From NCBI GenBank assembly GCA_026874595.1, contig CM049314.1:39736045-39800044 (forward strand): a stretch of DNA of 64,000 bases, written 5' to 3'. The notes beneath the pieces are model-generated. The model searched no databases. It saw only the letters and a list, made by a program, of their open reading frames with translations, and had not been told where the DNA came from. The translations under genes were made by a program, and so were the position numbers. This document shows, one piece after another, positions 1 to 64,000 of the stretch (position 1 is its first letter; every line of letters starts with the position of its first letter). The DNA is from Sipunculus nudus (taxonomy: Eukaryota; Annelida; Sipuncula; Golfingiida; Sipunculidae).

Positions 1-1379
1 TTTAATAGTTAAGCAGGCTTTTCGCAGGGATCAAATTCAAGCATTTCATATTCGATTCACAAATCTAATGATTTTATTTATTTTATTTCTGGTAATATGA
101 GTGCCCAGTTTTCTATTTTACTTTTCATGATGAACATTATGATTCTTCAAATAAATACATTTTTAAAATATATATTTTGTATAACATATATAAATATATT
201 TCTGCCGTTGCTCGAAGCAAGCCAACTTAGGTTGGGGTAATAGGTTCGCATGTGCTGTATCTGTTTAAAGGAGAAAAAAACATAGTAAGCTCGGTATCTA
301 ATTTCATTAAGAGAACGATCAGTTATGATATAAAAAGGTGATATCACTACAAACACGTTCTCACTGCTAGTGTCACTGTTTATGAGAGCAGTACAGGCCT
401 TTTTTTGTGGACCATAATACACATCATAAAATGCACTAAATATTGCTTATATGGTGCAGTTGGTTCATAAATATGATACATGTAACAAGGCGTGACAAAG
501 TCCATCTTATTTTCATAATGTCTCAGAAACGGAAAACAAAGCCTCCTTTAAAAAAAAATACTAGCGTATCGTGCCCTAACACTTCTGAGCTCTATATGTA
601 GGAATCAATATTTAGCCGTTAAAGGTATAAGACGTTTCTTTGCTACAGACGGCTAGTCATGTTCGTGCCTGTGTCATGTACGCGCCAAACAAAGCCATAG
701 GAATCATACAGAATTACGAGTCGGGAGAATGGAAAGAAATATGTTCAATTCTGAGCCACTCTTTTGGTCTATATAATCCTCAGTTGGTGATCATCCTAAG
801 GTCATGAGCCATGTATTGGTTTACCTTTGGCGGCCGGTTGTAAGATTGGAAGGTTGAGTCCAAAAGTATCTACATACTATTAAGATATGGTTTGTGATAT
901 GCAGGCTGTATTCTCGTCTCGAGGAAACTGACTGCAAACAAATATGGATTGTCAGGACGTGAGGACGTGAATCGTGTCATGCGGGCATGTTTTGTTTAAT
1001 TATTGCATCTATTATTGGATTAACTGTATTTTTTTGTATTTGTTGTCAGGAGAGTCGGTTTGCCGGACAGGGTTATTGTGTCATGTGACAATAGGAGAAT
1101 TCGATAGGAGCCACCCCGTGTTTCGGATCGAGAAACGTCATGGCACTTGACATCAAAGCGGTAGTTTTGTTCTCAGCCTGTTAGGTATTCAGCGTGTTCA
1201 TGAATATAGATGAGTCTGCTAAGCAATTCGGGTACCAGGAATTGCATGAGAGTAATACATTTGGAGGAGCATTCAGGGTAGAAGATTTTTTTTAAAATAT
1301 TGCATTCACACAGTGGTGATTCAGTCTTCGGTGTCCCGAAAGGTAGCAAGCTGGTCCAGGCAAGCAAGGGTGGATCCGC
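1..1379. other. Intergenic, no gene seen
   Basis: AT-rich sequence with short open frames only. None shows a recognisable domain or paired splice sites. I see no long repeat until the SINE-like unit that follows. Confidence 0.5.
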
Positions 1380-1735
1380 CGTGCCTCCCGTGCTGTGCTA
1401 GCTCGCCATAGTTGGCCGCACTGACCCAACCGGATTAGCAGTTGCTGGGTGCTATGTATCTCTGTGTGACGTGTTGTTCCAGCTCGCTATAGTCAGCCGC
1501 GCTGGCCTAGTCGGATAACTAGTTCAAGGGCCTGCATGGTAAAAGGCTCGGCTCTCTCCGCACACGGCTCGGGTTCGATCCCCGGCGTGACCATCAGAGG
1601 AGTTTTTTGTTGCCCGCCCAGGTCGGTGGTTTCTCTGGGTTGTCCGGTTTCCTACAGAGACTACTAAACGAGATCACCCTAGCCATGGAGATTGCCTCAA
1701 TCCATTTATCATAATTAGTTGAACAATCTATATAA
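1380..1735 (+). repeat. tRNA-derived SINE-like repeat
   Basis: The head contains two related units that share a GCTCGCYATAG-type core (about 1400 and 1480). The second has a Pol III A-box-like stretch (TGGCCTAGTCGG, 1503-1514) and a B-box-like stretch (GGTTCGATCCCC, 1572-1583). A body with GGTGGTTTCTCTGGGT and CCGGTTTCC follows, then a tail ending in AATAAAGTTT before an (AT)n run. Boxes, body and tail are the architecture of a tRNA-derived SINE with a conserved central domain. It is not an intact tRNA: box spacing is long and no cloverleaf forms by eye. A related inverted copy lies at 5,900-6,140. Confidence 0.6.
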
Positions 1736-1748
1736 AAATAAAGTTTAA

Positions 1749-1751
<3 letters not shown>

Positions 1752-1804
<53 letters not shown>
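1752..1804. repeat. (AT)n microsatellite
   Basis: Uninterrupted TA dinucleotide run directly after the SINE-like tail. Adjoining a SINE 3' end, it may have grown from the element's tail. Confidence 0.95.
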
Positions 1805-1806
<2 letters not shown>

Positions 1807-3900
1807 CAGTTAGAGGCCAGCCTTCTAGTGTTGCCAGCGAAGAAATGGTATTTAGCGCCATGTGACTGTTCTTACCTCTGAGGATACAACGTTGTGAAGC
1901 GGTTAACCTGATCTAGTAGGTAGATCTGAGCACTGTAATTTTCTGTTAATATATTCATTGTTGCTTAGGTAATACTTGTATTTGTTGTGTACCTGATGGC
2001 CAATGCGACAGTGCACAATCACAGAACCACACCATACGTCTTTACCATTATCAAACCAAATGCAACCGGTCGGTCAATTGATAAGGGCCGCCGTTTTTAT
2101 AGGGCACCGATAAGGGACAGCGTTTATATGGTGACATGGGTACAACTCTAATCTAAAATAAAAGCTTATCTATTTATAAAGCTGTGGCAACTGAGAAGTC
2201 TTTGTACTTCTGAGACAGGTAAGATCAAGAGTACTGCCATATAAACGTTTAGAGTTGTATGTACACATGTCGGTGTTCCCGGGATGAGCAATAACAGTTG
2301 ACTGTTACTAACGGTCTTCAATCTTTTTTATTTAAAAAAATACAAGAATACATGATATAAAATACAGGTGACAGTGGTTATAACAGAATTCATGGCTAAG
2401 TATATCACATAACATATTGGTAAAAAAGATTTATAATTGCTCTTTACGGATTAATTTACATTCGCTCGTGTGAATTAAGATACATTAAAATATACAAAAC
2501 TGGGCACATAGCAACAATAATCAGCACATGTATATTATTTTATGTTTACGTATCTACATGAGGTGACTGTCAACTATGTTGTTCAGATATTTGTGTACGC
2601 TCAATCTACCCTCTTATTACATGTGGCAGGAAGGATGGTTTATGAATATTGTACACAAATGGTACAAGATAGGATTTATATAGTATATATATTATTTTTG
2701 TACGTTCTGGTCCTAAGATTATTTCAGGTAAATGTTTTGATTTTTTTCCATATTGTTTTACAAATTGATATAAACAAACCTACAAGCCTGTTTACAGTGG
2801 GATGGGTATTATCTGGCCTAAATGTATAAAGGCTCAAGGATTTACCTTCAGACGTCGGAAGTCGAAATCAGGTCTTTAAAATTCTGAATCGAAACTTGGC
2901 CCTCCCGTGTCAAAGGCAATAATGCGCCCAAGTCTAAGAGGTTTTCAGCTTTTGTGTAACTATATACATTTGCAATATATTTTTTCCTCCAGTGTAGGAT
3001 TTTTAGGTCAATATTAACTCAGCGTTCATCGGTTAGTCTTTCCCATAGTATTTCTTCTTCATTGAATATATTTCAGGAAATATATAGTCTTTCTGAGATT
3101 AGAAAGGGGTAGCTAAACCACTGTCATTTGATATATTAACTTTTATATGTCGTCCTGAACCACAACTCGAGTAAATCTAATCAGACGGTACTTCTTAAAT
3201 GAGAGAGCACCTCCTTCCATGAGAGTAAGCTCTTTTTAATGGCATTTCTAATTGTTATAATTATACTTTAACAGTTAAGTGGGTGAACAAAGAGGCCATA
3301 CACATAAATATTTGTTACTGAACTAATTCTGAGGATTCTAACTTTCTGGGATAATGCACCTCACAAATTCAACATCTAGACACTGATCTTTGAGTTGTTT
3401 GATGTACTAATAATTTCTTAATGCCCTTCATTTAATTCCAATATGTGTTGCAAAACACTTTTCCTTTGTGCCCTATGAACAAGAAGTAAACAGTTATTTT
3501 TCGTTAATAATTCATATAGGTAACCGTGAGTTGAGGGCATCAAATCATGTCCGCATTATGACCTGTTGGAATAAAAGCCACTAGCTATGATGTCTATCTC
3601 AAAAACCCAAGTAAGAATAGTGCAGGTGGTACCAACAATGTGCTACAGTAGATAATATTCTGGCAACATTTTATAACAGTCCATGAAGTCGTTCATCAGT
3701 GAACAAGACATTTACTGACAGTTAGCTGTCTTAGCGGTATACCTACCTATCTACAAAGAGGGAACATGGATAAAAAAAAAATACACTAGGCACACGAGTA
3801 TACGAGAAAAACCTGTAACTGGTTTCCGTATTGCGTTGCCCTCGCGAGGGTCTGTGTTTGTCCAACTCAGAATAACTGTGCTTTGTCCCATACACGTGCA
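1805..3900. other. Intergenic, no gene supported
   Basis: AT-rich, mostly single-copy-looking. An open frame at 2,542-2,829 is hydrophobic and AT-driven, with no domain I recognise. Minus-strand readings across 2,860-3,500 give scattered coding-like snatches in several frames with stops, perhaps an old mobile element, but too broken to assign. Confidence 0.4.
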
Positions 3901-3970
3901 TAAGTAGTATCAAGTGTGTATCTCAATTACGTTGGTCTTACGTTTTAATCAGCCTTGCTTTAAAAATCAA

Positions 3971-4801
3971 ATGGAAGACCAATCGCACTATCTGGTCTTT
4001 CACCAGAATTCCAACCTTATGGAGCATACTCTAGAATGGATTCATCAAGTCGTCCCTGGAATTGTGAAGGAAATGTTAGATTTGGGTGCCGTCAAGGAGA
4101 AAGGACAATTCCAAACCATATCCATTGGATCAGGCAAAGGCATTTTTGTCGCTATTCCATATTATATGTAGATTAAACATAAATGCTATTGAATAAAATG
4201 GCCCTATTTAGTACTGTTTCTGTAATTTATAGTAACATGTCTGGTTTCGATTCTTTATGTACGTTTACGTTGCATGTTGCAAACTATTTATAAAAAAAGG
4301 ATAAAGAAATCGTTTTAAAAAATATTAAGATTCTCAATTAATATACTCGTACATATTTTACAACCTTTTAACCATTTAAATTAACAGTTAAAACATTTCC
4401 GTCACAGAATTCATTCTGATATTTTCCAAGAAATGTTTTCATGCTAAATGCCTTTTAGGAGTACAAGATGCTGCCATATTAGACGATGTGATCAAATTTT
4501 CACTGAAGATCAAGTACACTGCGGTAGATCCAAATGTCGTCAGCATGAAGGATTTTCAAAAGAATGTTGCCGGTAACTCAAAATAATCCGACGTGGAATT
4601 TGACCTCAGGGAAATGGGAGCTGAAGACTTTTTGTCCAGCAAAGTCTTATATAGCAAATTTCATCTTGTTCTCTTCATACATAGTTTGTACCACTTCCAC
4701 GAACGAGTGGGGGTAAAATTTACAATTTAACAGAAGAACACGGATGGATAATAGCTAACACCTGTAAGAAAGGTAACATCTTAATAAATATATATGCTAA
4801 T

Positions 4802-4850
<49 letters not shown>

Positions 4851-5529
4851 GATTGTATTATTGTGTATAAAAGTTAAATTGATGCCTGGTGGTCTTCAAA
4901 ACCTCCTGAGTTTTAATCATACAAATGTTTGATTAATTTATAAAAGTAACTTTCCATATTTTCAAAAAAAATTGATTGCTTGATACAAAGTTGCTTTAAT
5001 CTCTCTTTTCTCTCTCTTCCTCACGGGTTAGCCGCAACTATTTTATTGCAAAATATTTACAAATTGGATATATTAATTGTAGAAAATGTATTTTTTTATT
5101 AGAGGGCGTTTTCGCGATAGGAGAAGGAATGCTTCCGTTAGATGATTTGGCATGGTCAAAAGACGTTGAATCGGCAATGGATCGAGAGAAGTTGGATTTC
5201 AAACAAAAAGAAATTCAATCCGATGTGAATTTAGGTACGGGTTGTCGCCGTTAAAACAACTATTATGTTGCATATTTGAATACAAATTTCATTTGGACTA
5301 CATTACGGCCATTAACAAAATTTAACCGTGGTTTATAATTCACATTTTTTCCAATTTCAGAGCCAATATTTGAATGCAGTGCTGAGGGGAATTTGCTTCT
5401 CGACTTTTTAACCTATACAACTGATTTCCGTGAGACATCTACACCACAATTTGCGAAGGACATTATGAACAGCTGAAAAACGGGGCGAAAAAGAAAGATA
5501 AAAAGTTGGTTGGTTTCATCAACGTAAAG
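3971..5529 (+). pseudogene. HNMT-like methyltransferase pseudogene, copy 1
   Basis: A decayed relative of the intact HNMT-like gene at 34,938, with the same four-exon layout: exon 1 3971-4139, exon 2 4459-4772, exon 3 5103-5234, exon 4 5361-5529. Exon 1 keeps the SAM-binding loop SIGSGKG and is four codons shorter, in frame. Lesions: the exon 1 donor reads GC instead of GT; exon 2 has a TAA where copy 2 has a Tyr codon (about 4585) and is 10 bases shorter near 4712; exon 4 lacks one base near 5469, which shifts frame into a TGA. Exon 3 and the other splice sites are intact, so it arose as a spliced genomic copy, not a retrocopy. No terminal exon is visible; (AT)n and mobile DNA follow. The homology is certain from shared exons. 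Loss of function is inferred from the lesions. Confidence 0.85.
4800..4850. repeat. (CT)n(AT)n microsatellite in intron 2 of copy 1
   Basis: A CT run about 29 bases long passes directly into an AT run, inside the second intron of the HNMT-like pseudogene. Confidence 0.95.
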
Positions 5530-5669
5530 GTACATATGATTCGTAAAAAATAACGTGAGAGCAAAGAAAACTTGTTTTTTTGATGTGGCGGATGGTAACA
5601 CGAATAGATAAGCTATGTACCTGATTGATGAAATACAGCTGATCTTGGTTAATACAGCTGACCATGCTC

Positions 5670-5671
<2 letters not shown>

Positions 5672-5764
<93 letters not shown>
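5672..5764. repeat. (AT)n microsatellite, interrupted
   Basis: Long AT run broken by short CACACA and TAAATA stretches. Open frames here encode only Tyr-Ile repeats and are artefacts of the microsatellite. Confidence 0.95.
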
Positions 5765-5899
5765 AGATTTGCATATATGGTATGGTTTTCACAGGATTGA
5801 TTTTCCATTTTTAACGTGCACAAATTCCATATATCATCCGATGTAGGAACGTCAAAAGACCCTCAATAACCGTTCTTTGCAAGTTATACTGCTGGCACA

Positions 5900-6140
5900 G
5901 CAACTATGGAAGGCTAGCCTCTACCTGGTGCTCCAGGGTCTTGAACTAGTAATCCGACAGAGACAACGCGGGAGAATACAGCGAGCAACAACAAAACGTG
6001 ATAAAACGATACATACGACCCTGTAACTGGCAATTCGCCCGGGTCAGCGCGGCCGACAACAGCGAGCTGGAACAGCACGCACGTCACACAGCGATACCTA
6101 CGACCGTGTAAGTAGTTGGTAATCTGACTTGGTAAATGCA
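5900..6140 (-). repeat. SINE-like repeat related to 1,380-1,735
   Basis: Read on the minus strand this carries the same core as the repeat at 1.4-1.5 kb (CTGTTCCAGCTCGCT, then GCCGCGCTGACCC). Related stretches of roughly 90 bases are repeated, with CGTATGTATCG and CGGATTACTAGTTCAAG subunits. No B box of good quality is visible, so this may be only the 5' or internal part of the element. Confidence 0.5.
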
Positions 6141-6254
6141 ACAAGTCAACAACTGTTTTTGTTGCATTTGGATCTCGTAATACTACTTCACAGTTTGTAA
6201 TCCCTCTGGATCGTTAACTGCTGCAAGCAAAATACATGAACATTTTTTGGATTC

Positions 6255-7422
6255 GTAGAACGATTGACAAACTTTCAAACAGATTGAAACTTGAATGTAT
6301 TTTGCAAAAAGTATGGTATGAAAGTTAATATAGATAGGACCAAAATTATGGTTTTCAGAAGGGGAGGCATTCTTCGTAAAACAGAGAAGTGGTATTCAGG
6401 AGATAAACAGTTAAATGTAGTTTCATATAATAAATATATTGGCATTATCTTTACAAGTAAATTATCCTGGACCAAAACTCAACAGCAACAAGTGATGCAA
6501 GCTTATAAAGCAGTCTGTGTCATTTAAAGTTTTAAGCAAAGGTGTCATCATTTAAATGTAAAACAACTTTTCTATTTATTTGATAACATGGTGGTACCAA
6601 TTTTATTATATGGATGTGAACTTTGGGGTTACACCACAGTTGAATTAATAGAGAGAGTACAGTATAAATCCTGTAAATTTGTTTTAAATGTTGGATTAAA
6701 TACTCCTAATGTAACAGTTTTAGGTGAATGTGGTCGATTTCCTTTATTTATAAAATACTCCATCCAATGTTTGAAGTATTGGGTTAAGCTTTTGTATATG
6801 CTGTATCCAAAACATATATATAATATTTTATACCAGCTAGATGACAGGGGGGAAACAACTTAAGTTACACATGTAAGATCATTGTTATTTCAAGCTGGAT
6901 TTGGATATATTTGAATGGCTCAAGATGCTGGTAATATTGACCACTTTATCATTAGTATTAAACAGAGAATTATAGATATGGCACAACAAAAGTGGCATAA
7001 TGACATTACGGACTGTAGTAAGTTGTATTATTATGGTGTATTCAAGTCCACGCTTACCATTGAAAAAATATTTATTATGTGTCACAAATAAAGGTTATAG
7101 AACTGCTTTAGCAAAATTTAGATGTGTAAATCATACATTGGCAGTAGAAAATGGTCGACATAAAGGTATCCCGAGAGAAGAGAGAATATGTTTAATTTGT
7201 TTAAAAAATGGATATAATATAATTGAGGATGAAACTCATTTTTTAATGGAATGTTCTTTATATACTGATCTGCGGAACAAATATATACCAAAGAAATTCC
7301 ATGAACCAAATGAATATAACTTCAAGTTGATACTAAATTTTGATTACTTATTCCAAATACCAAATTTAGCAGCTTACATGTTTTATAGTTTTAATAGGAG
7401 ATCTACAGTAATTGAAAACTAG
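6255..7422 (+). pseudogene. LINE ORF2 C-terminal part (reverse transcriptase end and post-RT region)
   Basis: In frame order one reads the RT thumb with KTKIMVFRRGG-like residues (here DRTKIMVFRRGG), a YNKYIGIIF motif and KLSWTK. Next come LFDNMVVPILLYGCELWG, the hallmark of molluscan LINE ORF2 C-termini, and then a Cys/His-type end (CLICLKNGYNIIEDETHFLMEC, 7,190-7,250). One in-frame TAA lies at about 6525 and another after 6,860, with frame changes near 6,880-7,000, so it cannot encode a working enzyme. The endonuclease and most RT catalytic motifs are missing because of 5' truncation. Its product would have copied the element's own RNA into DNA at a nick. Confidence 0.82.
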
Positions 7423-8074
7423 ATATTGTCATTTTTCTAGAAATATTAAAACTGTAAATATTTTAGAGAAATGATCCCTAACCCAGATTCAATCCATTCA
7501 GCAATAGTCAGTAGAAAGTATATACCTATAATATATTGGTTTGAATATGCATATTGCTTGACTAGAGGAGAATATGTTAAGGTTAATAAAGGAAAGTATA
7601 GTTATATTTAAAAAAATGAGACATATTAGAAAAAAAATGTCTTGCATGTACATGTATATATTTTAGTTGTGTAAGTGCTTGTATTTGGTATTGGAAATTA
7701 TCTTTTAATAGCATGTAAAATTGAAGTTAAGGATGTCTATTGACTATAGATTATTATTTTAATAGTTATTACTATATTATTATTACTATTACTATTATTC
7801 TTATGTATTTGCAAACTAGTTATTTTATCTTTTTTATTCCATACTTAGTTTTAAGATACAATGTTACTTGGTTAGATGTTTATTTACTTATTATTTTTAT
7901 TCTTTGTTTGTTTGTTGTTTGTTTGATTGTTTGTTAACAATTTAAATTTAAATTGATCATAAATGTGAACTCTCCATTTTTGCTTGTATAATAAGACTTG
8001 TGAATGTTGATAGTATTGTAGGAACTATGGGCCTGTGGAATTTATTTCCAGAATAAACTTTCTTCTTCTTCTTG
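6255..8074 (+). mobile_element. 5'-truncated LINE (non-LTR retrotransposon)
   Basis: The fragment starts inside the reverse transcriptase, runs through the C-terminal part of ORF2, has an AT-rich 3' UTR of about 600 bases and ends in a CTT-repeat tail (about 8058-8074). A 5' truncation with a simple-repeat 3' tail is typical of target-primed integration. I would place it loosely among jockey/CR1-like LINEs. The neighbouring sequence beyond 8074 is the minus-strand gypsy element. Confidence 0.8.
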
Positions 8075-8084
8075 ACAAACATTC

Positions 8085-8660
8085 ACGCTTGTACGTCGAG
8101 TAGTTTTTGCTATCTCGACAATTGCTTCCAATTGTGCAACTCTTACCTACTCTATGACCTAGAAATCCCAAGCCCTCGCACCCAACAAATGTATTGGACG
8201 GTTTCGCGGTGAGATTTGAGGGCATGGAGGTGAACCTCCTACGTAACGGTATTGATTATGATGTCGTCGATGTTATTTACGACATTTGGGACCCGGTACA
8301 GTAACTTCCGCATCTTGGTAAATACCGCTCAAGTCTTGACGTATCCAAAAGGCAGCCCAAGGAATTAGTAGAGACCATCTGATTTAAAAAATCCGTTTTA
8401 TCACTGGAGGTAGCAGGTAATTGCCAATATCCCTTCGCCAGGTCTATCTTTGTTAAATATTTACTGCAAGGTAGCTCTAAAAAAACCGCGGGATTTGGCA
8501 TGAGCCCTGGGTCGAAAACGACCGCTTTGTTGAGCCGCCTACAGTAGATCACAGAATGAATCTCTCCGTTCGGCTTACTTAAAATTAAACATGGCACAAC
8601 GAACCGCGAACCCGATTTCTGTATGACGCCAAGCGCAACCAGAACAGCTATATCTCGAGA
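8085..8660 (-). pseudogene. Gypsy-type reverse transcriptase fragment
   Basis: Minus-strand reading gives LILSKPNGEIHSVIYCRRLN, then FDPGLMPNP, then YLTKIDLAKGYWQLP: fingers and palm of a Ty3/gypsy RT with the first catalytic Asp in KIDLAKGYWQ. After a frameshift near 8,350-8,280 come a degraded YIDD region (NIDDIIINT) and, in another frame, TAKPSNTFVGCEGLGFLGHR, the usual palm-thumb link. The RNase H domain should follow but is cut off at the LINE boundary near 8,075. Several frame changes make it non-functional. Confidence 0.8.
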
Positions 8661-9369
8661 TGCATCGTCTCTCGCTTAGCCTGCTGTATAGCATATTGCT
8701 TTTACCTGGTTGGCTCATCTGAGTTGAGCAGTATCTCGCATCGGTGCATTTAGGTACATCATTGAATACGTCATTAAGTTGATCAAGGATTTCACCTACT
8801 CCTAAGCGTTGTTAACTGGGCTTCTCGTTATATGCACGACGCTATCGAACTTGCCTAGCACAGAATTGTCCATGGGAACAATAGCCTAGCCATCGTTGGC
8901 TTTAACCCGGTGATCTTCGTCCCTAGACGGCCAAATATAGAAATTTTCCTCTTCACTTGTAAATTCACCCACTGCAGCGAGAATGTGTTGCGGCTCTGAA
9001 TTAGCATGATATTTCTTCAGTAGATTAGGTATTTGACGTTCCCATTGGTCTTAACTCCGTATTACTGGTTATTGAGTTTCCCCACGACCAGATATGGCCC
9101 CTTCCATTGCACTAATACTTTAATGCGGTCAGTCCGTGACAACAACAAATCTTGATAGCTGGTTTTAATTTCACGCAACCAGGTGCCTCTGTTGTGGAGA
9201 CACCTATTACGAACCGCAGCCTTTTCTAATACTTCACTCGCGACGGTGCATGTGTCACTTAACAGTTCATTCCGGCCAATTCCGTATAGATATATGGTTC
9301 TACATACATGTTTGTGCCTTCATTGGTCCAGAGTTAACTACATATACAGCGAACCACAACCTAACGTAG

Positions 9370-9615
9370 CATCCGCATTGGACCACTTACCAACCGACCG
9401 TAAAGCAACTCAAAGGGCGAAACCCCATGCTTTCCTGCGGAACCTCGTGATAGACGAACAATACAGCATTCACTTATTAATCCCAATCCTTTTGCCGCTC
9501 ATTGTCCATCCTCTTCAACACAAGCATCAGCGTTCTATTAAACAGCTCCACCATCATGGTACCCATTTGTCCGGTTGGAGAGGATTTTCAGCCATTTGGG
9601 CATAGAATATTATGC
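9370..9615 (-). pseudogene. Gypsy-type integrase fragment
   Basis: Minus-strand reading gives SPTGQMGTMMVELFNRTL, matching the end of the integrase catalytic core around the catalytic Glu (HPQTNG-MVERFNRTL type), then KRMDNERQKDWD. After a frame change follows SAGKHGVSPFELLYGR, a stretch strongly conserved in gypsy integrases. The N-terminal zinc finger and the first two acidic residues are not visible. The sequence is interrupted and cannot be active. Confidence 0.75.
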
Positions 9616-9640
9616 AGAGACATTCCATATATAAAGGCAG

Positions 9641-11180
9641 AACATGTGCTTAAAATAGGCAGCTGTTGCAATTTTGTTTTTGTCTGCCTGTTTCTCAAGC
9701 TGCTCGTCCGTGTGTCTGTCCGCGATATATCGTAAACGAAAGGCCCTGAAATATTTATTTTATGTGCTAAAATATTTGAACAGTGTGCCTATAATTATCT
9801 GGTTGTGGGGCGGAATCATCAAGAGTAGTCCTTGTCCACCTATCAGCGGCCTATTAACGCAATTGTAAGTTCCAATGAGCTGAAACTTTCCATGCGAATT
9901 GGTCAAAAAAAATTTCTAAGAAATAAAAAAAAATATGCCGCTGTTATCAATATCCTTAAAATTATGAAAGAAAAAAATATTTTCCGAATGTTTTATTTCT
10001 AATTTTCGGCTTAAAGAGGTAATTTAAAAAAAAAATCGGAAAAAATAATACGGAAATTCGAAGATCTCTGTATATGCCATTATATATGCCAAGTATGAAA
10101 TGTTAATTAATTGCAATTATTGCGGAAACATGATGTAAAAGTAAACCGTTAGGTCAGACCACAATTTGAGAAAAGTGCAAAAAAAAGTCTCAATGTAATA
10201 TCTCATACAGTTTCGAGTTGCTAGGACAACATGACCACGAATGAAAGCCATATGTCGTTTGCACCAATTACATCATCTGACATTCAGGATAAGTGTTTAC
10301 TGCTGTTTTATTTTACCCTTGACTAAATGCAGGTGACTCACTTGATTATGGGGGAAGTCAACATGTATGGCAGCTAAGCCCCTAATAATTGGCACAGGTC
10401 GGCGGGGCGATAATTATCAGGTATCTACGCGATACAGGTCCTCGCTCTACATAAATAGCGAGCCACAACCTATCATTTCGTTTAAATCAGTTCATTTGAA
10501 TCAAATACTATTCAATAATTGCTCGCATTTCTCAATGGTGTTACGTAATACGTAGCGGTGATTTTATGGAACGAACATGAAAAATGCATGAAGAGCTACC
10601 TGTACCGATCTTGAATAAAAGGGCTGGTTTCATATAATTATATAGCCAACGTTTGGGATAGTGGGACAAGCGTGTCACACAATATATTCCACCGTAACAC
10701 ATTTGCCCTTTTTGCTCCTGTGTTACAAACCATGCAGTTTGCGAGATGTCTTAAGTCGGAAACGCTGAATACGGCTCGGCCGGGCAGCAATATATACAGC
10801 AAATATTAAAATTCCATGGGAAGCAAGCCAAAAAGCAGAAAAAATCACTTACACATTCAGCTGGCCAAGCAGGAAAACAGGTCGGAGCTGCACAGGTAAC
10901 ATTTAGTGCTTACCAGATGCTGCCCTATCTCACAGACTAAGATATTCTTGGGTTATAAATACAAAGCAGTTTTAGACCTTGAAGAAATCAAGCATGAGGT
11001 ATACAAATGGTGCTTTGAGTGTACCAGCGCTTACCTGGTATACTCATTTGCTTTGCAGAAGGCGTATATTGATATGTACGCATGTTTATACATGCCTGTG
11101 TTTGCATGAACAAGGATAGGTTTTTTCGGAAGCATTAAATATATAGTATAATTTTTCTGCGATTAATTTAAATTGAAAAC
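9641..11180. other. Intergenic, no gene seen
   Basis: Diverged, AT-rich. A 26-base stretch around TACATATACAGCGAACC (about 9,337) recurs with a few changes at about 10,448 (TACATAAATAGCGAGCC), hinting that this DNA belongs to the same or a related mobile element as the gypsy fragment. No coding exon could be supported here. Confidence 0.4.
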
Positions 11181-11184
11181 TTAC

Positions 11185-11421
11185 GAAACACTCTTTTGAC
11201 CCTACGTGTGGGGAGATTATCGGACAACCTTGCTTTCCGGTAATTGGCTTACCCCAGCCTAACTGTGACTGTCGGGCTGTATTGTCAGCACGGTAGGTCG
11301 TTCCAGGAAAATCAGGGACATACAAGTGGGTTTGCGTTGGATGCGCAGGCTGACACTTTGTATAATTACAATAAGCCAGATCTGACAGGAAAGCGCCAGG
11401 CGGGTCATCCGGCAAGGGTGC
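11185..11421 (-). CDS. Orphan internal exon, unrecognised protein
   Basis: A 237-base minus-strand stretch, exactly 79 codons with no stop, sits between a strong acceptor (polypyrimidine then TTATTTTCCAG) and a consensus donor (GTAAGT). The reading starts with APLPDDPPGAFLSDLAYC and has four cysteines in two pairs (residues 18 and 23, then two near the end), a PDFPGTTYRADNTARQ stretch and a GW motif, suggesting a disulphide-bonded extracellular protein. I do not recognise the family. No partner exon was identified within 2 kb on either side. It is either one exon of a gene with long introns reaching beyond what I can trace, or a relict. Confidence 0.45.
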
Positions 11422-11424
11422 CTG

Positions 11425-13430
11425 GAAAATAACTCCATAGGACTGCGTAGTTAAGAAACATTAAAAAAATGGAGGAGGCCACTTCCTTAAAATTATAAAA
11501 CATGGTGACAAATTCCACATGTATTTCATAAAATTATAAGGTAATGCTATTTCAGGTATTCACTGAATTTCTTGGTATTTATAAAAATATTGCACTTACA
11601 TTTATAAAAATACTGAATATACATATGTAAGCGACTGCATACTCTCCGCTTTTTATTTAAGATAAGATTAAGGTCAGCAAATAGTACACCTACTTACTTA
11701 AAGGAACCTATTCGCATAACATGTATATGATTAATTCACAGAATATAGTATTTACATTTAAATACATTCTGGTATCCACCACTATTTTGGTTTAAGACCT
11801 TCTGCTTAAGTTTCACACGAGTCGAATTTATCACGGGACCCGATAAATGCAAAATAAAAACAAATATGCACGCATAAACTGCTCTTCTATTGGTCTACAA
11901 TGACAAAGGGCGGATTAAGAGTGGCAAATACTCTCTTTACTTTGTCCCTTTTTTATTAAAAAAAATAATGAAGTTTAATGAAATTGTAAAAATTTAATTG
12001 AATTTTGCATTCAAATTACAAGACATCGACATAAGTGGTTTAAAATATCATCATTAATCTTTTTTAATTGAGAAATAGATCTGGTTCTAACGTATGTAAG
12101 GTATGCCAACCATAATGGTAGGTTCGATTAAAGTATATTTTCTACTATTTATACAGGACTGAACAATAAAGGCAGGAAAATAAAAAAAAAGATTGTATAG
12201 ATGAAAATATGTGCAAATGTTTCTCGTTGGCATGCCGGCAATCTGTTTATGTTTACATCACTGTAACTCGTTATATGTTTCTACCACTAACAAATGTTTC
12301 TTACAACTGGGAATCACAGCCACAAGCCTCAATATCATATTACCATAGCAAAAGCTCCTGATCTTAAATGTTTAATTTTCGTTCCTGTGATCGGTGTTTA
12401 TGGGTATATATTTCTTGATAATGAAATTTAATACAATCTGAGTTCAAAGTTACACGTACTGTCACATGAATATTCGTTTATCTTCCAAACAAGAATGAAA
12501 TAGGTGATTTTTAGGTATGTTTCGTAGAATATAAGGAGTTTAGATAATAAGTACTGCAGGACCCCCTCAGTCCATTTCTCGTAAAGGATAACAAAGTGTA
12601 ACTGTGATATATGATATATATATTAAAAGAATATATAGATAATATAAACATTTTATTTCATATTCATTTTTTACAGATAAATTATATCAGTTATGTGGCC
12701 AGGTACATTCCCCTTCCTCATGGTAACGTAAATTCAATATAACTGATTCTCATTGGACAAACATATTCGTTAAAAAGAGACCAGACCGCATTAAAATCAA
12801 TAGCGCAGAGGGCGCTATATAAATTTTTTATAAATTTTTCATGGGAAAAACCAGGATTCTTATTTTTCCCAGGCAGCTCCAATTTGTTAAATGATATCCT
12901 ATAAATAGTTAAGGTGGGTTAAGTTTGCATATTTTACTACGGTATTATAACCAAACTTTAATGTCATTAAATGACTATTGCTAAGAGCAAAAAAGAGAAA
13001 AAAAAGTAGAAAACATTTCTGTTAAAATCAATTATATTCACACATGATAGTACTAAACCCATCACATACATGTAAGTAAAAAAAAACAAGCACACCAGAT
13101 ATTAACATATTAGTTCTTAGCACACATGGTTCAATTATAAAGATTTCTAGATGTGAATATTTTTAATATATAATTCAGTGTGATAAACAACTATGTTAGA
13201 TTGACTAACACATCTGACAAGTTGTCAGTTGTCAGATGTCAGTGAGCTTCTGACATCTATACATGTTACGTACAACCATAACACTTTTTGTCAGCTTAAT
13301 ATTTTATTCACATATTTCTATTTTGTGTGAGTGTTCTTTTTATTTCTTTTTTAACACTTGAACAGTTCAGAATTAATGTAAAAGAAAGATGATCAAAGTT
13401 TCTTTCTGAAAAAGCGAAGTATGAAAAAAA
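11425..13430. other. Intergenic, no gene seen
   Basis: AT-rich and mostly non-repetitive. A short hairpin, TAGCGC-AGAGG-GCGCTA, lies near 12,801. A GATTCTTATTTTTCCCAGG stretch near 12,855 resembles the unit of the minisatellite that starts at 13,435. Confidence 0.45.
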
Positions 13431-13434
13431 TGAA

Positions 13435-13740
13435 AAAGATAATTTGGCACCAATAATTCCAATTCTTCCCGGGAAAAATGAGAATTCTCATTTTTCCTAG
13501 GTTTGAATTATAAAAACTGAATTCCAATATCTCCTGGTAAAAATAAGAATTCTCAATTTTCCCGGGAGAGACTGGAATTCTCATTTGTCCAAGGAAGAAT
13601 GAGAATTCTAATTCTTCCCGGGAAGAATAGGAATCCCTTAATACCATCTCTGGATTCTCATTTTTCCCGGAAAAAAATCAGAATTCTAATTTTTCCCGGC
13701 AGGTTTCTGGATCGTCCCAGATTCTCATTCTTCCCTCGAC
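13435..13740. repeat. Degenerate palindromic minisatellite (AGAATTCT / TTCCCGGGAA)
   Basis: About ten irregular copies of a short unit combining the palindromes GAATTC and TTCCCGGGAA with A/T-rich spacers (for example ATGAGAATTCTCATTTTTCC) occur in direct and inverted order at spacings of roughly 25 to 45 bases. Open frames here just translate the repeat. Confidence 0.7.
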
Positions 13741-13867
13741 ATATATTTATGAATATTTCAGTTAATCCACATTTCTAAATTGCTTCAAATTCCGTAGCTA
13801 ATTAATCTGGTTTATAGTACCTGTCAACAGAATGGGATGCAGAGGCGTTGGAGGCTTAGCTTTGAGA

Positions 13868-13873
13868 GAGAAT

Positions 13874-13915
<42 letters not shown>
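13868..13915. repeat. (GA)n microsatellite
   Basis: GA dinucleotide run. The minus-strand open frame across it reads as poly-Leu-Ser and is not a gene. Confidence 0.95.
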
Positions 13916-14940
13916 AAGAGAGAGTGAGCTAGAGTGTCATGGAGAGAGAGTAAGAGGCCCTCTGGTAATAACTGCCTGACCCAGCCTGACCTAGACAATC
14001 ACAGTGGCAGTAGCTAGGTAAGAGGTTGAACCGGTTATGTAACACTGCCTGGCACACATTTCACTGATTTGATTGAAACAATGAAGACCTAGTGCTTGAA
14101 AAATTAATGAAATCTACAGTTTTTGATCAAAAGGTTTCAAATTTAAGATTTTAACAGATGAAATGCTTATGTGTACATGCTGTAAAAGTTAAATCCACAG
14201 CACTAACACTAGTAACAGGAAATAAATGTCCACTGTAAGACGTGTTAATTATCATTCATGCTTTTTACAAAGGAGTGATACAGCTATGAGTCTTGATGTT
14301 ATTAGTCAAACATATTGACATCGTTAATTAGCACGAGATCTCGCGTGACATCATAGTCTCGGCACTTTGTTAACACTCCACGAAAAGTTTATAGTGCAAA
14401 GAACTATCGTACTTTCTGTTTTAAGGTGTCAAAGAAAATAATCTCCAGTCAAACAACCTGTCCTTAATGAAATAAAAAAAAAATAATCCTGCTAGATCGT
14501 GAAACCACGGAAGCCACAGACTGATACCGCACCCTATTATGACACAGCAGAGGGAGCTAAAATAGAGCGGGGTACCAGTCTACGGAAGCCGGTCAACTCG
14601 CACTTTTGTCAGCTCACACCATACCAGTTTACTCCATAGTGATACTGACTCACAGCTGGGCCAACTCACACTCCATTGCACTCCAGTGGTACCAACTCAC
14701 TCCTCAGCCTTACGAACTCGCATCCTAGTCCATACTAGCTGGCTCACACCAATTATTTAACACTTAATATTCTAAGTTACAAACAAAACTGGTTGTAGTT
14801 CATCAATTGTAATTGAATATTAAAGTCATTTACACAGACAAAAATGCAATTAACTAACACAAAATACTGACAAAATTATTCCCTGTCCAAATACAAGCAT
14901 GGACAAATATCTCACCAATATACATAGCTATATAGCAAGA

Positions 14941-15312
14941 AAGAAATATGGTCCAATGCATGCATGCAAGTAACGATCTGTACAAATATGAATAAACAGT
15001 CTAGCAATATAACAATTATGAGAGTGAAAGAGAAAGGAAAGGTGACTGGATGACTGAGAGAGGAGGGACAGAGAAACAGCTATTAACGATGTCAATATGT
15101 TTGACTAATAACATCAAGACTTACAGCTATGAGTCTTGATGTTATTAGTCAAACATATTGACATCGTTAATAGCTATTTCTCTGTCCCTCCTCTCTCAGT
15201 CATCCAGTCACCTTTCCTTTCTCTTTCACTCACATAATAGTTATATTGCTAGACTGTTTATTCATATTTGTACAGATCGTTACTTGCATGCATGCATTGG
15301 ACCATATTTCTT
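14941..15312. repeat. Near-perfect 372-bp palindrome 1
   Basis: Left arm starting AAGAAATATGG and right arm ending CCATATTTCTT are reverse complements, with only a few mismatches noticed, around a centre near 15,126 (ACAGCTATG). Arms are about 180 bases with almost no spacer, so the strand can extrude as a hairpin or cruciform. Confidence 0.9.
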
Positions 15313-15975
15313 GATACAGCTATGAGTCTTGATGTTATTAGTCAAACATATTGACATCGTTAATTAGCACGAGATCTCGCGTGACATCATAGTCTCGGCA
15401 CTTTGTTAACACTCCACGAAAAGTTTATAGTGCAAAGAACTATCGTACTTTCTGTTTTAAGGTGTCAAAGAAAATAATCTCCAGTCAAACAACCTGTCCT
15501 TAATGAAATAAAAAAAAATAATCCTGCTAGATCGTGAAACCACGGAAGCCACAGACTGATACCGCACCCTATTATGACACAGCAGAGGGAGCTAAAATAG
15601 AGCGGGGTACCAGTCTACGGAAGCCGGTCAACTCGCACTTTTGTCAGCTCACACCATACCAGTTTACTCCATAGTGATACTGACTCACAGCTGGGCCAAC
15701 TCACACTCCATTGCACTCCAGTGGTACCAACTCACTCCTCAGCCTTACGAACTCGCATCCTAGTCCATACTAGCTGGCTCACACCAATTATTTAACACTT
15801 AATATTCTAAGTTACAAACAAAACTGGTTGTAGTTCATCAATTGTAATTGAATATTAAAGTCATTTACACAGACAAAAATACAATTAACTAACACAAAAT
15901 ACTGACAAAATTATTCCCTGTCCAAATACAAGCATGGACAAATATCTCACCAATATACATAGCTATATAGCAAGA

Positions 15976-16347
15976 AAGAAATATGGTCCAATGCATGCAT
16001 GCAAGTAACGATCTGTACAAATATGAATAAACAGTCTAGCAATATAACAATTATGAGAGTGAAAGAGAAAGGAAAGGTGACTGGATGACTGAGAGAGGAG
16101 GGACAGAGAAACAGCTATTAACGATGTCAATATGTTTGACTAATAACATCAAGACTTACAGCTATGAGTCTTGATGTTATTAGTCAAACATATTGACATC
16201 GTTAATAGCTATTTCTCTGTCCCTCCTCTCTCAGTCATCCAGTCACCTTTCCTTTCTCTTTCACTCACATAATAGTTATATTGCTAGACTGTTTATTCAT
16301 ATTTGTACAGATCGTTACTTGCATGCATGCATCGGACCATATTTCTT
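15976..16347. repeat. Near-perfect 372-bp palindrome 2
   Basis: Same arms and centre as palindrome 1, one repeat unit downstream. One visible difference is CATCGGACC in the right arm where palindrome 1 has CATTGGACC. Confidence 0.9.
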
Positions 16348-17153
16348 GATACAGCTATGAGTCTTGATGTTATTAGTCAAACATATTGACATCGTTAATT
16401 AGCACGAGATCTCGCGTGACATCATAGTCTCGGCACTTTGTTAACACTCCACGAAAAGTTTATAGTGCAAAGAACTATCGTACTTTCTGTTTTAAGGTGT
16501 CAAAGAAAATAATCTCCAGTCAAACAACCTGTCCTTAATGAAATAAAAAAAAAATAATCCTGCTAGATCGTGAAACCACGGAAGCCACAGACTGATACCG
16601 CACCCTATTATGACACAGCAGAGGGAGCTAAAATAGAGCGGGGTACCAGTCTACGGAAGCCGGTCAACTCGCACTTTTGTCAGCTCACACCATACCAGTT
16701 TACTCCATAGTGATACTGACTCACAGCTGGGCCAACTCACACTCCATTGCACTCCAGTGGTACCAACTCACTCCTCAGCCTTACGAACTCGCATCCTAGT
16801 CCATACTAGCTGGCTCACAAGAATTATTTAACACTTAATATTCTAAGTTACAAGCAAAACTGGTTGTAGTTCATCAATTATAATTGAATATTAAAGTCAT
16901 TTACACAGACAAAAATACAATTAACTAACACAAAATACTGACAAAATTATACCCTGTCCAAATACAAGCATGGACAAATATCTCACCAATATACATAGCT
17001 ATATAGCAAGAAAGAAATATGGTCCAATGCATGCATGCAAGTAACGATCTGTACAAATATGAATAAACAGTCTAGCAATATAACAATTATGAGAGTGAAA
17101 GAGAAAGGAAAGGTCACTGGATGACTGAGAGAGGAGGGACAGAGAAACAGCTA

Positions 17154-17241
17154 TTAACGATGTCAATATGTTTGACTAATAACATCAAGACTCACAGCTA
17201 TGAGTCTTGATGTTATTAGTCAAACATATTGACATCTTTAA
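17154..17241. repeat. Short palindrome at the unit 3/4 junction
   Basis: Only the ~41-base terminal arms meet here head to head around CACAGCTATG; the longer inverted tail seen at the first two junctions is missing. Confidence 0.8.
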
Positions 17242-17992
17242 TTAGCACGAGATCTCGCGTGACATCATAGTCTCGGCACTTTGTTAACACTCCACGAAAA
17301 GTTTATAGTGCAAAGAACTATCGTACTTTCTGTTTTAAGGTGTCAAAGAAAATAATCTCCAGTCAAACAACCTGTCCTTAATGAAATAAAAAAAAAATAA
17401 TCCTGCTAGATCGTGAAACCACGGAAGCCACAGACTGATACCGCACCCTATTATGACACAGCATAGGGAGCTATAATAGAGCGGGGTACCAGTCTACGGA
17501 AGCCGGTCAACTCGCACTTTTGTCAGCTCACACCATACCAGTTTACTCCATAGTGATACTGACTCACAGCTGGGCCAACTCACACTCTATTGCACTCCAG
17601 TGGTACCAACTCACTCCTCAGCCTTCCGAACTCGCATCCTAGTCCATACTAGCTGGCTCACACCAATTATTTAACACTTAATATTCTAAGTTACAAACAA
17701 AACTGGTTGTAGTTCATCAATTATAATTGAATATTAAAGTCATTTACACAGACAAAAATACAATTAACTAACACAAAATACTGACAAAATTATACCCTGT
17801 CCAAATACAAGCATGGACAAATATCTCACCAATATACATAGCTATATAGCAAGAAAGAAATATGGTCCAATGCATGCATGCAAGTAACGATCTGTACAAA
17901 TATGAATAAACAGTCTAGCAATATAACAATTATGAGAGTGAAAGAGAAAGGAAAGGTCACTGGATGACTGAGAGAGGAGGGACAGAGAAACA

Positions 17993-18304
17993 AAGAACAT
18001 AACAACGTAAAACAAAATACATATAATTCATCAATGTTTTAAGCAGCAACTTTATTTTAACATGTTTGAAAAGTAAAAACTTTACAAATGTGCCCTTATA
18101 TATATCGTTAAACATCACAGATACATAAACACAACTTTTGACTCTTCTGCAAATGTTTCTAAATGTTTGTTCTGTTAAAATATTTCCTTTTTATGTATGA
18201 ATTGACCTGCCTTTTCTTGTTCCATAGACAAAACAATTTCATCAGGATTATGCATCTCTTACAAAATTTTACATTTGATATTTTGTGATATTGTCCTGAT
18301 ATAT
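17993..18304. other. Single-copy spacer, no gene seen
   Basis: AT-rich DNA between the palindromic array and the ~330-bp repeats. No open frame or repeat noticed. Confidence 0.4.
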
Positions 18305-19745
18305 GCATGCATTAGTTGTTCAGATTCTGGAGATTTTGGAACAATAGCTTGGACAATATGGGTAACATAGACCTAATTTCAGGTTTCCAATGAGACTTTT
18401 TATGGGCCTACCTGCAAGTAAAGAGAGAAGATTCTAAGTCTACTAATTACGATTTGTGCCGAGTTAAAAGATGACTGCATCTTTTAAGGTCCCAAAAACA
18501 GAAAAAAAATGCAAAAACATCCGAAAAAATACAGATGGCTCCACCTGAGTCTGCAGAAACTTATGAAACACTATTTGATCAATATCCATGCAAAGAATCA
18601 TGTTGATCAGTGCATTAATTGTTCAGATACTTGAGCTTTTGTATCAAATTTTCCATTATTTTTGGGGGTACCTCCGAGCCCCATGGCTTAAAGGATATGA
18701 GTAACAGAAACACAATTTCAGGTTTCCATGGAAACGTTTCAAGGGCCTTTCCATGTGTCAAGAAAGAAGATTCTAGGTCCAGTTGTTACCATTTGTCCCC
18801 TGTTATCAGATGACAGCATTCTTGAAATTCTCAAAAAGAGAAGAAAAAAATGTACAAAAACAATAAAAAAAATACAGGTGCCGCCAGAAACTGATTGACC
18901 AACTGATGATCGATATGTATGCCAAAAATCATGACCATCAGTGTTGTAGTTATTGAGATACTGCAGTTTTTGTATCATTTTTTTCTTTATTCTGGGCGGT
19001 ATTTTCGAGCCATACAGCTTTAAGGATATGGGTCACAGAGACCTAATTTCAGGTTTCCATGGAGACTTTTATGGGTCTCCCTGTGTGTCAAGAATGAAGA
19101 TTCTAGGTCTAGTTTTTATGATTTGTGCCCTGTTAACAGATGTTCATATCTTTAATGGTCTCAAAAATAGAGAAAAAAAAATTCGGAAAAAAGACCGAAC
19201 AAATACATGTGGTGCCACCAGTCTGCACAAACTGATGAAACACTCCATGATCAATATCCATGCAAACAATTATGGTGATCTCTGCATTAGTTGTTCAGAT
19301 ACTTCAGCTTTTGTATCAAATTTGCCATTATTCTGAGGTGTACTTTGGAGTGCCATAGCTCAAAGGATATGGGTAACAGAGACTTATTTCAGGTTTCCAT
19401 GGAGACTTTTCATGGGTCTCCCTGTGTGTCAAAAAGTAAGATTCTAGGTCCAGTCGTTACGATTTGTACCCTGTTGACAGATAACTACATCCTTAAAGGT
19501 TTCAAAAATAGAGAAAAAAATGCAAAATATTGAAAAAATACAGATTGCGCCACCAGTCTGCAGGAGCTGATGGAACACCTCTTGATCAATACATATGCCA
19601 AAAATCATGATCATCAGTGTTATAGTAATTGAGATATTCTGGTGGGTAATTTGGAGCCCCACAGCTCAAAGGATTTAGGTAACAGAGACCTTATTTCAGG
19701 TTTCCATGGAGACTTTTCATAGGTCCCTCACTGTGTCAAGAATAA
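18305..19745 (+). repeat. Diverged tandem repeats, period ~305-345 bp
   Basis: Five units are anchored by TTGTTCAGAT or TATTGAGATA at about 18,315, 18,619, 18,945, 19,290 and 19,620. Each contains GGTTTCCATGGAGACTTTT, TGTGTCAAGAA and AAGATTCTAGGTCCAG in that order. Units are well diverged and the last is cut short next to the LINE fragment. Open frames inside translate the repeat and are not genes. Confidence 0.8.
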
Positions 19746-19753
19746 AGATTCTA

Positions 19754-20040
19754 CGGAATAACGTCAGATGATGAGTGTATACCAGGAGTATTTGTAAATA
19801 TTAAATCAATCATACTGGATGTGGTTGCAGGTACTCGAGTTGGGAAGGTTATAAGTTGACGAAGTTTGCACAATGTAGCCATGTTAACCAATTTAGTATT
19901 TACTAAGGCACCGGGAGTATTATAATCAATATTGAAATTGCCTAAGATTACTGTATGAATATGCTTAGCCACGGCCTGGCCAATGTTATCAAAAAGCACA
20001 GTATTGGTGTCTGTCAGAATGAGGTGGCCTATATATATCC
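19754..20040 (-). pseudogene. LINE endonuclease (APE-type) fragment
   Basis: Minus-strand reading gives HTVILGNFNIDYN, the GDFNID catalytic motif of apurinic-type LINE endonucleases with Asp changed to Asn in GNFNID. Then come LITFPTRVPATTSSMIDLIF and TNTPGIHSSSDVIP, matching the conserved SMIDLIFTN region. The frame ends before the S/DH catalytic motif. This is a fragment only. It may belong to the same broad LINE class as the copy at 6.3 kb but is a different piece of the protein. Confidence 0.75.
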
Positions 20041-20044
20041 GATT

Positions 20045-22079
20045 AGGATGTGACGTCTATTCCGCTGGATATTTCACAAAAATTGTTTCAACGTTAGACT
20101 ATAATAACACTCTGAATTAATATTTCCCTGACTAAATAAATTAATTGTTATGCCCCAATGGACCCCTTAGTAAGTCTTTCCGTGGACTCTACAATAAATT
20201 GTATTCCTATCTAAGCTTTGTATGTTTAATTACACCACTTGCATAATTTAACCCCCATCGGTAGCTTAATCTTTACCCGGCACGAAGCCAAAGTGTCCGC
20301 CTCTTCCACAATTTAAAATAGCAATATTCATGAAATATATTTCTATTTATGTTAACATGATATCTTTGCGTTTGGCAGTGATCAAATTATTTTCATTATG
20401 CTGTGGCCTTAACCTTTGCTTTTATGATCATGTCGCAGCGACCATCATATGACCAGATAGGCAAATCGCGTTTTAGGAACAACAGCTTTCATTTGATATT
20501 AATTTATTTAGATGGAAAGCATCCACAAAATGACTCTAAATCTGAATTACTTATGACTGACCTGGGCTTATATTTCCAGAATTGATTGCTACTGTTAAGG
20601 ATGCAGATCATCTGTCCTTATATTAAAGCTAAACTATAAGTGACTAGCTAAAGCTTTTCCCCTAACTCAGGTTATTGCTACCAAGTACAGCAGTAAAACG
20701 AGCTCAGCCAAACATTCTCATTGTTTTTATATCAAACTATGCAGTGTTTGTAGCCACTTTGATGTATTGTAATACTGTATAATGTTTCCTTTCCGTTAAT
20801 TTTAAATAATATAGCATCAGGTGAAAGGTTGGTTTCGAAATTAACTGAAAATGGTGAGCTTATGTGGAACAGTGGAACCCTAGTTTTTGTTACAGCTCTT
20901 GAACAATACTTAAATGGACAATAAAAATCCTTAATCCGTATTTTATATAAATTGAACCATGGTTACCCAGTTACTATTTCCGCGCTAGTCATCCTAGGAT
21001 TCAGGAAAACCTTAAAATGTGTCTTATGTATTTCAGTCAGGGATAATTCAGCGAATTTTATCGTATGAAAAGAGAAAGTGCGAAGTCTGTTATATTTTAT
21101 ATCAGAATATTCACTTGGTGATTGGCACTTTTTCCGCTTAGGGTGTTAAATTCCCTCTTCGGTCCCTTGTAGCCATAGTTTGTAGTGGTGTACTTACAAT
21201 TGTCCTACGCAAAATACAAATTTGTGTATTAGTTTTCCTACGTTCACTGTAACTTCTGTTCACTAAACAGAAAATTGTTGAAGATATGTTTAACAAAAAA
21301 TTTTCGGTCATTTTTAAGAAAACTCAGGGAAAATTAAACAACATGCATGCCATTGCATGGTTACCTTTTATAAAGGAGGAAACTCCAAGGTGCTTGGATT
21401 CAACATTTCATGAAACAATAAGTGTTACATATGTTCATATAGAATTTTTTGGGTGTTTATGGTAATTTGTAGATTTTTTGTCAACGAATTACACTGAAAT
21501 ACTTAAATGAGCAACCTGTCTTTCTGCTTAAAATAAAATACATTAATCCAAACTGATAAAAGAAATCGTGAGCACTGACCAACCCCTCTGGTTTAACAAG
21601 TTTTCAACTTTATAGTATTAAAAATAAATATAAACAAAGCGGTGCATATTGGCAGTAAGCAGTCAATCTGTATTCAAAACCAGGTAATATCCATTTCATT
21701 CTAAATATACTTTTAAAATTGAATTTTCCTCTTTATTCAAAAATATTTTCAAAACAAGTTAGCGAAATGCTAATTATGACTAAACCACATTATGTAATTA
21801 CTTATAATACATTTTTGCTAGTTTTTTTTATGTTTTGTTCCGACAGGAACTTCATTAATCTTTTTTATTCTTACCAAACTGGGCAGCCATGTTTAATTTC
21901 ATATGAAAAACTGCATGACCCCAATAAAATATACTTTAATTGGATCATTATCAATATAATATAGAACTACCCTGTCTATCAGTCTGACATTTTCACAAAT
22001 TATTGTGTGTGTATGTTCAGTGCAGTATCTCCGTAACTCAAGATACATGCACAAGAGCCCATCAATAACCCAGTGCAGT
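20045..22079. other. Intergenic, no gene seen
   Basis: AT-rich, no long repeat and no convincing exon on either strand. Confidence 0.4.
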
Positions 22080-22560
22080 AAACCTGTAACTCAATTTACG
22101 AGGTACAGCTAAAACTGAATTTGAGTTACATGGTAATTCCACTCAGCTTAGAATAGTTGACTAATTAAATTAATTTTTTTATATGATAGCTATCAATGTG
22201 ACTTTTAAGGAAAGCATAAAAATCCATTTATGAAAAAAAAAATGAGTTACAGACTTATTATACTGGAGGTGCGAAATGTCCTTGTTAACCTGACATTAGG
22301 TCACCGTGACTTTATTCTGCGACCAATAGGAAAAAAGTTGTCAATTGTGCACACTGAGTGTCAGATGGGCAAAAGTCGTATCTTTTAGGTCTAGAATCAT
22401 GAAACGCAACATCCATGGAGGTTCTGGGCAAATCTCCTTGGAAACTTGAAATAAGGTCAAGATAAGGGGTAAGGTAAAAGACAATTTGGGGTTTAAAGTC
22501 TAATACCACCACCGATGTCAGTCCTATCCGACTAAATACTTTGCCTTCATGGTCTTTCGG

Positions 22561-22806
22561 GCCTGTTTATTCTTGCAGCCTTTCTCGGCTCCCTGGGAAT
22601 CATACAAACCAAGCGCTAGAAGGTTATTCGTTCTACATTTGCCTGTCACAATGGACCAGTACCAATACACTCCAGGGTCGGGAGAGCTCACCCGTCTGGT
22701 TAAGTCTTTGGCTAGGAGTCTTAGCGCAGACGGCGGTCAGAACGGAATGCGAACCAACAACCCTGCGGTCACGAGTCCAGCGCCCTTTACATTACGCCGC
22801 CAACCT
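22561..22806 (-). repeat. tRNA-derived SINE, tandem copy 1
   Basis: Read on the minus strand: a tRNA-like head with GGCGCTGGACTCGTGACCGC and a B-box-like GGTTCGCATTCC (22,744-22,755), then GGGTGAGCTCTCCCGACCC, then GCAAATGTAGAACGAATAA and an A-rich CAAGAATAAA end. The head and the AATGTAGAACGAA core match the repeats at 33,872 and 48,932, so this is a family. Confidence 0.65.
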
Positions 22807-23329
22807 CCAAAATATATTCATGGTAACCTATATTCTGTGACCTACAGGCCAAAAACATAATTTTTAGCATCCAGACAATCATAAGGGACATGTATTGTAT
22901 TCATGAAGCTTATAATTTTCTGATAGCATTCGAGGAAGTCCGCGGCGAACGTCCTTGGAAACATGAGTTTTTTAATTGTGGCGTTTTATCTGAGATCTAC
23001 AGGAAAAATGTCATATGAGCACCCTGAATGTAAGATAAGCACAAATCGTATTTGCAAGGCCTAAAATCTTCTAACAGAACATTCAGAATGTTCTGGGCAA
23101 GTGTCCTTGGAAACCTGACCTTCATTATGCGACCTAAGTGCAGAAAACTTAACAGTGAGCACCTAGCTAGTCATCCTGGGCACAAATTGTTTCAATTAGG
23201 CCTGTACTTCTAATGTAACATTCTCGGAAGTCCTGTGCAATTATCCTTGGAAACATAAAATTAGGTCACGCAGAAATGTATTCTGCGAGCTTTGAATGGG
23301 CTTTGCCTGTTACGTTTGAGAGGATTGTA

Positions 23330-23875
23330 ATATGTCCCCCACCCCTGACGAACAAAAGTTATAAATAGCCTCCCCGGCACAGCCTAATATGTCTTTGAGT
23401 ATTTTATTTTTTTATCTTTTAAATATTATGTCCCGTGTAATATGTCCCTCCTCCCCTGCCTAATAAGTGAATGATTTACCTGCACTCAACTACTAAATAA
23501 GTTTGGGGAGGTTAAAAAATCCCCCCTTCTCCGCCCTTTTGAAGTTTTGGAAATATGTGCCCTGGTCTAATAAATGAATATCTTCCACCCCTCCTCGGCC
23601 TTTTATGTTTTAGGAGGGTTGAAATATGTCCAACCAACCTTCCGGGGTTGGGAATATATACCCCTATGTAATAAACCGAATAGAAGCCCCAAGCATAATA
23701 AGTTTAGAAGGGTTGGTTTATCCCAATGCCTAATAAGTGACAAACGTAACATGTATTGGAGAGTTTGAATATGCCCCCGACCCTCCCTTAGCCTAATACG
23801 TGACCAGCCTAATATGTATTGGGAGGGTTGGAATATATCCCCATCCTTTCTAGGGTTTGGGATATAAACCCTTAC
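23330..23875. repeat. GC-richer minisatellite, tandem copy 1
   Basis: Degenerate units of roughly 60-90 bases built on GGGAGGGTTGGAATATRTCC, CCCCNACCCT and CTAATAAGTGA. The same block recurs at 25,128-25,673 in the second tandem copy. Confidence 0.7.
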
Positions 23876-24358
23876 TCAAACCTGTAACTCAATTTACGAG
23901 GTACAGCTAAAACTGAATTTGAGTTACATGGTAATTCCACTCAGCTTAGAATAGTTGACTAATTAAATTAATTTTTTTATATGATAGCTATCAATGTGAC
24001 TTTTAAGGAAAGCATAAAAATCCATTTATGAAAAAAAAAATGAGTTACAGACTTATTATACTGGAGGTGCGAAATGTCCTTGTTAACCTGACATTAGGTC
24101 ACCGTGACTTTATTCTGCGACCAATAGGAAAAAAGTTGTCAATTGTGCACACTGAGTGTCAGATGGGCAAAAGTCGTATCTTTTAGGTCTAGAATCATGA
24201 AACGCAACATCCATGGAGGTTCTGGGCAAATCTCCTTGGAAACTTGAAATAAGGTCAAGATAAGGGGTAAGGTAAAAGACAATTTGGGGTTTAAAGTCTA
24301 ATACCACCACCGATGTCAGTCCTATCCGACTAAATACTTTGCCTTCATGGTCTTTCGG

Positions 24359-24604
24359 GCCTGTTTATTCTTGCAGCCTTTCTCGGCTCCCTGGGAATCA
24401 TACAAACCAAGCGCTAGAAGGTTATTCGTTCTACATTTGCCTGTCACAATGGACCAGTACCAATACACTCCAGGGTCGGGAGAGCTCACCCGTCTGGTTA
24501 AGTCTTTGGCTAGGAGTCTTAGCGCAGACGGCGGTCAGAACGGAATGCGAACCAACAACCCTGCGGTCACGAGTCCAGCGCCCTTTACATTACGCCGCCA
24601 ACCT
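24359..24604 (-). repeat. tRNA-derived SINE, tandem copy 2
   Basis: Exact counterpart of 22,561-22,806, carried along by the 1,798-bp tandem duplication and not an independent insertion. Confidence 0.65.
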
Positions 24605-25127
24605 CCAAAATATATTCATGGTAACCTATATTCTGTGACCTACAGGCCAAAAACATAATTTTTAGCATCCAGACAATCATAAGGGACATGTATTGTATTC
24701 ATGAAGCTTATAATTTTCTGATAGCATTCGAGGAAGTCCGCGGCGAACGTCCTTGGAAACATGAGTTTTTTAATTGTGGCGTTTTATCTGAGATCTACAG
24801 GAAAAATGTCATATGAGCACCCTGAATGTAAGATAAGCACAAATCGTATTTGCAAGGCCTAAAATCTTCTAACAGAACATTCAGAATGTTCTGGGCAAGT
24901 GTCCTTGGAAACCTGACCTTCATTATGCGACCTAAGTGCAGAAAACTTAACAGTGAGCACCTAGCTAGTCATCCTGGGCACAAATTGTTTCAATTAGGCC
25001 TGTACTTCTAATGTAACATTCTCGGAAGTCCTGTGCAATTATCCTTGGAAACATAAAATTAGGTCACGCAGAAATGTATTCTGCGAGCTTTGAATGGGCT
25101 TTGCCTGTTACGTTTGAGAGGATTGTA

Positions 25128-25673
25128 ATATGTCCCCCACCCCTGACGAACAAAAGTTATAAATAGCCTCCCCGGCACAGCCTAATATGTCTTTGAGTAT
25201 TTTATTTTTTTATCTTTTAAATATTATGTCCCGTGTAATATGTCCCTCCTCCCCTGCCTAATAAGTGAATGATTTACCTGCACTCAACTACTAAATAAGT
25301 TTGGGGAGGTTAAAAAATCCCCCCTTCTCCGCCCTTTTGAAGTTTTGGAAATATGTGCCCTGGTCTAATAAATGAATATCTTCCACCCCTCCTCGGCCTT
25401 TTATGTTTTAGGAGGGTTGAAATATGTCCAACCAACCTTCCGGGGTTGGGAATATATACCCCTATGTAATAAACCGAATAGAAGCCCCAAGCATAATAAG
25501 TTTAGAAGGGTTGGTTTATCCCAATGCCTAATAAGTGACAAACGTAACATGTATTGGAGAGTTTGAATATGCCCCCGACCCTCCCTTAGCCTAATACGTG
25601 ACCAGCCTAATATGTATTGGGAGGGTTGGAATATATCCCCATCCTTTCTAGGGTTTGGGATATAAACCCTTAC
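25128..25673. repeat. GC-richer minisatellite, tandem copy 2
   Basis: Counterpart of 23,330-23,875. Related sequence (TAATAAATATGGG, GTGAGGGTTGGAATATG) continues to about 25,830 outside the duplication, showing that the minisatellite is older than the duplication. Confidence 0.7.
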
Positions 25674-25689
25674 CTTATAAATAGAAAAT

Positions 25690-25726
25690 TTCCCCCCTCC
25701 CCCCCCCCCCCCCGCCCTCCCCTTAA
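25690..25726. repeat. C-rich low-complexity run
   Basis: Poly-C with a few T, just after the tandem duplication. The strand asymmetry may mark a replication or sequencing trouble spot. Confidence 0.9.
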
Positions 25727-25829
25727 GTGGAAACTGTCCCGCAAGTCTAATAAATATGGGCGTGAGGGTTGGAATATGTAGGTCCCTGCCTGACCAATGT
25801 TATCACACAGCCTTCTTAGTTTGAGATGG

Positions 25830-28285
25830 TTGTTATATCTCTCCCCTCCCAAAATATCCTGTGCTGCTAGCATAAATATTGGTCACTTCTGGATTACTTT
25901 TGGTTCAGATTGAATTTGATAGTCTGTATCAATATCACAATCATCTTAGGGGCAAGTACATTGGAAATTTGTATGAACATCTTGGAGACCTTATACCGCG
26001 TTTCTGAGTCCCGATTTCTGACCTATTCTAAAAATAAGTTTTACCAGAAAGCCCCAAATAACTGTTGCAATTTGCTTATCATTCTTATACCCGGTGTCAC
26101 AGCCTTCAAACTTCATACAGAAGTTCTTTTTCTACTCGTTTGTTATATTCTGTATGTTTAACCACAACTAATACTAGAAGTGATATATATCACATACAAT
26201 TCTTGCCCAATATCATCTTGATAACAACAGCATTTGATTTCTGTGCAAAAACAACCTATTTAGAATCTACCTGAGCGTCAAGGCCAATTGGCCACTTGTT
26301 CGTGGGATTTACAAGTATGTTGATTCCTTTACATTTGTAAGTATGTTTCCATAATTTTGTTTTATATTTTGGTCAATATTTTGGGTTGTGTGAAAATTTT
26401 GGAGCGTTGTCAGTTTTCAGAAATCAGTTTTACGTTTCTTGGCAGTCATCAAAACAAAATAAACTATAATTCTGTTAGAATCTATTTATCTCAGTCTTTT
26501 CACATTGGCAGTTATACGTGGCATTTCGGGTGCAAGAGCATTCAACAACATAGATGTGTCTGTTAACATGCCTGGGCCTACCCTCAACTGACAACTCAAA
26601 CATCACCATCGTGATGTCCTCCTGAGCTTCAACTTATTCAGAGGATCTTGCATGAATTTTCACTTTACTATAGTCATATGATGTATTCGAATTATTTTCA
26701 TAGTAGACTGTTATTATATACAATTGTTATATCTATTATATTATGATCGCACCAGCAATGATGATTTTGTACCCATATTGTTTATCGAAAAAGACAGTTA
26801 CACTGTAAATCCGTACCCCCTAAATATGCGTCACATGTTTCTCCAAAAAAGTTTTGAATCAACTGTGTGCTGACATTTAGGGGGAAGGGGTTTCCTGGAA
26901 AATTCTAACCCTAGTAAACTTACTCAGGTAAGTGAGCCACGTAAACACAGTACCTGCTAAAACTTAGGATTAAATTTAACGACAGTCAATGAAAACCAGT
27001 CCATGTCAAAACTATTATCTTTTAAAAATATAAAAAAATATAATCTTTTATAACCGTGGATTTCAACGGATGTGTCAAGCTTTTAATTTTAAACAAGACA
27101 TTAAACTATACATGCTTATTTTCTGTTACATACACAATGTTTACTGCTTCTTCTGTATTATAAATGCCACCTGAATAATGATGGGCATATATCCCTTTAA
27201 GTTCGAAAACCCTACGACCATGACAAAAAATGTTAATAGTTGCTTGAATGATATGTGCCATGAGTATATTGTTTTCAGCTCAATAAAGTTCAAGTCCAAG
27301 TTAAAAAAGAGGTTATTTCAAGACCATGAGCGTCTTCTTGTGGTTATCTCTACCAAATATTTAGAAATAATTACCTTAATATGCTGATATAAGATATATC
27401 TGGAACGTTATATAAAACTGATCGGGTTGTCAGTATCTTAAGTCGATAGAGTAGAATCACAATGTCCACTTTGATACCGTAGTCGTTTAAATAGAATCAA
27501 TATTTCTGAATGGTTAATTGCAACAGTAAAGGGACAAAATGATTTGCAAGAATATGTGTATTAAATAATGCTATTTGTTGATTGTTTTTAATGCGTTAGC
27601 TTAGAGCAAAATTATTCCGGTAAGCATACTTACTATCTTCTAATCACCTGTTTTGACTGTGTCACTGCGTGTGAGTTAACACCTTCTGCTTGCCTTATGA
27701 AGACAGTGTGATTAGAGGTCGACCTTGCGACAACTCCGAAACCATAAGGAAATCATGACACAGAAACACAGAAAGACATCGGTTTTACGCTTGAAAAAAA
27801 AATATGTAAAGGTTGCGCAGTGAGGCCACCAGGTTCGTTTATTTTTGCCCTTTATCGCACTTGGTGAATGCTTACTTCCATTCGTGTTCAATATTACAAA
27901 AATGGCCTCAGACAATATATCAAAATATGCCATAATGGCTTGATGTGAACACTATGTATCATGTATTTCTAACATTTCTTTTATACGAATCGGTCCTTTA
28001 AAGACATGACTATGTTTTTATCTACATAAAAACACGAGATCAGGCCATTTGAACTATATACACTATAAAAGTTTAATCTATCTCTCCTAATTGATACGTA
28101 GTCAGTACACAGGCCTATTAGCACACGTGGCGTGTCCTGCAATGTATTAATATGCGTTAAAGATGCTCAGTCAAAACATCGAATAATTCTGAACGGAATG
28201 TTATTTGGAAAATGATTTAGAGCCAGTCCTATTCAGATATGATATTTTATGTCAGAGGGTTTAATGGAATTTGATAGCTTTAATA
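25830..28285. other. Intergenic, no gene seen
   Basis: AT-rich. Several open frames of 65-85 codons lack domains and paired splice sites. Nothing repeats noticeably. Confidence 0.4.
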
Positions 28286-28288
28286 ATA

Positions 28289-28313
28289 TATGTGTGTGTG
28301 TGTGTGTGTGTGT
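28289..28313. repeat. (TG)n microsatellite
   Basis: Dinucleotide run of about a dozen units. Confidence 0.95.
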
Positions 28314-28454
28314 GCGGAACATGTTAAGTGCATCTCCTACCCCATTGTTATTTCATATACAGAACAATGGCCACATGATCAGCAACATACAAAAAGGCAA
28401 ATAAACAATGTAGCTGTTTAAAATTTGTTTAAGATATTTACGTATAATGGAACA

Positions 28455-28735
28455 ATGTTTTTTAGACATTACATCAAAGGTAAATTATACGCCAAACAGT
28501 ATTAAATGATATATAATTATGGAATCAATTCAGCAGACATGACATAGAACAAATGTTCGCGAATGATACAAAAAATGTAAAAATTAATATTACAATATTT
28601 TAGATATTTACACTTTCAAATGGTAATGTGTTTTATACCTTTTAGATATTATGTCAAAGGTAAATAAAAACAGCAAACATAACTAATAATATACAATTAT
28701 GAAACCACTTCACCAGACATGACAACCAAAAAAAT
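28455..28735. repeat. Diverged tandem pair, period ~180 bp
   Basis: TTTAGACATTACATCAAAGG at 28,461 recurs as TTTAGATATTATGTCAAAGG at 28,641, followed in both by a CAAACA, an ATATANAATTATG and a CAGACATGACA in the same order and spacing. No coding potential. Confidence 0.7.
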
Positions 28736-28952
28736 GACTACAAATTAAACCATAAATGTTTAGATAATTTGACAACTTCGATTATCTTTTACGTTGTCTG
28801 GTCGGATATTCGTTATTAAAATCCCTCTACAAGCGATGCATTACTTTATAGGTTTTATTACAACCGAGCTGGAGCTATACAAGAAGAATTGAAATATGAT
28901 TCTTCGTGGCGCATTTGATGTATATTTGCTAATGTAAATAAAGGCTGGCTAT

Positions 28953-28953
<1 letters not shown>

Positions 28954-28999
<46 letters not shown>
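28954..28999. repeat. (CA)n(TA)n microsatellite
   Basis: CA run passing into a short TA run. Confidence 0.95.
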
Positions 29000-29696
29000 A
29001 GAAGTGCAGCGCAATAAAATATATGCCAAATACTACTGGCCGGTCGATGTTTTTCCTCATCGCTACAGCTGTTAAGTATTCCTGTAACACTGAAAATGTG
29101 AGCCAGAAGCAGCGTTAGGAACGAATCAATCAGAGCTAAGCTTCGTAACTGTGTGACGTTCTGCCTGAGGATACTGTGTTCTCTACGTGTGTCCTGTTTA
29201 CTGTGCGATCTATTTTAACTGTTCACTTGCCTGCCTGACAGTACTGCTTTGTGTGGTAAATAGTATGACGTCTTATCCATTTATATCCGATAGCTGTGCG
29301 TTAATACAGCTGGTAATATAAACACCTAACAAGAAATAAAATTCTAACACCTGCTCATGCAAACGCACTGAAGGTCAATACGTCGAATGCACTCCATGCT
29401 GCAGAAACTGAATTGTGAGGGGACATATTTTGGCAACGGAAGCCATATAGAGGGAGGACAACGTCCATAATATCAGCCAAGGGTTGTGCATTTTACTCTT
29501 TTAACTAAATTTTAAGTATACACATTTCAGGTTTTGTCTAGTTAATACGTCTGCTTGATCCATCTAAAACCTTTTATTTTTAAATGTTAAGAGAAAATAA
29601 TTTAAATAAATGTATATCTTTTACTTAAAAGAAATATACTCACATATGAATTGATATATTCAGTAACAATGGAAAAGGAAGTACAATTCTAAATTA
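29000..29696. other. Intergenic, no gene seen
   Basis: No open frame of note and no repeat recognised. Confidence 0.4.
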
Positions 29697-29736
29697 TAAT
29701 ATATATATATATATTAATTATATATATATATATATA

Positions 29737-29793
<57 letters not shown>
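29697..29793. repeat. (AT)n microsatellite, interrupted
   Basis: Long AT run with short TTAATT and TTTTTA breaks. It directly adjoins the 3' end of the Penelope-like fragment. Confidence 0.95.
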
Positions 29794-29798
<5 letters not shown>

Positions 29799-29829
29799 CA
29801 GTCCGCGAACTTAACTTATTCTCTAGGTT

Positions 29830-30835
29830 TCACATAACGGTCCGATTAGCCAAGAAGACTCTTCAAGTGTGCGTTATATGTGCTTCCAACAGGTTCTGCC
29901 TGCACAATGGATTAGGATGCGCCCGAGCGTGTCGGCCTTCTATTGGCTAATTGTTAGCGGGGAGAAACATTTTTGGGGCCTGCCTTTGCGTATTAATCAT
30001 GACCTATTATTTAATATTGAACCTTTCGCCTGGTTATTATGAGAACTTTTCCCAGAGGCATAGCTGGCAACGTTTTGTTTTGTTTGAGTATCAGTTGGCC
30101 TGTTTGAGGATTAATTTGTAGCTTAAAGGAGCTCTTATGCTTGTGTCACCGGTTTTTCTTTTAATCCGTATTACAAGCGCCTATGTATGCCTTAATGGCT
30201 TGTCGTGTATTAACGGTTGCTTAGTATACGATGTTTTTTTGTCAGACATCGACCATGCATGGGGTTATCGTCAGGGTTTCAGCAATTGCATTTACTCTTT
30301 TCTTTTCTCATAGCTTAGGACTGTCTGGTTATGTGAACTTATGGTACTACCAATATTGACCATACAACTGAAGCTCACCTTTAACGTTGTTCAGTTAAAT
30401 ATTGGATGAAGTATATGCCCCTTCTGGAAGTGTTTGTCCAAATGTAGCAAGAGTCTAAAGTCTTACCACCTTAGTTGAGACATGATTACTGAGAGGGGGT
30501 TATACCATATAATCTTTCCTTTCCGGTTGCGTTTGATCGGAGTCTACCTATAATGTAATTTGGTTCGTAGTGGTACCCTGCATTATTTAAAGCCTTTGGT
30601 ATTCTCGTGATGTTGCGTTGAATATGTTTGGTTGGGCGATGTTCTTGATAATCTGCGGTTCATGGAGTTTGGGGTGGATCGTATTATAGAAGGCGCGTGG
30701 TTGAAGGGTTTGTTCACGAACTGTATGGTGTTGTTTGGTTTTGTATATTGCATGTATGAATAGATAGCGAGACTGAGCGTAACGTCAAGGAAGTAGGTGA
30801 TCTTGCAGTACAAGTCAACCTTCACTGTTCGATGA
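29830..30835 (-). pseudogene. Penelope-like retroelement fragment (RT end to GIY-YIG region)
   Basis: Minus-strand readings, in order but in changing frames: KITYFLDVTLSL and PFNHAPSIIRSTPNSMNRRLS (30,830-30,640); KRNRKGKIIWYNP (about 30,520-30,490); DKHFQKGHILHPIFN and LKVSFSCMVNIGSTISSHNQ (about 30,445-30,330); a Cys-rich CNC...NPDDNPMHGRCLT (about 30,295-30,245); then NIVY-ATV and KAYIGACNT, which fits the GIY-YIG endonuclease start. This order (RT thumb, linker, Cys motif, GIY-YIG) is the one I associate with Penelope-like elements. At least one in-frame stop and several frameshifts make it dead. The RT catalytic core upstream of 30,835 is missing. Confidence 0.7.
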
Positions 30836-30839
30836 AGAA

Positions 30840-33685
30840 CATACCAGTTCCTTCCAACAACGAATAATTAACGAGACTGATGGTAAAAACAGAAAACCTG
30901 ATAAAGATAATGCGCTTGAAGGCAATTTATTCACATCAAGACCAACGCCTTACTGCCTGCAAGGGAAACGTTCTGTTTGAGGAGGACCTACTAAAATAAA
31001 ATCGAGATGTCCAGATAAAAAAGTCAAATGTAGTTTCCTCGACAACCTACGCTTGGATATATGACATGGCTAAATTTGTTCTACTATAGATGTAAGTTTG
31101 TTCCGTGTATTAATATGCATTGCAAATTAGCCAGACATTCTTTAAAAATATTAAGTTGTTAACATCTTCCTTCGCAGTGGTATAATTGTTTTACATCTTT
31201 CCTATTGCCAAGAGGCAGATCATGTCTGAATGGACGCATTCTTAAAATATTACATTATTGATTTTGTCGACAGGATGTATAACCTTGTTTCATCATTTAA
31301 CTAGCAATTCTTAATAACACTAGCATGAAAACTAAACAGTTAAGACTAGAATAATAGTAAAATAACATTAAAATAATGAATATTTGTTATTGAATATATA
31401 TATGACTTATAAATAGCAATTATTACAATTTGGTAATTTGACAATTATTGCCCTCTTGAGATATACCTTGCATTTGATAGTAGTTAATTCAAAAGTATCA
31501 TACGGTAGGTTTGGGGATATACCATGCACATTTTTTTAACCTTGATTATTAGTCGATAAGTATGCTGTTTATGTAAGATTTTGAGTTTATTTAAGTTAAA
31601 CAACCCTCATGTAAACTGTTAAAATCTTGATATTCAAACCTTGAAGCTCTTATTAACAGACGTGGAGGTGTTATAAAGAAACACACCTCGGACATATAGG
31701 TGTTACAAATATTTTAGGGGAAAACAAGGTATTATTTTCAGTCATTTAATTATTTATCCTTTTCATTGGCTGTTCAAATACATTTAGATCCGTTAACTGC
31801 TTTAAACAATGAAATCTTGTAAAAGCAATATTGATGTGCCATTCTTAAGAAATAAAGAGGGTACATAATTATTCAGCTATGTAAATATAGTGGAGATAGA
31901 CATGACAGCTGTTTACTTTTTGTTCCCATTGCCCATTGTTTAGATGTCTACGCCATAGAGCTTATCATAGAATGATAGAGCGCAATCTGTCTTGCAACTA
32001 AAAGGTGCATTTTTTATGTTTAGCGGAAGTGTGACCTATTGTTCACTGTATAGTATTTTCCAACATTCATCTGGGATGTGATACTTTGATGTACACAGGA
32101 ATATGTACTGTAATGTCTTTAAGGAAAACAGTTTTTTTAATGATCAAATTTGTTCAACAAAGTTCAACAAAATAATTATTTGTAACCATTCCAATCTTGT
32201 TCCATTTGACCTTTGTCTCTTGTCAAGTTTTATTACAATAAAGGTGATATATTAAATAAAGGGCATTAAAAAAGCGATATAAGGAGATCAATGCTTTATA
32301 GATACCAACACGACTACCCTTGTCGAATGGACTAAATACTGAAGCACATATGACTAACTGCTTCCTTTTGAGCCCATTTCCGCTGTGTGTATTTAAACTG
32401 AGATCACTATTAAAAGACGCAAAAGTAATTCTACAGATTTCATACATGATGTCAATGTGTTGCTTGTCGAACTGCATTATTACATTAAACAACTGATCAC
32501 TTATGTCTTAAGTTAATGTGGGTTAGATTTTCATTTCTGCATGCACAGCGATAAACCATTTCACAGTGGTCGATGAATATATCTTTTGACACATACAGTC
32601 TGATCGCTGGTACACGAGCCATGCATCAAGCATCAAATCGTTTCACTTTACTTATTTGTATATCTCGAGAAATCACCAGATCTGGCAGCCACACCTTCCA
32701 AGATGCTTGCTAATAATATACGTAGGTAAGGGTACATAAGTTGCATTGCGAAAATTGAGATGGTTCCCTCTACCACCAATTTCTTAAAAAAAGGTTTAAT
32801 TAAATTATACAGGTATAATACATATATGTCCCCTGTCCTCACATTACATTTATAAAGTTCCCAAAAATGTCCAAAACACATTTGGATAATACTTTAATAC
32901 TAAGAAAGTGCCAAAATAAACAACGGTCGGTGCTTCTGATAACCATCCAAGAATAAAAGATACATTATACATATGTTTTTTAAAACACCTTTCAGTAAAT
33001 AAATAAAGGCTTGACATATTTTAAAGCCATGTACATGTGACCATTAAAGGATAACTGAAGAGCGTGCTTTTATCATATATAGTTTGCATGGATGCTACCA
33101 ACTCGGATTTAACAGGGCATTTTTCGTATTATTCTCTCGTCCAATGACCGTTGTTGGACCCCGGAAAAGTTGGTTACCTCTACTTTGCTTTGTGGCAAAT
33201 ATTGTGTCTCCGCCTCTGTTCTGATTCCCACTGCTCTCTCCCAAAACAGCATTAATATCAGCAGTTATTCTTTATTCATGGACCTTTTATCCTACATTTT
33301 ACAAAATGCTGCCATTTGTTTGGTATTAATTTATAGGCTGCTAAGGACACTCGGGGTAACACATAAAAAGTAACCTTTTACTCCGCTTCTTTATATCTTG
33401 ATCCAGAGTAGTGAAAACATTATTATCACGTGCATTGTGTACGTTGCTATAACACAAAAATTACTTTAAAGTCTACGAATACCGAATATACTTTGGTGTT
33501 TCTAATGGAGAAAGACTGTACCCGTTCCGATTCAATTTTCTTCGTTGACCTTGAACATGACCTGAAAGGTTAAAATGTTGGATGGTATCCACCTTCCATT
33601 TCTGTTTGGTTGGTTGATCTGAAATGGATATCCCATATTAGCAATCAGTGTCCGTAAAACTAAAAATCGACCTTGGCTTGTCCAT
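30840..33685. other. Intergenic, no gene seen
   Basis: AT-rich. From about 33,530 the sequence turns into GACCTTGAACATGACC-type repeats often seen in molluscan intergenic DNA, leading into segment A. Open frames of up to about 90 codons have no recognisable content. Confidence 0.4.
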
Positions 33686-33871
33686 GTTTCAGTTTTACCT
33701 TGTAACCTTTGACCTTGAAATTCAAATTTTCAGGTGTCATTCACCAACACTTTTTTTCCTAATTCTATGACTGATTTTTCTAACATGGATGCCTGCTGTT
33801 AGCAAGTATATTCCCTCAACAGTGTAAAAAATAATTTTTGCTGGCCCATTATATAACCTTTTATATGGTTA

Positions 33872-34055
33872 ATGCGCTGAACTCGTGACCGCCAGGTTTT
33901 GTGCCTGTGTCCCGATACGACTGCTATCTGCGCATAAGTCTATATCACTAGTGTGCGCCCACTCCACCCAGGAGTGAATAGACGGCTGGCAATATGTAGA
34001 ACGAACAAGCCTTCGGAAACCGAGTTTGGCTGATTCATTCTATGCTCTCATTATG
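33872..34055 (+). repeat. SINE related to 22,561-22,806 (segment A copy)
   Basis: GCGCTGAACTCGTGACCGCC, then CTGCGCATAAGTCTATATCA, CACCCAGGAGTGAATAGACG and GCAATATGTAGAACGAACAA line up with the minus-strand SINE at 22.6 kb in the same order. The B box is degenerate here, so it is an old copy. Confidence 0.6.
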
Positions 34056-34764
34056 TCCATTACGTAGGGCTTAGTCTGAACAATGTGCTAAGTAGACAGT
34101 CATAATTATATGTTTAAATCAAGTTTTTAATTGTTCTGTCCAAAAGTGTCACAAGATGGCAAATTTGCTCTTTTGAAAAGCAAACATATCATTACCGGGA
34201 TAATGATAATTTGGTAATTGGAATGGGGTCAGGTTAATAGGTTAACTGGTAATGTTTAAATGATGGCACAGGTCAGCCCTACTAAATATTCACATTGTAC
34301 ATACAATTGAGATTAAAAGTATATGTTTTGGACTGTATATAAATATATTGTCTAGACAGCATTGGTTAACCTGCCATAAGGGGGAAATAGTTCACCTAAA
34401 CAGAAACAGAAATCACAAAATAAATATAATTGTTAAAATAAAACGAACAGATTGCAAAGAAGAGAATGGTTTATCTTGTTCACATCACGGACATTACCAA
34501 TTTCTTTTTCCTTGTGAGCTAAAGCATATTATGCATTTATTTGGTCCGTTATGTTATACATCGAATATGCATTATCTTATAAAAGGCTTTCGTGTCAGCC
34601 AAATGACTGACATATAAATAGCTTACTCAGGATAATAGACACATTACTTGTTATATGTATGGCAATCTAACCGAAGCAATCATACATGTGGTGCATGTAC
34701 ACAATAAAAATTCTCAAGCTTCACAGGTACACTCAGTAAAACCTGTAACTGATCAGAGGCTTCC

Positions 34765-34784
34765 TTTTTTTTTTTTTTTTTTTT
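34765..34784. repeat. poly-T run upstream of the HNMT-like gene
   Basis: A run of about 20 T, about 150 bases before the start codon. The segment B counterpart is much shorter, a quick difference between copies. Confidence 0.9.
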
Positions 34785-34937
34785 GCTGCTCTGTACAGCG
34801 GATCTGTTTGTAACTATGAATAATTTGGCTCCCATGTCTCTGCAGTTAACTCATACGCCTTCTGTGTGTAGGAGTGATTTCGAACGTGTCTGAATTTTGT
34901 CGGTCTTACGTTGTAATCATCTTTTTTAATATACCCA

Positions 34938-37395
34938 ATGGAAGATCACTTGCACTATGCGACGGCCCACAATGCATTTCAGAAGAACAGCAACCTCATA
35001 AAATGTACTCTAAGCTGGATTCGTCAAAACATGCCTGGAATTGTGAAGGAGATTTTGGATTCTGGAAGCATCAAAGGGAAAGGACAATTCCAAATCATAT
35101 CCATTGGCTCAGGCAAAGGTTCGTTTCAAACTACCTTACTGATTTTCTATAATTCCGTGACACTATTTCAGTGTAAGATTTTCTAAAATATTATTGAATA
35201 AAAATTACCTTGCTTGTATAATTAAAATGAAACACCCTCGAATTTATATCGAGTGTTTCATAGGTGTGCAAATTGTTTATATCATGAGACTTTTTTTCAT
35301 AATTATTTATAATCAGTACACTTCTAACAAAATAACCGCTGTAATTCTTTATCGCAGACTTCCTAATAAGTTAAAAAAAAAGATATATAGATAACTACAC
35401 TGACAGATTGTTTTGCATAATTTCGTATACTATCTCTAGTAATATGGCACTTAAATTCAATATAAAATTGCAGCTACCAATGAATTTCATCTTTCAGTGG
35501 CCTCTTTTCGTTATTGATTTATTTAGGGTATTGGTGAGAAATGTTTCTATCATAATTGCTTTTTAGGATTTCAAGACGCCGCAATATTGGACGAGGTGGT
35601 GAAGTTTCCGCTAAAGATCAAATACACCGCAGTAGATCCAAGTGGCGTCAGCATGAAACAATTTGAAAAGAATGTTGCCAATAACCCAAAATATGCCGAG
35701 GTAGAATTTGATCTCCGTGCAATGAAGGCTGAAGATTATTTGTCTAGCAAAGCCTCCAATAGAAAATTTCATCTGGTTCTCTTCATACACAGTTTGTATT
35801 ACTTCTACGAACGAATAGGGGAGGTGTTGAAAGATTTCTATAATTTGACAGACGAAGAAGGATGCATAGTCGCCCATACCTCTAAAAAAGGTAACCTCTC
35901 TCTGTCTCTCTGAATATAATAATAATAATCATCACATTCATCATAATTAGTCAAATCATCATAATAATTTATGGTAGAGCTGGCCTAGTGTACATATGGG
36001 TGAAAAGTTAAGGTTACAGTTGAAAAGTATGGCAAATAGAAAGAGGTTTTTATACATGTGCACGAGTGAAAAATCCTCCTGGGCCAAACAAATTTTAGAA
36101 GATATGTCTGAAATAAAATGTGCTATAGAAAATCACATATTGTCCTCCTTTGGCCATGTTTAGTTTGAGCAAGTCTGTACTTCAGTAGGTCAGAGGCCCT
36201 CATGGACACCAATGACACCTGTAAATTAAGAAAGAACAAGCATGTTTTTGTTGAGATATCGGGTGCGACAGAAAATCACCCATTTTGCTCTGGTGGCCAT
36301 ATTGGAATTCGACAGAGCTGTAATTTGATAGGGATAGTATACTCATAGGTACCAATCATCCCTATGAACGTGGGAAAGTATGTTAATCTTTAGTTATCGC
36401 GCACAAAAAAAAAAAAAAGAATCAGCGATTCGACTGTGGCGGCAATATTAGAATCTCGACAAATGTGTAATTCGATAGGTCTAGAACCCTCATATGTACC
36501 AATCATCCTGTGGATTTGGGAAAGGTGAAGTATGTTTTTGTTGAGTTAGCCTACGCGAAAGAAATCAGCGACTGGACTGTCGCGACTATATCGGAATTCC
36601 GAAAAGTCTGTAATTTAATAAGTTGTCATATGTACCAATCACCTCTGTAATATAGATAAGGCGGAAATAGTTTGTTTAGTTAATGCACGCAAAAGAAAAT
36701 CGGGAATTGGACTGTGGCGGCCATATTTAAATTCCTACAGGTCTGCTATTCAGTAGGTCTGGAGCCTTCATATGTACCAATCACCCCCGTGAATTTGGGA
36801 AGGCTGTAGTATGCTGTTTTGTGTTATCGGGCGAGAAAAAAGATCAGGGATTTGGCTGTGGTGACAATATTGGAATTCTGACAGATCTGAAAATCAGTAG
36901 GTCTGTAACCCTCATATGTAATAATCATCCCTGTGAATAAAGGAAAGCTGTTGTATGTTGTTGTTGAGTTATCGCCCGCGAAAGAAAGTGTCAGTGACGG
37001 AAATACGGAATTACGGAAGGACAGAAGTACGGAGGGACGGGAAGACGGAAGGATGGAGTGACGGAAGGACGGACTGACACGGTGATCACTAAAGGCACAG
37101 CTTGTAAAGCGGGGCCTTATTAATGATAAGTTGGTGTCTGTGTGTTTAAACGGACAATATACAGGAAAAAGTATGCGATTAAGGCAACCATTGTAGTCTT
37201 AGGGTTTCGCTGAACCAATGCAAACTATTTGCTGAATGGATGACTGAAATAAATATGTTATGTAATATTCCTCGGGATATGAGGGGAGTCTTATACAACA
37301 CTCAATAGTCTAAAGATTGTATATACGGTTTATATATTGATGGGATAGTATTTACTGACAAACCTAATCAACACAACATGTCTATAAGTTACTTC

Positions 37396-37426
<31 letters not shown>

Positions 37427-38746
37427 TGATATATATATAAGTAATACAAAAATATTGCAATATCTCAATGAAGAGAAATGTTTGTAAAAAGGTTCATCGG
37501 TTGATAAAGTAGATGGTGTTTCTGTCTGTTTAGGATTGTGCTGTTCTTATGTAAGTCGCAACGAAGCGATTTCAAATAAATTACATATTGGATATTCTCA
37601 TTGTAAAAATGACGGGAGTATTGCTTATTAAAACAATAATTAACCACTGTTTCTATCATTAGAGGGTGTTTATGCGATTGGAGAAGGGAAGCTTCCGATT
37701 GATGGCACTGCTTGGGCAAACGATATTGACACGGCATTGGATAATGAGAAGTTCGCCTGCAAACAAACAGAATTTCAATTCTGCATCGACTTAGGTATGA
37801 TATATGTCAGGGAAAACCATTATGATGAATATCTGTATTCTAATGTTATTAACCTAATTTATTAACTTAATTATCTTATTTCAACCGTGATATGTGTTTT
37901 ATAATTAACTTTTTTTTATTTCAGAGCCAATAGTTGAATGTAGTGCTGAGGGGAATTTGCTTCTCGACTTTTTAACACTTTCACCAAATTTTCGCGAAAC
38001 ATCTAAACCAGAATTCGTGAAAGAGATTGTCGAAAAACTGATCAATATGGCAAAGAAGAAAAACAACAGGCCTGTAGGTTGCATCAACGTAAAGGTACAT
38101 ATAATCCATAAAAGAAGGTAATGTTAGACGGATGAAATGTTATGATCGCATGAAGACGTTTAATGGTTTCACTTATCTTGTGTTAATATACTGCTGTCCT
38201 GTATCCTTATCTTTATCCCCGGAGGATCATGTTACAACAACTTTATAAAGAAGAACAATTGTGAACTATTTATGATTTATTTCTATTCTATTCATACAAT
38301 ACACATAACAAACAGGGATAATACCTGCAACCGACAGTGTGCAGACCGCACGATTTTCATGTTGGCTCTGCTTAAATACAGGATTTGGAACTGCAGAGTA
38401 TCTGTTTCACAAAGTTTATCAGAATATATAGCAATGGGCCTGAGGCCTACATCCTCTCCTTCAAACTCATTCATTCATTACTTTATTCTTTCATGCATTC
38501 ATTCAATAACATTTGTCATCTTGCATTTTTGCTTATATATGTTTGAAAAGGTCAGATCCTGATTATTATTACTAATTTTGGTCATAGATGGAGACCAGTG
38601 CCCTTTACTATATATATTCGTTTCCCATGCTTGCTGGACAGAGCCAGTATATAACTGTTTAACATTTAATTTTTTCAGTTTCATATTCAGATGACATTGA
38701 GCTGAATCTCGTTCACTCTGGTCTTTTTTGCATGGAGTATAAATAA
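34938..38746 (+). CDS. Histamine N-methyltransferase-like protein, intact copy (copy 2)
   Basis: Predicted cytosolic SAM-dependent N-methyltransferase of the HNMT family. Exons: 34,938-35,118; 35,567-35,890; 37,663-37,794; 37,925-38,094 (or 38,077); probable last exon 38,679-38,746 ending TAA. Introns 1-3 are GT-AG and all phase 1. The sum is about 290 codons, close to the 292 of human HNMT. Residues 55-61 SIGSGKG form the SAM-binding loop (human SIGGGAG); YTAVDPS at 80-86 matches the second SAM contact; LFIHSLYY at 132-139 and a C-terminal VECSAEGNLLLDFL also match. Two human histamine contacts look changed: Gln143 aligns with His135, and Glu28 falls near Asn17, so the substrate may not be histamine. 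The start is the first ATG in the frame, in good context (CCCAATGG); a TGTGTGTAG acceptor upstream suggests a 5' non-coding exon. The last exon fits in frame only with the 38,077 donor. Intron 2 is filled with ~155-bp repeats. Confidence 0.85.
36150..37095. repeat. ~155-bp diverged tandem repeats in HNMT-like intron 2
   Basis: About six units, each with TGTGGCGGCNATATTGGAATT, a GTCTGTAATTCGATAGGTCT-like stretch, CTCATATGTACCAATCATCC, GTGAATTTGGGAAAG and GTTGAGTTATCG. The block ends in a run of GACGGAAGGACGGA-type short repeats (37,000-37,080). The same block is present in segment B. Confidence 0.85.
37400..37441. repeat. (AT)n microsatellite, segment A intron 2
   Basis: Interrupted AT run shortly before exon 3. 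The B counterpart at 52,399 is longer and purer. Confidence 0.9.
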
Positions 38747-39239
38747 AAAATATCATTTAAACAAATAGTAGTATACGTCAAACGGAAATTATCGGACAAT
38801 ATTTTAGGATACCAACAGATTAAACACCTGAACTTGACAGTATTTCTGTAGAGCTGTTAAAATGAAATTATTTTATAAACACTCGTAGAACGTCTCTTGA
38901 TGTTGGCAATACGAAAAGGAAAGGTCCAAACATGTCATATATACTTATACAAATCGGAGACAGGCTCATACATATTTGTGTGTATATATATGTAACACAA
39001 ATTATTACAAAATCATATCACTTTTTAACACAATATCCAAATTATTTACTGAACATTTATTTACTTAACAAGCAAGATGCAGAATTAATCACAGTATGAT
39101 TGACAATATGATACATCTCATGGCATAAACTGAATCACTTATCAAAGAACAGAAGGGTTAACGTTTTTTTTATACTTGCCACTATATGCAACATTGATTT
39201 CGTGTTCTTTATCAAATAGGCTTTAAAGGGGAAATGTAC

Positions 39240-39515
39240 AACATCCTGAAACTTGGGTATTTACAAAGCATGAAGTAAAATCAATTAGTAGTGTTTCGAA
39301 ATGGTATTGTCTTAAGAAAATGTAAAAAACTCACACTGAAGTGGTTAGCAATTACACAAATATTAAAAAGGAATATTCCAGATTTAAAATGGTCTCAAAT
39401 GAAACAAAATTGAATTAATAAAAAAAAAGAAACAATTATTATGATAGAAAATATTGTTAATAAAAATAAATATCTAAGTGTAGATACATCGTTTTTTCTG
39501 TTTGATAGAAAAAAA
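39240..39515 (+). pseudogene. LINE reverse transcriptase remnant (segment A)
   Basis: Plus-strand reading gives LVVFRNGIVLRK (about 39,281-39,316), KWSQMK (about 39,395) and, after a frame change, SVDTSFFLFDR (about 39,478-39,510). These match in order the VFRRGG, LSWTK and YLFDNM landmarks of the LINE at 6.3 kb. Stops lie between them. It is short and old, so the assignment rests on these landmarks only. Confidence 0.5.
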
Positions 39516-40812
39516 TATTTATTTCCTAAACATATTCGTGGTATCAACTTTTCATTGCAATCTTCTGCTCAATATGTATTTACTCATGTTGCATATTGAA
39601 AGTTTATTTTTTTCTAGCGTTTGCACAATTGTTTCTTTAGCGTAAACACCAAAGACATGAAAAAAAATAATGAACAAGACTGTAAAATAATGTACCGAAT
39701 AAAAATCGCTTAGAAAATGCTCTGTGAGACAATCTGTGACTAATAATTTAGAAGCTTGTTTATATTATGCCTTTAAAGTAAACTATGATAAAGTGTAAGA
39801 CAATATAAAAGTGTCGGAATTATTTATTTTTATTACAAATTATCTAATATGCTAGAAATATTATCAATACCTGCGCTAAAGGAAATGTTGTAATAATTTG
39901 GTTAAAATGACAGCAACTTTGTTTTTAATCAATTACGCTTAAAAATGACTAGCTTTCAATTTAATTTGACCCTCTTGGAATCCATCCTGAAGGCTGAATA
40001 CATGGGTCATTTACAGCTAGCTTTGTTTGAAGTTGTCTTTTAATTGAATTTCAAAAATAAAACTGATACATGGTACTGCATGATTATTTGTTATTCAGTA
40101 TGAGACTGACCACAATCGCCTGAGTCCTTATTTTAAGGGGAAATAGGAAGAAAGCGACATAGCATATTACACCTCCGTAGTGATACATGCTATCTCTGTA
40201 CTAAGTACGGCACGACTATATACTAATGTTGTGCAGTTTTCTCAGTTTCTTTGAAAAAAAAAACACAACCACAAATAGGAATTTAAGCAACTGTGTGGTG
40301 ACAAATGATATATCCATAAATTTTATATGTACGTAAATCCTTATTAACCTGATTTTCTATGTTTTAGTTTATATGGCTATTAGCATAAGTCAAGGGCATG
40401 CATATTTCTTATAAAATGAGACTAAAGTTGCCAACAAACCTCCAGAAATCACCCATATAGAAAATCTATTCAATTAACTTAGATGAGATGAGTATCTTAA
40501 ACTATGTGAAAAAAATTATAATGCAATTAAAGAATTTTCTTGTATATCAATTATATCTTCAAAGACAGTATTTTGTAAAGCCCCAGTTCATTAATACAAT
40601 GTTTCTAATACTTCACACCTCATATTACTTTAAACTATACAATTATCGTATAAACATAATAAATAATTGTATCGGACGCAAATTTTGATAGCATGAGTCA
40701 TGAGTTGAATCCGAAGCCGCCAACGAAGCAAATCGTTTGCAGGCTACAGAGACAGAAACGATAAAGGGAATATCATATGAAAGTCGTTTACCAGTTACAG
40801 AGGGGATATTTG

Positions 40813-40824
40813 CATATATATATT

Positions 40825-40877
<53 letters not shown>
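40813..40877. repeat. (AT)n microsatellite, segment A
   Basis: Interrupted AT run, shorter in the B counterpart (58,236-58,281). Tyr-Ile open frames here are artefacts. Confidence 0.95.
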
Positions 40878-40882
<5 letters not shown>

Positions 40883-41064
40883 TAAAAACAATTTCTCTGG
40901 GGCCAGCCCTATCTTCTCGTTGCAAATAAAATACCAGAATTTCAGGATTTGGTTAAAATAAACACCTTTCTGTTTGTCCCCCAGTTGCTGACGACCTTTC
41001 AATCGTATGTTTTGAACTGCTTGATTACTGTGATGTTGTGTTTTACGCGAAAACTAGCTTTTTC

Positions 41065-41187
41065 CACTATTTTTGGTCCCAAATACACGATCCAGGTAAC
41101 TTAGAGTTTCACAAATACGACCACCCCCAAATTACGACCACTTTGGTCAGTCCCCAAGGCGGTCGTAATTGTGGGGTTCCACTGTAG
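41065..41187. mobile_element. MITE-like element, 5' end deleted (segment A)
   Basis: Counterpart of 58,476-58,613 but lacking the first ~17 bases (CCCTACAATTACGACCA). The deletion lies between two CCA triplets. The 3' terminal repeat GGTCGTAATTGTGGGG is intact. Confidence 0.6.
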
Positions 41188-41204
41188 TTTCTTTACGTAT
41201 GTAG

Positions 41205-41940
41205 ATGGACTGTGTGACTAAAATGTGTCCGATTTAGCGTCTAGCTTGGCTTTCGATAACACATAAGTTAGTGGGTTCATATCTGTCAAGACTAGAACTT
41301 AATACCGTACAGGTAATCGTGAAACTTGTTGGTAACTGCACACTTCAGTACCAAGAACTCCAGTATATAGACTGAAAAGTTCTTTTCACTGGGTTTCAGA
41401 GACCTGCTGGCGTAGGCAATTACATGGCAATTACACGTTTCTGGCCATAATGTTTTTGTAGCAGTAGTGCACTTATCACTCTAGGCATGCATTCGTGTGT
41501 AAAATTAAGTATTTATTGAAGTCGGTGAATCCTAGAACCGGCGGTGTTGCCAGTCATCCGATTATGGTGTTAAAAGCATCCTACTAGGAACACCTCCACA
41601 CCGATGTTTTTCATGATTATTCTCGTTGTTTGGTCTTGACTTTTGATTCGCTCGGCTTTGTTAACAGCTGATTAAAATTACGTTTGTACCCAGTGAAGCC
41701 TAGACAATTTATCAACTCTTCAACACTCCGTGGAACAGGCCAGCTCTATATTGCCTCAGTCGTTAGTGTCTCGATTCCGTTGGCGGATATGATTTGACCT
41801 AGATAATGGTCTGTGTTGGTAAACATTTTGAAGGTTTCAATTTTAGAACATGTTCCGTTACTTTGCCGAAAACAACATCAATCCTCGGTAATTTTTTATT
41901 GAAAGTAGTAATATCTTCAAGGTACACTTGCCACTGCTTA
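41205..41940 (-). pseudogene. Gypsy RT-RNase H fragment (segment A)
   Basis: Minus-strand reading in several frames gives VYLEDIITTFNKKLPRIDVVF and LKLKPSKC, the YLDD palm region with YLED here. Then come NGIET, WPVPRSVEEL (read as LFHGVLKS in the adjoining frame) and GFTGYKRNF. The RNase H landmarks LHTNACLE (usually LHTDASLEG), VIAYASRSLKPSEKNFSVY, TNKFHDYLYG and LTYVLSKAKLDA follow. The first RNase H Asp is changed to Asn and stops interrupt the frame. It is a different gypsy lineage from the one at 8-9.6 kb, judging from the RNase H placement directly after RT. No LTRs are seen. Confidence 0.75.
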
Positions 41941-42510
41941 AGAGTTATATTACACACAATCTATTAAACTCATACAGTCCTATGGGTCCTACTATGAACG
42001 ATGTTTTATGATTGCCATGTTATTTAATTTTTACCCACAGATATCTAGATTATAAGTGAAGTGCAGAAAACTTTTGTGCGCTAGAGACAAAAAAAATGAG
42101 TGTCTCACCTATTCTTGGCATGTAGTATGTGTCCCGTACCGTAGTGAGTGTAATTTCCTTAAGTCCACAAAAAATGTAAAGTTAACCAAGCACAAAATTT
42201 CACGCGTATAGACTGCTATTAACTTGTTTATATAAATATTACACTAATGTGAAATATTTATAAAAACAATGAGAGGAGACAATAAAATTACAAGCAAAAT
42301 ACCGATTCCGTGACCGTATGTGAATTGGCAAAGTACATTTTTCACGTTGTGCATAAACTGAAGTCTATCAACTTTTTAGTTACTTAATAACAACATTTAG
42401 TCTCGTGAGCTCATATATTCAAAGTGAGAGTTTGTAAACACATGCATTATACTCAACTTCTGGTGATGGCGTAAAGGTGCCTCCTGAGATCCTCCTCCGG
42501 TAAACAAAAC

Positions 42511-42810
42511 ATGGCGGAAAATTCTAAACAAAATCAACTTAGTTCCACGAAAAGTCCAACAAAGCAAAATCCTGGTGCACAAACAGCGTGATCCGAGCTC
42601 CTCGATGACAATGGGGCCGTGTCAAAGTACCGCGACCTCAACTCCTGGAACATCAGCTTTGCGGATTGTATCACTCTTCAAGAGTGCAATGCGACGTTTA
42701 ATACGGACAGAGTAAATCTCCAGAACTTGTGTTTTGCCTTATTGGATACAGTTACTGGTCCCCTATCGGGCGCCAATTCTGACGGCAGTCAACGGACTTT
42801 TCTTTGTATT
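42511..42810 (+). pseudogene. Unrecognised ORF with one in-frame TGA (segment A)
   Basis: An ATG in good context (AAAACATGGCG) opens a frame that reads MAENSKQNQLSSTKSPTKQN, then six more codons, a TGA at 42,589, and continues open as SELLDDNGAVSKYRDLNSWN and on through FADCITLQECNATFN to TGPLSGANSDGSQ before it enters a CT/AT microsatellite. I recognise no domain. Between A and B nearly all differences in this frame change the amino acid (for example Ser/Pro, Ala/Val, Gln/Arg, Asp/Asn), so it is not under protein-level constraint now. Most likely a broken first exon of an unknown gene. Confidence 0.4.
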
Positions 42811-42837
42811 CGTATTTTTGTACTCCGTCTTCCCCCC

Positions 42838-42856
42838 CCTCTCTCTCTCTCTTTTC

Positions 42857-42895
<39 letters not shown>
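42838..42895. repeat. (CT)n(AT)n microsatellite, segment A
   Basis: CT run followed by AT run at the 3' end of the TGA-interrupted frame. The B counterpart is at 60,267. Confidence 0.95.
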
Positions 42896-43122
42896 TATTT
42901 ACATATATAAATATGTGTATGTATATGTTAAAGAAGAATATCATTGGAAACACCGTAAACATTCAAATTATTCGTAAATTCCTGCCATATAAGACCACCT
43001 TATTTTCGTTGGGCGTACTTTTACGGACGGTTGAACTGTATTTAATCCAGCTAACGTTTCAACCTACATTTACCTCTGTTTGGGTGATAATATGTTATAA
43101 AATAAATCCACATTTATTATGA

Positions 43123-45465
43123 ACACATCTCCAGTGTCAAAATTTTCCGTAAAAAAATAAGCATAAGATTATAATGTGTTTGAAAGGAAAGAATCGTTCA
43201 GCCGAAAGAATTACAGGTCATCTGGACGAGTTCAACTATACGATCCTCAGAAAGACGAGTTAAGCTGTACGCTTCCCATAAAGACGCGTCCTTCTTACTT
43301 TTAGGTCATTAGAGAACTTTAGATACCAAGGGAAAGTTTAAGCGTATGTCAATTGTCGGTTAAAACTCATTTGCTGTACAATTAACTTTTTTTATGAATT
43401 TTTTGTGGCAAAATATTCAAAACACCAGCACATTAGCTATAAACGACAATTGTCTTAGATTAGGTCAGGTGAGAACACCGTGTTCACTGAACCGTGTTCT
43501 TATACGCGGATATGCTAGTGTTAAGCCATGGCCACTCCCAACCGTACTATGTCAAAAAAAAAATAATGACAATGTCAAAATCTATTTAATCTTGTTCTCA
43601 GACAGATTTATTCCTCCATCATGATCATATCCACCTATTTTCATGTTTGTTATAATGTTTATTCGTCCGATCGACTAAACATTCAAGAATGTTGAATTAT
43701 TTAAGTGGACACATTGACCAATCATTATGATTGGAAAAACTTTGAAAGCATGCTTTAATATTAATTATAAACACGCAGGTTTGTAATGTCATCTAGTCTC
43801 TGTATACGTCATTTCACTTACAGGGGTCTTGAATTGACTCATACGGGAAATGCATACTTTCCGCGTAAACATACGCCAGCATATTGTAGTAGATCGCTGA
43901 ATTTATTGTTTTTATTTATTAAACTTAAACTGGCAAGATTTCAGATTTCATATATACCTTTAAACATTTATGTTGAAACGATATTTTTAACCCAAAGGAA
44001 CCACCGAAAACCCAAACAGTCGAAAATTTCTTAACCAGGTTCCACCGAAACCTTTATATTTGGAAGGGTTGCGCCATACAAGTGTTGTAATAACAAAATT
44101 GGTGCCCGGTACTAATACACGTGATCATTCACATGGACAAAAATATGAATGCGTATGGGTATTTTAAACTATTTTGAAACTTTTGATTGTGCATCATTAC
44201 AGCATTAGTTGTACATTGAGTACTATTGTACTTACTTTTATACACTGGATGTAATGCCTTTTTTTGTATAACGTTTTGTTATTTATATGAGAGGCCTACG
44301 TTTTCTTGTCGCATTAATCATAAAGTATATTATGAAAGAATATATTTCTGGTACTAATCTAAACAATATTGTCACCGTTTGCGATGCGATCATTCGTTTT
44401 TTGCTCTCTCTCTCTCTCATATCGTACGAAAATTGTTTAACAGAATGGTTGTTCACTAGAGACCTGCCCAATTTCAAAGCAGAGTAGGAGGTGATCATGG
44501 AGTCTGTGTTTTTTATTACAGCATTAATTAAATCAAAAGACTGACAAAAGGGCTTTGATCATAAACTATGGGAGGCTGACAACTTTTAACATTCCATATT
44601 ACTTCATAGTATGAAAGACTTTCTAATTAATATATTAAGACCATATAGAATTACATATATTTATTATATTGTTTAAAATAATAGTTTATATAAAATTAGC
44701 AATTACATGGGGAAAATATTAGTATAATATCGGCCATATACATGTGTTCAATGTAGATAGGTTTCTGTTAATCCCTACAACGGCAGTTTTGTGGAAAATT
44801 TCAAAGTTCACCATCCGTAAATTGCAAAGCTTTGTTATTTGAAAATTTAAATATGTAAATTTAAATAAAGGATTGTAATTTGAACAAAAAAATAAACTAG
44901 GTGATAAGTGGTGTTGCCCTGGGATATTCCGTCCAGAAATGCCGTCTCTTCCCGCTACTATTGTGTGTCATGCACCCCAAAACATGTTCTCATCTGGATA
45001 CCGTCCAACTCGTCATCGTCTTCTGGACATCATCCAGCTGACATAAAATCGGGCTACGTATATCTCCAGTGTTCCATTTCTGCCGACAACTGTATGTGGG
45101 CACCGAAGAAGCAAATCTAGAAAAGCTTGATAACCTATATTATTGCCTGAGCGGGAAACAGCCAGCCAGCCCAACGGAAACAAAATGGAGCATCAGCTGC
45201 TGTTATTAATGTTCTTAATAATATAATAAAGGCAGACAGGTTGTCGAAACCGATAATATCCCAAGCCAAGACGAGCCAACGACTCAGTTACGGGGTATTC
45301 TGATTATACCATTGTCATAAATAATATATAGCGCAGTATTATATATAATAAATATAGGATATATGAAAGGTCAATCATCTGTGCAGATTAAAGTGCACGG
45401 GATAGATTTAGCCACTTATATGACGTTTTATTCTGTTTTTATGGTCCGATATATATTAAAAATAA
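43123..45465. other. Segment A DNA, no gene supported
   Basis: Open frames at 43,394, 43,786 and 44,908 are each present in B but are altered or shortened there, and none has a recognisable domain. The 44,908-45,120 stretch is a little richer in GC and reads as a Cys-containing peptide ending CMWAPKKQI in both segments. I could not find splice sites to support it. Confidence 0.4.
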
Positions 45466-45469
45466 AGAA

Positions 45470-45475
45470 TATATG

Positions 45476-45543
<68 letters not shown>
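45470..45543. repeat. (AT)n microsatellite, segment A
   Basis: Long AT run; counterpart at 63,001-63,084 in B. Confidence 0.95.
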
Positions 45544-45545
<2 letters not shown>

Positions 45546-46160
45546 CTTGCTGCTCTTTTTCACTTACTTGATGAAAAATAACTTACTAAAAATGTTAATC
45601 ATATTTTTTTAGAATTGACCTTCTAATGCTAAGTTTTGATTAATACCAGGTGTATTATCTTTTTCGACACTCGTCGGAACACTTTGCTGATCAAAATATT
45701 ATATTAAGCGGTATGTCCATGTAAAGGGCCGGTTGAGTAACACACATCCGCTTGAGAATACTATCCTAAGCTATAATAATCGTCAAAAATCGAAAATTTT
45801 ACATTTTTATTAAAACTGTGATCTTACCGTTGTTGGTTATATCATTCCTTACACGAAATCACGCTTCTGAGGTTATAGTTTATCCACTGGGAAACAAAAC
45901 ATTCTTATTCATATATGAGTATACAAGACCACTCGTCGGCTCTGCGAGAAGCTGTCAGTCAGCCCGGGCTGTGCTTATCTTTATTACCGGCACTCCATCC
46001 TTGACACTAATTACTGCACACTTTCCCTCTACTCTTCCTCTGAAATTTTATGCAGATCGTATAATTATGTATAGGCCAGTGTCAACTGGCCAAATTACGT
46101 CAGTCCAAGAGAGACCAACAACCGTCTGTGGCATTGTGGCAAACTAGCAATGTGTTTGCA

Positions 46161-46167
46161 TATAAAA
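46161..46167 (+). promoter_or_regulatory. Candidate TATA box (segment A)
   Basis: TATAAAA about 110 bases before a candidate start codon, in a stretch unusually rich in CpG for this window (for example CGAACG, CGCGACACC, CGCGCGGG). The corresponding box in B is at 63,712-63,718. Confidence 0.4.
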
Positions 46168-46272
46168 CTGCGTTGTACGAACGATTTATGTCAAAGGAAC
46201 GCGACACCAACGTATACCCCATTCAAGCACGCTCAGAAATGTTGCGAAGTAAACCGCGCGGGAGTTTTAGCG

Positions 46273-46345
46273 ATGACAGCGAACGGGGAAGAAAGAGCGT
46301 TTGTTGCTGCTAGTTATTTAGCGTCTAACGTGTGCAGGTATGAAG
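46273..46345 (+). CDS. Candidate first coding exon, unknown gene (segment A)
   Basis: ATG at 46,273 opens MTANGEERAFVAASYLASNV and runs to a consensus donor AAG|GTGAGT at 46,346; a weaker donor CAG|GTATGA lies at 46,338. The surrounding ~330 bases are CpG-rich and differ from segment B at only one position that I can find (a synonymous CTG/CTA just past the exon), whereas the preceding 330 bases differ at about nine. A second overlapping frame ending GRKSVCCC is also open, so the frame is not certain. No second exon was found in A before 47.2 kb. The family is unknown. Confidence 0.35.
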
Positions 46346-46460
46346 GTGAGTGGTGCAATAAGCTGTTAGTTGGATTAGGCTGTATGACGTTTCGAATGTG
46401 TGCTCAGAGTGATCAAAGTAATCAATGGCATCTGTCACTTCCCACCTGACTCGTGTTCCG

Positions 46461-46955
46461 GCGTGGCGGTCCATGACCTTTCTTTTCCGATGACCAGCGT
46501 CCCCCTACTTCTGTTTGACACTTCTCGGGTTGTCGTTTCGAGTAAAAATTTTGCTCTTTTCACCATTGCAAACTACATCATTTTCAATTTTGTATATTGA
46601 AAACAATTCAGATTTGAATATATGATGTAAATAAACAACTGTCACTTGCCCTGTAATTCTGGTTTCCTAGTGAAAACAAAATTGTTCTTCCCAAACAGTT
46701 TTTTAGTAATTTTCTTAAAAAAACGACAATGCAAATTACTACAAGGTGTTCAGAGGGATATTTCTTAGAAGACCTTAAATGTACGGTTTTTAAATTTAGC
46801 GATTTTGCGCTTTTTTGTCAATATGTGTTAAAGTTTAGCAGTTGTACTAATTTAGCCTTTTATTTTAAATTTGTGAAAAACTCCTCTAAATATAATAAAT
46901 ATAAATGAGACATGTTCCTATCTATCTAATCTGACAGAGAATATTCAAAATAATC

Positions 46956-47020
<65 letters not shown>

Positions 47021-47270
47021 TTATGGCTGGAATTCATTTTAATATGGAATTTAATCGGTAAATGAAACCCAGATCTTACTATTATTTGACCTCAATTAGT
47101 TATGTTTGTTGTATGCACAGAACAGAAAGAAATCACAATTAGATTTATTGCAGGTCTGGTTACATATAATATATTTAAATCATGCTATTTCTTCTAACAT
47201 TCAAACGATAGAAAACTGAATGGAAAGGACGGTGTATCAAATGACAACGGTACGTTGATTTTGCATCATA
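46461..47270. other. Spacer between segment A and the minus-strand pseudogene
   Basis: AT-rich; contains an (AT)n run at 46,960-47,018. No gene seen. Whether this still belongs to the duplicated segment cannot be judged because B leaves the window. Confidence 0.5.
46960..47018. repeat. (AT)n microsatellite
   Basis: Uninterrupted TA run. Confidence 0.95.
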
Positions 47271-47292
47271 ATGTTTTACGGATCAAATGTAC

Positions 47293-48220
47293 CATTACGG
47301 TGCTGCAACCAACAAGTGTGTTTTCTTCCTTCCTGGCCCCGTTTTTTAGCTCTTCAACGATCTCTTTCAACAATTCTTGTTTCGACGTCCTATGAAAATT
47401 TGGAACTTGGGTTAAAAAGTCCACGATCAAATATCCTTCAGTACTACATTCAAATATTGGCTCTGAAATTTAGAAAGGAAAATGATGATTTAAAACCCTG
47501 TCCACGATTTGACTTGGTTTACGCTCGTAACATCGAAATCAAAGACTCATTCAAATTTAATTATGCATCATTATTCTCTTTTAATGCAAAAACTCATACC
47601 TAAGTCCAAGCAGAACTGAAATTCTGTTTGTTTGGAAGCGATGTTCTCACGATACAGTGCAGTGCCAATGTCCCTTGACCATGCCATATCGTCTAGTGGA
47701 AGCTTTCCTTTTCCTATCCCGATAAACGCCCTCTAATACAAAAACAAACTAATTCTTCATGGGTTTTTACAATGGATATATAGGATATGTAAATAGCTTG
47801 CAATAGACTAGTTGGCGATGTAAACAGAGAGAGGAAAACAACGTACAATATCAAGTATTGAAAGCTTGGTTTTGAAATTTTGGAATAACAACTATAATGA
47901 AATGTGAAACTAATCGATCATTTATCCATCCGTCTTCTTCTGTCAAATTATAGAAATCTTTCAACACTTCCCCTATTCTTGCGCAGAAATAATACAAACT
48001 GTGCATGAAGAGAACCAAAATTTGCTATACGAGCCTTCGCCAGACAAAAAATCCTCCACTCTCATTTCCCTGAGGTCAATTTCTCTCTCGGAATATTTGG
48101 AGTTGAGAGCAACATTCTTTTCAAATTGGTTCATGCTGACGCCGTTTAGAGCTACTGCTGTATATTTGATCGTTAGTAGAAACCTGGTCACCTCGTGTAA
48201 TATGGCGGCGTCTTGCACTC
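47293..48220 (-). pseudogene. HNMT-like pseudogene fragment, copy 4, inverted
   Basis: Exons 2-4 of the same gene on the opposite strand: exon 2 from 48,220 (after a CTTTTAG acceptor) to about 47,925, exon 3 47,732-47,600, exon 4 47,462-47,293. Recognisable pieces are VQDAAILHEVT, IKYTAVALNGVSMNQFEKNV and DLREMRVEDFLSG. Exon 2 loses the frame before the conserved HSLYY region and its end (after GATGGATAA) is altered; exon 3 is one base longer than in the other copies (frameshift); exon 4 keeps its length of 170 bases. No exon 1 is visible upstream on the minus strand before segment B begins at about 48,765. It is more diverged from copies 2 and 3 than they are from each other, so it is an older duplicate. 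Confidence 0.85.
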
Positions 48221-48339
48221 CTAAAAGACAATACCAATCAATATATTTCTTTAAAAAAAATATCCAAATGAATCCGATAAGGAATATGCGCCTCATGAAA
48301 GACCTCGTGTTGGTGTTTCATATATATGTCCTTGTCACC

Positions 48340-48765
48340 CGATAAAAGTTACCCCTTCTGGTGCCTAAGGGATAAGGTTGCCCTTACCATGTGACGGACC
48401 GGGTTGCCTTTTGTGTGGGTTTGGTGACGCACTCAACATATCAGCACTCAGGCACACAAAAAAATCACAAATCAGCGGTTACACAACAAGAGTATATTTA
48501 AAAGAATATAAAATATACAAAGGTACAAAATCACCTACGAGATCACCGAGACCTGTTACGCCTCACTGGATACACTGCTGCATGCACCAAATAAAACCTT
48601 TAGTAAAAGCACAGAGCCTCTAAAAGTCTCTTGATCTTCTAGACTAGTGATTATGGACCAGACTGGCTGAACCCCACTGGACATCCGCTGACAGCACCTC
48701 ACTGGACATCCGCTTGCTGCACTTCACTAGACACCCGCTGGCGGCACCTCACATGACCTCCATGA
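48340..48765. repeat. Spacer with a ~29-bp minisatellite next to segment B
   Basis: From about 48,672 to 48,750 there are three imperfect units of CACTGGACATCCGCTGNC and GCACCTCACTGGACATCC type. The stretch before it (GTGACGGACCGGGTTGCC and on) could be a solo LTR or another repeat, but no second copy is in the window. Confidence 0.5.
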
Positions 48766-48931
48766 ACAGTTTTACCTTGAAACCTTTAACTTTGAAATTC
48801 AAATTTCCAGGTGTCATTCACCAACAATTTTTTCCTATTTCTATGTCTGATTTTTCTAACATGGAAGCCTGCCGTTAACAAGTATATTCTCTTAACAGTG
48901 TAAAAAATTACTGTCCTATTCTATAACCTTT

Positions 48932-49115
48932 TATATGGTTAATACGCTTAACTCGTGACCGCCAGATTTTGTGTCTCTGCCCGACACGACGACTGTCTGC
49001 GCAAAAGTCTATATCACTAGTGTGCGCCCATTCCACCTAGGAGCGAATATACGGCTGGCAATATGTAAAACGAACAAGCCTTCGGAAAACGAGTTTGGCT
49101 GATTTGTTCTATGCT
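48932..49115 (+). repeat. SINE (segment B copy)
   Basis: Counterpart of 33,872-34,055, inherited through the segmental duplication. Confidence 0.6.
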
Positions 49116-51144
49116 CCCAATATATCCATTACCAAGGGCTTAGTCTGAACAATGTACTAAGTAGACAGACATAATTATATGTTTAATATATATGGCAACA
49201 TGCTCTACTGAAAAGCCAACATATCATTACCGGGGTAATGATAATTTGATAATTGGAATGGGGTCAGGTTATTAGGGTACTGGTAATGTTTAAATGATGG
49301 TACAAGTCAGCCCATCTCAATATTGACATTGTATATACAATTTAGATTGAAAGTATATGCTTTAGAATGTATATAAATATATTTTCTAAACAGCATTGGT
49401 TAACTTGCATTAAGGGGGAAATAGTTCACCTAAACAGAAACAGAAATCACAAAATAAAAAAAAATGTTGTTAAAATAAAACGTGCAGACTACAAAGAAGA
49501 GAATGGTTTATCTTAGTCACATCACGGACATTACTATTCCTTTTTCCTTGTGAGCTAAGCACATAATGCATATGTTATACATGGAATATGCATTATCTTA
49601 TAAAAGGCTTCATGTCTGCCAAATAACTGACATATAAATAGTTTACTCGGGATAATAGACACATCACTTTTTATATGCATGGCAATGTAACCGAAGCAAT
49701 CATACATGTGGTGCATGTACACTATAATATACTCAAGCTTCACGAGTACACTCAGGAAAAGCCTGTAACTGATTGGAGGATTTTTTTTTGCTGGTCTGTA
49801 CAGCGGATCTGTTTGTAACTAAGAATAATTTGGCTACAATGTCTCTCCAGTTAACTCTTACTTCTTCTGTGTGTAGGAGGGATTTCGAATGTGTCTGAAT
49901 TTTGTCGGTCTTACGTTGTAATCATCTTTTTTAATTTACCCAATGGAAGATCACTTGCACTATGCGAGAGCCCACAATGCACTTCACCCAATGCAACCTC
50001 ATAGAATGTACTCTAAGCTGGATTCGTCAAAACATGCCTGGAATTGTGAAGGAGATTTTGGATTCTGGAACCATCAAAGGGAAAGGACAATTCCAAATCA
50101 TATCCATTGGCTCAGGCAAAGGTTCGTTTCAAACTACCTTACTGATTATCTATAATTCCGTGACACTATTTCAGTGTAAGGTTTTCTAAAATATTATTGA
50201 ATAAAAATTACCTTGCTTGTATAATTAAATGAAACACCCTCGAATTTATATCGAGTGTTTCATAGGTGTGCAAATTGTTTATATCATGAGACTTTTTTTT
50301 CATAATTATTTATAATCAGTACACTTCTAACAAAATAACCGCTGCAATTCTTTATCGCAGACTTCCTAATCAGTTAAAAAAAGATATATAGATAACTACA
50401 CTGACAGATTGTTTTGCATAATTTCGTATACTATCTCTAGTAATATTGCACTTAAATTCAATATAAAATAGCAGCTACCAATGAATTTCATCTTTCAGTG
50501 GCCTCTTTTCGTTATTGATTTATTTAGGGTATTGGTGAGAAATGTTTCTATCATAATTGCTTTTTAGGATTTCAAGACGCCGCAATATTGGACGAGGTGA
50601 TGAAGTTCCGCTAAAGATCAAATAAACCGCAGTAGATCCATGTGGCGTCAGCATGAAACAATTTGAAAAGAATGTTGCCAATAACCCAAAATATGCCGAG
50701 GTAGAATTTGATCTCCGTGCAATGAAGGCTGAAGACTATTTGTCTAGCAAAGCCTCCAATAGAAAATTTCATCTGGTTCTCTTCATACACAGTTTGTATT
50801 ACTTCTACGAACGAATAGGTGAGTGTTGAAAGATTTCTATAATTTGACAGACGAAGAAGGATGCATAGTCGCTAATACCTCTAAAAAAGGTAACCTCTCT
50901 CTGTCTCTCTGAATATAATAATAATAATCATCACATTCATCATAATTAGTCAAATCATCATAATTAGTTATGGTAGAGCTGGCCTAGTGTACATATGGGT
51001 GAAAAGTTAAGGTTACAGTTGAAAAGTATGGCAAATAGAAAGAGGTTTTTATCCATGTGCACGAGTGAAAAATCCTCCTGGGCCAAACAAATTATAGAAG
51101 ATATGTCTGAAATAAAATGTGCTATAGAAAATCACCTATTGTCC

Positions 51145-52095
51145 TCCTTTGGCCATGTTTAGTTTGAGCAAGTCTGTACTTCAGTACGTCAGAGGCCCTC
51201 ATGGACACCAATGACCCCTGTAAATTAAGAAAGATCAAGCATGTTTTTGTTGAGATATCGGGTGCGACAGAAAATCACCCATTTTGCTCTGGTGGCCATA
51301 TTGGAATTCGACAGAGCTGTAATTTGATAGGGATAGTATACTCATAGGTACCAATCATCCCTATGAACGTGGGAAAGTTGAAGTATGTTAATCTTTAGTT
51401 ATCGCGCACAAAAAAAAAAAGAATCAGCGATTCGACTGTGGCGGCAATATTAGAATCTCGACAAATGTGTAATTCGATAGGTCTAGAACCCTCATATGTA
51501 CCAATCATCCTGTGGATTTGGGAAAGGTGAAGTATGTTTTTGTTGAGTTAGCCTACGCGAAAGAAATCAGCGACTGGACTGTCGCGACTATATCGGAATT
51601 CCGAAAAGTCTGTAATTTAATAAGTTGTCATATGTACCAATCACCTCTGTAATATATAGATAAGGCGGAAGTAGTTTGTTTAGTTAATGCACGCAAAAGA
51701 AAATCGGGAATTGGACTGTGGCGGCCATATTTAAATTCCTACAGGTCTGCTATTCAGTAGGTCTAGAGCCTTCATATGTACCAATCATCCCCGTGAATTT
51801 GGGAAGGCTGTAGTATGTTGTTTTGTGTTATTGGGCGAGAAAAAAGATCAGGGATTTGGCTGTGGTGACAATATTGGAATTCTGACAGATCTGAAAATCA
51901 ATAGGTCTGTAACCCTCATATGTAATAATCATCCCTGTGAATAAAGGAAAGCTGTTGTATGTTGTTGTTGAGTTATCGCCCGCGAAAGAAAGTGTCAGTG
52001 ACGGAAATACGGAATTACGGAAGGACAGAAGTACGGAGGGACGGGAAGACGGAAGGATGGAGTGACGGAAGGACGGACTGACACGGTGATCACTA
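51145..52095. repeat. ~155-bp tandem repeats in intron 2 of copy 3
   Basis: Segment B counterpart of 36,150-37,095, with the same unit order and the same GACGGAAGGACGGA-type end. The number of units has not changed since the duplication. Confidence 0.85.
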
Positions 52096-52396
52096 AAGGC
52101 ACAGCTTGTAAAGCGGGGCCTTATTAATGATAAGTTGGTGTCTGTGTGTTTAAACGGACAATATACAGGAACAAGTATGCGATTAAGGCAACCATTGTAG
52201 TCTTAGGGTTTCGCTGAACCAATGCAAACTATTTGCTGAATGAATGACTGAAATAAATATGTTATGTAATAATCCTCGGGATATGAGGGGAGTCTTATAC
52301 AACACTCAATAGTCTATAGATTGTATATACGGTTTATATATTGATGGGATAGTATTTACTGACAAACCTAATCCACACAACATGTCTATAAGTTAC

Positions 52397-52398
<2 letters not shown>

Positions 52399-52453
<55 letters not shown>
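52399..52453. repeat. (AT)n microsatellite, segment B intron 2
   Basis: Longer and purer than the A counterpart. About 40 bases present in A (between 37,455 and 37,500) are missing just after it. Confidence 0.95.
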
Positions 52454-52455
<2 letters not shown>

Positions 52456-54148
52456 TAATACAAAAAATATTGCAATATTGATAAAGTAGAGGGTGTTTCT
52501 GTCTGTTTAGGATTGTGCTGTTCATATGTAAGTCGCAACGAAGCGATTTCAAATAAATTACATATTGGATATTCTCATTGTAAAAATGACGGGAGTATTA
52601 CTTATTAAAACAATAATTAACCACTGTTTCTATCATTAGAGGGTGTTTATGCGATTGGAGAAGGGAAGCTTCCGATAGATGGCACTGCTTGGGCAAACGA
52701 TATTGACACGGCATTGGATAATGAGAAATTCGCCTGCAAACAAACAGAATTTCAATTCTGCATCGACTTAGGTATGATATATCTCAGGGAAAACCATTAT
52801 GATGAATATCTATATTCTAATGTTATTAACCTAATTCATTAACTTAATTATCTTATTTCAACCGTGATATGTGTTTTATAATTAACTTTTTTTTTATTTC
52901 AGAGCCAATAGTTGAATGTAGTGCTGAGGGGAATTTGCTTCTCGACTTTTTAACCCTTTCACCAAGTTTTCGCGAAACATCTAAACCAGAATTCGTGAAA
53001 GAGATTGTCGAAAAACTGATCAATATGGCAAAGAAGAAAAACAACAGGCCTGTTGGTTGCATCAACGTAAAGGTACATATAATCCATAAAAGAAGGTAAT
53101 GTTAGACGGATGAAATGTTATGATCGCATGAAGACGTTTAATGGTTTCACTTATCTTGTGTTAATAAACTGCTGTCCTGTCTCCTTGACTTGATTCCCGT
53201 AGGATCATGTTACAACAACTTTATAAAGAAGAACAATTGTGAACTATTTATGATTTATTTCTATTCTATTCATACAATACACATAACAAACAGGGATAAT
53301 ACCTGCAACCGACAGTGTGCAGACCGCACGATTTTCATGTTGGCTCTGCTTAAATACAGAATTTGGAACTGCAGAGTATCTGTTTCACAAAGTTTATCAG
53401 AATATATAGCAATGGGCCTGAGGCCTACATCCTCTCCTTCAAACTCATTCATTCATTACTTTATTCTTTCATGCACTCATTCAATAACATTTGTCATCTT
53501 GTATTTTTGCTTATATATGTTTGAAAAGGTCAGATCCTGATTATTATTACTAATTTGGGTCATAGATGGAGACCAGTGGCCTTAACTATATATATTCGTT
53601 TCCCATGCTTGCTGGACAGAGCCAGTATATAACTGTTTAACATTTGATTTTTTCAGTTTCATATTCAGATGACATTGAGCTGAATCTCGTTCACTCTGGT
53701 CTTTTTTGCATGGAGTATAAGTAAAATATATCATTTAAACAAATAGTAGTATACGTCAAACGGAAATTATCGGACAATATTTTAGGATACCAACAGATTA
53801 AACACCTAACTTGACAGTTTTTCTGTAGAGCTGTTAAAATGAAGTTATTTTATAAACACTCGTAGAACGTCTCTTGATGTTGGCAATTCGAAAAGGAAAA
53901 GTCCAAACCGGTCATATATACTTATACAAATCGGAGACAGGCTCATACATATTTGTGTGTATATATATGTATGACAAATTTTTACAGAATCACATCACTT
54001 TTAAACACAATATCCAAATAATTTTTCTGAACCTTTATTTACCAAACAAGCAAGATACAGAATTAATCACAGTATGATTTATAATATGATACATCTCATG
54101 GCATAAACTGAATCTCACTTATCAAAGAACAGAAGGGTTAACGTTTTT

Positions 54149-56579
54149 AGCTCAGCTGACTTTCAGTCATGCTGGGCTATAGCGATGGGTCTTTGTCCGT
54201 CGTCCTTCCGTCTGTCCGTCCGGCCGGCCGTCCGTCCGTTAGCAGGGCACAAATCGTAACCGTAGGGGCTAGGGCCATGAACCCTATGCAGTCTTAAAGG
54301 TTATAAAAAGATCTCCTTGCAAACCTGAAATTAGGTCACTGCGACCTATATTCTCGAAGTTATGGGGTGTGTTTGCACCCCCCAGAAATAACTCTTTGAG
54401 ACAAAATTTTCATCCCAAACCTTCCATCTTTCACATACAGCTCACCTACCAACAGGGGAAGAACCATAATTTTTTTGAGGTCAAAAGGTCAAAGGTCAAG
54501 GTCACAGGAGCCTCTTCTTTGAAAAGCCTGTGGGTGCATTTTAAGCCAACCCTTTCATCCCAATTCTTTGATCTTTCACATATAGCTCACCTACTAAGTT
54601 GGAGAAGAATCCTATAGATGTTGAGGTCACAAGGTCAAAGGTCAGGGTCACAGGATCCACTTCTTTGAAAAGGTTGTGGACACATTTCAAGCTAGACTTT
54701 TCATTCCAAACCTTCCAGCACTGATATCGCTTCTCTGCCAACATGGGAAAAGACCTGTTGATTTTGAGGTCAAAGGTCAAGTTCACAGCACCCACTTCTT
54801 GCATTGAGTCTTTTTCAGGCAAACTTTTCAATCTGTACCTTCCATCTGTCATATATGGCTTACCTACCAATAAGGGAAGAAGCCTATTGATGTGGAGGTC
54901 AAAACGTCAAAGGTCAACATCACAATATTTAATTGTTCTAAATGCTTGTGAGCATATTTCAAGTGTAACTGTTCAACACAAACCTTCAGTCTTTCACATA
55001 TGCCACATCTATGCATCACTCAGTTTGACTCAAACTTCATATTTATGGGTCTTTTTGCTTGAATAAATAACTTATTGATTTTGGGGTCAGCTGGTCAGCA
55101 GGTTAAAGGTTGCAGGTCAAAGTTATTCATCCATTGGTTGCCAAGTACTTACACCAGATTTAAGTGGTTAGTAGTTACCCATCATTTAGAAAGAATCCAG
55201 TTGATATATGGGCAAAAGGCCAAGGTCATAGGTCAGGGATGTTCACAATTACTTATTTTATAGACCATCTCTATTTTTCTTGTATATATAACCATCCCAC
55301 TCCAGCTGGTACATCTCCCTGTGTGGCTGTAATTGTGAGTGACACTGGTGACATATGACTCCCTTTTGTATCAGCCTATTAAGTGATAAGGCTCAGTGAT
55401 AAGTACCTCGTTACTTCATAACAAAAACACTGTTGTCAGAATGCTTCAGCCAGGCATTAAGACTATGAGAGTATAGTATTAAGGTTTAGCTACAGATTTA
55501 TAAGATGATGGGAACATTTTGCAGTTTATTTTATGGAATCCTAGCAATAAACTTGGTTTCCTAGATATCTGAATATTTTAATATATATCACCACATATAA
55601 AAGCAAGTGTTTGTTCTCATAATATGTGGATGTGTACCTTGATTTAGGATGGCTTTTTGTTTTATTTCAAGACTCTTAGTCATGCTTTCTGCATTTCTTT
55701 TCTTTCAGGTTTGGCAGTTTGCCTACCCTGCTGAACCCATTGAAAAGCAGAGTGATAATAAAAAATATTGGACTTACACTTTTTACAATTGCATATCTAT
55801 AAATCTGATATGAGGGTCTGGACATGCCTTTTGAATTATTTTGGGCATCCATTACTGGATAATTTGCCCAAAGTTTGGTCTCTTATTGGAGAATGTGGGA
55901 TATCAAATGTCATACTTGTCAGAAATCCATTATGTCTGCCAGTTAGCCACCTTAGAAATTCTTTCTTCAGTGCAGTTTCAGTAATTTTTCTTTAATGTTT
56001 GGTCCGATTTAGAGAATGTTTGTTGTCTGATTTCAGACTTGTCAGAAGTCCAATATGGACACCAGGCAACCATCTTTTAATTCCTTTTGATCATTTTATC
56101 TCAAGTACAGTTAAAGTGAATGCAGTTGGATGTATATTTATGTAATCTTGTAAAGGATTGGGTCAAATATTTCTGAATAAATATTACCATCATTTATAAA
56201 AGTGCAGTACAGTTGGCTTGTATTGAATAAAAATTCACACAGAAGCACCTGTTTCTCAATAATTCTTGCATGTATTTCCTTGATTTTTGCTATATACTTT
56301 GATCTTATATTTGCCCTTTGTGGTGTTCCTTTTGAGACTGACAGGTTTCAAGCAAGCTGTTGGAATAGTTCCTGATAGCTTAACAATCATGCATTTTCCT
56401 CAGACCATCAATTCACTGTGTTTGAACCAGACATAGGTGATATATATTTCTGTTGTCATAGAAAATTTTCAACAAATTGGCAAATTGGTTCTTCAAAATT
56501 TGCTGGAAGTTGTGAATCTCAGTCCATGATGTCACAGGTCATGCTTGGCAGCTGAGCGTCATGACCCATGGGTCACTTG
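54149..56579. mobile_element. 2.4-kb insertion with inverted AGCTCAGCTG ends, only in segment B
   Basis: Segment A has an uninterrupted T-run at the matching site (39,164-39,171). In B the same run is split 5 + 3, and removing 54,149-56,579 restores the A sequence exactly, so this is an insertion after the duplication. The left end begins AGCTCAGCTGACTTTCAG followed by a GTCCGTCCGTC-rich stretch. Near the right end is CAGCTGAGCG, the inverse, followed by CCCATGGGTCACTTGT. From memory, an AGCTCACCTG start with CCGTCCGTC and a GGTGAGCG..CTTGTT end is a common design of non-autonomous elements in bivalves. No target-site duplication can be distinguished in the T-run. Inside are repeats of ~130-150 bases with TCACATATAGCTCACCTACC and GAGGTCAAAGGTCAAGGTCA. 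No protein is encoded. Confidence 0.8.
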
Positions 56580-56654
56580 TTTATACTTGCCACTAGATTC
56601 AACATCGATTATAATTTCGTGTTGTTTATCAAATAGGCTTTAAAGGGGAAATGT

Positions 56655-56935
56655 ACAACATCCTGAAACTTGGGTATTTACAAAGCATGAAGTAAAATCA
56701 ATTAGTAGTGTTTCGAAATGCTATTGTCTTTAGAAAAAGTAAAAAACTCACTCTGAAGTGGTTAGCAATTACACAAATATTAAAAAGGAATATTCCAGAT
56801 TTAAAATGGTCTCAAATGAAACAAAATTGAAATAATCAAACAAAAAGGAAACAATTATTATGATAGAAAATATTGTTAATAAAAATAAATATCTAAGTGT
56901 CGATACATCGTTTTTTCTGTTTGATAGAAAAAATA
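56655..56935 (+). pseudogene. LINE reverse transcriptase remnant (segment B)
   Basis: Counterpart of 39,240-39,515 with the same landmarks. It lies right after the 2.4-kb insertion. Confidence 0.5.
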
Positions 56936-58235
56936 TTTATTTCCTAAACATATTCGTTGTATCAACTTTTCATTGCAATCTTCTGCTCAATATGTATTTA
57001 CTCATGTTGCATATTGAAAGTTTATTTTTTTCTAGCGTTTGCACAATTGTTTCTTTTAGCGTAAACACCAAAGACATGAAAAAAAATAATGAACAAGACT
57101 GTAAAATAATGTACCGAATAAAAATCGCTTAGAAAATGCTCTGTGAGACTATCTGTGACTAATAATTTAGAAGCTTGTTTATATTATGCCTTTTAAGTAA
57201 ACTATGATCAAGTGTAAGACAATATAAAAGTGTCGGAATTATTTAATTTTTATTACAAATTATCTAATATGCTAGAAATATTATCAATACCTGCGCTAAA
57301 GGAAATGTTGTAATAATTTGGTTAAGATGACAGCAACTTTGTTTTTAATCAATTAAGCTTAAAAATGACTAGCTTTCAATTAAATTTGACCCTCTTGGAA
57401 TCCATCCTGAAGGCTGAATACGTGGGTCATTTACAGCTAGCTTTGTTTGAAGTTGTCTTTTAATTGATTTTCAAAAATAAAAATGATACATGGTACTGCA
57501 TGATTATTTGTTATTCAGTATGAGACTGACCACAGTCGCATGAGTCCTTATTTTAGGGGGAAATAGAAAGAAAGCGACTTAGCATATTACACCTCCTTAG
57601 TGATACATGCTATCTCTGTACTAAGTAAGGCACGACTATATACTAATGTTGTGCAGTTTTTTCAGTTTCTTTGAAAAAAAAAACCACAACCACAAATAGG
57701 AATTTAAGCAACTGTGTGGTGACAAATGATATATCCATAAATTTTATATGTACGTAAATCCTTATTAACCTGATTTTCTATGTTATAATTTATATGGCTA
57801 TTAGCATCAGTCAAGGGCATGCAGAGTTCTTATAAAATGAGACTAAAGTTGCCAACAAACCTCCAGAAATCACCCATATAGAAAATCTATTCAATTAACT
57901 TAGATGAGATGATTATCTTAAACTATGTGAAAAAATTTATAATGCAATTAGAGAATTTTCTTGTATATCAATTATATCTTCAAAGACAGTATTTTGTAAA
58001 GCCCCAGTTCATTAATACAATGTTTCTGATACTTCACACCTCATATTACTTTAAACTATACAATTATCGTATAATTCATAATAAATAATTGTATCGGACG
58101 CAAATTTTGATAGCATGAGTCATGAGTTGAATCAGAAGCCGCCAATGAAGCAAATCGTTTCCAGGCTACAGAGACAGAAACGATAAAGGGAATATCATAT
58201 GAAAGTCGTTTACCAGTTACAGAGGAGATATTTGC

Positions 58236-58246
58236 ATATATATATT

Positions 58247-58281
<35 letters not shown>
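58236..58281. repeat. (AT)n microsatellite, segment B
   Basis: Counterpart of 40,813-40,877, about 20 bases shorter. Confidence 0.95.
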
Positions 58282-58286
<5 letters not shown>

Positions 58287-58475
58287 TAAAAACAATTTCT
58301 CTGGGGCCAGCCCTATCTTCTCGTTGCAAATAAAATTCCATAATTTCAGGATTTGGTTACTCCAATAAAATAAACACCTTTCTGTTTGTCCCCAGTTGCT
58401 AACGACCCTTCAATCGTATGTTTTGAACTGCTTGATTACTGTGATGCTGTGTTTTACGCGAAAACTAGCTTTTCC

Positions 58476-58613
58476 ACCCTACAATTACGACCACTATTTT
58501 TGGTCCCAAATACACGATCCAGGTAATTTAGAGTTTCACAAATACGACCACCCCCAAATTACGACCACTTTGGTCAGTCCCTAAGCGGTCGTAATTGTGG
58601 GGTTCCACTGTAG
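58476..58613. mobile_element. MITE-like element with both ends (segment B)
   Basis: About 135 bases bounded by CCCTACAATTACGACCA on the left and GGTCGTAATTGTGGGG on the right, which are inverted complements over about 14 bases. An internal ACGACCACCCCCAAATTACG partly repeats the terminus. No coding capacity. The complete form here shows that A lost its left end. Confidence 0.65.
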
Positions 58614-58634
58614 TTTCTTTACGAATGTAGATGG

Positions 58635-59376
58635 ACTGTGTGACTAAAATGTGTCCGATTTAGCGTCTAGCTTGGCTTTCGATAACACATAAGTCAGTGG
58701 GTTCATATATGTCAAGACTAGAACTTAATACCGTACAGGTAATCGTGAAACTTGTTGGTAACTGCACACTTCAGTACCAAGAACTCCAGTCTATGGACTG
58801 AAAAGTTCTTTTCACTGGGTTTCAGAGACCCGCTGGCGTAGGCAATTACATGGCAATTACACGTTTCTGGCCATAATGTTTTTGTAGCAGTAAAGCACTT
58901 ATCACTCTAGGCATGCATTCGTGTGTAAATTAAAGTATTTATTGAAGTCGGTGAATCCTAGAACCGGCGGTGTTGCCAGTCATCCGATTATGGTGTTAAA
59001 AGCATCCTACTAAGAACTCCTCCACACCGATTGTTTTCATGATTATTCTCGTTGTTTGGTCTTGACTTTTGATTCGCTCGGCTTTGTTAACAGCTGATTA
59101 AAATTACGTTTGTACCCAGTGAAGCCTAGACAATTTATCAACTCTTCAACACTCCGTGGAACAGGCCAGCTCTATATTGCCTCAGTCGTTAGTGTCTCGA
59201 TTCCGTTGGCGGATATTATTTGACCTAGATAATGGACTGTGTTGGTAAACATTTTGAAGGTTTCAATTTTAGACCGTGTACCGTTAGTTTGCCGAAAACA
59301 ACATCAATCCTCGGTAATTTTTTATTGAAAGTAGTCTAGAAACCAATAATATCTTCAAGGTACACTTGCCACTGAT
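58635..59376 (-). pseudogene. Gypsy RT-RNase H fragment (segment B)
   Basis: Counterpart of 41,205-41,940, with the same RT and RNase H landmarks and the same stops. B has about 12 extra bases (TCTAGAAACCAA) near 59,335 before the YLED region. Confidence 0.75.
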
Positions 59377-59946
59377 TAAGAGTTATATTACACACAATCT
59401 ATTAAACTCATACAGTCCTATGGGTCCTACTATGAACGATGTTTTATGATTGCCATGTTATTTAATTTTACCTACAGATATCTAGATTATGATTGAAGTG
59501 CAGAAAACTATTGTGCGCTAGAGACAAAAAAAATGAGTGTCTCACCTATTCTTGGCATGTAGTATGTGTCCCGTACCGTGGTGAGTGTAATTTCCTTAAG
59601 TCCACACAAAATGTAAAGTTAACCAAGCACCAAATTTCACGCGTATAGACTGCTATTTACTTGTTTATATAAATATTACACTAATGTGAAATATTGATAA
59701 AAAAAAGAGAGGAGACAATAAAATTAGAAGCAAAATACCGATTCCGTGACCGTGTGTGAATTGGCAAAGTACATTTTTCACGTTGTGCAGAAACTGAAGT
59801 CTATCAACTTTTTAGTTACTCAATAACAACATTTAGTCTCGTGAGCTCATATATTCAAAGTGAGAGTTTGTAAACACATGCATTATACTCAACTTCCGGT
59901 GATGGCGTAAAGGTGCCTCCTAAGATCCTCCTCCGGTAAACAAAAC

Positions 59947-60240
59947 ATGGCGGAAAATTCTAAACAAAATCAACTTAGTTCCACGAAAAGTCCAACAAAG
60001 CAAAGTCCTGGTGCACAAACAGCGTGATCCGAGCTCCTCGATGACAATGGGGCCGTGCCAAAGTACCGCGACCTCAACTCCTGGAACATCAGCTTTGTGG
60101 ATTGTATCACTCTTCAAGAGTGCAATGCGACGTTTAATACGGACAGAGTAAATCTCCGGAACTTGTGTTTTGCCTCATTGAATACAGTTACTGGCCCCCT
60201 ATCGAGCACCAATACTGACGGCAGTCAACGGACTTTTCTT
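59947..60240 (+). pseudogene. Unrecognised ORF with one in-frame TGA (segment B)
   Basis: Counterpart of 42,511-42,810 with the TGA at 60,025 in the same place, so the stop is older than the duplication. Many amino-acid-changing differences from A and almost no silent ones. Confidence 0.4.
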
Positions 60241-60266
60241 TGTATTTGTATTTTTGTACTCCGTCT

Positions 60267-60286
60267 TCCCCTCTCTCTCTCTCTCT

Positions 60287-60319
<33 letters not shown>

Positions 60320-60345
60320 ATATGTATATATATATATATGTTAAC
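60267..60345. repeat. (CT)n(AT)n microsatellite, segment B
   Basis: Two CT runs and a following AT run; longer than in A. Confidence 0.95.
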
Positions 60346-62562
60346 ATATATAAATATTTGTGTATGTATATGTTAAAGAAGAATATCATTGGAAACACCG
60401 TAAACATTCAAATTATTCGTAAATTCCTGTCATATAAGAACACCTTATTTTCGTTCGGCGTACTTTTACGCACGGTTGAACTGTATTTAATCCAGCTAAC
60501 GTTTCAACCTACATTTACCTCTGTTTGGGTGATAATATGTTATAAAATAAATCCACATTTATTATGAACACATCTCCAGTGTCAAAATTTTCCGTAAAAA
60601 AATAAGCATAAGATTATAATGTGTTTGAAAGGAAAGAATCGTTCAGCCGAAAGAATTACATGTCACCTGGACGAGTTCAACTATACGATCCTCAGAAAGA
60701 CGAGTTCAGCTGTACGCTTCCCATAAAGACGCGTCCTATATGGCGGTTCTTACTTTTAGGTCATTAGAGAACTTTAGATACCAAGGGAAAGTTTAAGCGT
60801 ATGTCAATTGTCGGTTAAAACTCATTTGCTGTACAATTTACTTTTTTATGAATTTTTTTGTGGCAAAATATTCAAAACACCAGCACATTAGCTATAAACG
60901 ACAATTGTCTTGAATTAGGTCAGGTGAGAACACCGTGTTCACTGAACCGTGTTCTTATACGCGGATATGCGAGTGTTAAGGCATGGCCACTCCCAACCGT
61001 ACTATGTCAAAAAAATAATGACAATGTCAAAATCTATTTAATCTTGTTCTCAGAGAGATTTATTCCTCCATCATGATCATATCCACCTATTTTCATGTTT
61101 GTTATAATGTTTATTCGTCCGATCGACTAAACATTCAAGAATGTTGAATTATTCAAGTGGACACATTGACCAATCATTGATGCTTTAATATTAATTATAA
61201 ACACGCAGGTTTGTAATGTCATCTAGTCTCTGTATACGTCATTTTACTTACAGGGGTCTTGAATTGACTCATACGGGAAATGCATACTTTCCGCATAAGC
61301 ATACGCCAGCATATTGTAGTAGATCGCTGAATTTATTGTTTTATTTATTAAACTTAAACTGGCAAGTTTTCAGATTTCATATATACCTTTAAACATTTAT
61401 GTTGAAACGATATTTTTAACCCAAAGGAACCACCGAAAACCCAAACAGTCGAAAATTTCTTAACCAGGTTCCACCGAAACCTTTATATTTGGAAGGGTTG
61501 CGCCATACAAGTGTTGTAATAACAAAATTGGTGCCCGGTACTAATACACGTGATCATTCACATGGACAAAAATATGAATGCGTATGGCTATTTTAAACTA
61601 TTTTGAAACTTTTGATTGTGCATCATTACAGCATTAGTTGTACATTGAGTACTATTGTACTTACTTTTATACACTGGATGTAATACCTTTTTTTGTATAA
61701 CGTTTTGTTATTTGTATGAGAGGCCTACGTTTTCTTGTCGCATTAATCATAAAGTATATTATGAAAGAATATATTTCTGGTACTAATCTTAACAATATTG
61801 TCACCGTTTGCGATGCGATCATTCATTTTCTGCTCTCTCTCTCTCATATCGTACGAAAATTGTTTAACAGAATGTTTGTTCACTAGAGACCTGCCCAATT
61901 TCAAAGCAGAGTAGGAGGTGATCATGGAGTCTGTGTTTTTTATTACAGCATTAATTAAATCAAAAGACTGACAAAAGGCCTTTGATCATAAACTATGGGA
62001 GGCTGACAACTCTTAACATTTCATATTACTTCATGGTATGAAAGACTTTCTTATTAATATATTTAGACCATATAGAATTACATATATTTATTATATTGTT
62101 TAATATAATAATTTATATAATTTTAGCAATTACATGGGGAAAAATATTAGTATAATATCGGCAATATACATGTGTTCAATGTAGATAGGTTTCTGTTAAT
62201 CCCTACAACGGCAGTTTTGTGGAAAATTTCAAAGTTCACCATCCGTAAATTGCAAAGCTTTGTTATTTGAAAATTTAAATATGTAAATTTAAAAAAAGGA
62301 TTGTAATTTGAACAAAAAAATAAACTAGGTGATAAGTGGTGTTGCCCTGGGATATTCCGTCCAGAAATGTCGTCTCTTCCCGCTACTATTGTGTGTCATG
62401 CACCCCAAAACATGTTCTCATCTGGATACCGTCCAACTCGTCATCGTCTATCTGGACATCATCCAGATGACATAAAATCGGGCTACGTATATCTCCAGTG
62501 TACCATTTCTGCCGACGACTGTATGTGGGCACCGAAGAAGCAAATCTAGAAAAGCTTGAAAA

Positions 62563-62901
62563 CCTTTCATATATCTTATTTTTATTATATATAATACTGC
62601 GCTATATATTATTTATGACAATGGTATAATCAGAATACCCCGTAACTGAGTCGTTGGCTCGTCTTGGCTATTATTGGCTGAGCGGGAAACAGCCAGCCAG
62701 CCCAACGGAAACAAAATGGAGCATCAGCTGCTGTTATTAATATTCTTAATAATATAATAAAGGCAGACAGGTTGTCGAGACCAATAATATCCCAAGCCAA
62801 GACGAGCCAACGACTCAGTTACGGGGTATTCTGATTATACCATTGTCATAAATAATATATAGCGCAGTATTATATATAATAAAAATAAGATATATGAAAG
62901 G
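62563..62901. repeat. Perfect 107-bp inverted repeat, only in segment B
   Basis: Left arm 62,563-62,669 (starts CCTTTCATATATC, ends CGTCTTGGCT) is the exact reverse complement of the right arm 62,795-62,901, with a 125-base spacer. Segment A has the right arm and spacer but no left arm. The left arm was therefore added to B by an inverted local copy. Confidence 0.92.
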
Positions 62902-63000
62902 TCAATCATCTGTGCAGATTAAAGTGCACGGGATAGATTTAGCCACTTATATGACGTTTTATGCTGTTTTTATGGTCCGATATATATTAAAAATAAAGAA

Positions 63001-63012
63001 TATATGTATATA

Positions 63013-63084
<72 letters not shown>
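63001..63084. repeat. (AT)n microsatellite, segment B
   Basis: Counterpart of 45,470-45,543. Confidence 0.95.
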
Positions 63085-63086
<2 letters not shown>

Positions 63087-63711
63087 CTTGCTGCTCTTTT
63101 TCACTTACTTGATGAAAAATAACTTACTAAAAATGTTAATCATATTTTTTTAGAATTGACCTTCTAATGCTAAGTTTTGATTTATACGAGGTGTATTATC
63201 TTTTTCGACACTCGTCGGAACACTTTGCTGATCAAAATATTATATTAAGCGGTATGTCCATGTAAAGGGCCGGTTGAGTAACACACATCCGCTTGAGAAT
63301 ACTATCCTAAGCTATAATAATCGTCAAAAATCGAAAATTTTACATTTTTATTAAAACTGTGATCTTACAGTTGTTGGTTATATCATTCCTTACACGAAAT
63401 CACGCTTCTGACGTTATAGTTTATCCACTGGGAAACAAAACATTCTTATTCATATATGAGTATACAAGACCACTCGTCGGCTCTGCGAGAAGCTGTCAGT
63501 CAGCCCGGGCTGGGCTTATCTTTATTACCGGCACTCGATCATTGACACTAATTACTGCACACTTTCCCTCTACTATTCCTCTGAAATTTTATGCAGATCG
63601 TAGAATTATGTATAGGCCAGTGTCAACTGGCCAAATTACGTCAGTCCCAGAGTGACCAACAACCGTCTGTGGCATTGTGGCAAACTAGCAATGTGTTTGC
63701 ATATAAAACTG

Positions 63712-63718
63712 CGTTGTA
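63712..63718 (+). promoter_or_regulatory. Candidate TATA box (segment B)
   Basis: TATAAAA in the CpG-rich block that is nearly identical to segment A; about 100 bases before the candidate start codon at 63,814. Confidence 0.4.
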
Positions 63719-63813
63719 CGAACGATTTATGTCAAAGGAACGCGACACCAACGTATACCCCATTCAAGCACGCTCAGAAATGTTGCGAAGTAAACCGCGC
63801 GGGAGTTTTAGCG

Positions 63814-63886
63814 ATGACAGCGAACGGGGAAGAAAGAGCGTTTGTTGCTGCTAGTTATTTAGCGTCTAACGTGTGCAGGTATGAAG
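63814..63886 (+). CDS. Candidate first coding exon, unknown gene (segment B)
   Basis: Identical in translation to the segment A candidate at 46,273, with the same AAG|GTGAGT donor at 63,887. Downstream exons, if any, lie beyond the window end, so B may hold the 5' end of a real gene while A holds only its duplicated promoter and first exon. Confidence 0.35.
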
Positions 63887-64000
63887 GTGAGTGGTGCAAT
63901 AAGCTATTAGTTGGATTAGGCTGTATGACGTTTCGAATGTGTGCTCAGAGTGATCAAAGTAATCAATGGCATCTGTCACTTCCCACCTGACTCGTGTTCC

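Follow-up and report, generated by a model that had tools for sequence, protein, structure and literature searches.

Layout of the array

The window analysed here is a stretch of 64,000 nucleotides from Sipunculus nudus (contig CM049314.1, positions 39,736,045 to 39,800,044). It contains an array of four direct copies, U1 to U4, with starts at about 14276, 15312, 16347 and 17190 and spacings of 1036, 1035 and 843, which agrees with the four units described in an earlier note made from the letters of the sequence. Each unit consists of a terminus T of ~59 bp and a body B of 748 bp, followed in U1-U3 by an inverted copy of T, named T'; U4 has no T'. After U1 and U2 there is an additional inverted segment P', the inverse of T' together with ~141 bp from the end of B, and after U3 there is T' alone. 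All features are collected in Table 1.

Inverted termini of about 41 bases, which the earlier note gave to all four units, are found in unit 1, whose inverted flanks are 40 bp long and perfect, but not in U4, which has no inverted stretch on its right-hand side. A 34-base core of T is exact in all nine T and T' copies of the array. Position 17992, taken earlier as the end of the array, is not an end at all, as the repeat in which B lies (R1, below) runs on to 19753.

Table 1. Features of the array and its flanks (positions in the window)
Feature	Position	Strand	Basis
X-left, 5' part of the R2 copy	13741..14276	+	80% to locus L034 on C1 over 587 columns; matches to R2 loci; alignment of nine R2 loci at this joint
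T of U1, internal 59-bp R2 piece	14276..14334	+	55/59 to L034; R2 context; matches of the joint probes outside the array absent or at chance level
B of U1, internal 748-bp R1 piece	14331..15078	+	copies without T: 89% on C3, 88% on C6
T', probable inverted local copy of T	15079..15121	-	40 bp exact inverse; exact 34-base core in the array only among 263 places
P'1, inverse of T' and the last ~141 bp of B	15122..15312	-	forms 372-bp palindrome; abuts next T; derived bases in common with P'2
U2, T-B-T'	15312..16156	+	1 substitution in 799 columns and 1 indel relative to U1
P'2, second inverted tail copy	16157..16347	-	1 difference from P'1
U3, T-B-T'	16347..17194	+	equal to U1/U2 in columns 5-473 (U2 indel aside) and to U4 in columns 509-803
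T'/T junction U3-U4, 90-bp palindrome without extended tail	17153..17242	.	mismatched pairs and folding; probe at up to 3 mismatches matches here only
U4, T-B, unbroken into R1	17194..17992	+	unit alignment and alignment of R1 loci
Remaining R1 copy, ~341-bp tandem repeats at 18356-19619	17993..19753	+	88.5% to L029 and L030 over 17245-18267; 77% over 18342-19753

Palindromic junctions

The first two junctions form near-perfect palindromes of 372 bp, as had been noticed before. In the first one (14941-15126/15127-15312) 5 of the 186 pairs are mismatched, and in the second (15976-16161/16162-16347) 6 of 186. The third junction has the short arms only, again as described earlier, giving a palindrome of 90 bp (17153-17197/17198-17242) with 2 of 45 pairs mismatched. 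The predicted DNA folding of 17150-17245 has a z score of -17.1 against 200 shuffles.

We searched for close inverted duplications with an ungapped scan (arms of at least 35 nt, at least 90% identity, spacer up to 400), which was preferred over BLAST because the latter fused a known pair at 62562 into one match of 80%. The scan gave seven rows in the window, five of which are the array itself, and a single row (44 nt, 91%, spacer 231) in 137,897 bases of other fetched loci. Close inverted duplications thus look rare outside the window in this non-random sample of loci. Just to the left of the array, an inverted pair of 43 nt with 91% identity (13456-13498 and 13592-13634) lies in a degenerate 28-bp tandem repeat.

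The terminus and the left flank belong to repeat R2

The search of the organism's own genome covered 1,426,538,692 bases in 153 contigs. The 34-base T core occurs there at 263 places with up to three mismatches (133 and 130 on the two strands), nine of them in the array, while the reversed control gave none; the exact core occurs at nine places, all within the array. Since the exact core is found in the array only, T' is probably a local copy of T. The sequence around T is conserved on both sides among its relatives. Upstream, 18 of 21 loci match the reference R2 at 23 or more of 30 bases and the other three at 16; downstream, 20 of 21 match at 16 or more of 22 bases and the remaining one, which has an insertion, at 10. 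Judged from these alignments, T is an internal piece of the dispersed repeat R2 and not an element end. The R1 and R2 loci used throughout form one collection, picked by similarity from one assembly.

The left flank, X-left, was compared through its last 76 bases with the 21 R2 loci; nine scored above 70 and the 12 below were dropped. In all nine aligned loci X-left ends at AAAGGAGT, and 213-816 bp follow before T begins. The copy in the window does not have these 213-816 bp, so that an R2 copy with an internal deletion makes up the left edge of the array. The left edge of T coincides with the right arm of an inverted repeat, GTATCA-9 nt-TGATAC, in 10 of the 21 R2 loci, and the left half of this repeat is absent from the window. 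Two R2 loci, L053 and L050, have spacings of 213 and 613 bp between X-left and T compared with ~800, so internal deletions recur in this interval.

The body belongs to repeat R1

Copies of B were found with 89% identity on C3 and 88% on C6 and as shorter pieces elsewhere, at least 56 matches among the best 40 of 620 candidates. At the right edge of B, 13 of 14 loci run on with the sequence that follows the array, and the remaining one (L011) stops short. All five loci that reach the left edge extend into a common left part that is absent from the window, and the alignments of the five long loci L029-L033 pass 17992 unbroken. Going by these alignments, B lies inside a dispersed repeat, R1. We also considered B as a retroposon with 5'-truncated copies and a common 3' end, and dropped this candidate: the apparent end at query position 800 is where the query enters T', and the fetched loci continue.

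Joints, and the possibility of a transposon

A probe across the T/B joint has four matches in the organism's own genome, namely the four units. The X-left/T probe has one exact match, here, and four others at three mismatches, compared with two in the control. A T'T probe, worded after R2, matches the third junction only, at three mismatches; junctions 1 and 2 would need four. Outside the array, no B joined to T' was found among the best 40 of 620 B candidates. The sequences meet with short overlaps of 1 bp (T) at X-left/T, 4 bp (GCAC) at T/B and 1 bp (T) at P'/T. With T in R2, B in R1 and GCAC common to both, the T/B joint fuses R2 to R1. The B/T' joint has no clear microhomology in its sequence, which we count against the repair or replication scar proposed below. 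X-left/T, P'/T and T'/T all start from one left edge of T, to within ~3 nt, and the chance of two independent landings at this edge is ~0.2%. This reuse speaks for a scar in which one broken or stalled end served more than once, but it also counts against a scar made by independent random switches, which do not predict it.

The earlier note considered a novel foldback transposon. In such a reading, the array would consist of tandem insertions, at one target, of a non-autonomous foldback or MITE-like element with T and T' as terminal inverted repeats and B as cargo. The bounding of B by inverted 40-bp copies of T, the reuse of the T edge at three joints, and the CAGCTA found at the left edge of the array and at each T'/T junction would all suit such an element. 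Published MITE arrays, e.g. the tandem hAT MITEs in Atlantic cod (PMC12368964, excerpt), may serve as a precedent by analogy, and the array resembles Foldback/MITE elements such as Tetris in its inverted repeats and tandem units (PMC4079207, excerpt). However, conserved R2 sequence stands on both sides of T, B runs into R1 at both edges, and X-left and T stand in R2 order; element ends are missing, unlike in those elements. The earlier note had proposed a genome search for single units: no T-B joint was found beyond the four units, the B copies among the best 40 of 620 candidates come without T, and dispersed T-B-T' copies, which Foldback/MITE elements would lead one to expect, were not found. 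There is no clear target duplication either, as the flanks of the array share only the chance-like 6-mers ACAAAG and ATTCAT and 17992 is no true right end; a candidate 6-bp target duplication flanking the array was dropped for this reason. The transposon reading is largely refuted by these sequence comparisons, and we regard it as very improbable.

Relationships among the units

The units were compared over 799 columns, with four junction columns omitted. U1 and U2 differ in one column and one indel, and so the description of the units as near-identical holds for this pair but less so for the others, which differ in six to nine columns (U1/U3 7, U1/U4 9, U2/U3 6, U2/U4 8 and U3/U4 8). The private bases of U3, at columns 474, 475 and 508, sit at the changeover from U1/U2-like to U4-like sequence. 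The probability of a single U1-like to U4-like switch arising by chance order is 0.018, or 0.036 for either direction. U3 looks like a mosaic of U1 and U4, the statistics being modest.

An assembly artefact could arise if the haplotypes of a heterozygous individual, or palindromic reads, had been merged so as to give additional units. The six to nine differences per 799 columns between non-identical units could be allelic, and in this single assembly the window also holds a tandem pair at 100% identity and segmental copies at 94-98%. The palindrome arms, however, differ at 5-6 fixed positions common to both copies, unlike a fold-back read from a missed adapter, and the mosaic of U3 also speaks against an artefact. 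Even if some units were allelic, the palindrome junctions must exist in one haplotype. We consider an artefact unlikely.

The two inverted tails, P'1 and P'2, are one base apart, and from this comparison U1 with P'1 and U2 with P'2 are apparently one unit-plus-palindrome that was duplicated later. P' carries derived bases at columns 739, 746 and 802, unlike every U tail and 13 of 13 family rows, and therefore would not descend by recent copying from any of the tails seen today; these three bases rule out a simple copy made lately from the adjoining tail. Compared with the 13 family rows that have data, the base of U3 and U4 at column 769 is derived, and so are those of U1 and U2 at columns 534 and 605, each judged by nine rows. 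The excess of changes in P' is borderline (P = 0.041 by Poisson, 0.055 by Fisher). Under a scar origin this excess needs error-prone synthesis or later mutation, a borderline point against it. T and T' of U1-U3 have G48, and T of U4 has T48, as in the copy on C1. This split would leave more than one order of copying, which also weighs against a scar.

The later duplication of one unit-plus-palindrome, and units that look homogenised in patches, lend slight support to the suggestion of the earlier note that the array is a nascent satellite, in which a chimeric repeat is amplified chiefly by rolling circles or unequal exchange, with the palindromes as a side effect. Tetris/TIR-220, repeats grown from foldback elements (PMC4079207, excerpt), may be taken as a precedent by analogy. 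Against this, long tandem arrays at several places would be expected of a satellite, and we found four units at one place, with no second array among the best 40 of 620 candidates; nor are inverted tails made by tandem exchange alone. We think it quite unlikely that the array is primarily a satellite.

Proposed origin of the array

Our analysis suggests that the array is probably a scar left by local repair or replication where two unrelated dispersed repeats, R2 and R1, meet. A deletion and a fusion would here have been followed by duplication with inverted fold-back copies. The earlier note had pointed to template-switching or fold-back amplification, and this part of it is borne out: the order is direct-inverted-direct, the joints have no element ends and T' appears to be a local copy. 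Also in favour of a scar are the internal positions of T in R2 and of B in R1, the probes of three joints, which gave no convincing match elsewhere, the short overlaps at three joints, the single switch within U3 and the separate inverted duplication at 62562 described below.

A possible course of events is as follows. At the left edge of T, a DNA end that was broken or stalled, and used more than once, would fold back, and ~45 nt would be copied as T'. Joining of T' to B would yield a tandem U-T'-T-U junction with a 90-bp palindrome, and through this palindrome synthesis could switch once more, at T'/T, and run back along 141 bp of the B tail, after which it would land again at the start of T and give the direct-inverted-direct order at a sub-kilobase scale. 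Later, the 1035-bp unit with its tail may have been doubled once by unequal exchange (U1/U2), and U3 may have become the mosaic of U1 and U4 through exchange or conversion. Either a break-based snap-back or a fork-based switch may fit these steps. We speculate, with considerable doubt, that a fold-back palindrome drives its own growth, from 90 bp to 372 bp by switching through and then to duplication of the unit, with the three junctions representing stages side by side. If this were true, a satellite-like array with built-in palindromes could start from just a broken repeat.

Comparison with known rearrangements

The human genome rearrangements known as DUP-TRP/INV-DUP, large copy-number gains at PLP1 (PMC4352052, excerpt), share with the array the direct-inverted-direct order in which a common segment occurs three times with the middle copy inverted. 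At two junctions of the array we observed the corresponding succession of tail, inverted tail and full unit. One junction in those rearrangements lies in inverted repeats and the other has little homology (same excerpt); here, the switch sits in the T'/T inverted repeats, though the event itself is the probable source of T', and P'/T, the second junction in these terms, has the 1-bp overlap. The array differs in that its units are below 1 kb, the T/T' repeats would have been made by the event itself and the product was apparently duplicated again.

Switching at short inverted repeats has been given as the cause of inverted triplications (PMC10766183, excerpt), and these resemble the array in the inverted middle copy and in this kind of switching. 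Closely spaced short inverted repeats at the junction in the parental sequence are a trait of ODIRA, and the GTATCA-9-TGATAC at the T edge of 10 of 21 R2 relatives could be of this type. In contrast to those triplications, the array shows no replication origin or extrachromosomal, hairpin-capped intermediate, and the left half of the inverted repeat is absent from the window.

For MMBIR, inverted templated insertions close to their own template have been described (PMC8421209, excerpt). T' fits this pattern as the inverse of a nearby template, and so does an insertion elsewhere in the window, where 62562-62669 is the exact inverse of 62795-62902 (108 nt, 100%, spacer 125). The array departs from MMBIR insertions by the tandem duplication afterwards and by a B/T' joint without clear microhomology. 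One copy of a segmental duplication carries this 108-nt inverted duplication, with ACCT common at the entry, and the other copy (~45137) lacks it. It is an independent example in the same window if it represents a gain; the other copy may instead have lost it, though this is less natural.

The array could be considered a small, readable fossil of direct-inverted-direct amplification, in which precursor-like (90 bp) and extended (372 bp) junctions occur together and relatives of both parent repeats are at hand to polarise the changes. It also indicates that near-identical units with inverted flanks are not necessarily a transposon, as separate genome searches with flank and body dissolved the apparent element.

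Other searches and features of the window

Rfam and tRNA searches gave no match, and neither did the exact T cores in viral_contigs and genome_contigs, three T strings in a literature search, or a literature search on bivalves and template switching. Among ten frames of the window searched against Pfam, two had matches, all below the threshold, and one frame searched against PDB had none. The frame 35527-35910 has a sub-threshold match to a methyltransferase with 25.1 bits (cut-off 30).

Direct segmental duplications with 94-98% identity relate 33690-39168 to 48767-54148 and 39166-46459 to 56577-64000. The positions 22080-23875 and 23878-25673 form a tandem pair of 1796 bp, 100% identical and 2 bp apart, which is either very recent or an assembly duplicate. 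Internal tandem repeats of ~341 bp (in R1) and 144 bp are found at 18356-19619, 36413-36974 and 51207-51992, where R2 loci match too.
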